Origin: a virus
Virus record (IMG/VR): IMGVR_UViG_3300043602_000084
Coordinates: 1 to 42,882 of that record
Reading direction: 5' to 3' (one strand)
DNA: 42,882 bases
Position numbers and translations under genes: made by a program. The notes under the pieces were generated by a model. That model made no database searches. It had not been told where the DNA came from and saw nothing but the letters and a program-made list of their open reading frames with translations. Of this stretch, positions 1-42,882 are shown piece after piece (positions within the stretch are counted from its first letter, which is position 1; every line of letters starts with the position of its first letter).

Positions 1-64
1 TCACCGGGGTGCTGCGGATCTTCGTGCCAAGCGTGGTGGCCTGGTTCAGCGCAAAGGGGCTGGT
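1..64. repeat. exact inverted copy of positions 20090-20153
   Basis: The first 64 bases are identical, in inverted orientation, to 20090-20153, which is the interior of the holin-like gene at 19876-20169. The match stops abruptly at base 65, after which the sequence resembles the right end of the window instead. A short exact inverted piece at a contig end is the usual signature of an assembly or amplification chimera; a genuine rearrangement is possible but less likely. Confidence 0.9.
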
Positions 65-211
65 ATAGCGGGGCCGGCTTTCGAATTCTTGCCTACCCCC
101 CGGTGATCAGCCTCGAAGCCTTCGCGTTCGAGCCCCAACCGTCTTGATCTGATGATGCGAAGCGCAAAGGCACTGCCCATTGTTGATATCCAACAATGAA
201 CCACCATCACG
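64..211. repeat. terminal repeat, about 85% identical to 42735-42882
   Basis: These 148 bases align without net gaps to the last 148 bases of the window with roughly 22 mismatches by eye. Both copies hold the 3' end of a minus-strand HNH endonuclease gene and the leader that follows it, which at the right end leads into the small terminase gene. The two copies are too different to be one terminal redundancy of a single molecule, so they are either paralogues or variants of the same junction in a mixed population. Confidence 0.8.
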
Positions 212-436
212 AAGCTCAACGATGTGGTCCGAATACATACGATGCTCGGGCTGTGCCTTGGTGCACCTATGCCCATGGTCTACTGCCTCGCACCTACCAC
301 CAGCACGGGCCACCACCATGCTGCGCCATGCCCTGAATTGGGGTGTCGTATACGCCTCGTCCTTGACCTTGGGCGGTAGCTTGGTGGTGCGAGTGTCGAG
401 GGTGTGCACCAGGGAGGGCAGAGAGCGAAGCACCAT
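107..436 (-). CDS. HNH endonuclease
   Basis: A 109-residue HNH endonuclease. The core is visible: a Cys near residue 49 and a second at 58 frame the first zinc knuckle, followed by MYSDHIVEL (the first His of the motif, about residue 71), then NNGQCLCASHH with Asn 86 and the terminal His pair. Such small HNH proteins next to terminase are typical of cos-packaging long-tailed phages, where they act with the terminase holoenzyme in genome cutting. The gene begins 5 bases after the 112-aa gene ends. A second HNH gene with a very similar 3' end runs off the right end of the window just upstream of small terminase, so this copy may occupy the same place if the genome is circular. Confidence 0.88.
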   Translation of the reverse strand: MVLRSLPSLVHTLDTRTTKLPPKVKDEAYTTPQFRAWRSMVVARAGGRCEAVDHGHRCTKAQPEHRMYSDHIVELRDGGSLLDINNGQCLCASHHQIKTVGARTRRLRG

Positions 437-441
437 GGCGA

Positions 442-780
442 TCAGGTCCGCAGTGCAACGGCAAATTCCCGCGACTCTGCCTGCGGCACTGGCGCTTGTT
501 TGCTGCCCGAACGAAATTTGATGAATGCGCTGGCATTGGCCACATCGGTCGGCACGATCACGGCTGCGCCTGGGACGACCGACACCCTAGTCTCCGAGCC
601 CGAAGCAGAAACAAGTTGGTTGTAGCTCTGGCCATCGGACGAGATCTCAAACGTCAAGCTAGCCTTCGACCAAGCGGCCGGCATGGTGATGCGCACGACC
701 GTGCCGGCGCTGCAATCGATGGCATCAGACAGCGTTTCGCCGGCCGCAATCGTGGGGCCATTGATGATTGTCAGTGGCAT
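442..780 (-). CDS. conserved phage protein, 112 aa, beta-rich
   Basis: I do not recognise a named family with certainty. The protein has no signal peptide or membrane segment. Its pattern (short beta strands, a central stretch MPAAWSKASLTFEISSDG, and a late FIKFRSGS) resembles small phage proteins of unknown function that often sit beside HNH/terminase genes; a beta-sandwich fold is likely. It lies between the structured non-coding stretch at 781-1029 and the HNH gene, on the same strand. A role in the virion is possible but not shown by sequence. Confidence 0.7.
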   Translation of the reverse strand: MPLTIINGPTIAAGETLSDAIDCSAGTVVRITMPAAWSKASLTFEISSDGQSYNQLVSASGSETRVSVVPGAAVIVPTDVANASAFIKFRSGSKQAPVPQAESREFAVALRT

Positions 781-1029
781 TGATCGTTCTCCTCGCGGTC
801 ACTGTTAGGCATGAGCGCCAGGCGCCTCGGTATTTGGCTCGAGGAGGACAGACTTACCAAGGCACCTGGCGTCTGCTTTCCGAACCCCAGGACCCATTGG
901 ACAGGAGGGTTCAGAAAAACGCGCTGCACAGCAAAGAAGTCCCCAATTTACAGGGATATCTTTGGCAAATCAGGCCGTTATGTCCAATGGGTGATCCGGT
1001 TTCTATAACAATCCCTGCCTAGGGCGCAA
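781..1029 (-). ncRNA. candidate structured RNA between nusG-like gene and the late genes
   Basis: This is the longest non-coding stretch in the leftward operon and contains two strong inverted repeats. Arms 892-903 and 981-992 are a perfect 12-bp match enclosing 77 bases, inside which smaller hairpins (UCCC/GGGA, GCUG/CAGC on the minus RNA) can form. Arms 817-830 and 857-870 form a 14-bp stem with a 26-base loop. In that stem the two imperfect pairs are G-U in the minus-strand RNA but would be C-A mismatches in the plus-strand RNA, which argues that the functional molecule is the leftward transcript. No credible reading frame covers it. It may be a cis-acting antitermination RNA working with the neighbouring NusG-like protein, but paired protein operators are the alternative. 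Confidence 0.55.
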
Positions 1030-1518
1030 CTACAAACGCGCTACAGGTAGTGGTTCCACATCTCGGCCGGGCAGCTCGACCGGAACTTTCTGGCCCATGA
1101 GGTTGAGCAGTACCCAAACCCGATCCTTGCCGCTCATGCCCTCGCACAGCGCAGTCTGACCTTCGAAACTGCCGCGGGTGATGCGCACATGCTGGCCCTT
1201 GCGCAGCCGGTTGGTGGGCGACGGCAATTTGACGAAACCACCGACCTCACGTTTGCGGATCTCGGTCATGGTTTTCTCCGGTAGGCGTGCCGGCTGATCG
1301 GCCGACATCAGCAGGCGCACGACGTGGGGCGTCCACATGATCGGATAGAACTGCTCGATCACGCGCACGAAAATGTAACCGGGAAACAACGGCCAAACAC
1401 GACCGTGAACCTTGATCCTGGGCATGTAAGTTTCGAACCGCTCGCGCATGAGCAGCACGCGAACGGTGTGTTCGCACTGGCTTTCGACCTGCACGACCGA
1501 CCAATAGCTCATGTTCAT
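1030..1518 (-). CDS. NusG/RfaH-like transcription elongation factor
   Basis: A 162-residue NusG paralogue. Residues 4-90 match the NGN domain that binds the clamp helices of RNA polymerase: YWSVVQVESQCEHTVRVLL at the start and PLFPGYIFVRV around residues 43-53, the latter close to the RfaH version of the motif. Residues 106-150 form a KOW domain beginning RKGQHVRITRGSFEGQ. In bacteria, specialised paralogues of this family load onto polymerase at particular operons and suppress termination. The gene sits directly before a structured non-coding stretch and upstream of the HNH/terminase/late genes, which suggests late antitermination. Start is Met at 1518; Met at 1512 is an alternative. Function in this phage is inferred from family and context. 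Confidence 0.85.
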   Translation of the reverse strand: MNMSYWSVVQVESQCEHTVRVLLMRERFETYMPRIKVHGRVWPLFPGYIFVRVIEQFYPIMWTPHVVRLLMSADQPARLPEKTMTEIRKREVGGFVKLPSPTNRLRKGQHVRITRGSFEGQTALCEGMSGKDRVWVLLNLMGQKVPVELPGRDVEPLPVARL

Positions 1519-1545
1519 TTATCCGGTGGCCGAGTTAAGTCCTGA

Positions 1546-1555
1546 TGGCGCGCCA
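1546..1555. promoter_or_regulatory. 10-bp palindrome upstream of nusG-like gene
   Basis: TGGCGCGCCA is a perfect palindrome in the 72-base gap between the zinc-binding gene and the nusG-like gene, flanked by CCTGA at 1541-1545 and TCAGG at 1567-1571. It could be an operator or the top of a weak hairpin; no T-run follows on either strand, so it is not an obvious terminator. Confidence 0.3.
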
Positions 1556-1590
1556 ACCCTGCCCTGTCAGGTCAATAGCAAGCATCGGCA

Positions 1591-2184
1591 TTAGGCCTGC
1601 CCTTTCATTTCCGGTTGTCCCTCAAAACGGCGAATCTGCTCGCGAAACAGCGTGACGATGTCCTTGCGATCAGCACCGTTCGAGATGTAGTTCGCTCGGC
1701 CTTCCTTGTCGCCGAACGGAAACACCAGCAGCACAAAGCCGACATTACGGTCGTTGCCGCGCTTGTCGCCGTTGAACAACTGATCGATGGCTTGTGCGAG
1801 CTGGTTCATTTTCTCTCTGTGCTCGGCTTCGATCGGTGCGTCGCCTAATCGCTCAGTGTAGCGGGCTTCTATCTCCCGATAGGCGCGACACGCCGCGCAT
1901 TGTTCGTCTTCGTATTTCTTGATCTTGGCGCGCAGCCGCTCGACATCGGCGGCAAGCACACACTCGCTATAGGCGTACCGTTGTGGGCACGGCTTCGGGG
2001 CCTCACTCGGATGGCATGTGCAGGCGCGCTCTTTGCTGTGTTTAATAACGTAATCGCCACAATTCACGCAGCGAGCATTGCCGCCGCTCCAAAAATATCC
2101 ACCGTTTTTGTGTCTACGCAACCGACACCATATGACCGCTGGCCATGAGGCATAGCGTTTATAGCGCGGGGCAAAGAGGGTCAT
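1591..2184 (-). CDS. conserved phage protein with zinc-binding cysteines, 197 aa
   Basis: The start at 2184 overlaps the upstream stop as ATGA. Near the N-terminus CVNCGDY and the following CTCH give a likely zinc knuckle; a short coiled coil (VERLRAKIKKYEDEQ) and a further CAAC pair follow. The C-terminal part, with FVLLVFPFGDKEGRANYISNG and ending RRFEGQPE, resembles a conserved segment seen in many phage proteins of unknown function. No membrane segment is present. It is part of a tightly coupled minus-strand operon with two coiled-coil proteins and a DUF1376-type protein, so a role in DNA or host takeover is possible but unproven. Confidence 0.75.
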   Translation of the reverse strand: MTLFAPRYKRYASWPAVIWCRLRRHKNGGYFWSGGNARCVNCGDYVIKHSKERACTCHPSEAPKPCPQRYAYSECVLAADVERLRAKIKKYEDEQCAACRAYREIEARYTERLGDAPIEAEHREKMNQLAQAIDQLFNGDKRGNDRNVGFVLLVFPFGDKEGRANYISNGADRKDIVTLFREQIRRFEGQPEMKGQA

Positions 2185-2438
2185 GGCTTTTGCTCCAAGG
2201 CGGCGCGCATCTCTTCCATGACGTAGCAAGTGATGTCGCAACGAAACTCCATGTTGTCTTTGTCGGTGGATTTCCAGCGCAGCTTTTGCAGCAGTGCCCG
2301 CAGCCGCTCGTTGTCGGCGTCTAATTGTTGCGCCTCCAGATCGAATTTATCCCTGGCCTCACGCAGCCGCTCGACCTCGGCGCGCAGTTCATCGCGTTCA
2401 GCAATCATGGCTTCATATTCTGGGCTTCCGGGGGTCAT
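2181..2438 (-). CDS. small coiled-coil protein, 85 aa
   Basis: No recognised family. Residues 10-52 are a clear coiled coil with Leu/Val heptads and alternating Glu/Arg (ERDELRAEVERLREARDKF and ADNERLRALLQKLR). The last residues MRAALEQKP closely match the end of the next upstream protein (TRAALERKS), which suggests that the two genes are related. It is coupled to both neighbours by 4-base ATGA overlaps. Confidence 0.65.
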   Translation of the reverse strand: MTPGSPEYEAMIAERDELRAEVERLREARDKFDLEAQQLDADNERLRALLQKLRWKSTDKDNMEFRCDITCYVMEEMRAALEQKP

Positions 2439-2665
2439 GACTTGCGCTCCAGGGCGGCGCGCGTCTCTACTGCCAAATCGCTATCATCCTCGCACCACGC
2501 GGCGACCTGATGCCTGCGTAGGAGCGCGCGCAGCCGCTCGAGCTCGGCGCGCAGGCTTTCGAATTTGGCGATGGTCTCGCCCAAAGACGGAAACATTTGC
2601 TCGGTGGCAGCGTCAAGTTCCTTCAGCCGTTCCTCGATATCGGGCTGTTCCACGTGAAACCTCAT
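2435..2665 (-). CDS. small coiled-coil protein, 76 aa
   Basis: No recognised family. Residues 10-52 predict a coiled coil (IEERLKELDAATEQ, then LRAELERLRALLRR), and the tail TRAALERKS mirrors that of the next gene downstream. The start codon overlaps the stop of the DUF1376-type gene as ATGA, and its own stop overlaps the next start in the same way. Likely a duplicated pair; function unknown. Confidence 0.62.
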   Translation of the reverse strand: MRFHVEQPDIEERLKELDAATEQMFPSLGETIAKFESLRAELERLRALLRRHQVAAWCEDDSDLAVETRAALERKS

Positions 2666-3255
2666 TCCTCGCTGGCGGATCGTTTGGCTGCGACGAGGTG
2701 GTAGAGCTCGGCTGAAATCTTGCCTGCTTTCTTGTCGGCTACCCCTTGCTCTGGTTCGTCATCCTCGCGCGCGCGGCTACAGTAAGACTCTATCTTACTT
2801 ATCTGGTCTGGGAGGTATCCACCCTTGTTCTTAAGAAACAACAACTTACGAGGATCGGTTTCCTGTTCTCCTGTTAAAGCAGCGACCCCTTCCTTCCTCT
2901 TTGCGGCCTTTTGTTTTGCCTTTTCGGTTTTCCATCGCTGTTCCACTCGATGAGCTTGGCGTGCGCTCAATTCGAACGAACGCAAAAATTCCTTCTGCAG
3001 ACGTTTCTGGAAAATCCAGTTCCCATCGGTTTGGCAGAATTCCTTGATAATTGGCCGCAAGACTTGAACCACTTCTTCAGCCGTCATGAGCATGTGTCTG
3101 GCCAACCACGCATCATCGTTCGGCACCCTGCAACCCGGCGTGCGCCACATCTTGATGATCAGGTCCATGTAGGCGCCGCGCACATCCCGGCTCAGATGAT
3201 GGGTGTCGGCCACCCAGGCATCCGTCCACAGCATGAGGCCGGGGAATTGGGCCAT
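2662..3255 (-). CDS. DUF1376-type (YdaU-like) phage protein
   Basis: A 197-residue protein whose first 95 residues match the DUF1376 pattern: a short hydrophobic start, WVADTHHLSRDVRGAYMDLI (HLS..GAY.dLi), VPNDDAWLARHMLM (pNDD..LAR) and FCQTDGNWIFQKRLQKE. Such domains occur in phage and prophage proteins encoded near replication genes and are thought to assist replication initiation. The rest is a basic linker rich in Lys/Arg and an acidic C-terminus. This is the only gene in the window with a plausible direct link to replication initiation, since no helicase, primase or polymerase is present. Confidence 0.75.
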   Translation of the reverse strand: MAQFPGLMLWTDAWVADTHHLSRDVRGAYMDLIIKMWRTPGCRVPNDDAWLARHMLMTAEEVVQVLRPIIKEFCQTDGNWIFQKRLQKEFLRSFELSARQAHRVEQRWKTEKAKQKAAKRKEGVAALTGEQETDPRKLLFLKNKGGYLPDQISKIESYCSRAREDDEPEQGVADKKAGKISAELYHLVAAKRSASEE

Positions 3256-3258
3256 AGG

Positions 3259-3483
3259 TCACTGCTTCGCCTCTGGTGCTAGCGAGATTGTCTTCAAGCG
3301 TTTCATCAGTGGACAATCAGTGACATGGGTTGCGCCACAGCCAGGCTTGAACGGACAGTGCCAACGGAAATTTTCTAAGCCGACTGCGTTCATCTCGTCG
3401 ACCAATTCGTCGGAGCAGTCGAAGCCGATGAGGTCGAGATCAAAACCGTCGAGATCATCGCGGCAGTACCATCGCATATCCAT
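3259..3483 (-). CDS. hypothetical protein, 74 aa
   Basis: No recognised family. The protein is acidic in its first half (CRDDLDGFDLDLIGFDCSDE) and carries four to five Cys (CPFKPGCGATHVTDCP) in the second half, which could bind a metal. Its start at 3483 overlaps the stop of the PD-(D/E)XK-like gene by one base (TGATG), showing translational coupling. Confidence 0.6.
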   Translation of the reverse strand: MDMRWYCRDDLDGFDLDLIGFDCSDELVDEMNAVGLENFRWHCPFKPGCGATHVTDCPLMKRLKTISLAPEAKQ

Positions 3484-4082
3484 CAGCGCTGCTCCTGCCC
3501 ACGTCCATTGGTAAACAAGGGCAAGCCCGTCAAATCTTCGGTGCCGACACTCTCTTGCTCACCGTCCCATTCGATCAGCATTGCGTTGGATATCGCCGGA
3601 AATAACACCTCGGCCGGAACCGCAGTTGAAACGGTTGTCCAATGTCGACCATGGAATTCATTCTGCGCTCGACATTTCGGAAATTTGCGATCCCATTCGC
3701 GCCCGTTGAGCCGCCACGCACGCTGCAGGGATAGCGTTGGCAGCAACCAGCATCTGCGAGGCGGCACGATCGCATAGGCAATGAATTCACAAGCAAGCGG
3801 CTTTTGCACCCAGCCGGGTTCTTTACGTTCTTCATCGGACCAACGCTCAAGCAGAATGTCACCGTAGTCCTTCTCGCGCACCTTCTCGTCGATCAGAACC
3901 GTGCGGCCGCATTGCAGTGTCAACACGCGATCAATTCCGCCACGTTGCGCCCAGCCATCCTTGCGCACGCTTACCGCTGCCAGCAGAGTCGGAAATGCCT
4001 TGCGATAAACCTCGAGCCACCATGGCGCATCCTCATAACTGTGCGAGCGCCAAAGACTGTGGTTGAAGTTGTGCACAGGCAT
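3483..4082 (-). CDS. PD-(D/E)XK-like nuclease-fold phage protein
   Basis: A 199-residue protein with a restriction-endonuclease-like signature: Asp51 in GGIDRVLTLQCG, a hairpin, then Asp65-Glu66-Lys67 in VLIDEKVREKDYGDILLE. That spacing (D, about 13 residues, then DEK) fits the PD-(D/E)XK catalytic core. The region WSDEERKEPGWVQKPLACEFIAYA follows and looks conserved. It lies 3 bases downstream of a methyltransferase gene, so one could imagine a cut-and-protect pair, but the fold assignment rests on motif reading only. Alternatives are an inactive nuclease-like scaffold or a Holliday-junction-type enzyme. Confidence 0.55.
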   Translation of the reverse strand: MPVHNFNHSLWRSHSYEDAPWWLEVYRKAFPTLLAAVSVRKDGWAQRGGIDRVLTLQCGRTVLIDEKVREKDYGDILLERWSDEERKEPGWVQKPLACEFIAYAIVPPRRCWLLPTLSLQRAWRLNGREWDRKFPKCRAQNEFHGRHWTTVSTAVPAEVLFPAISNAMLIEWDGEQESVGTEDLTGLPLFTNGRGQEQR

Positions 4083-4085
4083 GAC

Positions 4086-5099
4086 TTACGCCGCTACAGC
4101 TTGATTACCCCACACCGTCCACAGCACCCGCGCTGCAGGCGCGCGACTGAAAAGCTCGATCTTGCGGATCTCTGGATACATGCGATCAATGATGTCGTAG
4201 AAGACGTCAGGCTTGGCACTGTGCTCAAGCCGCGGTTGTTCTTGAACTGAATCAGGTCTCGCTTCCGGCGGTGGTGGTGGCAACTCGCCGCGCTTGGCAA
4301 TCAGCAAGGCTTCATGACGCTCGCGCGCGTGGTAGCCCATGCCGATTTTATCTTTCACCCAAACCATGTCGGTTCGGTATTGGAATCCCCACGCATCGAG
4401 AACCTTCATACATTCGTAAAGCTTTGGACTCGTCGCCCACATGAACAGCACCGAATTTTCATGCGCGATCTCTGCCACCGGCAGCGCACAGATTTCTTCG
4501 ATCGTCATTGTCGGATAGTGGTTCTCGATAGAACGATTAGACCCACCCATCGGCGGATATTCGTACTGCCAAGGTGGATCGGCATAGAGCACCGCAAACT
4601 TGCCGAGCCTCTGCGCCTCAAGATCAACCGCCACCGTCTTTTCTATTGCCGCATAGCGCGCGATCGCCGACTTGAGTTGGTTGGAGGACCATTCTTCTCG
4701 CACGGCGCGATCAAGCCAGCGGCGCTGTTGTGCAGGCGCCATTGGTGCAACAATTTTGTGGTGATGCCAGCCAAGATTCTCGGAGCGCTCCGAGATTTCA
4801 ACATGTCGAGCGACATAAGCGAAATCTTCCACAGTGCGATAATTCATTTCTTGCAGAGGGCCACCTTCCTCAAACAGCGCTTTGCGTTCGCCATAGGCAT
4901 GCTGACCGTAATTCCACCAATCGCCGAGCCACCACTGCACCGCGACTTCGATCTTGCCGAGCGATTGTCCGCACGCGATCCAATCCTCGAGGGACAGTTT
5001 CTTCGGCAACTCCCAACCCGTCCGGGTTAACTTCCCCGGCAATTGAAGGTCGAATTTCAGTTGCTCGCCGCCATTCTTTCTAATGATCGCTTTGCTCAC
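4086..5099 (-). CDS. MT-A70 family adenine methyltransferase with N-terminal extension
   Basis: Makes N6-methyladenine from S-adenosylmethionine, by family. The MT-A70 domain occupies the C-terminal half: DPPW around residues 174-177, FMWATSPKLYECMKVLDAWGF, VWVKDKIGMGYHARERHEALLIAKRG and HSAKPDVFYDIIDRMYP, ending LWTVWGNQ. The first 165 residues form an extra domain rich in Trp and His with no recognised family, possibly for DNA or partner binding. I choose GTG at 5099: it overlaps the upstream stop as GTGA and has a GGGGAGG ribosome site 6 bases ahead, whereas the ATGs at 5105 and 5114 lie on or beside that site. A second MT-A70 gene lies directly upstream. Confidence 0.88.
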   Translation of the reverse strand: MSKAIIRKNGGEQLKFDLQLPGKLTRTGWELPKKLSLEDWIACGQSLGKIEVAVQWWLGDWWNYGQHAYGERKALFEEGGPLQEMNYRTVEDFAYVARHVEISERSENLGWHHHKIVAPMAPAQQRRWLDRAVREEWSSNQLKSAIARYAAIEKTVAVDLEAQRLGKFAVLYADPPWQYEYPPMGGSNRSIENHYPTMTIEEICALPVAEIAHENSVLFMWATSPKLYECMKVLDAWGFQYRTDMVWVKDKIGMGYHARERHEALLIAKRGELPPPPPEARPDSVQEQPRLEHSAKPDVFYDIIDRMYPEIRKIELFSRAPAARVLWTVWGNQAVAA

Positions 5100-5800
5100 T
5101 CCCATCCTCCCCATCCCTTGCCGCCGCTGGCCTTGCGCTCGCGGATCACGCGGTAGGCTTCCTCGATGCTGCGCGAGAAGTCGTCGGTCGCGTCGTAGTT
5201 GTCGGGCTGCGCAAACTTGTCGACTTCATTGCCCCACACGTCCCAGCCAGGACGCCGTTGCCGCGCAAACAATTCGAGGTAAGGGCCGGCGACTAGCCGC
5301 TCGATCCGCTCGTGCGTGCAATCGGGCTTGCGGCTGTGCTCGCGCCGCGGTTCGATGATGGCTTGGCGTACATCGGCGTTGAGACGCTTAGGTCTGCCGC
5401 GCGTTGCCAGCAAGCACGGCTCGGTGTTGGCGCGGGTCCAGTAGCCCATTCCTACCTGCGCCGGTAACGTCTGCTCAAAAAGCTCTAGTTGACCGGCGTG
5501 AGCTTTTGTCCAAACGAAAGCGGCGGTCTTGAACTTGAAGCCCCAAGCATCAATTACTGCGAACGCATCCGGCAATTGCGGCCAACACGCCCATAAGAAC
5601 AGCACACAATCCGAGGCGGCTAAGTCATCCACCGCCAGCGCACAGATTTTCCGCGTAGTCATTACGTTGTAATAGCGCTCGACCGCGCGGGTTTTGTCGC
5701 CATTTTTTAGCTCTTTGAATTGCGACCACGCCTCAAAACGCCACGGCGGATCGGCGAGGATCGCCCCGTAATGCCCGCGCTTGAGTCCGTCGAAACTCAC
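5096..5800 (-). CDS. MT-A70 family adenine methyltransferase (minimal form)
   Basis: A 234-residue MT-A70 enzyme without the N-terminal extension of its neighbour. DPPW is at residues 17-20, followed by a conserved HYxxM-like segment (ERYYNVMTTRKICAL), VLFLWACWPQLPDAFAVIDAWGF, GMGYWTRANTEPCLLATRG and HSRKPDCTHERIERLV. An acidic C-terminal tail of about 45 residues follows WDVWGNE. GTG at 5800 overlaps the gcrA-like stop as GTGA and has GAGG about 8 bases ahead; upstream ATGs at 5842 and 5827 would force a 31-46 base overlap. Expected product is N6-methyladenine in DNA; target sequence unknown. Confidence 0.88.
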   Translation of the reverse strand: MSFDGLKRGHYGAILADPPWRFEAWSQFKELKNGDKTRAVERYYNVMTTRKICALAVDDLAASDCVLFLWACWPQLPDAFAVIDAWGFKFKTAAFVWTKAHAGQLELFEQTLPAQVGMGYWTRANTEPCLLATRGRPKRLNADVRQAIIEPRREHSRKPDCTHERIERLVAGPYLELFARQRRPGWDVWGNEVDKFAQPDNYDATDDFSRSIEEAYRVIRERKASGGKGWGGWE

Positions 5801-6306
5801 TGCTTCCCTCGCGGGTGCGCCATCCATGTGTGATGCGAGCAATAGACCTCGCCCTCGCGCGTATCCGCAGCGCAGAACAGGTGCGCCACGCCCATCAGTT
5901 CACCGACGAGCGGCCAGCGGCAATGATGCGGCTCGAGCTGCGCCAGCCGCAGCCTGCGCATGGTGGCCGGCTCCGTTGGTGGGGTTGGCGCCGGCGCTGC
6001 TGGCCGCAGCCGTGATGGTTGCGGTGGTGGCGGTGATGGTTTCGGTTGCGGTCGCCGTGGCTTGCCGTTCGCCCGCAGGCGAGGCTTGCGCTCCAGCGGC
6101 TGCCGATCTTTGCGCGCCGGCAATTCCAGCCGATGCGCCCGCCCGATCACCGCGCAGCGCGTCAGTTTGCTGCCGTTTGCCAGCTTGTCCGCGATCAGCG
6201 AGGCGCTGTAGCCCTGCGCCCACAGCTGCTTGAGCGCCTCGTCGCGCTCGGCCGTCCACGGGGTATTGAAGGAGTTATGCTGGTTTTCGGGATAGGTAAG
6301 CGACAT
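5797..6306 (-). CDS. GcrA-family cell cycle regulator homologue
   Basis: A 169-residue GcrA homologue. Residues 16-62 show the GcrA helix-turn-helix: PWTAERDEALKQLWAQGYSAS, then IADKL and TRCAVIGRAHRLEL. A long basic Pro/Arg linker (about 63-115) precedes the C-terminal domain with CRWPLVGE, FCAAD and EVYCSHHTWMA, the sigma-70-binding part in Caulobacter. Host GcrA binds promoters carrying adenine-methylated GANTC sites and activates with sigma-70. Here it heads an operon with two adenine methyltransferases. I choose ATG 6306; the longer frame to 6405 enters the palindrome-rich control region. No GANTC occurs in 6307-6682, so its target may be elsewhere or a different methylated motif. Confidence 0.88.
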   Translation of the reverse strand: MSLTYPENQHNSFNTPWTAERDEALKQLWAQGYSASLIADKLANGSKLTRCAVIGRAHRLELPARKDRQPLERKPRLRANGKPRRPQPKPSPPPPQPSRLRPAAPAPTPPTEPATMRRLRLAQLEPHHCRWPLVGELMGVAHLFCAADTREGEVYCSHHTWMAHPRGKQ

Positions 6307-6401
6307 GCGCAATATCTTTCCGCAGCGTCGCGACGACGATTGTCGAATAAATGCACTCTGCCGCTGCAAAACGTCTCGCGCAAGCCAGCCCGAAAGTTCC
6401 T

Positions 6402-6432
6402 CCACACTAGTGTGGCTAGCTATCCGCTAGCC
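6402..6432. promoter_or_regulatory. two adjoining inverted repeats, probable operator
   Basis: CCACACTAGTGTGG at 6402-6415 is a perfect 14-bp palindrome. It overlaps by two bases a second inverted repeat, GGCTAGC (6414-6420) and GCTAGCC (6426-6432), separated by TATCC. Such stacked symmetric sites near a divergent start are typical of repressor or activator binding sites. Confidence 0.5.
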
Positions 6433-6470
6433 ATCGCGGGTGCAGAAGTGCGCATTTCATGCGGACATCT

Positions 6471-6493
6471 TTGGGTCAACAATGATCACCCAA
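6471..6493. promoter_or_regulatory. interrupted palindrome TTGGGT-N11-ACCCAA
   Basis: Arms TTGGGT (6471-6476) and ACCCAA (6488-6493) are exact complements separated by 11 bases, a geometry suited to a dimeric HTH regulator. Just downstream TAGCGCTA (6501-6508) is another small palindrome. The binding protein is not known; candidates are the XRE regulators encoded at 12954-13631. Confidence 0.4.
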
Positions 6494-6527
6494 TCAGCGT
6501 TAGCGCTAGCCGTCGGCGAAAATGTTG

Positions 6528-6555
6528 TTGACGCTGCGCTTCGCTGATCCATAGT
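6528..6555 (+). promoter_or_regulatory. possible sigma-70 promoter for the exonuclease operon
   Basis: TTGACG at 6528-6533 and CATAGT at 6550-6555 are separated by 16 bases and give a reasonable -35/-10 pair for rightward transcription. If it is used, the transcript starts near 6562 and the 10-bp array becomes its 5' leader. A second TTGACA at 6612-6617 lacks a well-spaced -10 box. Confidence 0.35.
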
Positions 6556-6680
6556 CATCGGTGTACGCAAATAGACGCCTATAGTTATGGGGAAACACCA
6601 ATAGCTATCTGTTGACACCTATAGACATGTATAGACGTGTGTGGACGGCTATAGACAGATATAGCCACTTGGGAACCTGG
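6551..6680 (+). repeat. array of thirteen 10-bp units in exact helical phase
   Basis: Units start every 10 bases from 6551 to 6671. ATAG occurs at 6551, 6571, 6581, 6601, 6621, 6631, 6651 and 6661, always at the first position of a unit; the five other units (6561, 6591, 6611, 6641, 6671) begin with G. A rough consensus is RTAGACRYST. The array ends two bases before the ATG of the exonuclease gene, so it covers the ribosome-binding region. Ten-base phasing places every copy on the same face of the helix, as for iterons or a cooperative operator. Confidence 0.75.
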
Positions 6681-6682
6681 CG

Positions 6683-7606
6683 ATGGGGATCGAGCGCCGC
6701 CTGATCACCGACCGGAATGAATGGCTGGCGTGGCGCAAGCAGGACGTCACCGCCTCGCGCGTTGGCGCTCTGTTCGGCGTCCATCCTTATGAGACCGCGC
6801 TGCGGCTTTATGCCGAGAAGCGCGGTGTCGAATTCCCCGACGCCGACAACAAGACCATGCGCCGCGGCCGATGGTTAGAACCCGCGGTTGCCAAAGCCGT
6901 CGAGGAATTGCGACCGGAATGGAAGCTCGAGGCACCGAACGTCTACCTGCGCGATCCCGATCTGCGGCTCGGCTGCACGCCCGACTTCTACATTCACGAC
7001 CCGGTGCGCGGCCTCGGCGTCCTGCAATGCAAGACCGTGGCGCCCAGTGTCTATGCCCGCGACTGGCTTAACGGCAGCGAGATCCCGTTCTGGATCGTGC
7101 TCCAGGCGCTGACCGAGATGATGCTGGCCGATGCCGCGTTCGGTGCCGTCGCCGCGCTGCTGGTCGACGCGCACAACATGGACTGCGTCATCCTCGAGGT
7201 GCCGCGCCATGCCGACAGCGAGTTGAAGATCCTGGTTGCGGTCAGGAATTTCTGGCGCAACGTCGCCGACGGCATCGAGCCCGATCCCGACTTCGCCCGC
7301 GATGCCACCGTGATCAGGCTGCTGATGCCGCGCGAGACGCCCGGAAAGGCAATCGATCTCGCCGGCAATAATGAAGTGCCAGATTTACTCGCCCGCCGCG
7401 CTGAACTGTGCGAGCGCATCCAACAGGACGCCGCAACCTGCGAAACAATCGAAAGTGAATTGAAACACCTGATGGGTGCGGCTGAAGCCGTTACTGGATT
7501 ACCGGGCTGGCGCATCACTTATAAGACCACCGACCGCGCAGGCTACACGGTCGCACCAAAAACAATGCGCGTCCTGCGCATCTATGACCGGCGTCATCAA
7601 CGCTAA
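6683..7606 (+). CDS. YqaJ-like viral recombinase (lambda-exonuclease family)
   Basis: A 307-residue PD-(D/E)XK exonuclease of the YqaJ type that resects double-stranded ends to feed the RecT annealase encoded downstream. The start WLAWRKQDVTASRVGALFGVHPYETALRLY matches the family. Catalytic candidates are Glu66 in RGRWLEP, Asp101 in CTPDFYI and Gln115-Cys-Lys117 in LQCKTV. The C-terminal part (residues 225-275) is helical. It opens the rightward operon directly behind the 10-bp array; the ribosome site is weak (GGGAACC), which may mean that translation is regulated by that array. Confidence 0.85.
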   Translation: MGIERRLITDRNEWLAWRKQDVTASRVGALFGVHPYETALRLYAEKRGVEFPDADNKTMRRGRWLEPAVAKAVEELRPEWKLEAPNVYLRDPDLRLGCTPDFYIHDPVRGLGVLQCKTVAPSVYARDWLNGSEIPFWIVLQALTEMMLADAAFGAVAALLVDAHNMDCVILEVPRHADSELKILVAVRNFWRNVADGIEPDPDFARDATVIRLLMPRETPGKAIDLAGNNEVPDLLARRAELCERIQQDAATCETIESELKHLMGAAEAVTGLPGWRITYKTTDRAGYTVAPKTMRVLRIYDRRHQR

Positions 7607-7623
7607 AAAGAGGAGATAGCGAC

Positions 7624-7875
7624 ATGCCCTTCATCGACCTCAACTCACATCGCACCTACGCCGCGGTTAGGAGTTGGTCGAAAAAGGAAAATCAAAGGGC
7701 TAAGGAACGTAGAAGGTTAGCAATATCACGCATCATCGATCTTCGTGTCGAGGAAGCACACACGCTCGCCGACATGATGGATACGGACTACGCTCGAAAG
7801 CAAATGCTGGCAATCGCTAGAGGTTATGATCGTTTACTTCAGTATACGCACCAAAGAACGGAAAACCGCAAATGA
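7624..7875 (+). CDS. hypothetical protein, 83 aa
   Basis: No recognised family. The protein is small, strongly basic in its first half (SKKENQRAKERRRLAISRI) and mostly helical, so nucleic-acid binding is possible. A good ribosome site (AAGAGGAG) precedes the ATG, and its stop overlaps the next start as ATGA. Base composition is lower in GC than the flanking exonuclease and recT genes, as for the gene that follows. Confidence 0.65.
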   Translation: MPFIDLNSHRTYAAVRSWSKKENQRAKERRRLAISRIIDLRVEEAHTLADMMDTDYARKQMLAIARGYDRLLQYTHQRTENRK

Positions 7876-8666
7876 GCAGCAAGTCCATCGGTGAGGTTGC
7901 CTATACGAAACCTCTGAGGCTTTGCGGCATGGAGGAATTGGCAGCGCGTCAGCACGTCATACAACCAAGCGGCGGAATTTTATTCGCACGAGCCACCGCA
8001 CACGAGCGCAAGCAGAAAGATACAGCACGGCAACGTATTCTCAATTTATTCGACCCAGTGGCATGGCCCGGTAATCTACGAATGCTAACAATGCCTGGCA
8101 TACATTGGCGATTTGAACGCCTATTGTTGGGCGCACGCGAAAACGGATGGCTGCAGCACCAGCGCACCAATCCCAAGCGGACATACTTCACCTGTGCGGA
8201 GAACGATCGCGCTATTTATTATGCCGCGATCGCTCAAATGCCAGGCCTCCACGCCAATCAACCGCTGCAACGAATAAAGCACCATCAATTCGCTGAGATG
8301 GGCTACAAGACGCATTATGCTGCGCTTTTCTTTGCCAACATCGACGACATGATGATGATAACAGATTGGAATACGGGATGGGATGCAGTGTGGCTTGATT
8401 ATACCGGACCAATTTCCTTGAGACGATTGAAGATTATCGAGCGCTTTTATTACAGTTCGGCAGTGCATCACATTTTGATCATAACCGCGTTGCGGGCTCG
8501 CTGGGATAGGGACACGACGATTGCCATCGAAAAGGCAGGCGGACACTCACGATGGCTCCGTAAGCATCTGGACGGTGAAGTTCTGCACGATCTTGAATAC
8601 CAAGACAGCGTCCCGATGTCTCAATTCGCGATTCGAAAGGACCGTTGGAAATCACCTCTCTGTTGA
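7872..8666 (+). CDS. hypothetical protein, 264 aa, possible methyltransferase-like fold
   Basis: I do not recognise the family. Visible segments are LFDPVAWPGNLRMLTMPGIH near residues 59-78, a likely strand-loop DAVWLDYTGPIS around 176-187, then HHILIITALRARW and a closing YQDSVPMSQFAIRK. The order of a D-containing strand followed by a helix and another hydrophobic strand loosely resembles the second half of a Rossmann-type SAM methyltransferase, but there is no clear glycine-rich motif. The gene lies between the exonuclease and recT and is clearly lower in GC (about 50% by eye) than both, suggesting a later acquisition. Confidence 0.6.
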   Translation: MSSKSIGEVAYTKPLRLCGMEELAARQHVIQPSGGILFARATAHERKQKDTARQRILNLFDPVAWPGNLRMLTMPGIHWRFERLLLGARENGWLQHQRTNPKRTYFTCAENDRAIYYAAIAQMPGLHANQPLQRIKHHQFAEMGYKTHYAALFFANIDDMMMITDWNTGWDAVWLDYTGPISLRRLKIIERFYYSSAVHHILIITALRARWDRDTTIAIEKAGGHSRWLRKHLDGEVLHDLEYQDSVPMSQFAIRKDRWKSPLC

Positions 8667-8688
8667 TCAGACAACACAAGGACGATCA

Positions 8689-9759
8689 ATGACCGACACC
8701 GGCCTCACCGCCGTCGCCACCTCTGTGAACAAGCCGCCGATCGTGGTGATGCGCGAACGGTTCGAGTCGCGAAAGGACGAACTCAAGAAGGCGCTGCCCT
8801 CCGACGTATCGCCGGATGTTTTCATCCGAGCTTTCATGACAAGCGCGCAGCTCAATCCAGAGCTTCAAGCCTGCACTTGGCAGTCGCTATGGGAAGCTGC
8901 CTTGCGTGCTTGCCGCGACGGGTTATTGCCCGATGGCGTCGAGGCTGCAGTTGTGCCGTTCAAGTCGAAGGCACAATACATTCGTATGTACGGCGGCGTG
9001 TTGCGTCAGTTCCGCCGTAGCGGCCAATTCAAATGGCTGAAAACCGATGTCGTGCGCGAGGGCGAGAAGTTCGAACACTGGGTGACCAACGCCGGCGAAC
9101 ATTTCCTGCACGTACCCGGCGACAATTTCAACGCGCCGATCATCAAGGCTTACGCGCTGGCAACGACCAAAGACGGCGGCGAATTCTGCAAGGTGATGTC
9201 GCGGGCCGAGATCGACAAGCACCGCTCATTTTCCCGCGCGCAACGAGATGACAGTCCTTGGAAAGTCTGGTTCGAGGCGATGGCGCAAAAGACCGCCATC
9301 ATTCAACTTGCGAAGATCCTTCCGAATGCGCGCGATCTCATGGGCGAGGAAGAAGAAGAACTGCCCGAGCAGCTCGACGCGCCAGCCACCGCACCAACGC
9401 CGATCGCACGCGCGCCTGGCGCTGCCGCCGCGCTTGAACAATTCGCAGCTTCCCCGGCCGATCCCGACACCCAAGTGGCGGTCAGGGAGGAAGGCGAGGG
9501 GCGGGACACGACCGACGCCGCATCCGCCGCACGGATCGCCGACGACCGTGATCCCGCCTCCGCCGATGATGATCACTTCGAGCATTTCCAAAACGTCGCG
9601 GCATTCAAGCGCGGCCAAGAGGCCAAGGCCGCCGGTCATGCGCGCAAAGCGATCCCACCGGAATATCGCGAGAAAGATCGCACGCGCGAGGCACTCTGTT
9701 GGGAAGCAGGCTGGGCCGGCCAGTCAATGCCGGAATTCACGGAGGAAGATCATGACTGA
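8689..9759 (+). CDS. recT: RecT-family single-strand annealing protein with C-terminal RMF-like segment
   Basis: A 356-residue annealase partner of the YqaJ-type exonuclease. Residues 20-215 match RecT: FIRAFMTSAQLNPELQACTWQSLWEAALRACRDGL with LLPDG, AQYIRMYGGVLRQFRRSG, and SPWKVWFEAMAQKTAIIQLAKILP. A disordered acidic/Ala-Pro linker follows. The last 55 residues (FKRGQEAKAAGHARK, IPPEYREKD, EALCWEAGWAGQ) resemble ribosome modulation factor-type motifs seen appended to phage proteins in Rhizobiales. ATG 8689 has AAGGA ahead; upstream extension would run into the previous gene. Confidence 0.87.
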   Translation: MTDTGLTAVATSVNKPPIVVMRERFESRKDELKKALPSDVSPDVFIRAFMTSAQLNPELQACTWQSLWEAALRACRDGLLPDGVEAAVVPFKSKAQYIRMYGGVLRQFRRSGQFKWLKTDVVREGEKFEHWVTNAGEHFLHVPGDNFNAPIIKAYALATTKDGGEFCKVMSRAEIDKHRSFSRAQRDDSPWKVWFEAMAQKTAIIQLAKILPNARDLMGEEEEELPEQLDAPATAPTPIARAPGAAAALEQFAASPADPDTQVAVREEGEGRDTTDAASAARIADDRDPASADDDHFEHFQNVAAFKRGQEAKAAGHARKAIPPEYREKDRTREALCWEAGWAGQSMPEFTEEDHD

Positions 9760-10054
9760 CAGACTGGCTGATCTAGTGCTGGGACTGCAACGCATGGCCG
9801 AGAGCGCGCGGCTACGCGGCGACGATCTGCGGCACCTGCAGGCGCAGGAAACCCACGAGCACATCGCTTGGCTCGATCATCTGTTGAACATGGTGGGAAA
9901 GGTCAACACCGTCCTGATGGAGGAGCGAAAGAAGTTCCTCCCGGTCGAACGCGAGCGCGTGCATCAGCTCCCGCAGGATGAGTCGATTCCGCGCGTCATC
10001 ACCAAGGGACCGCTGCCTGCGCATCTGCGGCCCAAGGAACAGTCCACCGGGTGA
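9752..10054 (+). CDS. hypothetical protein, 100 aa
   Basis: No recognised family. Mostly alpha-helical with a likely coiled coil in residues 10-60 (MAESARLRGDDLRHLQAQETHEH, then LLNMVGKVNTVLMEERKKF) and a Pro-rich tail. The start overlaps the end of recT by 8 bases and is preceded by GGAGGAAG, so it is probably co-translated with the annealase. Confidence 0.68.
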   Translation: MTDRLADLVLGLQRMAESARLRGDDLRHLQAQETHEHIAWLDHLLNMVGKVNTVLMEERKKFLPVERERVHQLPQDESIPRVITKGPLPAHLRPKEQSTG

Positions 10055-10290
10055 CCGTCATGACGCAAGCGCCAGAGTCGATCATGGCATTCACCGCGCT
10101 GGTCAATCGCCTCATCGAAATCGACCGCAGCGAAGGCTTGGACAACGCAGAAATCCATCGTCGGCTGACCATCCAGGCGCTGCTGATGGCGGCCGACATG
10201 CACTGCGAGAGCGGCGGAAACGATGCGTCATTCATGCACATGGCGCGCCGCTCGCTGGCGTTGGCGCGCACCGGAGCGGTTGAACAATGA
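10051..10290 (+). CDS. hypothetical protein, 79 aa
   Basis: No recognised family. A short helical protein with two Met/Ala-rich helices (TIQALLMAADMHCESGG and MHMARRSLALARTG). GTG at 10051 overlaps the upstream stop as GTGA; ATG at 10060 is an alternative start. The stop overlaps the next gene's start as ATGA. Confidence 0.62.
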   Translation: MTVMTQAPESIMAFTALVNRLIEIDRSEGLDNAEIHRRLTIQALLMAADMHCESGGNDASFMHMARRSLALARTGAVEQ

Positions 10291-10490
10291 AACAACCCGA
10301 CGAGGGCGGCCTATACACCATCGCCCAGGCCCAGGAGGCGCTGCACTGCAGCCGCGCCCAGATTTACAACTTGCACAACAAGGGCCGCCTCGAACTGGTC
10401 AAGCTCGAGAGCTCTACCCTCGTGACCGAGCGGTCGGTGCGCAAACTGATCAAGGAATTAATGGAAAAGCCTATAGTTCCAAGGGGTTAG
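10287..10490 (+). CDS. excisionase/MerR-like helix-turn-helix protein
   Basis: A 67-residue DNA-binding protein with a winged-helix MerR/Xis pattern: GLYTIAQAQEALHCSRAQIYNLHNKGRLELVKLESSTLV. Such proteins direct integrase towards excision or act as small regulators. The integrase gene follows 276 bases further on with one small gene between, which supports an excisionase-type role. The start overlaps the previous stop as ATGA. Confidence 0.75.
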   Translation: MKQPDEGGLYTIAQAQEALHCSRAQIYNLHNKGRLELVKLESSTLVTERSVRKLIKELMEKPIVPRG

Positions 10491-10541
10491 CACCACTTGC
10501 AAAATATGCGGAAATAGCATATTTTATTGGGAGTGATTTTA

Positions 10542-10769
10542 GTGAGCCGAGCGCCGAGTAATTTCCGCCAGCAAGATGTAGCCCGCGCGATCAAGGCGGC
10601 CAAAGGCAGCGGCCTCGATATCGTGAAGGTCGAGATCGACCCGAAAACGAGCAAGATCACGCTGGTGGTGAAGAAAGATAAGGACGACGAGATTTCAACG
10701 CCGGTCAGTGAATGGGCAACCGCCTCGACTGACTGGGCATTACCGAAACGAAAGCTGAAACGAAAATGA
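10542..10769 (+). CDS. conserved small protein upstream of integrase, 75 aa
   Basis: Begins (V)SRAPSNFRQQDVARAIKAAK from GTG at 10542, with GGGAG 9 bases ahead; the frame is open from a TTG at 10527 but that start lacks a ribosome site. Proteins with this start (SRAPSNFRQ.DV.RA..AAK..G..) commonly precede phage integrase genes in Rhizobiales; their function is unknown to me. Residues 28-45 form a small beta hairpin (IVKVEIDPKTSKITLVVKK). The stop overlaps the integrase start by 4 bases. Confidence 0.72.
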   Translation: MSRAPSNFRQQDVARAIKAAKGSGLDIVKVEIDPKTSKITLVVKKDKDDEISTPVSEWATASTDWALPKRKLKRK

Positions 10770-11818
10770 GAACGCGCAAATACCGATGGATTAACGTTTT
10801 TCGCAGCAAGAAAACCGGCGGCATTTATGTCTACTTCCGCCGGCCAGGACAGAACGGCAGCATCTCGCTCCCCACCACCATCGGCTCGTCGGAGTTCGAT
10901 GCCGCCTATGCGGCCGCGGTGCATGGGCAGAACGTCGCGCAAGCGGCAGCCACGACGCGCTCCGGGCTGGGATCGATCAACGCCACCGTGGCGCAGTATC
11001 TGGACTCCAGTGCTTTCACCGTCCTGGGCACCGGCACGCAGGGCTTGCGGCGCGGGCTTCTCAACAAGTTCTGCCGCGCGCACGGCGACAAGCGGATCGC
11101 GACCCTCGACCGGGATTATATCGAGCGCCTGCTGCAGGACATGCCGACGCCGGTGGTCGCGCGCACCTTGCTGCTCGCGCTGCGCCCGCTGATGGCGTTC
11201 GCCAAGACCGCGCAGTTGATCTGCGTCAACCCAACCGACGGCATCAAGATCAAGCTGCCGAAGTCCGATGGTCACCACACCTGGACCGAGGCCGAGATCA
11301 CCCAGTTCCAAATGCATCACCCGATGGGCACCATGGCGCGGCTCGCCCTCGAACTGATGCTGGAACAGGGCATGCGGCGCAGCGACGTGATCCGCGTCGG
11401 CCGCCAGCACATGCGCAAAGGCGAGATCACCATCACCCAGATCAAGACCGGCGCCGAGGTGACGCTCGAGGTGAGCCCCGAGCTGGCGCAGGCGATCGCC
11501 GCCTATCCGAGCGGCCACCTGACGTTCTTGACGACTGAGGCGGGTGCGCCCTTCACCGAGAAGAAGTTCAACGACTGGTTTCGCAGGCAGACCAACGCCG
11601 CCGGCCTCCCGGCGCGCTGCGTGCCGCATGGCCTGCGCAAAGGCTTCGCGCGGCGCCTGGCCGAGGCCGGTTGCTCGACCTCGGAGATCGCCGCCTCGAC
11701 CGGCCACCTGACGCTGCAGGAGGTCGATCGCTACACCAAGAAATATGACCGCAAGCGCGGCGCTAAGGCCGCCATGGCCAAGAAGCGCGCCGCCCATGCC
11801 CTCGAGACTGCGGCATGA
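10766..11818 (+). CDS. int: tyrosine-type phage integrase
   Basis: A 350-residue site-specific recombinase that inserts and excises the phage genome. The N-terminal 60 residues are a small beta-rich arm/core domain, residues 70-160 the SAM-like core-binding domain and 172-330 the catalytic domain. Catalytic residues are visible: Arg204 in EQGMRRSD, Lys227 in TQIKTG, His288 and Arg291 in VPHGLRKGF, His314 in STGHLT and the nucleophile Tyr323 in VDRYTKKY. It is complete. Its position inside the window, not at an end, shows that the sequence is not bounded by att sites. A candidate attP region lies about 600 bases downstream. Confidence 0.93.
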   Translation: MRTRKYRWINVFRSKKTGGIYVYFRRPGQNGSISLPTTIGSSEFDAAYAAAVHGQNVAQAAATTRSGLGSINATVAQYLDSSAFTVLGTGTQGLRRGLLNKFCRAHGDKRIATLDRDYIERLLQDMPTPVVARTLLLALRPLMAFAKTAQLICVNPTDGIKIKLPKSDGHHTWTEAEITQFQMHHPMGTMARLALELMLEQGMRRSDVIRVGRQHMRKGEITITQIKTGAEVTLEVSPELAQAIAAYPSGHLTFLTTEAGAPFTEKKFNDWFRRQTNAAGLPARCVPHGLRKGFARRLAEAGCSTSEIAASTGHLTLQEVDRYTKKYDRKRGAKAAMAKKRAAHALETAA

Positions 11819-12042
11819 CTCGCGATCCGCTCATCATCTGGACGGTGTACGATCACCCGCGCGATTATCCCGACAGCTTCGTGGCCCGCCGCAGCGAGGT
11901 CACTGGCGGCGTTGTACGGTTGACCACTGACATGTTCGTGGCCGATACGCTGGGCGAGCTGCGCGCCCTGCTGCCGCCGGGGCTGCATTGCCTGCCGCGC
12001 TATCCCGACGACCAGCCGCATATCGTCGAGGTGTGGTTATGA
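11815..12042 (+). CDS. conserved phage protein, 75 aa
   Basis: No named family. The start overlaps the integrase stop as ATGA. It opens with LIIWTVYDHPRDYPDSFVARR and ends with LPRYPDDQPHIVEVWL, a pattern often seen in small phage proteins encoded near integrases or regulators. It is a compact soluble domain without signal or membrane segments. Confidence 0.68.
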   Translation: MTRDPLIIWTVYDHPRDYPDSFVARRSEVTGGVVRLTTDMFVADTLGELRALLPPGLHCLPRYPDDQPHIVEVWL

Positions 12043-12163
12043 GCCCTGCCATTGAGGCTGCAGCCTGATGGCAGCGAGCAACAAATGATTGGCGCAGAAT
12101 AACAACTTTTACACGACGGCAGATGCTATTCATTCCAAATTGAAAACAGAAAGAGAAAGCAAA

Positions 12164-12427
12164 ATGACACCGATGACAAAATTCTGGATGTGTTTCGCAT
12201 TCGGATCGACGATCATATTCGGGCTCTCGATAGCGATATGGCCTCCTCCACCACGTCCGGCCCAGCAGCAAGAGTCGTGGGAGTATTTGAAACGAAAGGT
12301 TTTGACCGCTTGCGATCTCCTGCATGAAGGTCATCCGGATCGCCCGCACGAGGCTGTTTGCGGACCACCGCGAAAGGGTGGGAGATACCGCGAACCAGGG
12401 CAACGCCCAGGCGAGGTCATCCGATGA
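12164..12427 (+). CDS. small membrane protein, 87 aa
   Basis: No recognised family. The protein starts MTPMTKFWMCFAFGSTIIFGLSIAIWP, a single N-terminal transmembrane helix or uncleaved signal, followed by a Pro/Arg-rich soluble tail with two Cys. ATG 12164 is preceded by AGAAAGAGAAAG; an open frame extends upstream to 12089 but without a convincing start. The 121 bases before it (12043-12163) hold no gene. Could be a superinfection or lysogeny accessory factor; this is only a guess. Confidence 0.5.
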   Translation: MTPMTKFWMCFAFGSTIIFGLSIAIWPPPPRPAQQQESWEYLKRKVLTACDLLHEGHPDRPHEAVCGPPRKGGRYREPGQRPGEVIR

Positions 12428-12640
12428 CTGCCAGAAATCTACAAACCAATCCGCACGGTTTGTAGATTGGTTGATTTAACGCAATGGATTCAATGCTTTG
12501 GTTTTTGCGGGATAATACGTTCTGAATTGACCCAGGCATTGATATCTTTCAGCTTTTTGCCAGATGCTACAAACTTAGACGCCCCGCGCCGCTTTGAGAA
12601 CTAAAGGCTTTTTGCTGCGACTTACAAACTTTCCAGCTTT
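12428..12640. other. candidate phage attachment region (attP)
   Basis: The mostly non-coding stretch after the integrase group contains the motif TACAAAC at 12440, 12568 and 12623 in direct orientation and once inverted in the hairpin at 12457-12464; the last two share TACAAACTT. Repeated short arm-type sites near a perfect inverted repeat are what a tyrosine integrase attP looks like. No tRNA-like core was recognised, so the call is tentative. Confidence 0.3.
12436..12468. terminator. perfect 12-bp hairpin downstream of the integrase group
   Basis: AATCTACAAACC (12436-12447) and GGTTTGTAGATT (12457-12468) are exact complements with a 9-base loop. The site lies between the rightward small genes and the convergent leftward gene at 12622-12861, where a terminator is expected, but no clean T-run follows. 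The arm sequence TACAAAC recurs at 12568 and 12623, so the element may instead belong to an integrase attachment region. Confidence 0.45.
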
Positions 12641-12861
12641 ACGAAGCATTCCATGCAGATGCGCTTCGGCTTGCGCGGGGCATGCCAGCGGTACTGCACG
12701 TCGCGCCCACAATGGCTGCAGACGCCTTTCAGGTTGTCCTCAAACGGCGACGGCGTGCCCCATGGCACGCACACCACAAAGGCAACCTTCTCTGCTTCCT
12801 CGTCCGAAACGACGGTGATCGGTGGCAGGCCGGGGAGGCGCAGCTTTTTGTCGTCGCTCAT
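12622..12861 (-). CDS. zinc-knuckle hypothetical protein, 79 aa
   Basis: Two CxxC pairs, VCSHCGRDVQYRWH and RICMECFVKLE, about 20 residues apart indicate a small zinc ribbon; the first half contains VAFVVCVPWGTPSPF. No named family recognised. GAGGATCGGCC ahead of the ATG gives a good ribosome site. It is transcribed away from the CCTAGG repeat array and XRE gene, so it may be controlled by the same operator region. Confidence 0.66.
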   Translation of the reverse strand: MSDDKKLRLPGLPPITVVSDEEAEKVAFVVCVPWGTPSPFEDNLKGVCSHCGRDVQYRWHAPRKPKRICMECFVKLESL

Positions 12862-12890
12862 GGCCGATCCTCACGCAATCACCCGATCAG

Positions 12891-12934
12891 TCCTAGGCCG
12901 AGTCCTAGGCTGCGTCCTAGGCTGAATCCTAGGC
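12891..12934. repeat. four tandem 12-bp repeats with palindromic CCTAGG core
   Basis: TCCTAGGC occurs at 12891, 12903, 12915 and 12927, exactly 12 bases apart, with variable 4-base spacers. Each unit contains the palindrome CCTAGG. The array fills the gap between the leftward zinc-knuckle gene and the rightward XRE regulator gene, so it is probably an operator array for that regulator or another dimeric protein. It is too short and too regular for a CRISPR. Confidence 0.7.
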
Positions 12935-12953
12935 CCGCGTATCGAACAAAAAT

Positions 12954-13448
12954 ATGCGAAAAATGAAACAATTCTTTTATGCGAAAATTGAAAATGGTCG
13001 TGACGAACTTGTGACAACGTGCAACCTTGATGATGTCTGGGAGGACCGCACACCACAGGAAAGAGGTGCGGCCTTGACGAACATCATTAATCCACGATTA
13101 GGGAAACGTCTGCGCCAAATCCGCGAAGCCCGCGGCCTCTCACAAGGCAAGCTCGCCCAGTTGATCGGCGTCAGCGTCGGCACAGTGCAGAACTACGAGC
13201 ACAGCCGTAACCGCATCCCCGCCGATCGTATCGAGCCGATTGCGATGGAGCTGCAATGCCGGCCCGCCGATCTGCTGATGCCGCCGGATGCGCCGCCACC
13301 ACCTCCGCGCCGCCGCCACCTCATGTCCCTTTGGCTCGTCGCCGTTTTAACGGCGGCTCCGGTTCCTGCGTGGCCGCCACAGCTCGCCCTCGAGCTTGAG
13401 CAGATCGCGGATAAGTTTGAGCGGATCAATCCCGATGATCTCGCATAG
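12954..13448 (+). CDS. XRE-family transcriptional regulator
   Basis: A lambda-repressor-like HTH lies at NPRLGKRLRQIREARGLSQGKLAQLIGVSVGTVQNYEHSRNRIPADRI, followed by a short tail with DLLMP and a Pro stretch. The frame is open from ATG 12954, but that start has no ribosome site and opens in AT-rich DNA; TTG at 13074, with AGGAAAGAGG ending 7 bases ahead, is an attractive alternative giving a 124-residue protein that starts just before the HTH. The 3' 102 bases overlap the convergent XRE gene at 13347-13631, so the C-terminal 30 residues are antisense to it and may carry little function. Probable early or lysogeny regulator. Confidence 0.78.
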   Translation: MRKMKQFFYAKIENGRDELVTTCNLDDVWEDRTPQERGAALTNIINPRLGKRLRQIREARGLSQGKLAQLIGVSVGTVQNYEHSRNRIPADRIEPIAMELQCRPADLLMPPDAPPPPPRRRHLMSLWLVAVLTAAPVPAWPPQLALELEQIADKFERINPDDLA

Positions 13449-13631
13449 CGCCAGCAGTTCGATAACGTCGATGCGGCGCTGACCGGCCTCGAACCGGGTG
13501 ACAAAGGTCTGTGTCTTGCCCGTCGATCGGGCGAGCTCAGCCTGTCTAATTCCGGCCTGCTTGCGGGCGGCGACAAGGATTTCGACAAGCCGCTTATGGC
13601 GTTTGGTGACGATCGTATCCACTCCCGGCAT
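13347..13631 (-). CDS. XRE-family regulator, convergent with the previous one
   Basis: A 94-residue HTH protein: RHKRLVEILVAARKQAGIRQAELARSTGKTQTFVTRFEAGQRRI is a standard XRE domain, followed by DVIELLALCEIIGIDPLKLI and a basic tail. The start codon lies inside the first copy of a 10-bp direct repeat (13628-13654), which suggests autoregulation. It converges on the other XRE gene with a 102-base overlap. It could be the lysogeny repressor or an antagonist of it. Confidence 0.8.
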   Translation of the reverse strand: MPGVDTIVTKRHKRLVEILVAARKQAGIRQAELARSTGKTQTFVTRFEAGQRRIDVIELLALCEIIGIDPLKLIRDLLKLEGELWRPRRNRSRR

Positions 13632-13654
13632 TTATGCGGAAGTTGCATTTATGC
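13628..13654. promoter_or_regulatory. direct repeats GCATTTATGC, likely operator of the 13347-13631 regulator
   Basis: GCATTTATGC occurs at 13628-13637 and 13645-13654, 17 bases apart. Each is near-palindromic (GCAT..ATGC). The first overlaps the start codon of the leftward XRE gene, and the pair sits between it and the rightward operon starting at 13728, the expected place for a switch operator. Confidence 0.5.
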
Positions 13655-13727
13655 CAATTTCGGTAAACTATACACTAGGTTGAGCGAGGAAGAAAATGAT
13701 CGTATGCGCTCGCCGTGAGGTGCGGCC

Positions 13728-13979
13728 ATGAACGACCTGCTGGACAATGATCGCGTGGAATTTCTGGCCAAGCGGTTCATGGGCATCGTGCGCTCGCACT
13801 ATCTGGAAGGGCCGACCGGCCGCGACCGCGTGCTGGAGGTGCTCAATGCCCTCGCCGTCACCGTCGCCTTCGTCCTGGCCGGCGCTGGCGGCGATGACTC
13901 CGCCCAAGAATTTTTCAACGAGGCGCTTGAAAACCAGATCGAGGAAATCCTCGCGCGCAAGGAGCAGTCCGCCGAATGA
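13728..13979 (+). CDS. hypothetical protein, 83 aa
   Basis: No named family. Helical, acidic protein (RFMGIVRSHYLEGPTGRDR, then LNALAVTVAFVLAGAGG, ending NQIEEILARKEQ). The middle stretch is hydrophobic but too short and Gly-rich for a firm membrane call. GAGG precedes the ATG by about 8 bases, and the stop overlaps the next start as ATGA. First gene of a five-gene rightward operon. Confidence 0.65.
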   Translation: MNDLLDNDRVEFLAKRFMGIVRSHYLEGPTGRDRVLEVLNALAVTVAFVLAGAGGDDSAQEFFNEALENQIEEILARKEQSAE

Positions 13980-14314
13980 CGCAGTTCGCACCGCGGCATT
14001 ACATTCTCGACGCTGACAACCACGCGATCGAGGTCGATTGGCTGACTTGGGCGATGTGGTTCGATGGCGGCGGCAATCGCACGGTCGGCTATACGCAAAT
14101 TAATAGCGAGATCCTCGTCAGCACAGTCTTTATCGGCTTAGACCATCGCTTTGCCGGCAGCGGCCCGCCCATCCTATTCGAAACCATGGTCTTCGGCGGC
14201 CCGCTCGACGGCGAGGGCGGGCGCTACACGTCCTATGACGACGCGGAGACCGGGCATCGCATGATGGTCGCCAAGGCGCGCGCCGCCATTGGCCAGCGCG
14301 TGGAACAGCTATGA
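13976..14314 (+). CDS. conserved phage protein, 112 aa
   Basis: No assigned function. The central segment VSTVFIGLDHRFAGSGPPILFETMVFGG is a pattern seen repeatedly in small phage proteins of alphaproteobacteria and other hosts. Soluble, no signal peptide. Coupled to both neighbours by ATGA overlaps. Likely an accessory protein of the early or lysogeny-associated operon. Confidence 0.72.
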   Translation: MTQFAPRHYILDADNHAIEVDWLTWAMWFDGGGNRTVGYTQINSEILVSTVFIGLDHRFAGSGPPILFETMVFGGPLDGEGGRYTSYDDAETGHRMMVAKARAAIGQRVEQL

Positions 14315-14889
14315 CCGCCAACGTCACCCTCCAATTTACCAACGCCGGGCCGCGCCGTTGCGGCGACTGCCAGCTCTGCTGCAAGTTGCTGCCGATGCCG
14401 GAACTGCATAAGCCCGCCGGCGAGCGCTGTCAGCATCAGAAGCACGGCGTCGGCTGCGCCATCTATGCGCGGCGGCCGATGTCGTGCGCGACCTGGACCT
14501 GCCGCTGGCTGGTCAACGACGACACCGCGGACCTGCGCCGGCCGGATCGCTCGCGCTATGTGATCGACGTCATGCCCGACTTCGTGACGCTCAGACCCGA
14601 CGACGGCAGCGACCCCTACAACGTGCCGGTGGTTCAAATCTGGTGCGATCCGCACGCGCCCGAGGCGTGGCGCGATCCCGCGCTGCTGCGCTATCTCGAC
14701 CGCCGAGGCCAGGACGGCACCGCCGCGCTGATCCGTTTCGACAACAAGCGCGGCATCACGGTTTTCCCGCCCTCGATGACCGGTGACACATGGCGCGAAT
14801 ACGCCAACGGCACCTTGCGGGCAGAGCACACGCTGGCGGAAAAGGTCGCCGCGATCTCGACCGCGCCGAAGATCGTTCCCCATGCGTGA
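14311..14889 (+). CDS. YkgJ-like CxxCxxCC metal-binding protein
   Basis: A 192-residue protein with the YkgJ-type N-terminal cluster CGDCQLCC (residues 17-24), then CQHQKHGVGCAIYARRPMSCATWTCRW, matching the family layout C..C..CC...C....GC.iY..RP..C. The family binds zinc or an iron-sulphur centre, and the function is mostly unknown. The rest is a mixed alpha/beta domain (VIDVMPDFVTLRPDDG, IRFDNKRGITVFPP). It occurs in many phages among small accessory genes. The start overlaps the previous stop by 4 bases. Confidence 0.75.
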   Translation: MTANVTLQFTNAGPRRCGDCQLCCKLLPMPELHKPAGERCQHQKHGVGCAIYARRPMSCATWTCRWLVNDDTADLRRPDRSRYVIDVMPDFVTLRPDDGSDPYNVPVVQIWCDPHAPEAWRDPALLRYLDRRGQDGTAALIRFDNKRGITVFPPSMTGDTWREYANGTLRAEHTLAEKVAAISTAPKIVPHA

Positions 14890-15259
14890 CCTCCGCGCAC
14901 TCGATGATCACCGCCTGGACACCACCAAGAGCCATGGCTGGAACGGCGATGGCACTTGCGGCGGCTTCAGTTTTCCATCTCCGATCGATGGGCAACCGCT
15001 CAACGTGATCGCGTCGAGCGGCGATGGCTGGGACCATGTTTCGGTATCACGCCGATCGCGCTGCCCGAACTGGCCCGAGATGGAGTTCATCAAGCGTAAG
15101 TTCTTCCGCGATGATGAAGCGGCAATGCAACTGCACGTGCCGGAAAGCGAGCATATCAACGCGCATCCATACACGCTGCATATATGGCGGCCACAACAGG
15201 GCGAGATCCCACGCCCGCCCGGTTGGATGGTGGGACCAATAAAAAAGGCCGCCCGTTAA
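14882..15259 (+). CDS. conserved phage protein, 125 aa (DUF7694-like)
   Basis: Recognisable conserved blocks: GDGWDHVSVSRRSRCPNWPEM, IKRKFFRDDEAAMQLHVPE, HPYTLHIWRPQQGEIPRPP and WMVGP. This order is common in small phage proteins of unknown function; the family name given is from memory. ATG 14882 overlaps the end of the YkgJ-like gene by 8 bases. The C-terminus has no special features. Confidence 0.72.
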   Translation: MRDLRALDDHRLDTTKSHGWNGDGTCGGFSFPSPIDGQPLNVIASSGDGWDHVSVSRRSRCPNWPEMEFIKRKFFRDDEAAMQLHVPESEHINAHPYTLHIWRPQQGEIPRPPGWMVGPIKKAAR

Positions 15260-15271
15260 GGGAAGTCATGC

Positions 15272-15613
15272 ATGAAAGGGACGTTGCTCATATTCAAACC
15301 CGAGCAGGCGAAACCGGCGGCAATGCCGATCGACGGTCCGCCGACGCTTGAACTGCTCAAGGACGCGATCGGCGGCGGCTATCTCGAAGTGGTCCCGCGC
15401 TGGGGCAGGATCGCGCATGCCGGCGACCGCCACCGATGCGTCGCGTTTTGCGACGAGGACGGCAAGCGCAAGCAATTGCCGATGAACATGATGGCGACGA
15501 TGCTGTGGGACAAATGCATGCGGCAGGCATGCGGCATCGGCTGCGCCCCGGATTATCTGGTCGGCCAGATCGCCGTCGTGTACGGCGACGAGGAGTTCAT
15601 GGAGGCGCTCTGA
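15272..15613 (+). CDS. DUF3846-like phage protein, 113 aa
   Basis: The protein starts LLIFKPEQAKPAAMPIDGPPTLELLKDAIGGGYLEVVPRW and continues with CVAFCDEDGKRKQLPMNMMATMLWD and DYLVGQIAVVYGDEE, the layout of DUF3846 proteins (short beta segments around a conserved PxN.xAT..W). Function unknown. It is the last gene of the rightward operon and is followed by the hairpin at 15628-15651. Confidence 0.75.
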   Translation: MKGTLLIFKPEQAKPAAMPIDGPPTLELLKDAIGGGYLEVVPRWGRIAHAGDRHRCVAFCDEDGKRKQLPMNMMATMLWDKCMRQACGIGCAPDYLVGQIAVVYGDEEFMEAL

Positions 15614-15621
15614 GAATTAAT

Positions 15622-15651
15622 AAAAAAGGCCGCCGCCCGTGGGCGACGGCC
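15622..15651 (-). terminator. rho-independent terminator of the leftward late operon
   Basis: Arms 15628-15638 and 15641-15651 form an 11-bp GC-rich stem. On the minus-strand RNA the one imperfect pair is G-U and the stem is followed by six U (15627-15622). The plus-strand RNA would carry an A-C mismatch and no U-run. It lies 43 bases beyond the last leftward gene, so it closes the roughly 27-kb late operon. Confidence 0.85.
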
Positions 15652-15693
15652 CTGATTGTGGTCCTGGAAAGCGCCTTACGAGCAGCAGCAAAC

Positions 15694-16107
15694 CTAGCCC
15701 GCTTTGTCGAGCTCCGCCAGGATCGCGGCGCTGGTGCCGGCGCCCGCCCAGCCGTCGGCTTCGAGGCTGTGCCTTTGCTGGAACGCGACAACCGCCGCCC
15801 TGGTCGCCTCGCCATAGTCGCCGTCGACCTCGAGGCCGGCGTCATCGATGGTGTTGAGCGCCTGCTGCAACCACGCAATCGAGAAATTCTGCGGATCACC
15901 GGGAGCGGCCGCACCGCGCGCCAGCGGCGACGCCGTCCGCTCGTTGAGCACGTCGGGCGCAACCTTTTCGATCAGCGCCTTGATCTCCGGGGCAATGTTG
16001 CTGGCGCCGCGGATCATGGGCGCGACCTTGTCCCATACCTGCATGATCTCGTCGCGGTGCGAGATCACGCGAAAGCCGATACCGATGATGTCGCCGATGC
16101 CGGGCAT
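15694..16107 (-). CDS. protein with peptidoglycan-binding domain, 137 aa
   Basis: The C-terminal 65 residues form a PG_binding_1 repeat: WLQQALNTIDDAGLEVDGDYGEATRAAVVAFQQRHSLEADGWAG. The first half is helical (MPGIGDIIGIGFRVISHRDEIMQ) and lacks a clear signal peptide. It is the last gene of the late operon and may anchor a lysis or envelope factor to the cell wall. A related domain is present in the endolysin encoded at 16946-18544. Confidence 0.78.
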   Translation of the reverse strand: MPGIGDIIGIGFRVISHRDEIMQVWDKVAPMIRGASNIAPEIKALIEKVAPDVLNERTASPLARGAAAPGDPQNFSIAWLQQALNTIDDAGLEVDGDYGEATRAAVVAFQQRHSLEADGWAGAGTSAAILAELDKAG

Positions 16108-16108
16108 G

Positions 16109-16390
16109 TCAGTTCTCCCTCATGATGTTGGGCGCCGGCGGCAAGGCCGCGCCGACCGCCGGGCTCGCGCCGTGGCCGATGATGCGCACCGCCGGCAGGC
16201 CAAACAACAAGGCGACGATCAGGTAGAGCACGATCAGCAACACCACCAGCAAGTACAGCCGCTGCACGTTCCAGTCGATGTCGAATTTCATCCACTTCGC
16301 GAACATGACGATGACGGCACCAACCAACACCAGGACCGCAGCGACGATGGCGACGTTGATGATTCCGAGCACGAGGCCGCTGAGACTCAT
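16109..16390 (-). CDS. small membrane protein with two transmembrane helices, holin candidate
   Basis: The 93-residue product starts MSLSGLVLGIINVAIVAAVLVLVGAV, then a short polar loop (KWMKFDIDWNVQR) and a second helix LYLLVVLLIVLYLIVALLFG, ending in a Pro-rich tail. Size and topology fit a class II holin-like protein. I choose ATG 16390 with GGAGGAAAC ahead; the open frame reaches 16456 but the upstream part overlaps the 30-aa gene. Confidence 0.68.
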   Translation of the reverse strand: MSLSGLVLGIINVAIVAAVLVLVGAVIVMFAKWMKFDIDWNVQRLYLLVVLLIVLYLIVALLFGLPAVRIIGHGASPAVGAALPPAPNIMREN

Positions 16391-16401
16391 GGGGTTTCCT
16401 C

Positions 16402-16494
16402 CTATCGCAACAGCACCATCACGATCACCACGATGGCGATGATCAGCGCCAACCACGCGACGTTGTGCGCAAAGCGCCGCCAGGCTTGCCGCAT
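16402..16494 (-). CDS. 30-aa single-helix membrane peptide
   Basis: A tiny gene whose ATG overlaps the stop of the Ig-like gene (TGATG). The product begins MRQAWRRFAHNVAWL and continues with one hydrophobic helix of about 16 residues ending VMVLLR: basic inside, hydrophobic across the membrane. The stop is followed directly by the ribosome site of the next membrane gene. Length and coupling suggest a real lysis-cassette peptide, but its function is unknown. Confidence 0.5.
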   Translation of the reverse strand: MRQAWRRFAHNVAWLALIIAIVVIVMVLLR

Positions 16495-16949
16495 CAAGCT
16501 ATCGGCTGCGGCTCACCGACCGGCGTGATGGTGCCGGCGACCGCTTCGCCCGCGACGATGTCGACGTCCATGGTGGTGATGATCTCGCGCACGCCACTGC
16601 CGAGATCGGCGTCGGCCGTGCAAGTGACCTGCACCTGCCCGACTGTTCCGCCCGGCGTCACCGTGGCCTGCGTGGAATCGCCGGCATTGGTTTCCACGGT
16701 TGCCAGGTTGGGGTCGGACGTGTCCCAGGAAACGTCGCCGTCCACCTGCGCGGGATTGCCCTTGCTGTCGACATACGCGACCTGCACTGCGATCATTTTG
16801 TCGTTCGGAAGTTTGTAAGCCATGCCATCTCCGCAAGCGGTGAGAGTGAGCCCGTCATAGCGGATGGTGATCCTTGCGCCGGGACGGGATGCCGGCTCAT
16901 CGATCAGAAATTTGAGCGTGCCGCCAAGCTGAAATTGCAGCGTGTTCAT
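16494..16949 (-). CDS. Ig-like (BIG2-type) domain protein, 151 aa
   Basis: Residues 45-145 read as a bacterial Ig-like domain: MIAVQVAYVDSKGNPAQVDGD, VSWDTSDPNLATVETN, QATVTPGGTVGQVQVTCTAD. The N-terminal 45 residues form another small beta domain. Phages often display such domains on virions to stick to carbohydrates or cell surfaces. Here it follows the endolysin with a 4-base overlap, which is an unusual location; it may be a virion decoration or envelope-binding factor. Confidence 0.7.
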   Translation of the reverse strand: MNTLQFQLGGTLKFLIDEPASRPGARITIRYDGLTLTACGDGMAYKLPNDKMIAVQVAYVDSKGNPAQVDGDVSWDTSDPNLATVETNAGDSTQATVTPGGTVGQVQVTCTADADLGSGVREIITTMDVDIVAGEAVAGTITPVGEPQPIA

Positions 16950-18544
16950 GCCGGCGCGTTGCCCGTGATGACCACCCGCGCGCTGCCGGGCGGATCGATG
17001 GTGATGGTGATGGTCGCGATCACCGGCTCAGGCTCGGGCGGTTCCGGCGGCGTCGGCTCGGCTTCCAGCACCAGCTCTTGCACCTTGAGCAGCAGGTCGT
17101 CGGCGTCCTTGTTGATCTCGACTTCCTTGCGGTTGATCGGTCCCCAATGCTTGCGCAGTTTGCGCATACCGATGCCAGTGACGAAGGCGGCGAACGACGG
17201 CGAGAACTTGGCCAGGAACTGGTAGCGAGCACCGTCGCCGCTGCCAAAGCTGCCGAGCCCCGCCGCTGTCGGGCTCAAGCCTTGCTGGAATGACGGGAGG
17301 AAACCATTCGGGTCTTCCCAATACTCTGTCAGCAGCGGCGCAATGTTCGAACTGCACGAGCGGATGTTATACGATGTCTGGAACAGGCCGGCCTCGCACG
17401 TTTCAGACGATGTGTTCGACGCAGTGGTGTCGCGCCCTTCATAGTATTTGCCGGACGACTCGCGCATCCCGAGCCCGATCATCATCACGAACAGGTGCCG
17501 CAGGGTGTCATAGCCCGCAGTCGAATTGTTCATGCCCTTGGCGGCAAACTCGCTGCGATACCACGTCAGCGCATCGGTTTGATCGTCGGAACGCTGCGCC
17601 TGCGCCATCTCGACAGCACGCGGCAACCCTTCATCCAGTTCCAGCACCGCCACACCGAACGCATTGGCCATGCCGTTGAGATAGGCGCGCGGCGCCTTGC
17701 CGCGATCCTTCCACGAGTAATTCACCAGCGGAGACTTGCCGACCAGATCGACGATGGCCGAGCTCAACTCTGGCGGCATTAGACCGTCGTCGCCTTCGTC
17801 CATGCGCGCATTCAGATCGTCGACCGCCGCCCATGTGTCGTTGCCGACCACGCCGTCCGCAGACAACTTCGCCGCCGCCTGGAAGCTCTTGACCTGTGCA
17901 TCAGTGATCGCGCCGAAGTCGCCATCGGCTGGGACGAGGCCGAGCGTGATCTGCAGCGCCGCGACATCCGGCCCCTTGTCGCCTTTCTGGAGCTCGCGCC
18001 GCTCGGCTGGCGGCACCGGCGGCAACGGACCAGCCGCGCTCGGCCAGACCAGCGCGATCACGCTGCTGATCGGGAAGCTCTGCGTGTTGATGGCGTCGGA
18101 CTGGTTGCCGCCGCGGCAGACGTAATTGCTGCCCGACGTGCTCTCATACAGCGTGACATGGCCGCCGCCGGATCGCGTCATCACCACGATGCAGCCGGGC
18201 CGCGGCGAGACCAGCCGCGCATAGCCGGGATCGCTCGCCCATGCTTGCGCCCACAGAAACTTGTCGGTGTCGGTCGGGCCGAACACCGGCCGGATGCCGG
18301 CCATGGTCATGCAATAGGCCACAGTGAGCCCGCACCACGGCACCGAGTCGTGATTGTACTGCGCGCAATAGTCCGCCATGTCCGGATAGGTGCGCGCGAT
18401 CTCCGCCGCCATCGCCATGATCTTCGGATTGTCGGCGGCGCCTGGCGTCTCGGTCATGCCCGTGATCGTGCGCATCACCAGCAGCCATTCCGGTGTTTCG
18501 TCCGCGCGCGTACTACGCGCAACTTGCGGTGCCGCCATCATCAT
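16946..18544 (-). CDS. three-domain endolysin (NlpC/CHAP-like, PG-binding, lysozyme-like)
   Basis: A 532-residue cell-wall hydrolase. Residues 15-168 resemble the TIGR02594/CHAP-like peptidase family, with Cys71 in SVPWCGLTVAYCM and His129 in GGGHVTLYE. Residues 183-242 are a PG_binding_1 repeat (LQKGDKGPDVAALQITLGLVPADGDFG). Residues 265-475 look like a lysozyme/transglycosylase domain with a candidate catalytic Glu362 in GMRESSGKYYEG and EAGLFQTSYNI around 384-394. A Pro/Glu hinge and a short beta strand close the protein. Two cutting domains in one protein are unusual for Gram-negative phage endolysins. No signal peptide, so holins are expected to release it. Confidence 0.8.
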   Translation of the reverse strand: MMMAAPQVARSTRADETPEWLLVMRTITGMTETPGAADNPKIMAMAAEIARTYPDMADYCAQYNHDSVPWCGLTVAYCMTMAGIRPVFGPTDTDKFLWAQAWASDPGYARLVSPRPGCIVVMTRSGGGHVTLYESTSGSNYVCRGGNQSDAINTQSFPISSVIALVWPSAAGPLPPVPPAERRELQKGDKGPDVAALQITLGLVPADGDFGAITDAQVKSFQAAAKLSADGVVGNDTWAAVDDLNARMDEGDDGLMPPELSSAIVDLVGKSPLVNYSWKDRGKAPRAYLNGMANAFGVAVLELDEGLPRAVEMAQAQRSDDQTDALTWYRSEFAAKGMNNSTAGYDTLRHLFVMMIGLGMRESSGKYYEGRDTTASNTSSETCEAGLFQTSYNIRSCSSNIAPLLTEYWEDPNGFLPSFQQGLSPTAAGLGSFGSGDGARYQFLAKFSPSFAAFVTGIGMRKLRKHWGPINRKEVEINKDADDLLLKVQELVLEAEPTPPEPPEPEPVIATITITIDPPGSARVVITGNAPA

Positions 18545-18889
18545 TCACCCCGGACAATCCGGCGGGCTCCACGCCGAGACCGACTTGCTTGCTCTGAGAT
18601 ACGCCGCAACACCATTGGTCACTCCGGTGCGCGCCCGCTCGGGCTGGCCGCGATCGTCCTTCATCCAGACCTCGAACATATGCACGATGTGAGTCTTGAG
18701 CGCCGTGTCCAACGCCTCGGACATGATCGTGCGAACCGTCTCTCGTGTTGTCGGATCAGCACAAATCACCGGCGTCGCTTGGGCGCTGGCCATTTCGAAT
18801 CCGATGTTGGGTATCTGCTGCGCCGGGCAGCACGTCCCCAGCAACAGCGCGAGCGCGAGTGCTACGACCGCCTGCGGTGCCGCCATCAT
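18545..18889 (-). CDS. secreted or membrane-anchored small protein, 114 aa
   Basis: The N-terminus MMAAPQAVVALALALLLGTCCPAQ is a signal peptide; the Cys pair makes lipidation conceivable although the lipobox is not canonical. The mature part is helical (TRETVRTIMSEALDTALKTHIVHMFEVWMKDD) and ends in SPPDCPG. Its place just before the endolysin and after coiled-coil membrane proteins suits a spanin-like outer-membrane subunit, but sequence alone does not prove it. Confidence 0.65.
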   Translation of the reverse strand: MMAAPQAVVALALALLLGTCCPAQQIPNIGFEMASAQATPVICADPTTRETVRTIMSEALDTALKTHIVHMFEVWMKDDRGQPERARTGVTNGVAAYLRASKSVSAWSPPDCPG

Positions 18890-19128
18890 CGGTCACCCTT
18901 CGGCGGCACGATGCACTTGCTGAGAATGTCGGTCACATGCCTCTGGTAGTCATTCTGCTGCGTTATCATCGAAGTGCGAAACTCGGCGGCCGCGTGCAAG
19001 GCATAGAACATCCACGCCAATAGCCCGAGCAGGACAACCGTCAATGACAGTGTCGCCGGGCTCTGCTTTAGCCCGTCAATGAGACTGTTCGCGGCCTTGC
19101 CAGCTTCTTCGCTTATGCCAGGATTCAT
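18886..19128 (-). CDS. small one-helix membrane protein, 80 aa
   Basis: A transmembrane helix lies at TLSLTVVLLGLLAWMFYALHA (about residues 26-46) after a short amphipathic start. The C-terminal soluble helix ends LSKCIVPPKGDR. The next gene downstream in the window (19134-19340) codes for a similar design ending LLDKCIDKGK, so the two are probably duplicates. Function unknown; part of the lysis cassette. Confidence 0.68.
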   Translation of the reverse strand: MNPGISEEAGKAANSLIDGLKQSPATLSLTVVLLGLLAWMFYALHAAAEFRTSMITQQNDYQRHVTDILSKCIVPPKGDR

Positions 19129-19133
19129 GCGTT

Positions 19134-19340
19134 TTACTTTCCTTTATCGATGCACTTGTCCAGCAACGTCTGCGTAGCGTTCTGCGACTTGTAGGCCATC
19201 GACAGCGTTTCCTTGCCCGACCAGAACAGATAGCCGAGCAGGGCGAAGTTCATCACCACCAGCGCGAGCGCCAGCGGACTGCCGCGCATGATGTCGAAGA
19301 AGCCGCCCACGGCTTTGCTGGCTTCGCCGATGGCACTCAT
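19134..19340 (-). CDS. small one-helix membrane protein, 68 aa
   Basis: The helix ALALVVMNFALLGYLFW (about residues 24-40) is preceded by an amphipathic start (SAIGEASKAVGGFFDIM) and followed by a short helix ending LLDKCIDKGK. The shared Lys-Cys-Ile ending with the 80-aa neighbour suggests a duplicated membrane protein pair, perhaps holin/antiholin-like. The start overlaps the stop of the 37-aa gene as ATGA. Confidence 0.66.
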   Translation of the reverse strand: MSAIGEASKAVGGFFDIMRGSPLALALVVMNFALLGYLFWSGKETLSMAYKSQNATQTLLDKCIDKGK

Positions 19341-19450
19341 GGCAGTTCCGACCAGTGCTCGAACCCGAGCCAGCCCAGAAATGCCAGCGCCAGCAGGATC
19401 ACGACAACGACCGCGATCCAGGGTAATGCCGCTTTGGTCCGGGGATGCAT
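19337..19450 (-). CDS. 37-aa membrane peptide
   Basis: The product begins MHPRTKAALPWIAVVVVILL, a basic start and a single helix, and ends GFEHWSELP. The ATG lies one base after the stop of the 138-aa gene and its stop overlaps the next start as ATGA, so translational coupling is complete. Probably a genuine small lysis-region membrane protein. Confidence 0.6.
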   Translation of the reverse strand: MHPRTKAALPWIAVVVVILLALAFLGWLGFEHWSELP

Positions 19451-19451
19451 G

Positions 19452-19868
19452 CTATTTCGAATCCTCGTCCACTTCTTTTTGCAGTTTTTGCAATGGCGCC
19501 TTCAACTTTTCCGGCAGATTGTCGATATCGACCGGTGTGCTGTTTTCGGACTGCAGTTTGTAGACTGCCTTGGTCTGCTGGTTCATCTCCAGCACCTGCT
19601 CCCGCAGTACCGTGATCCGTTCATTGATCACCGGCATTTGCGTGAGCATTTCACCAACCCGCTCGAGGCTGCGCTCCAAGTTGGCGATGCGCGCCAGCGT
19701 CGAATGCACCTGCCGGCCACCAACGGAATCGAGGATTTCAACTTTCGCAACCAGCTCTGTCACTTTCTGGTCGATATGCGCCGCCCACATCAACGCGAGC
19801 ACGATTTGACCGAGTAGAAATAAAAGGAACGCCACGGCGTTTTTGTTGTTGTTGAGCATGTCCCACAT
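19452..19868 (-). CDS. membrane-anchored coiled-coil protein, 138 aa (spanin-like design)
   Basis: An N-terminal helix (AVAFLLFLLGQIVLALMWAA, about 11-30) anchors a long periplasmic-type coiled coil (DQKVTELVAKVEIL, IANLERSLERVGEM, INERITVLREQVLEMNQQ). The tail is charged. This type II membrane protein with coiled coil is the layout of inner-membrane spanins (Rz-like), which fuse inner and outer membranes at lysis; an outer partner might be the signal-peptide protein at 18545-18889. Confidence 0.68.
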   Translation of the reverse strand: MWDMLNNNKNAVAFLLFLLGQIVLALMWAAHIDQKVTELVAKVEILDSVGGRQVHSTLARIANLERSLERVGEMLTQMPVINERITVLREQVLEMNQQTKAVYKLQSENSTPVDIDNLPEKLKAPLQKLQKEVDEDSK

Positions 19869-19875
19869 CGGGGAA

Positions 19876-20169
19876 CTACCTTTCGACTACCTTCTCGTGA
19901 TCCTTGAGCGCCCCCTCTGCAATTTCCGCCGTTGCCACTATCTTTTTGACCTCGGGCATGTCCGCCACTTTGGCGATTTGTGCCGTCTTGCTGTTGGCCA
20001 CGAACGACCAGATCATCGCACCGAGCAGGATTATCCCCACCAGCGTGTTGATGACCATATCGGTCATCGGCCCGACCAGGTCAGCGGCCACCAGCCCCTT
20101 TGCGCTGAACCAGGCCACCACGCTTGGCACGAAGATCCGCAGCACCCCGGTGAGCTGTTCTTTGTCCAT
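19876..20169 (-). CDS. holin-like membrane protein, 97 aa
   Basis: The product starts MDKEQLTGVLRIFVPSVVAWFSAKG and has a strong helix TLVGIILLGAMIWSFVA (about residues 41-57), then a helical soluble tail with AQIAKVADMPEVKKIVA. Such proteins are frequent in Rhizobiales prophages beside endolysins and are usually regarded as holin-like. The start overlaps the upstream stop (TAATG). An exact inverted copy of 64 bases of this gene forms the left end of the window. Confidence 0.68.
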   Translation of the reverse strand: MDKEQLTGVLRIFVPSVVAWFSAKGLVAADLVGPMTDMVINTLVGIILLGAMIWSFVANSKTAQIAKVADMPEVKKIVATAEIAEGALKDHEKVVER

Positions 20170-20756
20170 TACAGGCTGGTCGAGTAATTGACGTTGAGCG
20201 TGTCGCCGTTCACCACTGCCTTGTCGCCGGTCGAGAATGTTCCGGCCGACCACAGCACGCCGGCGGTGTTGTCCTTCGTATTGAGCGCACCGCTGCCGAA
20301 ACAGACAAACGCGCCCTTGACCGTGCCGGTGCTGGTGATGGCAAACGACAGCGCCGCCGACAGCGCCTTCGATCCCGATGCCGCCGCCGACCAGGCCGCG
20401 GTCTTGCGGTTGCCGGAATAGGTCGGCGCATTGGTGCCGCCGGCCTCGAGCCAGCCGGCATGCGAGGCCATGGTGTCACCGGCAGAGACCGCCGAATAGG
20501 ATGTCGACGAGACCAGCCCCATGAACGGCCCGGTGACGGTGTAGGCCGCGCCTGCCAGGAAGGTATCCAGCGCCAGGTTTTTGCCGACGGTCGTCACCAC
20601 GTTCTCGATCACGTCGCGCCATTTCAGCTTGCCGTCAGCGTCGAAGCATTCGACCTCGTAGCGGCCGTGCGCGCCGGCGCCCTCGTCAAGGCCGCTGCCG
20701 CGGATCACGGATGCGTCGCTGCATTCGCGCGCGTCTGCTGCGCGTTCCTCGATCAT
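20169..20756 (-). CDS. phage tail or appendage protein, 195 aa
   Basis: Contains the block YEVECFDADGKLKWRDVIEN followed by VVTTVGKNLALDTFLAG, which recurs in tail-associated proteins of many siphoviruses. The remaining 120 residues are Ala/Gly/Ser/Thr-rich and beta-structured, as in trimeric fibre or tail-tip accessory proteins. No signal or membrane segments. It lies between the lectin-like protein and the lysis cassette. Confidence 0.7.
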   Translation of the reverse strand: MIEERAADARECSDASVIRGSGLDEGAGAHGRYEVECFDADGKLKWRDVIENVVTTVGKNLALDTFLAGAAYTVTGPFMGLVSSTSYSAVSAGDTMASHAGWLEAGGTNAPTYSGNRKTAAWSAAASGSKALSAALSFAITSTGTVKGAFVCFGSGALNTKDNTAGVLWSAGTFSTGDKAVVNGDTLNVNYSTSL

Positions 20757-20767
20757 GAATTCTCTCC

Positions 20768-21610
20768 TTATTGCCAGAACCCGAAACCCGATGGCGCAGC
20801 GTTGGCGTAAGCCGTCTGACCAAAGTTGCCAGTGAAAGCGTTAGTGGCCGCCCCGTTAGTGAAAGCGACATATGGAGTGAAACTTCCGGTTGCTATCGTC
20901 ACTCCGCCCACGCCGGTCACAGGGTCTGCTGTTGCGTCCGCATTCCAGAGGCCGTTATTTCTGCAAATCCAGGCCAGTCTGCTGGTGAGGTCAATTGCAA
21001 ACCCAAAGACATCACCGACCGCGGTCGTGCCAAGATTTTTGGTTGTGTTGGCGCCATTCGTGTAAATGTTGGAACTAGCTCCGACAACGACTGCTGTGGC
21101 CTTGCCTGTAGTCACAGCACTCGCGAACGTCCCTGATTGATATAGCCCCAAATGATTGCCGCCAAAGGTCGAAACCTGCACCGTATCTTCGAAGTAAAAT
21201 TTCCCCGCAGTCAAAAATGCTGTGCTGGTGACACCCACACCATTGTTTGTGGTGCCGTGCGTGACGGTCAGATTGCCGTTTGACCTGACGATGCCGGCAG
21301 ACGGCGTGCCATCGTATGTCGTAGTTGCTACCGCTGTGCTCCAGTTGATAAAATCGAGAGCCGTGACAGGTTCAACAATGGCTGTCGCAAACTCCAATCC
21401 GGCGTTGAATGTATCGGCAGCGCTCGCCGCCTCGAGCATGATCTCGCCGAGGTAGGCATCGACGTTGTCGCGGACACTGGCCGGGTCATCGACCAGGGTG
21501 GCAAACACCACGTTGCCGGTTGCGGTCGCGTCGGCCGCAATGGTTGCCTCTGCGAGCTCGGCGGCAATCGCGCGGCGTGGCGGGCGCAGGCTGATATTGC
21601 AGACGAGCAT
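20768..21610 (-). CDS. tail-associated protein with SPRY-like C-terminal domain, 280 aa
   Basis: The N-terminal 70 residues are helical (RRAIAAELAEATIAAD, VDAYLGEIMLEAAS). Residues 100-275 look like a SPRY/concanavalin-type beta sandwich: KFYFEDTVQVSTFGGNHLGLYQ, GDVFGFAIDLTSRLAWICRNNG (a typical SPRY core with G.a.D.....i....nG) and FTPYVAFTNG. Such domains on phage tails bind glycans or proteins. Likely part of the adsorption apparatus. Confidence 0.72.
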   Translation of the reverse strand: MLVCNISLRPPRRAIAAELAEATIAADATATGNVVFATLVDDPASVRDNVDAYLGEIMLEAASAADTFNAGLEFATAIVEPVTALDFINWSTAVATTTYDGTPSAGIVRSNGNLTVTHGTTNNGVGVTSTAFLTAGKFYFEDTVQVSTFGGNHLGLYQSGTFASAVTTGKATAVVVGASSNIYTNGANTTKNLGTTAVGDVFGFAIDLTSRLAWICRNNGLWNADATADPVTGVGGVTIATGSFTPYVAFTNGAATNAFTGNFGQTAYANAAPSGFGFWQ

Positions 21611-22864
21611 TTATGCTGTCGTCTCTTCGAGGGCGGGTTCGGGCTTGAACTTTTCAATCCCGGCGACTGGCGTGAACTGTCCGCCCGGCAGCTTCGTCAT
21701 GGTGCCGTCATCCGCGATCGTCACGCCCAGCGTTCCGGTGTTGTCACCGTCCTGCCAGTTGGTGTTGCCGTGCAGCAGGACATCGGGCTTCTTCCCCAGG
21801 ATCGCACTCGCGGCGGTTCCGGTCGGATCGACTGGCTTGCCATCCTTGACAAAGGCGGCGCGATTGCTCGCATCCCCGGTGTCCAGCGTGACGCCGGTGA
21901 AGATCTGGAGTTCGGCCATCTCGACGCGAAAGATCGCATCCACATAATGCGAGGCGGCAGGAAGCCCCAGCTCTTCCCCGCTGGCAGGAATCAGGCCGGG
22001 TGAATAGTTCCCGCTCGGAAGCGGAACGTAGTTGTTGAAGAACAGCGGTTGCTTGCTATCATCAAAGTATGATTGGTGATCGACTTGCTGGGTCACTATG
22101 GTGTTTTCGCCAAGACCATCATCCTCGGCCCTGAATGGCCCCAGATTTTCCCAGCCCCGATAATCAACATCATCGATGGCGTACCACAACCGGCAATCGC
22201 TGCTCGGCTTGGGGCCTATTGTAAGGTCTCCGCTCACATCGAACGAGAGCAACACATGATGCCAGGTGTCGGGCTCCAGGCTGATATCGGTTATGACGTT
22301 GAAATTTTCATTCTGCGCGTCTTGAATACCGTATGTCCCATCCGCGATGGTCGATTTTAATCCGTATCCTGTGTCAGGCCCGAATGCCTGCCCGACAAAG
22401 CCGGTGCCTGGGGTGAGCATTTGATCTTGTGCGCCTGCCACATAATCCAGGCTCGTCGCAAACCATTGCAGACTGTCATAGGAGCCATGGTCTCCCGTCT
22501 GGATGTTGAACACCATGTCGAACGTCCCGTCACTGTAGCAGTGCAAGCCGATGAGGCATGGATCCACCTCATACGGCGTATGAGCTTCCCAGCCCACCGG
22601 CTGGGCGAGAGTGGGAGGAGTACCTTCACCCGGATAGGGACCGATAATGTCGGGGTCGATGATGAATTGATAATTGGCGTTGGTTTGAATCGAGCCATAC
22701 GTGAGCAGCGGCAGGATTTTTTGCATCATGGGAAAATTCTCATCATCCGTCGGCAATGAATGTTCCGATGCTGCGATGACCGATTCTCTGGGCACCCGGA
22801 ACCACAGGGAAAACACTGCCTTGGAAAAGTCGGGGATGCCGTTTGGCAGTTTGAGATAGCTCAT
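21611..22864 (-). CDS. tail protein with LamG/concanavalin-like domain, 417 aa
   Basis: The start LPNGIPDFSKAVFSLWFRVPRES and the later block ITDISLEPDTWHHVLLSFDVSGD followed by LWYAIDDVDY are the pattern of a laminin-G/concanavalin fold (surface-area display with the W-H-H-V-LLSFD core). The C-terminal 100 residues form another mixed domain (AIFRVEMAELQIFTGVTL). Probably a carbohydrate-binding adhesin at the tail tip. Confidence 0.72.
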   Translation of the reverse strand: MSYLKLPNGIPDFSKAVFSLWFRVPRESVIAASEHSLPTDDENFPMMQKILPLLTYGSIQTNANYQFIIDPDIIGPYPGEGTPPTLAQPVGWEAHTPYEVDPCLIGLHCYSDGTFDMVFNIQTGDHGSYDSLQWFATSLDYVAGAQDQMLTPGTGFVGQAFGPDTGYGLKSTIADGTYGIQDAQNENFNVITDISLEPDTWHHVLLSFDVSGDLTIGPKPSSDCRLWYAIDDVDYRGWENLGPFRAEDDGLGENTIVTQQVDHQSYFDDSKQPLFFNNYVPLPSGNYSPGLIPASGEELGLPAASHYVDAIFRVEMAELQIFTGVTLDTGDASNRAAFVKDGKPVDPTGTAASAILGKKPDVLLHGNTNWQDGDNTGTLGVTIADDGTMTKLPGGQFTPVAGIEKFKPEPALEETTA

Positions 22865-22995
22865 TGTGTCTTGGGTTTATCCGGCTTCGGCGCATCCTGG
22901 TCCCGGTCACCGAAGTCAACGGCGAGACCGCTACCCCATTGCACGTTGACGACTTGCGTCGGGAAATCGAGACCTAGCCCGTCGTCCTTCGCCAT
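22861..22995 (-). CDS. 44-aa hypothetical protein
   Basis: A short gene between two tail genes: the start lies 4 bases past the upstream stop and its own stop overlaps the next start as ATGA. The product begins MAKDDGLGLDFPTQVVNVQW and ends in a charged Pro/Lys tail (DQDAPKPDKPKTQ). No family recognised. Good coupling makes it likely to be real. Confidence 0.52.
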   Translation of the reverse strand: MAKDDGLGLDFPTQVVNVQWGSGLAVDFGDRDQDAPKPDKPKTQ

Positions 22996-22999
22996 CAGA

Positions 23000-23803
23000 T
23001 CAGATGTCCGTGCGCACGAACGGCAGCGTCACCGACAGACCGGCCGGCTCGGCGTTATCGGACTGCGTTACCCGCAGCGCGTAATGATCGCCTGCGGCAA
23101 AGTCCACGGCAGTGTTGATAACAAAATCGCCGGTCTGCCCGCCGGCGGTATCGATCTCGCCGCCGGCGTCAAAGGTGATGGTGCCAATCTCGGCACCGTT
23201 CTTTTCGATCGAGACGATGATATCGGTTGCGCCGGTCCCGTCGTTACCGACATCGAGATAGGCGTAAGCACCGGCATCGCCGGCCGCGAGCTGCATGCTG
23301 CGGTTGGCAATGCCGAGGAACAGCAGTTCGTCGGCCGCGCGCTGGATGCTGCCGGGCGCGAAGATCGCGGCGTCATAGTTCACATCCCGCAGCGGCATCC
23401 ATAACGAATAGAGCGGATTGTGGTCGGTGCTGCCGTCGGTGGCATTCGGATCGAACGGCGCCGGCGATGGCGGCGTCGTGTGTGCCTCGAGTACCTGATA
23501 GAAACCATTACCGGCGGTGAACAGATGCCCAGGCGCATAGGGTGCGCTGTTCATCCACGCGCCGACATACTGGAAGGTTGCGATTGGTAATGGAATTTCT
23601 TGCGACGTTCCGTCCGTGAAATGGAACGTCATGCTGTTCGATGTATAGGTGACGGTGTCGATGCGCTTGCCCTCGGCCAGGTCGGCGTTCAGGGCCACGA
23701 TGCGCTGATCGACATCGTAAAAATTGCCATCGACCTGGGCTGCGCTGATCGGCGCACCAGTGCCGGTTCCCCATGCACCAGTCGTCACATAGACAATGGT
23801 CAT
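23000..23803 (-). CDS. tail tip or fibre-like protein, 267 aa
   Basis: The N-terminus VYVTTGAWGTGTGAPISAAQVDGNFYDVDQRI is a recurrent attachment segment of phage tail fibres and collar proteins (…L…A.vD.NF..l…). Residues 75-130 form a carbohydrate-module-like segment (ATFQYVGAWMNSAPYAPGHLFTAGNGFYQVLEAHTTPP). The C-terminal 110 residues are a beta-rich domain. Probably part of the adsorption device; overlaps the next gene by 4 bases. Confidence 0.72.
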   Translation of the reverse strand: MTIVYVTTGAWGTGTGAPISAAQVDGNFYDVDQRIVALNADLAEGKRIDTVTYTSNSMTFHFTDGTSQEIPLPIATFQYVGAWMNSAPYAPGHLFTAGNGFYQVLEAHTTPPSPAPFDPNATDGSTDHNPLYSLWMPLRDVNYDAAIFAPGSIQRAADELLFLGIANRSMQLAAGDAGAYAYLDVGNDGTGATDIIVSIEKNGAEIGTITFDAGGEIDTAGGQTGDFVINTAVDFAAGDHYALRVTQSDNAEPAGLSVTLPFVRTDI

Positions 23804-24186
23804 TCAGCTACTCTGATTTTGTCTCGTTTCGTAATCTCGATATTCTTTTCTTCCTCAACAGGCTGCAACCGCCACTGCTCCTTTTCCCCGCCACCTTGCA
23901 TCCAGATTTTATTGGCTACTTCGATGTCGACAAAATTGTCCTTGTTGACTTTACCGCTCTGGTCCTTCTGATAAACGCGCGCGACATCAACTTGACGTTT
24001 TGTTTCCTGCCGCTGTGATGACGATGCGCTGGCGCTGTAGCTATTTGACAAGGTGACCTCCGTGGCGCCGTTGCCGTTGATCTCCGCAAATCCCTTGTCG
24101 GGATCATCCAGCGGCGGCAGTGATTGTGCCCGAGCCGGCCGGATATTGGGGAAAACAACCGGCCTGACGACAACTTCCAATCCCAT
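23800..24186 (-). CDS. conserved tail-region protein, 128 aa
   Basis: No named family. The start LEVVVRPVVFPNIRPARAQSLPP is followed by a Ser/Gln-rich middle (SNSYSASASSSQRQETKR) and a charged C-terminus. Similar proteins lie after the large tail protein in Rhizobiales phages. ATG 24186 gives a TGATG junction with the upstream gene; GTG 24189 is an alternative start. Probably a minor tail component. Confidence 0.65.
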   Translation of the reverse strand: MGLEVVVRPVVFPNIRPARAQSLPPLDDPDKGFAEINGNGATEVTLSNSYSASASSSQRQETKRQVDVARVYQKDQSGKVNKDNFVDIEVANKIWMQGGGEKEQWRLQPVEEEKNIEITKRDKIRVAE

Positions 24187-26078
24187 CACGCCGCCTCCAG
24201 ATCATAACCGGCCGGAATTTTCAGGTCGGTGACCTCGATCTCGTAATCGGTCGAGAACTCGCGCGTCATGCTCTTGAGCTTGAATTTGGCGCGGCTCTGA
24301 TATTGCGCATAGCCGCCGCCGCCCGCAATTTCATCCACGCCAGGCTCCGGTCCATGCTCGACAACGAGACCGACCTCGATCACATCCTCCGCTGTAAGGT
24401 TGGACAGGAAGTCGATGCCATCATCGTTCGGCGTGGCCGCCGGCGGTTGATACCCCACCGACGAATCGGTGAACGCATCCACCAGGATCGTCCGGTCGAC
24501 AAACTGCTGATAATCGAACCCGACATAGTCGGTGCTGCAGTAGATCGGCGTTCCGGTGGTTGCCGTCACCAGCCCGCCATATCCAATGGTGCAGCCGATG
24601 CGGACCTCGCAATTGATCCGGCCGTCGGAACCATCGAGCGCAATCGAATAAGCGATGATCTTGCCGGTCGCCTCGCCGACCCGCGGCTCGGCCAGGAATG
24701 CATTCTTGCGCAGCGTGATCTCGGGCATGCGCGACAGTTTGGGCGCAAATGTGATTTCCACCGCCCGCGAGCGCATCATCAAATTTGCGCGCGCCAATGC
24801 AATCAAATGCTCCAGACTTTGATTGCCGCGTTCGGTCGCGATGTAGGATCGCCGCCGCGGGTCACCGATGATAGGCGGCTGACCATCGATCACCTCGCTC
24901 AGATTGACCGAGCGAATATCATCCAACCGCAACGCCTCGCCATCCTCGGGATCAGTCAGGATCGGCTGCACATCGGCGAACAGCGTCAGCGACACGCGCT
25001 CGGTGCATTGCCGTTCGGCGCTGTATCCCGCCACCAGGGTGGCATCGATATGTTGTATGCCGAGCGCTTTTATGGTCTCCGAGAAGCTGCGACTGGCCGA
25101 TGCGGTGCCGCCGCCCTCATCAAAGGTTGTACTATAGCTGTCGTTGGTGATTTCACTTGACAGCGTTGCGACCGGAGCGGTGCAGGCTGTTTCCGAGCTT
25201 GACCACGTAATCGTCGAGGTCGTCTCATCGGTGTCCTCGAGGGTGATGGTGCCCGATCTGGTCTCGGTGTAGGTCGTGAAGTTCAGCAAGTCCCTCGCGG
25301 TTGCTCTCGCCACCTCCCAGCCCTCGCCAAGGCCGCTTCCGTTCGTGGGCCAATCACCGGCTTTCAATCCTGGGATCACGTGGCCTTTTGCATTTGGCCA
25401 ATGCGAGATCAGATAGCGGGTCAGATCGACGGTGCCGCGTGCCTGCTGCGTCCAGGTGAACTCCGCGGCAACGTCGACGCGAGACAGCGGCCCGCTCGTC
25501 AGTGTCAGACCGAGCCCGTCATACAGAACCGTGCCGTCATCGCTGCCACCATCGAATGACACCAGCCCATCCTCGCCGCTGATCTCGTCCGAGACGGTGA
25601 TGACATGGCTCTCGCGATCGTAATGCCAGATCTTGGTGTAGCCCTCGAGCACGACATCAGGATCTTTGCGCCGCTGCGGATCGAGCACCGCCTCGTCGTA
25701 GAACGGCAGCACCCGCAAGCTGTCGGCCAGGGCTTCCTTCTGCGCCACCACGTCGAACGGTCGCGCCACGAATTCCAGCGTCACCAGTTCCTCGAACAGG
25801 CTGGTCGGGATGCCGACGAGCCGGCCGCGGAACTTGATCAGCGCCGGCCCGCAGTCGAGTGCAAACCACACCCAGATTTTGCGGCCGGGACCGAGCAACC
25901 CGATCGGATCACCGGCGACATTGCGCGGGCGCCGGACAACGGCGGTCAGGCTCGCCGGGTCGCCCTCCTCCTGCGTCAGTGTGAACGAGAACACCGCCTC
26001 ATCCCAGCGCAGATGCTCGGGACCGAACGTCGTCTCACTGGCATCGACCCAGGCGAAATAGGGCAGGCCAGCCGGCAT
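24186..26078 (-). CDS. large tail or baseplate protein, 630 aa
   Basis: A long beta-rich protein with no membrane segment. The N-terminus reads like a phage tail protein (LRWDEAVFSFTLTQEEGDPASLTAVVRRPRN, GRKIWVWFALDCGP, KFRGRLVGIPT), as in hub-type modules that bind tail tube proteins. The middle contains Ser/Thr-rich strands and the C-terminus ends YEIEVTDLKIPAGYDL. Placed right after the 130-aa tail protein and tape measure, it likely forms the tail tip hub. Exact family not recognised. Confidence 0.7.
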   Translation of the reverse strand: MPAGLPYFAWVDASETTFGPEHLRWDEAVFSFTLTQEEGDPASLTAVVRRPRNVAGDPIGLLGPGRKIWVWFALDCGPALIKFRGRLVGIPTSLFEELVTLEFVARPFDVVAQKEALADSLRVLPFYDEAVLDPQRRKDPDVVLEGYTKIWHYDRESHVITVSDEISGEDGLVSFDGGSDDGTVLYDGLGLTLTSGPLSRVDVAAEFTWTQQARGTVDLTRYLISHWPNAKGHVIPGLKAGDWPTNGSGLGEGWEVARATARDLLNFTTYTETRSGTITLEDTDETTSTITWSSSETACTAPVATLSSEITNDSYSTTFDEGGGTASASRSFSETIKALGIQHIDATLVAGYSAERQCTERVSLTLFADVQPILTDPEDGEALRLDDIRSVNLSEVIDGQPPIIGDPRRRSYIATERGNQSLEHLIALARANLMMRSRAVEITFAPKLSRMPEITLRKNAFLAEPRVGEATGKIIAYSIALDGSDGRINCEVRIGCTIGYGGLVTATTGTPIYCSTDYVGFDYQQFVDRTILVDAFTDSSVGYQPPAATPNDDGIDFLSNLTAEDVIEVGLVVEHGPEPGVDEIAGGGGYAQYQSRAKFKLKSMTREFSTDYEIEVTDLKIPAGYDLEAA

Positions 26079-26470
26079 CAGACTTGCCTCTGCTCGGCTT
26101 CAAGATTCCACGCCACTTCGGCCGCCCATTCGTCGCGCGAGGTGTTCCAGGCGGTGACCTTGGCCAGGATGGTCAGCACGTCGACGGACGTGCCGGTATT
26201 GGAAACGCCGAGTCCGGGAATGCATTGGATGGTGACATCCTGGCCGGGCCAGATGTCGGTCAGCACCGGCGCCTCGTGATCGGTGCAAGTAATCGAGACC
26301 TTGTATTGCCGGAACTGCGCCACTGAAATGTCGGCGAGGAAACCGCGGCAGTCGCGCGCCACGTTGGCGGCCTGCTCGATCGGCTCGAGCGTCATGGTAA
26401 TGCCACGCACGGCATAGTCCGAGAAGTCGATGTTATCGATCGCCAGCAAGGTGTAGGGCGGATGCGCCAT
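26078..26470 (-). CDS. minor tail protein, 130 aa
   Basis: A single-domain protein between the tape measure and the hub-like protein, position-matched to distal tail proteins. Segments: LLAIDNIDFSDYAVRGITMTLEPI, CRGFLADISVAQFRQYKVSITC, VLTILAKVTAWNTSRDEWAAEVAW. It is beta-rich with three Cys. One-base overlap with the downstream gene. Function from gene order. Confidence 0.7.
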   Translation of the reverse strand: MAHPPYTLLAIDNIDFSDYAVRGITMTLEPIEQAANVARDCRGFLADISVAQFRQYKVSITCTDHEAPVLTDIWPGQDVTIQCIPGLGVSNTGTSVDVLTILAKVTAWNTSRDEWAAEVAWNLEAEQRQV

Positions 26471-28548
26471 CAGGAATACCGGCTGGGCTTGCGGCCGCCG
26501 CTGCGAACTTGCGCCAGCGCCGCCGCCCGGTGCAATTCATCCACCACCGCAGACGAGGCGCGCAGGCCGCTGATCGGAGCCAGGCCGGGGAACGCGATGG
26601 TGACATGGCTCATGCCGCCAACCGCGCCGCCAGCGGCAAACGCCGGCATCCGCGGGACCATCCCGCCGAGCGCGAACCGGCCCATGCCGTCGAGCACGTT
26701 CGAGAGGTTACCGCCCGAGCGCCGCAGCGCCTCCAGGAAGGCCAGCACGCCCGGCTGTGCCACTGCTCGCGCCGGCATGATGTGCTCGCCGCGCGACACC
26801 CAGGCCAGATTGGAATCCGAGGTGCCGGTGCCGCGACCGCCGAGCAGCCCGCCACGGGCGCTGCGGCTCGCACTCAGCGCGCTGCTGACCGCTGCCGCCA
26901 TGTCGGTGATGATCCGGGCAAGATCCATAATCACGGATGACTGGCTCTTGATCGCCTCGGTGTTGGCTTCGATCGCCTGCACCATGCTATCGACGGACAC
27001 GTTGACGGTTCTTGTTCCGCCGCCACCCACCAGGCCGCCGCCGGCAAACCGCTGCGCGTTGAGCGCGGCAAACAAACCCGCTCCGTACTTGCGCACGGCC
27101 GCCGCCCGCACCACGAACTCGCCGCGCGAGAGCCACGCCAGGTTGCTGTCCGAGGTGCCAGTGCCGCGGCCACCGATCATGCCGCCGCGCGCATTGCTGC
27201 CGATGCCGCCTTGGCCTATTGGCTCGCCGCCCGGAAGCGGCGTGTCGCCGGCCTTTTTGAGCAGTCCCAGCCATTGCAGCAATGTCCGCATTCCGTTTTC
27301 GAGCTTCGCAGTGAGCGCGTCGACCCAACTGCCTAACCCCTCAAACCCGGTCAAATCCCAAACGAATTTGACCCCGACCGCAGCGAGCCCTTGGATGGTA
27401 AAATAGTTTAGCGCATTGCCGGCGGCCATGACGGCATTCGTAAACGTCGTCCACGAAAGGTTATCAATTGCAGCTTGCAAGGTCTGCAGCATTGTCGTCA
27501 CCGCATTGATTTCGGCGGTGACGAAAGGCGCGAAGCTCGTACTGCCGAAGCGCGCAAATGCAGCTTGCAGCTTGGTCATGGCCTGCGTCAGCAGGAGCGC
27601 ATTGGCCTCGGCGGGCGGGAGCGAACCCTCCGCTAATCGCAAACTCTGGATGAATTCAGCGGCTGCAGGCCCCAGTAATTTGAACGCCAGTGCGGTGCGT
27701 TGCGCCCCGTCCGGCAATCGCTCCAAAAGTTCTTTGAACGCCTCCATCTGATCTGCGGCATCGGCATCGATGTCGATCTCGACCTTTTGCCCGGTGACCT
27801 GCTCGACCAGTGCTTTCAGCCTGGCAAGCTCGAGCCCGAGCTTTTGGATATCCTTTTCGCTGACGCCTGGAATCTTGTAGCCCAGCGACAGCAATGCTTT
27901 AGCCGCAGCATCGCCAACAGCGGTAAATTCCAGCGCCTGCTTCTTCAATCGTTCGAGCGCCGCGCCCGACCCGATAAAACCATTCTTTACTGACTCAGCA
28001 TCGCGCGCGACCCGCTCGAGCCGCATGCGCTCGATGTTTTGTTGCACATGGGCAAAAGCGGAGCTGATGCCTTGCGCGGATATTCCAAACGCCTCCAATT
28101 TTTGACGCGCCGCATCGAACTCCTCGAAGCTCAGGCCGAGCTTGATCGCCTCGGTGCTGATCTTGGTTATTGATTGGGCAAACGCGATCGTCTGCTTGTT
28201 GATAGCCGCAATTGCCGCCCCGGCCACCAGGCCTATTGGCACAATGGCCCGGCCCAATGCCGCAAAAGCAGTCTCTGCCGATTGCACACCGACGACGAGA
28301 CGCTCCCAGTTGGCCGCCTTGGACACCGCCGCCTGAATCTTGTCGACCGCGGCCGTGCCCTCGACGCCCAGGCTCTTGAGTTGCGCGGTGACGGCTTCCG
28401 GCTTGAGGTTCCTGAAGCCGCCGACCTCCGTGGCCGATTTCTCGATCTGGGCAAACGCCTTTTCTCCCGCCTTGCCGATATCGGCGAGCTGGCGCTCGAT
28501 CTCCTTGCCGCCCTCGAGCGCAATTTGAACCGACAGTTTCTCGGCCAT
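26470..28548 (-). CDS. tail tape measure protein, 692 aa
   Basis: Sets tail length. The N-terminal half is a long helical, Ala/Glu/Lys-rich region (LEGGKEIERQLADIGKAGEKA), with hydrophobic helices around residues 95-115 and 340-400. The C-terminal part repeats a block GGRGTGTSDSNLAW.SRGE twice (about residues 467-500 and 568-600), with the second followed by ARAVAQPGVLAFLEALRRSGG; this repeat is typical of tape measures in temperate siphophages. By the usual rule of about 1.5 angstrom per residue the tail would be near 100 nm. Confidence 0.88.
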   Translation of the reverse strand: MAEKLSVQIALEGGKEIERQLADIGKAGEKAFAQIEKSATEVGGFRNLKPEAVTAQLKSLGVEGTAAVDKIQAAVSKAANWERLVVGVQSAETAFAALGRAIVPIGLVAGAAIAAINKQTIAFAQSITKISTEAIKLGLSFEEFDAARQKLEAFGISAQGISSAFAHVQQNIERMRLERVARDAESVKNGFIGSGAALERLKKQALEFTAVGDAAAKALLSLGYKIPGVSEKDIQKLGLELARLKALVEQVTGQKVEIDIDADAADQMEAFKELLERLPDGAQRTALAFKLLGPAAAEFIQSLRLAEGSLPPAEANALLLTQAMTKLQAAFARFGSTSFAPFVTAEINAVTTMLQTLQAAIDNLSWTTFTNAVMAAGNALNYFTIQGLAAVGVKFVWDLTGFEGLGSWVDALTAKLENGMRTLLQWLGLLKKAGDTPLPGGEPIGQGGIGSNARGGMIGGRGTGTSDSNLAWLSRGEFVVRAAAVRKYGAGLFAALNAQRFAGGGLVGGGGTRTVNVSVDSMVQAIEANTEAIKSQSSVIMDLARIITDMAAAVSSALSASRSARGGLLGGRGTGTSDSNLAWVSRGEHIMPARAVAQPGVLAFLEALRRSGGNLSNVLDGMGRFALGGMVPRMPAFAAGGAVGGMSHVTIAFPGLAPISGLRASSAVVDELHRAAALAQVRSGGRKPSRYS

Positions 28549-28558
28549 GACGTGCTGC

Positions 28559-29113
28559 CTAGTTGTCCTTGAAGTGCTTGAGAAACAGCATTGCTATTTT
28601 CGCTGCGTGTTGCTTGACGATCTCGGTGATGCGCCACCTCTTCGGGATGCGCACCGACGGCACGCCGATGTAAAGCGGCTTGCGGTCGCGGTCGCGATCA
28701 TTGGCATCGAACAGCATCGGCTTGCCGCGCACCGTGGCCGAGACCAGTTTCTTTCCCGATCGGCTCGCCGTCGGGGCGCCGGGCGTGGTCGGAATCCACA
28801 ACAGCGGCTTGCCCTGGATGGTCGCGCCATGCTCGAACACGCCGGCGAAACCAAACTTGTGGAAGATGATGGCCTTGGCCTGCAGCGACGGCTCGCCGGC
28901 GTCCACTGCATCCAGCGTTCGGTATTGCAAGCCTTGCTGCCACTTCGGCCCGAACTTGCCGGCACCGGCGATGTTGCTGCGCCCTTCTTGCACCGCATTG
29001 GCGGCGGTCTCGCGCAGCGCCGCAACCGCAGCCGTCGCCACCGGCCGCTGCTTCTCGCGGATCATCTGCAGCCAGCGCGGCGTGTCCACTTTGACTTTAA
29101 TCTGTGCGGCCAT
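28559..29113 (-). CDS. minor tail protein, 184 aa
   Basis: Contains FGFAGVFEHGATIQGKPLLWIPTTPGAP and LYIGVPSVRIPKRW, a recognisable pattern of small phage proteins encoded next to the tape measure (DUF6441-like, by memory). The first 50 residues are helical and basic (RPVATAAVAALRETAANAVQEGR). Probably a tail assembly or minor structural protein. It lies between the chaperone extension and tape measure genes. Confidence 0.7.
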   Translation of the reverse strand: MAAQIKVKVDTPRWLQMIREKQRPVATAAVAALRETAANAVQEGRSNIAGAGKFGPKWQQGLQYRTLDAVDAGEPSLQAKAIIFHKFGFAGVFEHGATIQGKPLLWIPTTPGAPTASRSGKKLVSATVRGKPMLFDANDRDRDRKPLYIGVPSVRIPKRWRITEIVKQHAAKIAMLFLKHFKDN

Positions 29114-29270
29114 CGCTGGATCCGATGATGTCCTTCAGCCGCTTTTCAATGGCCTTGCCGCTGCCCTGCGCGCCATAGAACCCGTTCACCAGCGCGTCGG
29201 CGCGCTCATGCCGCTCGATCGTGTCGCTGAATTCGAGATAGGCCGCGATCTGCCGCGGCGTCAGCATCAT
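29097..29270 (-). CDS. tail assembly chaperone, second frame (gpT-like, 57 aa or frameshift extension)
   Basis: ATG 29270 overlaps the gpG-like stop as ATGA, giving MMLTPRQIAAYLEFSDTIER and ending KRLKDIIGSSDGRTD. The same reading frame is already open and protein-like upstream (SPLAEIPIAITALIRRGFPP), in the -1 frame of the gpG-like gene, while the zero-frame tail of that gene is low quality. This supports a programmed -1 shift at GCAAAAC (29353-29347) or GTAAAAG (29344-29338), producing a gpGT fusion of about 214 residues. Independent translation from the ATGA start is the alternative. Confidence 0.65.
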   Translation of the reverse strand: MMLTPRQIAAYLEFSDTIERHERADALVNGFYGAQGSGKAIEKRLKDIIGSSDGRTD

Positions 29271-29740
29271 TGTAAATTCGGGCGGGAAACCGCGTCGGAT
29301 GAGGGCGGTAATGGCGATGGGGATTTCCGCAAGCGGACTTTTACGGGTTTTGCTTCTTCGCTCGCTTCGCCGAGTTTCTTGAGCATGTCGAGGAAGAAGC
29401 CGAATCCGTTTGGGAATGTCAGCCCGACGATCGCCGTGACCAGTTTCAATTGATCTTCCACAAGCAGTACCGTGCTGGCGTGCCGCTCATACTTCTCGTC
29501 CTCGAGATGCCCGGTGCCTGCCGCAATGATCGGGCCAACCGCGCCGCCACATTGCTTGATCAATCGTGGCACAAAATCGGCCGCACTGAAGCCGCCAAGC
29601 AGCAGCGCTGCCATATCGGGAAACCTCGATACAATCGAGGCGACAGCATCAACCCGCAAACCTCGCACAATAATTCGCGTCCCATTGATCTTGAAAACCT
29701 CGCAGCTCGTCGATGGCGCAATGTCCAGAAGGTCTGCCAT
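29267..29740 (-). CDS. tail assembly chaperone (gpG-like), 157 aa
   Basis: Lies between the tail tube and tape measure genes, the fixed place of the tail chaperone. The body has LDIAPSTSCEVFKINGTRIIVRGLR, a helical core (VASIVSRFPDMAALLLGG) and LVTAIVGLTFPNGFGFFLDMLKKLGEASEE. The last 25 residues in this frame (RLRKSPSPLPPSSDAVSRP) look like out-of-frame filler, consistent with ribosomes shifting to the -1 frame before the stop. ATG 29740 has AGGA 6 bases ahead. Confidence 0.75.
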   Translation of the reverse strand: MADLLDIAPSTSCEVFKINGTRIIVRGLRVDAVASIVSRFPDMAALLLGGFSAADFVPRLIKQCGGAVGPIIAAGTGHLEDEKYERHASTVLLVEDQLKLVTAIVGLTFPNGFGFFLDMLKKLGEASEEAKPVKVRLRKSPSPLPPSSDAVSRPNLQ

Positions 29741-29748
29741 GGCTGATC

Positions 29749-30276
29749 CTATGCGGTCGGGGTTTCGTCTCGGACTGTCCATTTGCCAAAGGCACCGTTG
29801 GCATCCTTCTGCACCTCACATTCGATCTCGATGGTGGAGAAGTCGTCCTCATCGGTGATGAAGCGGAACTCGCCGGACGGCACGAAGGAAACCGTCGCAT
29901 CGAAGTCGACCTGCTGGCCGATGTCATTGGTGCCGACCACCTTGATGTCGCCAACGAACTCGGTCTTGGTCAGGCCACTAAGCACGATATTGCCATCAGT
30001 ATCGGTGCTCTGCTCGGCCAGAGCAAAAAACGCAAGGTTCTCGCCGGTGATCTCGTCGAGGGTAAACGTGATGGTCGCCCCGACCTGGGTGATGGCGGTG
30101 AAGTCCTTGGTCTTTACACCCTCGCGCGAGGAGAAGTGCTCGAGCTTCTCGATCGTCGGCTCATAGGTGAACGATGGTGCATTGCCGAGATCAGTATAGG
30201 TGCTGGCGCCGGCTTCCTTGAACGACACGATACCTTTGCCGATATGATAGTTGTTGACGTTGGGTGACGTGGGCAT
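29749..30276 (-). CDS. major tail tube protein, 175 aa
   Basis: Builds the tail tube. Features: NNYHIGKGIVSFKEAGASTYTDLGNAPSFTYEPTIEKLEHFSSREGVKTKDFT, then VGATITFTLDEITGENLAFFALA and FVPSGEFRFITDEDDFSTIEIECEV, a beta-sandwich order typical of siphovirus tail tube proteins (an initial N-terminal arm, E-H-F-S-S-R motif, terminal acidic strand). Single gene between tail terminator and chaperone. Confidence 0.85.
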   Translation of the reverse strand: MPTSPNVNNYHIGKGIVSFKEAGASTYTDLGNAPSFTYEPTIEKLEHFSSREGVKTKDFTAITQVGATITFTLDEITGENLAFFALAEQSTDTDGNIVLSGLTKTEFVGDIKVVGTNDIGQQVDFDATVSFVPSGEFRFITDEDDFSTIEIECEVQKDANGAFGKWTVRDETPTA

Positions 30277-30295
30277 GGCAGAACCTTTCCCTTTC

Positions 30296-30757
30296 CTAGA
30301 GATCGTCGGGCTTGAGCGAATACTTGAACATGAACTGCGCGGTTAATGCCGCGTATCCGGTGCGCGTCCAGCCGACATCGGTCTGGCATCCGAGATAGCG
30401 AATCGCGCCGTTGCCGTGGCGCCCGGTTTTGACGATCTGTTCGTTGAGCTCGGTGTCGGTCAGCACCCGCTTGATCAGTTCGCGGCGAAACGTGGTGACA
30501 ATCGAACCGAGCACGATGTTGTCATCCTGCGCTTGCAGGACAATGCCGGGCGTCATCTGCACGTTGTAGGGCCGGTGCGGCTGCTTCATTGACACATCGC
30601 TGGCACCATCCGATTCCTCGTCGCCGTCGAGCACGATCACCGCCGGCAATTGCGTTTCCGGTATATCGACGTTGTTGCGATGCGCCGAGCGGATGTTCGG
30701 AAGCGTGCCGACCACCTCGAGCAGCCGCGCCAGGATGTCCTCGCGCACGTCAGCCAT
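30296..30757 (-). CDS. tail terminator / completion protein, 153 aa
   Basis: Small alpha/beta protein: DILARLLEVVGTLPNIRSAHRNN, LPAVIVLDGDEES, then PHRPYNVQMTPGIVLQAQ and a helix with RRELIKRVLTDTELNEQ. Layout and position (between head closure and tail tube) fit the family that caps the tail tube. The start overlaps the next upstream gene by 8 bases. Confidence 0.75.
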   Translation of the reverse strand: MADVREDILARLLEVVGTLPNIRSAHRNNVDIPETQLPAVIVLDGDEESDGASDVSMKQPHRPYNVQMTPGIVLQAQDDNIVLGSIVTTFRRELIKRVLTDTELNEQIVKTGRHGNGAIRYLGCQTDVGWTRTGYAALTAQFMFKYSLKPDDL

Positions 30758-31130
30758 TGGTCGACTCGATCGCCTTCAGCAGGAACCGCACCTCGCCGAG
30801 ATCCTCGCCGTTCGGACTGCCGCGCAATTCATGCGAGCGCACCACCCAGGTGCGGCCATTGAAGATCAGCGTCGCGCCCTGGTAATCGTCGCGCACGATC
30901 CCCTTTTTGGCGAGTTCGGGGACGCGGGCGAAGGCGCCCGGCGCGACGCTGCGCATCTCGATGGCGCCGGGTCCGCCGCTGCGTATGTTGAAGGTCGAAC
31001 TAACCTGCGTCGTCGCCCGCGTGTCATCGATCACGGTGATCGTGACCTCGGTCCCGGCGACGGTCAGCGTCGCCGGCACGCCCAGCACCGAATAGGCCGG
31101 GATAAAGCAATCGGTGTCCCAGTCGATCAT
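30750..31130 (-). CDS. head-tail joining protein, 126 aa
   Basis: I choose ATG 31130, which overlaps the methyltransferase stop as ATGA; 31136 is an alternative. The product opens MIDWDTDCFIPAYSVLGVPA and contains VTITVIDDTRATTQ and GATLIFNGRTWVVRSHELRG near its end, typical of small head closure proteins (gpII/gp10-like) that lie upstream of the tail terminator. A longer frame that extends to 31400 overlaps the methyltransferase gene and is not used. Confidence 0.7.
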   Translation of the reverse strand: MIDWDTDCFIPAYSVLGVPATLTVAGTEVTITVIDDTRATTQVSSTFNIRSGGPGAIEMRSVAPGAFARVPELAKKGIVRDDYQGATLIFNGRTWVVRSHELRGSPNGEDLGEVRFLLKAIESTNG

Positions 31131-31753
31131 CGCCATTCCCGCCGGAACGCGAAGGTGCCGATATCCTCGCGCCCGAGCTCGGTCTCGACATTGCTTTCCG
31201 ACACCAGCACAAAGCCGCACAGCTTCATTGCAGCCACCAGCCCGTCGCGGGTGAAATACCAGCAGTGCTCGTCCGGCTTGAAATGCTTCGAACCCAGCGC
31301 GTGCTCGGCGTCGCGGAAGATCGGCAACGACACGAACACCCAGTCCTTCACGTTGGCCAGCAGCGACTGAAAATCCGGGATATGCTCGAGCACATCCCAC
31401 AGGCTGACAGCATCGAACGAAACCAGATGCGGATCGACCAGCAGCATCCGCTGCTCGAGCCAGGCGATGCCGGCCGGGTTGACGTCATAGCCGTAGGTGG
31501 TGCGGTGGCGCGATCGCCGCGCTTCGATGAACGCACCCGAGCCGATACCGACATCGACCAGTGCTCCTCTGTAATGCTGCTCGACGAAGTTGCAGCGCGC
31601 CTGCATCAGCGCGCGTCCGAGCCCGGTGTTAGCGTTGCGATCGAAGTTGTCGAAGTAGTCCTGGTCATAGGGCGCGAACCCGGCCTCGACCGGATAATGG
31701 CCGATGCCGAGCTCGGGCCACCAGGTCAGGCGGCGGCGCGAGAACTGCGCCAC
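31127..31753 (-). CDS. class I SAM-dependent methyltransferase
   Basis: A Rossmann-type methyltransferase: ALVDVGIGSGAFIEAR is motif I (GxGxG variant), TYGYDVNPAGIAWL holds the acidic residue binding the SAM ribose, and VSFDAVSLWDVLEHIPDFQSLL is motif IV; VFVSLPIF and HCWYFTRDGLVAAMKLCGF follow. The family acts on small molecules, sugars or lipids. The frame is open from ATG 31819, but that start overlaps the glycosyltransferase by 94 bases; GTG 31753 (28-base overlap) is my choice. Together with the next two genes it forms a sugar-modification cassette inside the head module. Confidence 0.8.
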   Translation of the reverse strand: MAQFSRRRLTWWPELGIGHYPVEAGFAPYDQDYFDNFDRNANTGLGRALMQARCNFVEQHYRGALVDVGIGSGAFIEARRSRHRTTYGYDVNPAGIAWLEQRMLLVDPHLVSFDAVSLWDVLEHIPDFQSLLANVKDWVFVSLPIFRDAEHALGSKHFKPDEHCWYFTRDGLVAAMKLCGFVLVSESNVETELGREDIGTFAFRREWR

Positions 31754-32625
31754 CAGCGATGGAACTGCCCGACGGGGTCCACGATCCTCTTGTCGCAGTT
31801 GTGCAACATATTCGTGCATCGGCAAAATGCCTCCGGGATGGCGAACCCGATGCGGCTGAGATCGAGCCGCGGGTCGGTGATCTTGGCGGGCGCGTTGTGG
31901 CCGCCGTGGCCGCCCAGCACCACGAAGGTGTTGACCTTGAGCGCGAGCCCGGCCGGGACGATCCAGCCGACGCCGCCGATGACGATGTCGGCGTCGCGCA
32001 CTAGCGCGAGCAGCTCGCGCACCGCCAGCTCGCCGAACACGAAGTAGCGGTGCGCCGGCGGCAGTTCGCCCACCGCCCACTCCTCGCCCGGTGCGATATC
32101 GGCGACCGCGACCACGGTGTGGGTCGCCATCAGTTCACGGGCCAGGTCCGCGATATATTCCGGCCGCGGGTTGCGCGCCTCGTTGCGCCATTCCTGCCGC
32201 ACCGTCACCGGCCGGATCACCGCGATCGGCCGCTCCGACTTGACCGGCGACGGCCCCATCTCGGGCAGATCGAACAGCGCCGGATCGAAGGCTATTTTCA
32301 GCGCCGCCCACCGGCATTCGAGCGAGCGGATGATCGAGCGCGAGGCCAGATCGAAGTAACCCACCTTGATCTCGCGCATCGAGCCAAGGCTCGGTCGCAT
32401 CCAGCGCTCGGGCGGTTGCCGCGCCATGTTCTTCTGTTGCGTCCGCAGCCGCCGCCCGCCGCGGATGAACTTGATGCCGAGATCGGCGTAGAGTTCGGGC
32501 CACGGTGTCTCGAGGTGGATGTCGTATTCCGCCGCCGCCGCCCGCACGAACGGGCGCTGATAGCAGTTGTCCCCAAGACCCCACATGCCGCGGATGAGGA
32601 TCGGCTTAGGCCGCGCGCCGTTCAC
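31726..32625 (-). CDS. GT-B glycosyltransferase, heptosyltransferase-like
   Basis: A 299-residue GT-B enzyme. The N-terminal motif PILIRGMWGLGDNCYQRPFVRAAA is the GlGDn-type start of ADP-heptose-type transferases; the second half has AVADIAPGEEWAVGEL, FGELAVRELLALVRDADIVIGGVGWIVPAGLALKVNTFVVLGGHGGHNAP, a donor-binding loop. A C-terminal Cys/His patch (CRCTNMLHNCDK) recalls glycosyltransferases of surface or virion glycans. It overlaps its upstream neighbour by 20 bases and the methyltransferase by 28. Substrate unknown: host surface sugar or a phage protein. Confidence 0.78.
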   Translation of the reverse strand: MNGARPKPILIRGMWGLGDNCYQRPFVRAAAAEYDIHLETPWPELYADLGIKFIRGGRRLRTQQKNMARQPPERWMRPSLGSMREIKVGYFDLASRSIIRSLECRWAALKIAFDPALFDLPEMGPSPVKSERPIAVIRPVTVRQEWRNEARNPRPEYIADLARELMATHTVVAVADIAPGEEWAVGELPPAHRYFVFGELAVRELLALVRDADIVIGGVGWIVPAGLALKVNTFVVLGGHGGHNAPAKITDPRLDLSRIGFAIPEAFCRCTNMLHNCDKRIVDPVGQFHRWWRSSRAAA

Positions 32626-33253
32626 CCAGCATGTCCTGCAGGCTGATGACCGGAAGCAGATCGCCCCAGGCCGTTCCCGGCGAGGCGTTGTAAGCCGTGA
32701 TTTTGAGCGCCCGCAGCGATGGCACGATGGTCACCAGGTCGGCGTGCTGCTTGTCGTAACAGCCGGCCCGGTGCGGCCAGCGGTGCGGCGGGTGATGGTG
32801 GCTGCGGCCGTCGGCGGCCAGTTTGCCGTCGGCGCCGAGCCACACGATGGTGCCGCCGGGTCCGATCAGATGCGCCGCTAGGTTGGTCGCCGCCGTCAGC
32901 GAGGTGAATTTCTGCATCAGACTGTCATGCTGCCGCGCCAGTCCCGGCGGCTTGGCGGCACGACAGACTAGCACCTTCTTGTCTTCCGCGACCAGGCGCG
33001 AGACGGTGACGACGCGGCCGCGGAAGTTCGCAACCGCCGCCCGGTTGTCGGGCTCGTTCCACCAGCGCCAGTCGCCGAAATAGAGAAAGTCCGCCCATGG
33101 CAGCGCGTAGACGCTGGAATTGATCGCGATCACGCGGCGGCCGCGCAGCGCCTCGAGCTCGACATTGCGCACCGACGGCCCGCCGCCGACGATGAACACG
33201 GTCTCGCCGGCCCATTCGCGCGGCACCGACCAGAATGCAGGCTCACGCGACAT
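32606..33253 (-). CDS. MptE/DUF115-like protein, 215 aa
   Basis: Residues 15-75 contain GETVFIVGGGPSVRNVELEALRGRRVIAINSSVYALPWADFLYFGDWRWWNE, the signature GGGPS plus IAiN.s...P.aD...fgD of DUF115/MptE-like proteins found in phages and glycan loci. A central helical part and the end KITAYNASPGTAWGDLLPVISLQDML follow. In bacteria such domains occur in motility accessory factors and surface glycan assembly, so here a role with the neighbouring glycosyltransferase is likely. Confidence 0.75.
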   Translation of the reverse strand: MSREPAFWSVPREWAGETVFIVGGGPSVRNVELEALRGRRVIAINSSVYALPWADFLYFGDWRWWNEPDNRAAVANFRGRVVTVSRLVAEDKKVLVCRAAKPPGLARQHDSLMQKFTSLTAATNLAAHLIGPGGTIVWLGADGKLAADGRSHHHPPHRWPHRAGCYDKQHADLVTIVPSLRALKITAYNASPGTAWGDLLPVISLQDMLGERRAA

Positions 33254-33863
33254 AGAGGCGCCGATAGGGTTTGATCAGCTCCATCACCGGTGCCGACAGA
33301 TAGCCCGACGACGCCGTCGACAGCGACGAGGTGAAATAGCTGACGCGGGTGTCGCCGTGCTGCACCTCGCGGATGCTGGGATCGCGGGTGCCGATGGTGC
33401 GGCCCTCGCTGACCGCCTGGATCACCGCCTGCTGCAGCCGCGCTGGTGTCTGTTCCGGCAGGTCGTAGCCGCCGCTATAGAGCACGGCGACCACGGTCTC
33501 GGCCCAGCAGCCGCTCGTCCACAGCCGCCCGCTGTCGGGATCGAAGTCATAGTCGGCGGCGGTGGCGCCGGCGGCCGAGACCTCGGCGATCTCGACCACC
33601 GGATAAAGCGACAGCGTCAGCGCCTGCCGCGGCGGCATGTCCTCGTTGAAATCGAAGGTGAAGGTCTCCAGCGCCTCGGCCAGGCCGAGACGGCGGTTGC
33701 AATACTCCGCAATGAGCCGTGATTGCATGGTGATGGCGGCCTGCAGCGCCGCATCCTCGTCGGTGCCCTCGATGCCGAGCGCGAGCTTGAGGTCGGCAAG
33801 GCTAATCAGGTCAGGCCCGGCGCTGTCGGTCGCCTCGCTGAGAATTTCGAGAATGGAATGCAT
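33243..33863 (-). CDS. head-tail connector protein (gp6-like)
   Basis: A 206-residue connector. SLADLKLALGIEGTDEDAALQAAITMQSRLIAEYCNRRL is the characteristic helical start of gp6/DNA-packaging-type connectors (L...Lki....D..l...i..a...i...cgR), followed by a beta insertion (TLSLYPVVEIAEVSAAG, TVVAVLYSGGYDLPEQ) and a helical tail. It builds the ring between portal and head closure. In normal HK97-type order, head closure follows directly; here three sugar-related genes intervene. Confidence 0.8.
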   Translation of the reverse strand: MHSILEILSEATDSAGPDLISLADLKLALGIEGTDEDAALQAAITMQSRLIAEYCNRRLGLAEALETFTFDFNEDMPPRQALTLSLYPVVEIAEVSAAGATAADYDFDPDSGRLWTSGCWAETVVAVLYSGGYDLPEQTPARLQQAVIQAVSEGRTIGTRDPSIREVQHGDTRVSYFTSSLSTASSGYLSAPVMELIKPYRRLYVA

Positions 33864-34495
33864 TACTTCAACCTGAGCGGCTCGAGCGCGCGTTTCTCGT
33901 CTTGCCGCGCGTCGCGACCGTCGCTGCCGCGCTTGACGGCGAGGCGCCAGTCATCCGACTTGCCGGGCTTGGCCGCGGTCTCGGCCTGGGCGATGAAGAA
34001 CGAGCCGCCCAGCGTGACGCCGTCGCCGGCGACATAAGTGGTGCCCTCCTTCCACACCCCGGCATCGAGCACGATGGCGGTCTTGATCTCGTGAACGCTG
34101 TCGCCGATGACCCAGCGCAGGGTACGGCCGCCGTCCGAGGTGGTGACTGACGCGGTCTTGAACGCGCGCGCGACCTGCTCGACGGCATAGTCCTGTAGAT
34201 AGGTGAGGTCCGCGGCGTTGCGGCCGGGCTCGCCCTTCTGGCCAGGCTCGCCGTGCTTGCCCTCGGCGCCGGCCGGGCCGATGTCGCCTTGTTTCCCCGG
34301 CTCGCCACGGTCGCCTTTTTCGCCGGGCTCGCCCTTGGCTCCGTGCTTGCCTTCCGGCCCGGTCTCACCCGGCGGTCCCGGCAGGCGCGCGAGCGAACGC
34401 ACCTCGGCCAAGGCGCGATGGCTCATGGCAAGGTTAACACCCATTGCCTCAAACAGCGTGTACTGCGGAGCGGGCATCATCGGTTTCTCGCTCAT
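33863..34495 (-). CDS. collagen-like protein with carbohydrate-module-like C-terminus, 210 aa
   Basis: About 18 continuous Gly-X-Y triplets (from residue 39, starting [12 protein letters not shown]) form a collagen triple helix with many Lys/Glu/Asp and Pro. The region [24 protein letters not shown] followed by [18 protein letters not shown] is a small CBM5/12-like module (W.....Y..Gd.V...g..y.A......g..P.....W). N-terminal 38 residues probably attach it to the capsid. Location between portal and connector suggests a head fibre or decoration. Confidence 0.8.
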
Positions 34496-34503
34496 TCCGC
34501 CCC

Positions 34504-34758
34504 CTAACTAAATATCTCGTCCGCGCGCGCCTGCGTCAGGATGCCGTCGGTCACCAGATCGGCTTTGAGCGTTGTGACCTTCTGGCTGGTGAGCCGCATC
34601 ACATCGGTTGCCATCACGATGTCAAAATTCTTGGCATTGCCGATCTTGTTGGCGGCAATATCCGCGGCGCGCTTTTTTTCCAGCGCCAGATATTCCTGAT
34701 TGGTCCAACGCTTGATGAATTCTTCGGTGGCCAGTATTTCCCTAGGATCGTCGGCCAT
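34504..34758 (-). CDS. hypothetical protein, 84 aa
   Basis: No recognised family. Helical, charged protein ([51 protein letters not shown]). It lies between two collagen-like genes with one-base overlap on its upstream side and may serve as an assembly or attachment factor for them. No signal or membrane segments. Confidence 0.65.
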
Positions 34759-36020
34759 TACACGCTCTCATAGACTGCGGTTCCGATGACGCGATAACCG
34801 CTGACGACCAGCGAATTTGCGTCGTATCTCGCCAGTTGCATCATGGTGGCTCCCACAGACATCACACCGGCGATCGCGGCGGACGTGACAGCGATCTCGC
34901 GGCCGAATACCGCCCCGCCACCATTGGCGGCGCCATTCACCGGCAGGGTGATCTGCAAAAACCCACCATTGCCGGTTCCCTGGTCGACGATGCTCACATC
35001 GAAATAAGCCGTGACGGTCTTGCCGTGCTTGGTGTATCTGGCGACGTTAACACTGGAACTGGCAATGGTGCCGGCGCTGGATGAGATGGTTGGTGTCCAC
35101 GCCGTCCATGCGCCGGCCGGGAAATCCGTGCTCGCTGCGGCCCCGATATCACTGAGCACTGTCGCGGGGGCGACGCCCTGGATGGTGGTCGCGGTCACCC
35201 ATTTGCCGTATTGCCCGGCCGTGGGCGTGCCGCTGTTGCTGACATTGCCGCCGCCGCCCGTGGCCGCCAGCGTGCCGCCGCTGAACGTCAGGTTGGCGCC
35301 GATCGTGACCGCGGCCCAGGTGTTGGCCGCCGACCGGTAGTAGATAACGTTGGTGCCGGTCAGCGCCGCAAGCGCGGTCAGGTCGGGGTCGAGCGGTTGA
35401 TAGGCTGCGGCCCCTGCGACCGATGTCAAATAACCTTGCGCCTGAACATAGGCCGTGGTTGCGATCGAGGTGTCGTTGTCGGCGGTCGCCGGTGTTGGTG
35501 CTTTGGGATCACCAGTAAAAGTCGGCGAGGCGAGCGGCGCATAGGCCGAGAGATCAATCGAGATGTTCTGCGTGCCGCTGTTGTAGCTGAGCGGCGCGGT
35601 CGCCGAGACGACACCGGGCGGTCCTTGCGGTCCCTGTATTCCGGCTGTTCCGGGCGGTCCTTGTGAACCGGTCGCGCCGGGCGGCCCTTGTGCGCCGGTG
35701 TCACCTTGCGGCCCTTGCGGGCCGACGTCGCCTTGATCGCCCTTCGGCCCCGGTGATCCGGTCGCACCTGCTGGACCGGGATCACCTTGCGGGCCCGGCG
35801 GCCCCTCTGGTCCGGGCGGACCAGGCGGGCCTTGCTCACCGTCACCAGTATCACTTCCGCCGCCGCCGCCGCCGGTTGGAATCCGAATGCGGTCGATGCG
35901 ATCGTTTAGCTCGTCGACGTCCTCGTACAGTTCGGTGAAGTTGTCATTGCACTTGTCGAACGAGATACGGATTGCATCGTCGTTCGGCAGCTCGTCGATG
36001 TTGATAATCTGCTGCGCCAT
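34758..36020 (-). CDS. collagen-like fibre protein, 420 aa
   Basis: The N-terminal 48 residues ([37 protein letters not shown]) form an attachment segment with a coiled coil, followed by a poly-Gly hinge and about 25 uninterrupted Gly-X-Y triplets (residues 62-137; GPP is frequent). A beta-rich region ([27 protein letters not shown]) typical of trimeric phage fibres and a C-terminal domain end at [14 protein letters not shown]. Gene position in the head module, next to portal, favours a capsid fibre rather than a tail fibre. Confidence 0.85.
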
Positions 36021-36197
36021 TTACTGCTCGAGCGGCGGCGACTCGTGCAGCAGGCGGACCGCGCTGGCGACTTGTCCGGCGAGCTCGGGCGGCAGCGCGA
36101 TCTTGGTGATGGCTTCGGCGACGTAGTCGCGCACGAACGGCACCATGCCCTTCGCCAATTCGGTGACTAGTTCGGTGGTGTCGTTGGCATCCATCAT
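36021..36197 (-). CDS. hypothetical protein, 58 aa
   Basis: A short gene between portal and the collagen-like fibre. The start overlaps the portal stop as ATGA and the stop abuts the next ATG. The product, [20 protein letters not shown] through [10 protein letters not shown], is mostly helical ([30 protein letters not shown]). No recognised family. Coupling makes it convincing. Confidence 0.65.
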
Positions 36198-37579
36198 GCG
36201 GCCTCGCGATGTATGGCCTGCAATGCCCGCGTGAATTGCTGCGCGATGTCCTTGGCGGGCTTCGGCGCCGGCTCGGGCGGCTGGTCCTGTGCAGCTGGCT
36301 GCGCTGGTGCGGGCGGCGTGGCCGGCTTGAACGGATCGGCCTGCGCGTCGCGTTTGGCGAGCGCCTCAAGTGAGTAATTTTGTTGCTGGAGGAAGGGTTG
36401 GTCGCCGCCCTTGACCGGCTTGAGGTCAAACTTCGCGCGGCCCTCGTTGGGTGCCATCGTGCCGGCGCCCTGCAGAATCTGCACCGTGGTCGCCAGCGTG
36501 ACGCTGTCCATGCGCAAGAGGTTGTCGGTATCGAACTCGGTGCCGAGTCCTTCGCCCCAGCCGATGCCGAGCGCCTGGTCGAGCAGCTCCTCGATTTCCT
36601 CGATGTGCGACTGCAGCGCTTGAGAGTAATACTCGACGTTCAGGGCCTGCACATTGTTGTAAGTCGGCAGCACGCCGACGCCGACTTTGTAGGGCGGCAC
36701 ATGATAGACGCTGCAGACCACCTCGGCCGACCATTTCAACTGCTCGATCATCTGCGCTTCGACGTTGGTTATCGAGACCTTCTCGTACTTGGCACCAGCA
36801 CTCAGGACTGCTACACGGCCGAGATTAGGCCCCGAAAACCGCTGCTCGAATTGTTCCTTGACTCGCTGTTCCTCCACGACATCGATCGAGCCGGGATAAA
36901 TGACCATGCCGCCAGGCTGTGAAGCATTCTTGAACAGCAGCGCCGAGGTCTTTTGCGCATTGATGCCGAGCATCGAGGCCAGGCCAGAGGCGAACACCGG
37001 CGGCGTGCCGACCAGCGGGTGAAACAAACAGTTAAAACGATCGTGGATGATCTCGCGCGCCGGCACGATGATGTCGTCGATGTCGGCCAGGTTGTCGCTG
37101 CTCAAGCGGTAGAACACGCTACCGTCGTCGGCGACCAGCGGCTGCACCCGCATCGGATCGAGCACATGCAGCGCGGTCACCACCTGGCGGTTATCGCGCA
37201 CCTTGAGCACATAGGTATTGCCGCGCGAGAGCTTCGACAGCACCCAACTTTCCCAGAATTGATTCCGGGTTTGATAATCATTGGGCCGCCGCAGCACCGG
37301 ACTGAAAGCCGGGTTTGTGGTCTCCGACCAGATGTCGTTCTTGTCCTTCTCGGCGAGCTTCACCCGCAGCTTGCCGATATCGCGGGCGATCAGCGTCTTG
37401 CAGGCGAAGTCGGCGTGAAACGATGCGGCGGTGTCGACATTGATCTCGAGGTTGCGCTGCCACGCGCCGGTGAATGGCTCGCGAATGATCGGGTACCAGC
37501 CGCCGCGGCCTTCCGGCACCGAGTTGAGCGCCTTGCGCTGCTCGCCAGTAAACGGAATCGGCAGGCCGAAGATCCGCAT
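36194..37579 (-). CDS. HK97-type phage portal protein
   Basis: A 461-residue portal. The family blocks are visible: NVDTAASFHADFACKTLIARDIGKLRVKL, RRPNDYQTRNQFWESWVLSKLSRGNTYVLKVRDNRQVVTALHVLDPMRVQP, HDRFNCLFHPLVGTPPV, SVYHVPPYKVGV, NNVQALNVEYYSQALQSHIEEIEELLDQAL. The C-terminal 60 residues are a Pro/Ala-rich tail (PATPPAPAQPAAQDQPPEP) that probably protrudes into or outside the head. It forms the dodecameric DNA entry ring. One-base overlap with the upstream 99-aa gene. Confidence 0.92.
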   Translation of the reverse strand: MRIFGLPIPFTGEQRKALNSVPEGRGGWYPIIREPFTGAWQRNLEINVDTAASFHADFACKTLIARDIGKLRVKLAEKDKNDIWSETTNPAFSPVLRRPNDYQTRNQFWESWVLSKLSRGNTYVLKVRDNRQVVTALHVLDPMRVQPLVADDGSVFYRLSSDNLADIDDIIVPAREIIHDRFNCLFHPLVGTPPVFASGLASMLGINAQKTSALLFKNASQPGGMVIYPGSIDVVEEQRVKEQFEQRFSGPNLGRVAVLSAGAKYEKVSITNVEAQMIEQLKWSAEVVCSVYHVPPYKVGVGVLPTYNNVQALNVEYYSQALQSHIEEIEELLDQALGIGWGEGLGTEFDTDNLLRMDSVTLATTVQILQGAGTMAPNEGRAKFDLKPVKGGDQPFLQQQNYSLEALAKRDAQADPFKPATPPAPAQPAAQDQPPEPAPKPAKDIAQQFTRALQAIHREAA

Positions 37580-37878
37580 CAGGCCCTCGCCCGCCCGATT
37601 TCATATTGCAGCCGCGCCATGCCCCAGCGCCGATCGACGTCGATGCCGAGCTGCGTGGCTTCCATGCGCAGGCGGTCGATGTCGTTGGCCGACTCGACTG
37701 CTGCAGGCTCGGGCGCTGCGACCGCCTTGGCCGGCGCCGCCTTATCGGCAAAGCGCGCTTTCTTGCCTGCGACCAATGCGATCGCGTGCCGCGGCGGCAC
37801 TTCGTATTCCTCGCCGGCGGTCAGGTGACGGGTGCCATACTTGTGCGACTTGATTGCCGTCAAGGTGCGCATTTTCAT
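37579..37878 (-). CDS. hypothetical protein between capsid and portal, 99 aa
   Basis: No named family. The N-terminus is a small beta domain (LTAIKSHKYGTRHLTAGEEYEVPPRHAIALVAGKKARFAD), as in phage head proteins of the gpFI/neck accessory class; an Ala/Pro linker and a C-terminal helix (DIDRLRMEATQLGIDVDRRWG) follow. The location right after the capsid gene suggests a head accessory role. Confidence 0.65.
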   Translation of the reverse strand: MKMRTLTAIKSHKYGTRHLTAGEEYEVPPRHAIALVAGKKARFADKAAPAKAVAAPEPAAVESANDIDRLRMEATQLGIDVDRRWGMARLQYEIGRARA

Positions 37879-37941
37879 TGGCTGTCTCTTCCGAAAAGTG
37901 GGGCGAGCGGGAGGCCACCCGCCCCGAGGTGGCGAGAAGGC

Positions 37942-39918
37942 TTAGGCGGTGTGGACGGGTCCGCCCCAATCGGCGCTGGTCAGATACGCAACCGACTGCG
38001 CCCTGCCCCTCATCCAGTTGATGATTCGCTCGGCGCGAATCGCAACCGTGTTTGTTTGAAACATGCTGATCAACGATGTCGGACCAGTCGGCGTGATCGA
38101 ATCGTGCACCGGCGCATCCGACATTTCGAGCGAGGCCTCGCGACTGGCATCGATGGCAATATCGCCATCGTCCGCGACGAAGATGTCAGAGGCGTTGACC
38201 AGCACGACGATGTTCATGGCCTGGGTAACGTAGTCGCTTGCGATCACCGGCATGCCGTTGAGTATGCCGCCGCGCATCGACATGCTCGGGAATTCCGGCT
38301 GTCCAAGCGCATTGGTCATCATCGCCAATGCAACCGCATTGTTCGATGACATGATCCATACCCCGCTCTGCACTGGATTATTGGCCGCTGAGAATTTGGC
38401 GTACAGCGACCGGATATCCATGCGGATAGCATCGGCATCATCTCCCGACGACACGATCGATGCGGCGCCGTTGGTGATCGATGCCGGCGAGACGCCCGCC
38501 ACCGCGGTCTTGGACGGGCTGATGAAGTCGATATCCAGCCGTTCCCGCAATGCCGCCGCCAGACTGTCGCGAACAATGATGTCCGACTTCGGATTGCTGT
38601 AACGAATCGACTCGTCGGTGAGCGCGCAGATGTTGGCGACTTTGGTCGGCGGAAGTGTCGTGCGCGCGAAGTTGAACGAGGTGAGCGGCTTGGCTTTGCC
38701 CTGTCCGACCCAGTAACCGGCACCGCCACCGGTCTGCGTGACGATCGGCGTGTTGAACATCACCGAGCGCAGGGCCGGAATGCCATCGATGCCGAAACGA
38801 CCGAGGATGGTCATCGGACGAAGGTATTCGAGAAAAGCCGCGACTGCAGCGCTCTCAGTGCTGTACAGGTTGGCTCCCCAGTTGCCGCTGATCGTTGAAC
38901 CGGCCGGGACGTTGGCTTTGAACTCGCCGACGATGGCGCTATCCGAGCCATACATTTCCGCCGCGATGTCGACGGCAGGGCGAAACGCCTTTTGCGACAG
39001 CGCCAGGCATTTGACTTTCTGGGCAAACAACTGGCCGACCTCCATCTTCGGCTGCGGCTTGACGATGATCGAGCCACCGCGGGCCGCAGCGCCCTCATGC
39101 TGCGTCTCTGCCTTAATGACCGGCCTGGCCGCGAACGCCTTGGCCTGCTCGATCTTGCGCAGCCTCACAAGATCCTTGTCCAGCGCCTCGACCTCGCCCG
39201 AGAGCGTGTCGAACTCGTCCTGCTCGCCCGCGTCCGAGGTCCGATCCTCGTCGAGACTCTTCTGCATCACGGCTTCCATGCGTGCCGCACTCGCGGATCG
39301 CTTGGCTTCTAAAGCTGTAATCTGTTCGGCAATGGTTTTCATGGCGCCCTCCAGGGCAGCAGACTTCGGTTGCGAGGATCCCGAGGCGCCGGGCGGGTTG
39401 AGATGAACGACACGGCGCGGCTTCGTTTGGCCGGACGCGGCCCGCTGCGCAGTGTCGATCGATTTCACGGTGGCGATGGTGGCTTCGCTGTTGGCCGGGA
39501 TGGTCACGGCGCTGAGCTCGAGCCAGTCCCACTTGATGAAGCGAATGCCGTCAGTCTCTTCGATGAATGAACGCTCGATCGCTTTGAACCCGATCGACAG
39601 ACCGGATACGAGGCCGATCTTGAGCGTCTGCCAGGCTTCGTCGAGGCGATCCTTAAGCCGCCCCGGCTCGGCAATGCGCGCGATCTTGGCGACGATCTCG
39701 ATGCCAGCCTTGGTGACCTTGGCGCGGGTGACATGGCCAATCGGCTCGCGCGAATCGTGTTGCCATAGCAACGGCAGCGGCAATTTGAACTGCGCGCCGT
39801 CCGGCTCGACCACATCCTGCAGCCGATCCGGCATTGGCGTCGTCGCCATGCCGGTGATGATCCGCGCGTCCTCGTCGACCCCCTTAATTGAAAGGAGGCT
39901 ATAGGCTCGGTTCAACAT
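37942..39918 (-). CDS. fused prohead protease - major capsid protein (HK97 type)
   Basis: A 658-residue fusion. Residues 1-170 are an S78-like prohead protease: His54 in LLWQHDS, Ser108 in VSGLSIGF and Glu134 in DWLELSAVTIP are the probable catalytic residues. Residues 193-290 are the helical scaffold-like delta region, and 300-658 the HK97 capsid fold (ISGNWGANLYSTESAAVAAFLEYLRPM, YWVGQGKAKPLTSFNFARTTLPPTKVANICALTDESIRYS). Met193 (ATG 39342) is preceded by GGAGGG, so capsid protein may also be made alone by internal initiation, giving the excess of capsid over protease that assembly needs. In most HK97-type phages the two are separate genes. Confidence 0.88.
   Translation of the reverse strand: MLNRAYSLLSIKGVDEDARIITGMATTPMPDRLQDVVEPDGAQFKLPLPLLWQHDSREPIGHVTRAKVTKAGIEIVAKIARIAEPGRLKDRLDEAWQTLKIGLVSGLSIGFKAIERSFIEETDGIRFIKWDWLELSAVTIPANSEATIATVKSIDTAQRAASGQTKPRRVVHLNPPGASGSSQPKSAALEGAMKTIAEQITALEAKRSASAARMEAVMQKSLDEDRTSDAGEQDEFDTLSGEVEALDKDLVRLRKIEQAKAFAARPVIKAETQHEGAAARGGSIIVKPQPKMEVGQLFAQKVKCLALSQKAFRPAVDIAAEMYGSDSAIVGEFKANVPAGSTISGNWGANLYSTESAAVAAFLEYLRPMTILGRFGIDGIPALRSVMFNTPIVTQTGGGAGYWVGQGKAKPLTSFNFARTTLPPTKVANICALTDESIRYSNPKSDIIVRDSLAAALRERLDIDFISPSKTAVAGVSPASITNGAASIVSSGDDADAIRMDIRSLYAKFSAANNPVQSGVWIMSSNNAVALAMMTNALGQPEFPSMSMRGGILNGMPVIASDYVTQAMNIVVLVNASDIFVADDGDIAIDASREASLEMSDAPVHDSITPTGPTSLISMFQTNTVAIRAERIINWMRGRAQSVAYLTSADWGGPVHTA
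39347..39352 (-). promoter_or_regulatory. internal ribosome-binding site for the capsid part of the fusion
   Basis: GGAGGG on the minus strand lies 4 bases ahead of ATG 39342, in frame with the fusion gene, between the protease part and the helical delta region. Translation from here would give a 466-residue capsid precursor. This is inferred from sequence; no experimental support. Confidence 0.5.
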
Positions 39919-39995
39919 GATGGTGGCCTCTCAGGAACTTTGCCGGCGGCTGCGATGTTGTCTTGGCGCAGGCGGGCAGAGCAGCAGGTGACGCG

Positions 39996-40088
39996 ATGGG
40001 CAACGATCCGAACAAGCCGCAAGATCAGGAAAACCCGAAACCGAAACCGAATCCGAATCCCAATCAGCCGCAGCAACCTCCCCGGTAA
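39996..40088 (+). CDS. possible 30-aa Asn/Pro/Gln-rich peptide
   Basis: An antisense-oriented small frame in the 229-base gap between the 68-aa gene and capsid genes: it begins MGNDPNKPQDQENPKPKP and ends QPQQPPR, with CAGGTG ahead of the ATG. Short Asn-Pro-rich peptides of this kind are annotated in various bacteria, but the composition could also be chance. The rest of the gap shows only the ribosome site of the capsid gene. Confidence 0.3.
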   Translation: MGNDPNKPQDQENPKPKPNPNPNQPQQPPR

Positions 40089-40147
40089 AGCGCGCGGCAT
40101 GATCGTGAGCGGCCTTTGTCCCCCCAGATGGCCGCTCACTGCATCTT

Positions 40148-40354
40148 TTATCGATAATGCCAGGTAAATTTATTTTGCGGTTTACCCGCGATCGTTTCGG
40201 CCTTGTCTTTCGCCTGCTTCAATTTCAATCTTTCTGACAAATTACCATCTGGCAAAATAACCCGAAACATACGCGGATTGTTCGTATCTCTACGAACCCA
40301 TCCTGCCAGCCTGTCTCCATCATGAAGACGATATGGTTCGACCAACTTCTTCAT
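40148..40354 (-). CDS. hypothetical protein, 68 aa
   Basis: No named family. Basic protein with LVEPYRLHDGDRLAGWVRRD and FRVILPDGNLSERLKLKQAKDKAE. The start overlaps the terminase stop as ATGA, so it is co-translated with the large terminase. Base composition is lower in GC than the neighbours. Function unknown. Confidence 0.6.
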   Translation of the reverse strand: MKKLVEPYRLHDGDRLAGWVRRDTNNPRMFRVILPDGNLSERLKLKQAKDKAETIAGKPQNKFTWHYR

Positions 40355-42090
40355 GCGAAAAATAACCGCACCTCCGGCCGCTTCTGCGCCATCGGATTCG
40401 TCGCCATCAGAGCCGAAGCGTTAAAGCAGGCCATTAATGGGTCAATCTTCCCATAACCGGAATCGTCCCTGGCAATGCGCATGCCGGTCGGCGTCGGCAC
40501 AACGCGCGCATTGCCGGCGCACCACGTCATCAGCGCCTGGCCGCCGTGCTTGAACGAACCGTCGACGAGCTTACGCTCGATCGTCTTGATCGCCCCCATC
40601 AACGAGATGCCTTGGCGGATCCCGACGAGAAGTTTGTCCTCTTGCGTGACCCCGATTTTCGCGAGGGCATCGACAATGCCGCCGATCCCGAGCGCGTCCA
40701 CGCCGACACCGGCAAGTTTTTTCGTGCCTTTAATTTTTTCCACGATGTCCGTGACACGCGAAATGTCATCCGGTAATTCCTCGACCACTGTTAAGTCGCC
40801 GTCGGCCTGAAACCTTTCATAAAACCCGGTATTAGCTTTGCGCCGCTCCCAGCCTTCCGGCGAAATCAGCGCATGCGTCCAGGCGCACCAGTCCTTGTCA
40901 TCTTTTGCCCGCCCGATCACCGCAATGCCGAGCAGGTCGTCGAGCCCGCCGCCGTCGATGCCGACCACCACCGCTTCCGAGCGCTCGAGCACCGCGTCCA
41001 GCGTCAGCCCGTCCTCGGTACCGCGGCTCCAGACGTTGGCGCCGGCCCAGCCATCGGCGCGCAAGCTCATGCCGATCTGCACGTTGAAGTGTTGACTCGC
41101 AATTAACGCAATCGCCGCCGGCCCATCCGCCTCGGCCCGCACGATCTCGCGCGCCAGGAAGTTCTCGTTGGTCGAGCGCCCCAGGTTCGGGTTGACCAGC
41201 GGCCAATAGCGCCGCTCCTTCCAGCCGCCATCACGCGCCAGCCGATCCGGCAGTTCGTACAGCACCGGCAACAGCGGCATCCGCGTCTTGCCGTCCCGCA
41301 CCGCACGCGCCATCGCCAGCTCGGACGCGAACACGCCCGACGGTGGTTGCTTGCTCTGCGTCGTGGTCTGGAACAGAAACCCGTCCGGCCGCTTGGTCAG
41401 CGCGCCGCGCAGCTCGATGAAGATTTCCGCCGCATTGGCACGCTTCGCAAAAACATGCGTCTCGTCGATCATGGTGCCGAGCGCCAGCGAGCCAGTGATC
41501 ACATCGGTATCTGCGGCCTTGATCTGCAGGCTCGCGCCGGTCTGCCGATGCGTGATCTTCCGGATGTGATCCTGCACGTGCAGGATCTTGCTGAGCTCGG
41601 GATCGAGCCGGATGGTGCCTTTCGCTTGCCGATACGCGATGCTCGCAATCTCGATCGTGGGCGCCACGAACAGAAACTCAGCCGAGGGGCGCGGGTTGAT
41701 GATCAGCGCGGTCAGCATGACAGCGCCGCCGTTCGTGCTCTTCGAGTTGCCTTTTGGGATGAGCTGAAACACCTCGCTGATGTGGCGGACATTGCTGGCC
41801 CGGTCATAGCTCCCGAACAGCGCCGCCACGATCGGGAAGAACCACGCCCCGCAGACCTCGCCCAGCCGCGGCGTCCCAATGACATCCGGCAACCGCAGCC
41901 GGCCGAAGCAGCGCAGCGCCTTGGCCGCCTCGCCCTCGTACAGCGGCAGTTCCGGTACCAGGCTGCGGCCGTCCAGGATCCGCTCCTCCCAGTCCGGGCA
42001 GCTCGTGTCCCAGTCCTCGACGCCAATGGACGGCCCAGACTCGGGCAGGGCCGCTCGTTCGTTTTCAAGGACGGGGGTGAGGTGGAGCAT
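40351..42090 (-). CDS. terminase large subunit (HK97-type)
   Basis: A 579-residue packaging motor. The N-terminal ATPase has a variant Walker A, IPKGNSKST (residues 111-119), and Walker B GTMIDE (205-210), followed by a coupling-type segment FLFQTTTQSK. The C-terminal nuclease has Asp379 in VVGIDGGGLDD and Asp465 in GVGVDALG. Between them lie WPLVNPNLGRS and ASQHFNVQIG, conserved in Terminase_1. It translocates DNA into the head and cuts the concatemer. HNH plus small subunit upstream are usual for cos-type packaging. Confidence 0.92.
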   Translation of the reverse strand: MLHLTPVLENERAALPESGPSIGVEDWDTSCPDWEERILDGRSLVPELPLYEGEAAKALRCFGRLRLPDVIGTPRLGEVCGAWFFPIVAALFGSYDRASNVRHISEVFQLIPKGNSKSTNGGAVMLTALIINPRPSAEFLFVAPTIEIASIAYRQAKGTIRLDPELSKILHVQDHIRKITHRQTGASLQIKAADTDVITGSLALGTMIDETHVFAKRANAAEIFIELRGALTKRPDGFLFQTTTQSKQPPSGVFASELAMARAVRDGKTRMPLLPVLYELPDRLARDGGWKERRYWPLVNPNLGRSTNENFLAREIVRAEADGPAAIALIASQHFNVQIGMSLRADGWAGANVWSRGTEDGLTLDAVLERSEAVVVGIDGGGLDDLLGIAVIGRAKDDKDWCAWTHALISPEGWERRKANTGFYERFQADGDLTVVEELPDDISRVTDIVEKIKGTKKLAGVGVDALGIGGIVDALAKIGVTQEDKLLVGIRQGISLMGAIKTIERKLVDGSFKHGGQALMTWCAGNARVVPTPTGMRIARDDSGYGKIDPLMACFNASALMATNPMAQKRPEVRLFFA

Positions 42091-42363
42091 TTAGCCGGCC
42101 GCCGTGGCCCCGAGCGCAACGGGCTGGTGCATTTTCCACTCGTCGAAGGTGTCCGATAGCCCAGCCAGCAATTGGGCCGCTGTACCGGGCTCTACGCCCT
42201 TCTCTCGCATGCACCGGGCGAGGATGTCCCGGCTGGAATGAACGAACGAAACAGGGTCCCAACAAGCGCCACGCTTGCGGTGGATGCGCCGCATGAGCAT
42301 CCACTGGAGCCCGTCACTCGCCACGGCCCAATCCCCCGCACTTGCGATTATCCGATCAGCCAT
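42091..42363 (-). CDS. hypothetical protein between terminase subunits, 90 aa
   Basis: No recognised family. Helical protein with SDGLQWMLMRRIHRKRGACWDPVSFVHSSRDILARCMREKGVEP and LAGLSDTFDEWKM. The start lies 2 bases past the small subunit stop, so it belongs to the packaging operon and may assist terminase. Confidence 0.65.
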   Translation of the reverse strand: MADRIIASAGDWAVASDGLQWMLMRRIHRKRGACWDPVSFVHSSRDILARCMREKGVEPGTAAQLLAGLSDTFDEWKMHQPVALGATAAG

Positions 42364-42365
42364 GA

Positions 42366-42671
42366 TCAGTTGACCTGATTAACCTCGAGGTCGTCGGACC
42401 ACTCGGTGCCCGCCCCGCCAGCCGTCGCCGCAGCCTCGGCCCGCTGGTCCTTTTTGCCCATGGGTGCAGCATCAGTCAGCCGGGGATGGCAGTAGGGTGC
42501 CGCCGCAATCGCCAACCGGTCCTTGCGGTCTGAGTCGGCGGTCGGATCGTTGATAACCATGAGCAAATAATCGAGCGGACGCATTTTGCCGGGCTGAATA
42601 TCGGCTTCAACAATCAACCGAGCTTGCGCCCGCGACCGCTCAATGGCGTCTTTTCTGCTCAGTCTTTTCAT
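42366..42671 (-). CDS. terminase small subunit
   Basis: A 101-residue protein just before the large subunit. MRPLDYLLMVINDPTADSDRKDRLAIAAAPYCHPRL is a pattern of one small-terminase group (P.dyll..mnDp..d...R...A..aaPy.HPr), which binds the packaging start site. The C-terminal 35 residues are acidic and probably contact the large subunit. Confidence 0.8.
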   Translation of the reverse strand: MKRLSRKDAIERSRAQARLIVEADIQPGKMRPLDYLLMVINDPTADSDRKDRLAIAAAPYCHPRLTDAAPMGKKDQRAEAAATAGGAGTEWSDDLEVNQVN

Positions 42672-42777
42672 ACAGAAGTTCCACCAGATGCCTTATTTCG
42701 CTGAAAAAAATCTCTGCGTGACTAAGGGCGCGGGTATAGCGGGGGCGACTTTCAAATTCGGACCCACCCCCCCTGGA
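42672..42777. other. leader between HNH and small terminase, candidate cos region
   Basis: The 106 bases between the HNH stop and the small terminase start hold no gene. They include a run of C (42764-42773), the conserved core TATAGCGGGG at 42735-42744 (also at 64-73), and an AT-rich stretch with seven T on the minus strand. In phages with HNH next to terminase the cos site usually lies here; the break of this window at the same junction fits that idea. Confidence 0.35.
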
Positions 42778-42882
42778 TCAGCCTCGAAGGCGTCGAGTTC
42801 GAGCCGCAACCGTCTTGATCTGGTGATGCGAAGCGCAAAGGCATTGGCCATTGTTGAGATCGAGTAACGAACCACCATCACG
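42778..42882 (-). CDS. HNH endonuclease, partial (3' end only)
   Basis: The last 34 codons of an HNH gene run in from the right edge: RDGGSLLDLNNGQCLCASHH, then a basic tail ending RTRRLRG and TGA at 42780-42778. It matches the end of the HNH protein at 107-436 except for two residues, although the DNA differs at about 15% of positions (mostly silent changes). The N-terminal two thirds lie outside the window. Confidence 0.8.
   Translation of the reverse strand, partial: RDGGSLLDLNNGQCLCASHHQIKTVAARTRRLRG

Follow-up and report, generated by a model that had tools for sequence, protein, structure and literature searches.

What a NusG-type protein and the structured RNA directly downstream of it do at the entry to the late genes of a phage is the question raised by this locus. 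The window, i.e., the whole stretch of DNA analyzed, is an IMG/VR viral contig of 42,882 bases. It is a temperate phage, with an integrase and a repressor on the plus strand, and the packaging, head, tail, and lysis genes all on the minus strand. The following genes and sites were used.

10766-11818, plus strand: integrase.
12954-13448, plus strand: repressor.
1030-1518, minus strand: NusG/RfaH-type paralogue (NGN + KOW), 162 aa (PF02357, 1.3e-12; phrog_6386, 1.5e-19).
442-780, minus strand: 112-aa ORF between the RNA and the HNH gene; also in L005, absent from L002, L003, L004, and L022.
107-436, minus strand: HNH endonuclease, 109 aa (phrog_589, 5.9e-14).
42366-42671, minus strand: terminase small subunit (TerS; phrog_641, 4.8e-9).
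40351-42090, minus strand: terminase large subunit (TerL; phrog_9, 2.3e-97).
37942-39918, minus strand: major head protein with protease domain, late operon (phrog_617, 2e-147; phrog_80, 1e-33).
36194-37579, minus strand: portal protein, late operon (phrog_2271, 6e-124).
26470-28548, minus strand: tape measure protein, late operon (phrog_3547, 1.2e-28).
16946-18544, minus strand: baseplate lysozyme/endolysin-like protein, near the end of the late operon (phrog_1259, 1.8e-18; phrog_2649, 2.3e-11).
15626-15653, minus strand: strong intrinsic terminator at the end of the late operon (12-bp stem and T-run).

The head protein and the maturation-protease domain are fused in a single 658-aa ORF. Elsewhere in the window, the overlapping adjacent ORFs 4086-5114 and 5096-5842 both belong to the DNA methyltransferase family phrog_359.

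The first-pass annotation had described a complete NGN + KOW protein at 1030-1518, and the family searches, AlphaFold, and Foldseek all agree with this. The ORF scored over the Pfam cut-off for PF02357 (NusG) and matched PHROG 6386, which is annotated as 'transcription antiterminator'. The two domains that characterize the NusG/RfaH family, NGN and KOW, are both found in the 162-aa protein. They were also present in its AlphaFold model (mean pLDDT 82.9), including the beta strands of the C-terminal KOW domain; NusG and RfaH were the best structure matches (Foldseek), and RfaH was the top PDB sequence match. No relative of the window protein was found at E < 1e-5 among 50,697 phage records. For two other members of the NusG group, the matches in bacterial records were all host-type NusG/RfaH, and one Microcystis phage NusG was matched weakly. 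Cellular NusG paralogues of alphaproteobacteria reached scores of up to 131 bits; going by these nearest cellular relatives, an alphaproteobacterial host is only suggested. The NusG paralogue of L004 (1328-1864) carries an insertion of ~18 residues within the NGN domain.

In the window, the genes downstream of the RNA are split between the two contig ends. The 3' end of the HNH gene and a G-run ... CTATACC segment are found at both of them (60-115 and 42760-42882), and the contigs of L002 and L016 also end at the G-run segment, so joining the ends is reasonable; the segment is the probable cos region. The joining had already been proposed, and the gene order of relatives bears it out: NusG-RNA-HNH-TerS-TerL are contiguous in L004 and L022, and the order in L005 is NusG-RNA-orf-HNH...TerL. 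In most members, HNH lies 73-765 nt downstream and TerL is found downstream on the same strand. The TerL seeds of L041 and L043 turned out not to be terminases, and both loci were left out of the terminase-positive count; no confirmed terminase was found within ~5 kb for L041, L043, L068, and L069. The terminator reported near 15.64 kb was recovered as a 12-bp stem with a T-run (15653-15626), and in L004 and L022 the stretch from the RNA to TerS showed no convincing terminator. A joined late operon, running from the RNA through HNH, terminase, head protein, portal, and tape measure to this terminator, is thus a reasonable reconstruction.

The interval 781-1029 (249 bases), downstream of the NusG ORF on the minus strand, had a predicted folding energy of -98.9 kcal/mol, compared with -80.0 +/- 5.2 for its shuffles (z = -3.6). 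Its parts are listed in the direction of transcription.

1024-1029, minus strand: -35-like hexamer TTGCGC of a putative late promoter; the TTG keeps its spacing from P1 in most phages.
1002-1007, minus strand: -10-like hexamer TATAGA; 16-nt spacer, ends 9 nt before P1.
1000-1005, minus strand: alternative -10-like hexamer TAGAAA; ends 7 nt before P1.
982-992, minus strand: 5' arm of P1 (ACCCATTGGAC); 11 of 11 P1 pairs with double compensatory changes.
932-964, minus strand: hairpin H1; two-by-two internal loop and A-rich apical loop, compensatory changes in 12 of 12 pairs.
919-929, minus strand: short hairpin H2; GUGC-AGC-GCGU core near-invariant, 96.6% of cells paired.
906-918, minus strand: 5' arm of the pseudoknot helix (TTTTCTGAACCCT), within P1.
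892-902, minus strand: 3' arm of P1 (GTCCAATGGGT), pairing with 982-992.
876-888, minus strand: 3' arm of the pseudoknot helix (GGGGTTCGGAAAG), after P1.
816-871, minus strand: terminal hairpin P4, 17 bp (855-871 with 816-832); C-rich loop with CCTCCT.

The outer stem P1 had been given as a perfect 12-bp stem; the stem stands, and its length is 11-12 bp (12 as an ungapped helix). The hairpin behind the claimed second stem is likewise present, at 17 bp instead of 14. The pseudoknot helix (906-918/876-888), in which the segment between H2 and the 3' arm of P1 pairs with sequence beyond P1, had been missed, as had the hairpins 932-964 and 919-929 and the promoter-like site at 1002-1029. Three unpaired or loop stretches are near-invariant, namely UAA after P1, the A-rich loop of H1, and GUGCAGCGCGUUU at H2, and these are candidate contact sites.

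Relatives were collected by protein searches of viral contigs and by an RNA-pattern scan. Conservation of the stems beside the gene, which the first-pass annotation had put forward as a check, was clear, and the lack of covariation that it named as refuting its reading did not occur. In an alignment of 24 RNAs, which was fitted to the model and so favors the fold, 91.5% of pair cells held standard pairs, and double compensatory changes were seen at 23 of the 27 pairs. Cells with double changes numbered 139, compared with 39.7 +/- 5.0 in shuffles, and pairing fell to 35-52% when the partner was slid by 1-3 columns. The blind matches and the separate pseudoknot test described below are independent of this alignment. 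P1 illustrates the point, as its sequence is wholly changed between the window (ACCCATTGGAC/GTCCAATGGGT) and L005 (ATCCCGTCGAA/TTCGACGGGAT) with the pairing kept; pairing is also kept with other letters in L123 (CCCACCAGG/CCTGGTGGG) and L054 (CCCTCATTCCCGC/GTGGGAATGAGGG). G-U cells (35) exceeded A-C cells (14), which indicates that the nusG-coding strand is the functional RNA.

The pseudoknot was tested by swapping its arms between phages. Across 16 phages, cognate arms paired with a mean energy of -17.5 kcal/mol versus -10.8 kcal/mol for swapped arms (permutation p = 5e-5), and the same p was obtained after thinning to 12 phages. P1 was set by hand for this test, as automatic partner choice failed where P1 was misassigned (L005, L051). 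The pseudoknot was also present in all six later test phages with clear matches (p 0.001-0.041). Behind it, almost all of the 25 phages compared have a GC-rich P4 hairpin with a long C-rich loop, which reaches p <= 0.05 in 22 of them. The P4 loop carries the motif CCTCC or TCCTAGCC in the window and its relatives.

A covariance model (R1) was built from four RNAs and run over 98 sources (778 kb). Blind matches were obtained in L002, L005, L004, L124, L054, and L123 (E 1e-23 to 4e-7), followed by weaker ones down to E ~0.2, and NusG preceded each of the forward-strand matches on the coding strand. On the reverse strand, the same stems gave echoes and L040 gave one unrelated match, all at E >= 0.4. 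A further model (R2) found 19 loci at E < 0.1, every one downstream of NusG. On seven contigs fetched later, R2 matched just after NusG at E < 1e-3 (L170, L178, L189, L182, L180/L181, L187; L180 and L181 share the same sequence region). The loci searched with the models had been chosen by NusG and are not a census of the RNA across viruses. Two checks did not start from NusG: a pattern scan of the whole viral collection and retrieval by HNH. The DNA pattern scan of viral contigs gave 19 loci, 8 of them with the fold and all 8 adjoining NusG, these 8 including several repeat contigs or near-copies. The other 11 lacked NusG as well as any obvious fold and were taken as chance matches. No match of the RNA model was found in 385 alphaproteobacterial genomes, in a run without a positive control, or at cellular NusG loci.

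In a tree of 110 NusG proteins, 29 rows were RNA-bearing (26 by the covariance model, one near-copy, and two by hand), and all 29 fell inside one 41-row phage group without cellular members, the base of which is weakly supported (94/38). The RNA was not detected for six phage rows of this group. L068 and L069 have NusG and the RNA without an HNH match, and the HNH homologues L125 and L128 have neither NusG nor the RNA; the RNA thus follows NusG, not HNH. The corresponding slot in L125 (3161-3709) and L128 (2982-3761) holds other proteins, that of L125 being DUF6456-like just below the Pfam cut-off, with other hairpins before HNH. Because the same HNH occurs there with other slot proteins, the late-control module may be swapped between phages. 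Taken together, the comparisons strongly support the RNA as a real, strand-specific element that is inherited along with one NusG clade and is located at the entry to the late genes.

The promoter-like site was defined by the pattern TTGNNN-N16/17/18-NANNNN, with the second hexamer ending 6-9 nt before P1. It was found in 17 of 22 phages, compared with 0.8% per offset elsewhere, and again in 5 of 6 later test phages. The hexamers are degenerate, with 6-9 of 12 matches, and in the close family of the window the -35 shares bases with nusG codons. L037-L039 have an ORF between nusG and the RNA, and the site (TTGACA in each of them) is found beside the RNA, so it is more than conserved nusG coding sequence. 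Transcription is predicted to start at ~992, on P1's first base, which would make the RNA a 5' leader to the genes downstream. It had earlier been placed in the middle of a transcript reading through from nusG; this placement is revised, the RNA being probably the 5' leader of a late mRNA that starts at the promoter-like site overlapping the nusG stop.

By comparative sequence analysis, the fold of the RNA, its pseudoknot, and its strand are established, together with the fixed promoter-like site, the co-inheritance with a NusG clade, and the position ahead of the late genes. From the architecture, i.e., a conserved RNA and a NusG paralogue at the late entry, and from the precedents of LoaP, put, and lambda Q, we infer protein-RNA binding, a transcription start, and antitermination in the late module. 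We consider it fairly probable that NusG and the leader RNA form a processive antitermination complex for the late genes, in the place of lambda Q. Counting against this reading are the missing terminator between the RNA and TerS in L004 and L022, the absence of a U-run behind P4 in the window, the degenerate promoter hexamers, the weak base of the NusG group with its six rows without the RNA, and the four loci with no confirmed terminase within ~5 kb. As with Q in lambda, the phage NusG would come from the early operon. The paralogue being the last gene before the late region, with a putative sigma70-like promoter overlapping its 3' end, the late transcript would open with a ~180-nt leader that folds into the pseudoknotted RNA (P1 around H1 and H2, a second helix threading P1, and then P4). 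The pseudoknot would fold near the RNA exit channel of the polymerase, and the nascent RNA would capture the phage NusG on RNA polymerase, or stabilize it there together with a direct polymerase contact. From there on, the polymerase would no longer respond to terminators or Rho across the HNH, terminase, head, and tail genes, as far as the 15.6 kb terminator.

Among the other explanations, the one that survives best, itself unlikely, is that the RNA is an autonomous antiterminator acting on RNA polymerase like HK022 put, with NusG acting elsewhere or adding only processivity. The put element (two adjacent stem-loops, ~70 nt) acts at the transcript start in early operons and needs no phage protein (PMC9378689). 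The leader RNA resembles it as a phage RNA at the 5' end of an operon transcript (the predicted +1), with two adjacent hairpins (H1 and H2) and a proposed action on RNA polymerase, but adds an enclosing stem and a pseudoknot, neither of which is in the description of put, and no R2 match was found in HK022 25-40 kb. The strict linkage of the RNA to one NusG clade, superfluous for an autonomous element, also speaks against action without a phage protein.

Slightly less credible is a 3' untranslated or leader element that serves nusG autoregulation, HNH translation, or message stability, with no antitermination. The RNA does follow nusG immediately and often borders on the HNH start, and in L003, L004, L016, and L022 a few nt lie between P4 and the HNH start codon. 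However, ORFs intrude before HNH in the window and L005, and after nusG in L037-L039, and the site and the RNA stay together; L068 and L069 have no HNH match, and with a promoter-like site ahead of it, the RNA is set apart from the nusG message.

A conditional terminator or attenuator (H2 or P4 with a U-run), relieved by NusG as Q relieves tR', is improbable. P4 is near-universal, the T-rich tracts behind it in L038 and L061 suggest that it is perhaps a tR'-like attenuator, and the leader length resembles that of the pR'-tR' leader, but the P4 loops are long, P4 is without a U-run in the window and its family, and the terminator scan does not flag it. There is very little to commend a DNA element for packaging or end cutting (a cos/HNH/terminase site) or a replication origin. 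In its favor, HNH and the G-run segment at which several contigs stop are both downstream of the stems, but that segment is a separate conserved element after HNH. The packaging/DNA reading was rejected as a main explanation on the G-U excess over A-C mismatches, the pseudoknot, and the linkage to NusG, and the HNH-partner reading on that linkage and on L068/L069.

Antitermination by NusG and the leader RNA together thus remains the preferred reading and was compared with known systems. No Rfam family scored over the gathering threshold in the window or in 15 related loci; the sub-threshold matches to Atu_C6 and snoR135 were weak and were judged to be chance. No prior description of a NusG-RNA module was found in the literature covered, which includes few subscription papers. 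PHROG 6386 includes the window protein, and its annotation gives no RNA partner or target. The leader RNA would be a new RNA family within NusG-type processive antitermination, and NusG, the promoter-like site, and the knotted RNA together look like a new RNA-guided switch for transcription of the whole late operon.

RfaH and LoaP are examples of NusG paralogues that counter pausing or termination. RfaH belongs to the same protein family as the phage NusG but is recruited by the ops DNA element, whereas the conserved element in the phages is an RNA. In lambda, Q is the last gene before the late region, a promoter overlaps it or directly follows, a leader comes next, and the circularized genome is read through the joined ends. 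The genomic slot and layout are thus the same as those of lambda Q/pR'/tR'. Unlike the proteins here, Q is unrelated to NusG and recognizes a DNA site at the promoter; no Q homologue was found in the late-control slot, which holds a NusG-type protein (PF02357, phrog_6386) and an RNA fold. The Caulobacter gene transfer agent, in which GafZ provides antitermination for a 14-kb cluster (PMC11150451), indicates that long structural-gene operons in Alphaproteobacteria can need antitermination devices.

The closest parallel is LoaP of Bacillus velezensis, which antiterminates in vivo only if the 5' leader carries an RNA element, the dfn/mln hairpin (PMC12691694). Both systems have a specialized NusG paralogue adjoining an operon and a conserved leader RNA, the downstream operon being the presumed target in the phages. 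The RNA of LoaP is a small UNCG-type hairpin in Bacillus biosynthetic operons, whereas that of the phages is pseudoknotted, ~120 nt long, and located at the predicted start of the late mRNA, where the protein would bind it. By eye, no UNCG-capped hairpin was seen in the window fold (H1 loop A-rich, H2 AGC, P4 C-rich). The chance is slightly better than even that the late genes of widespread uncultured phages are under a NusG paralogue directed by a nascent, pseudoknotted RNA at the 5' end of the late transcript, which would be the first NusG-RNA partnership of a virus. If so, this would be a further principle of late control beside Q-type proteins and phage sigma factors or polymerases, and a candidate mechanism for a phage group known from metagenomes alone. 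Beside LoaP, the module would stand as a second, independent-looking NusG-RNA pairing, this one viral, with a new RNA family marked by heavy covariation and a pseudoknot, and as a compact system for how a nascent RNA and a NusG paralogue could reprogram RNA polymerase.
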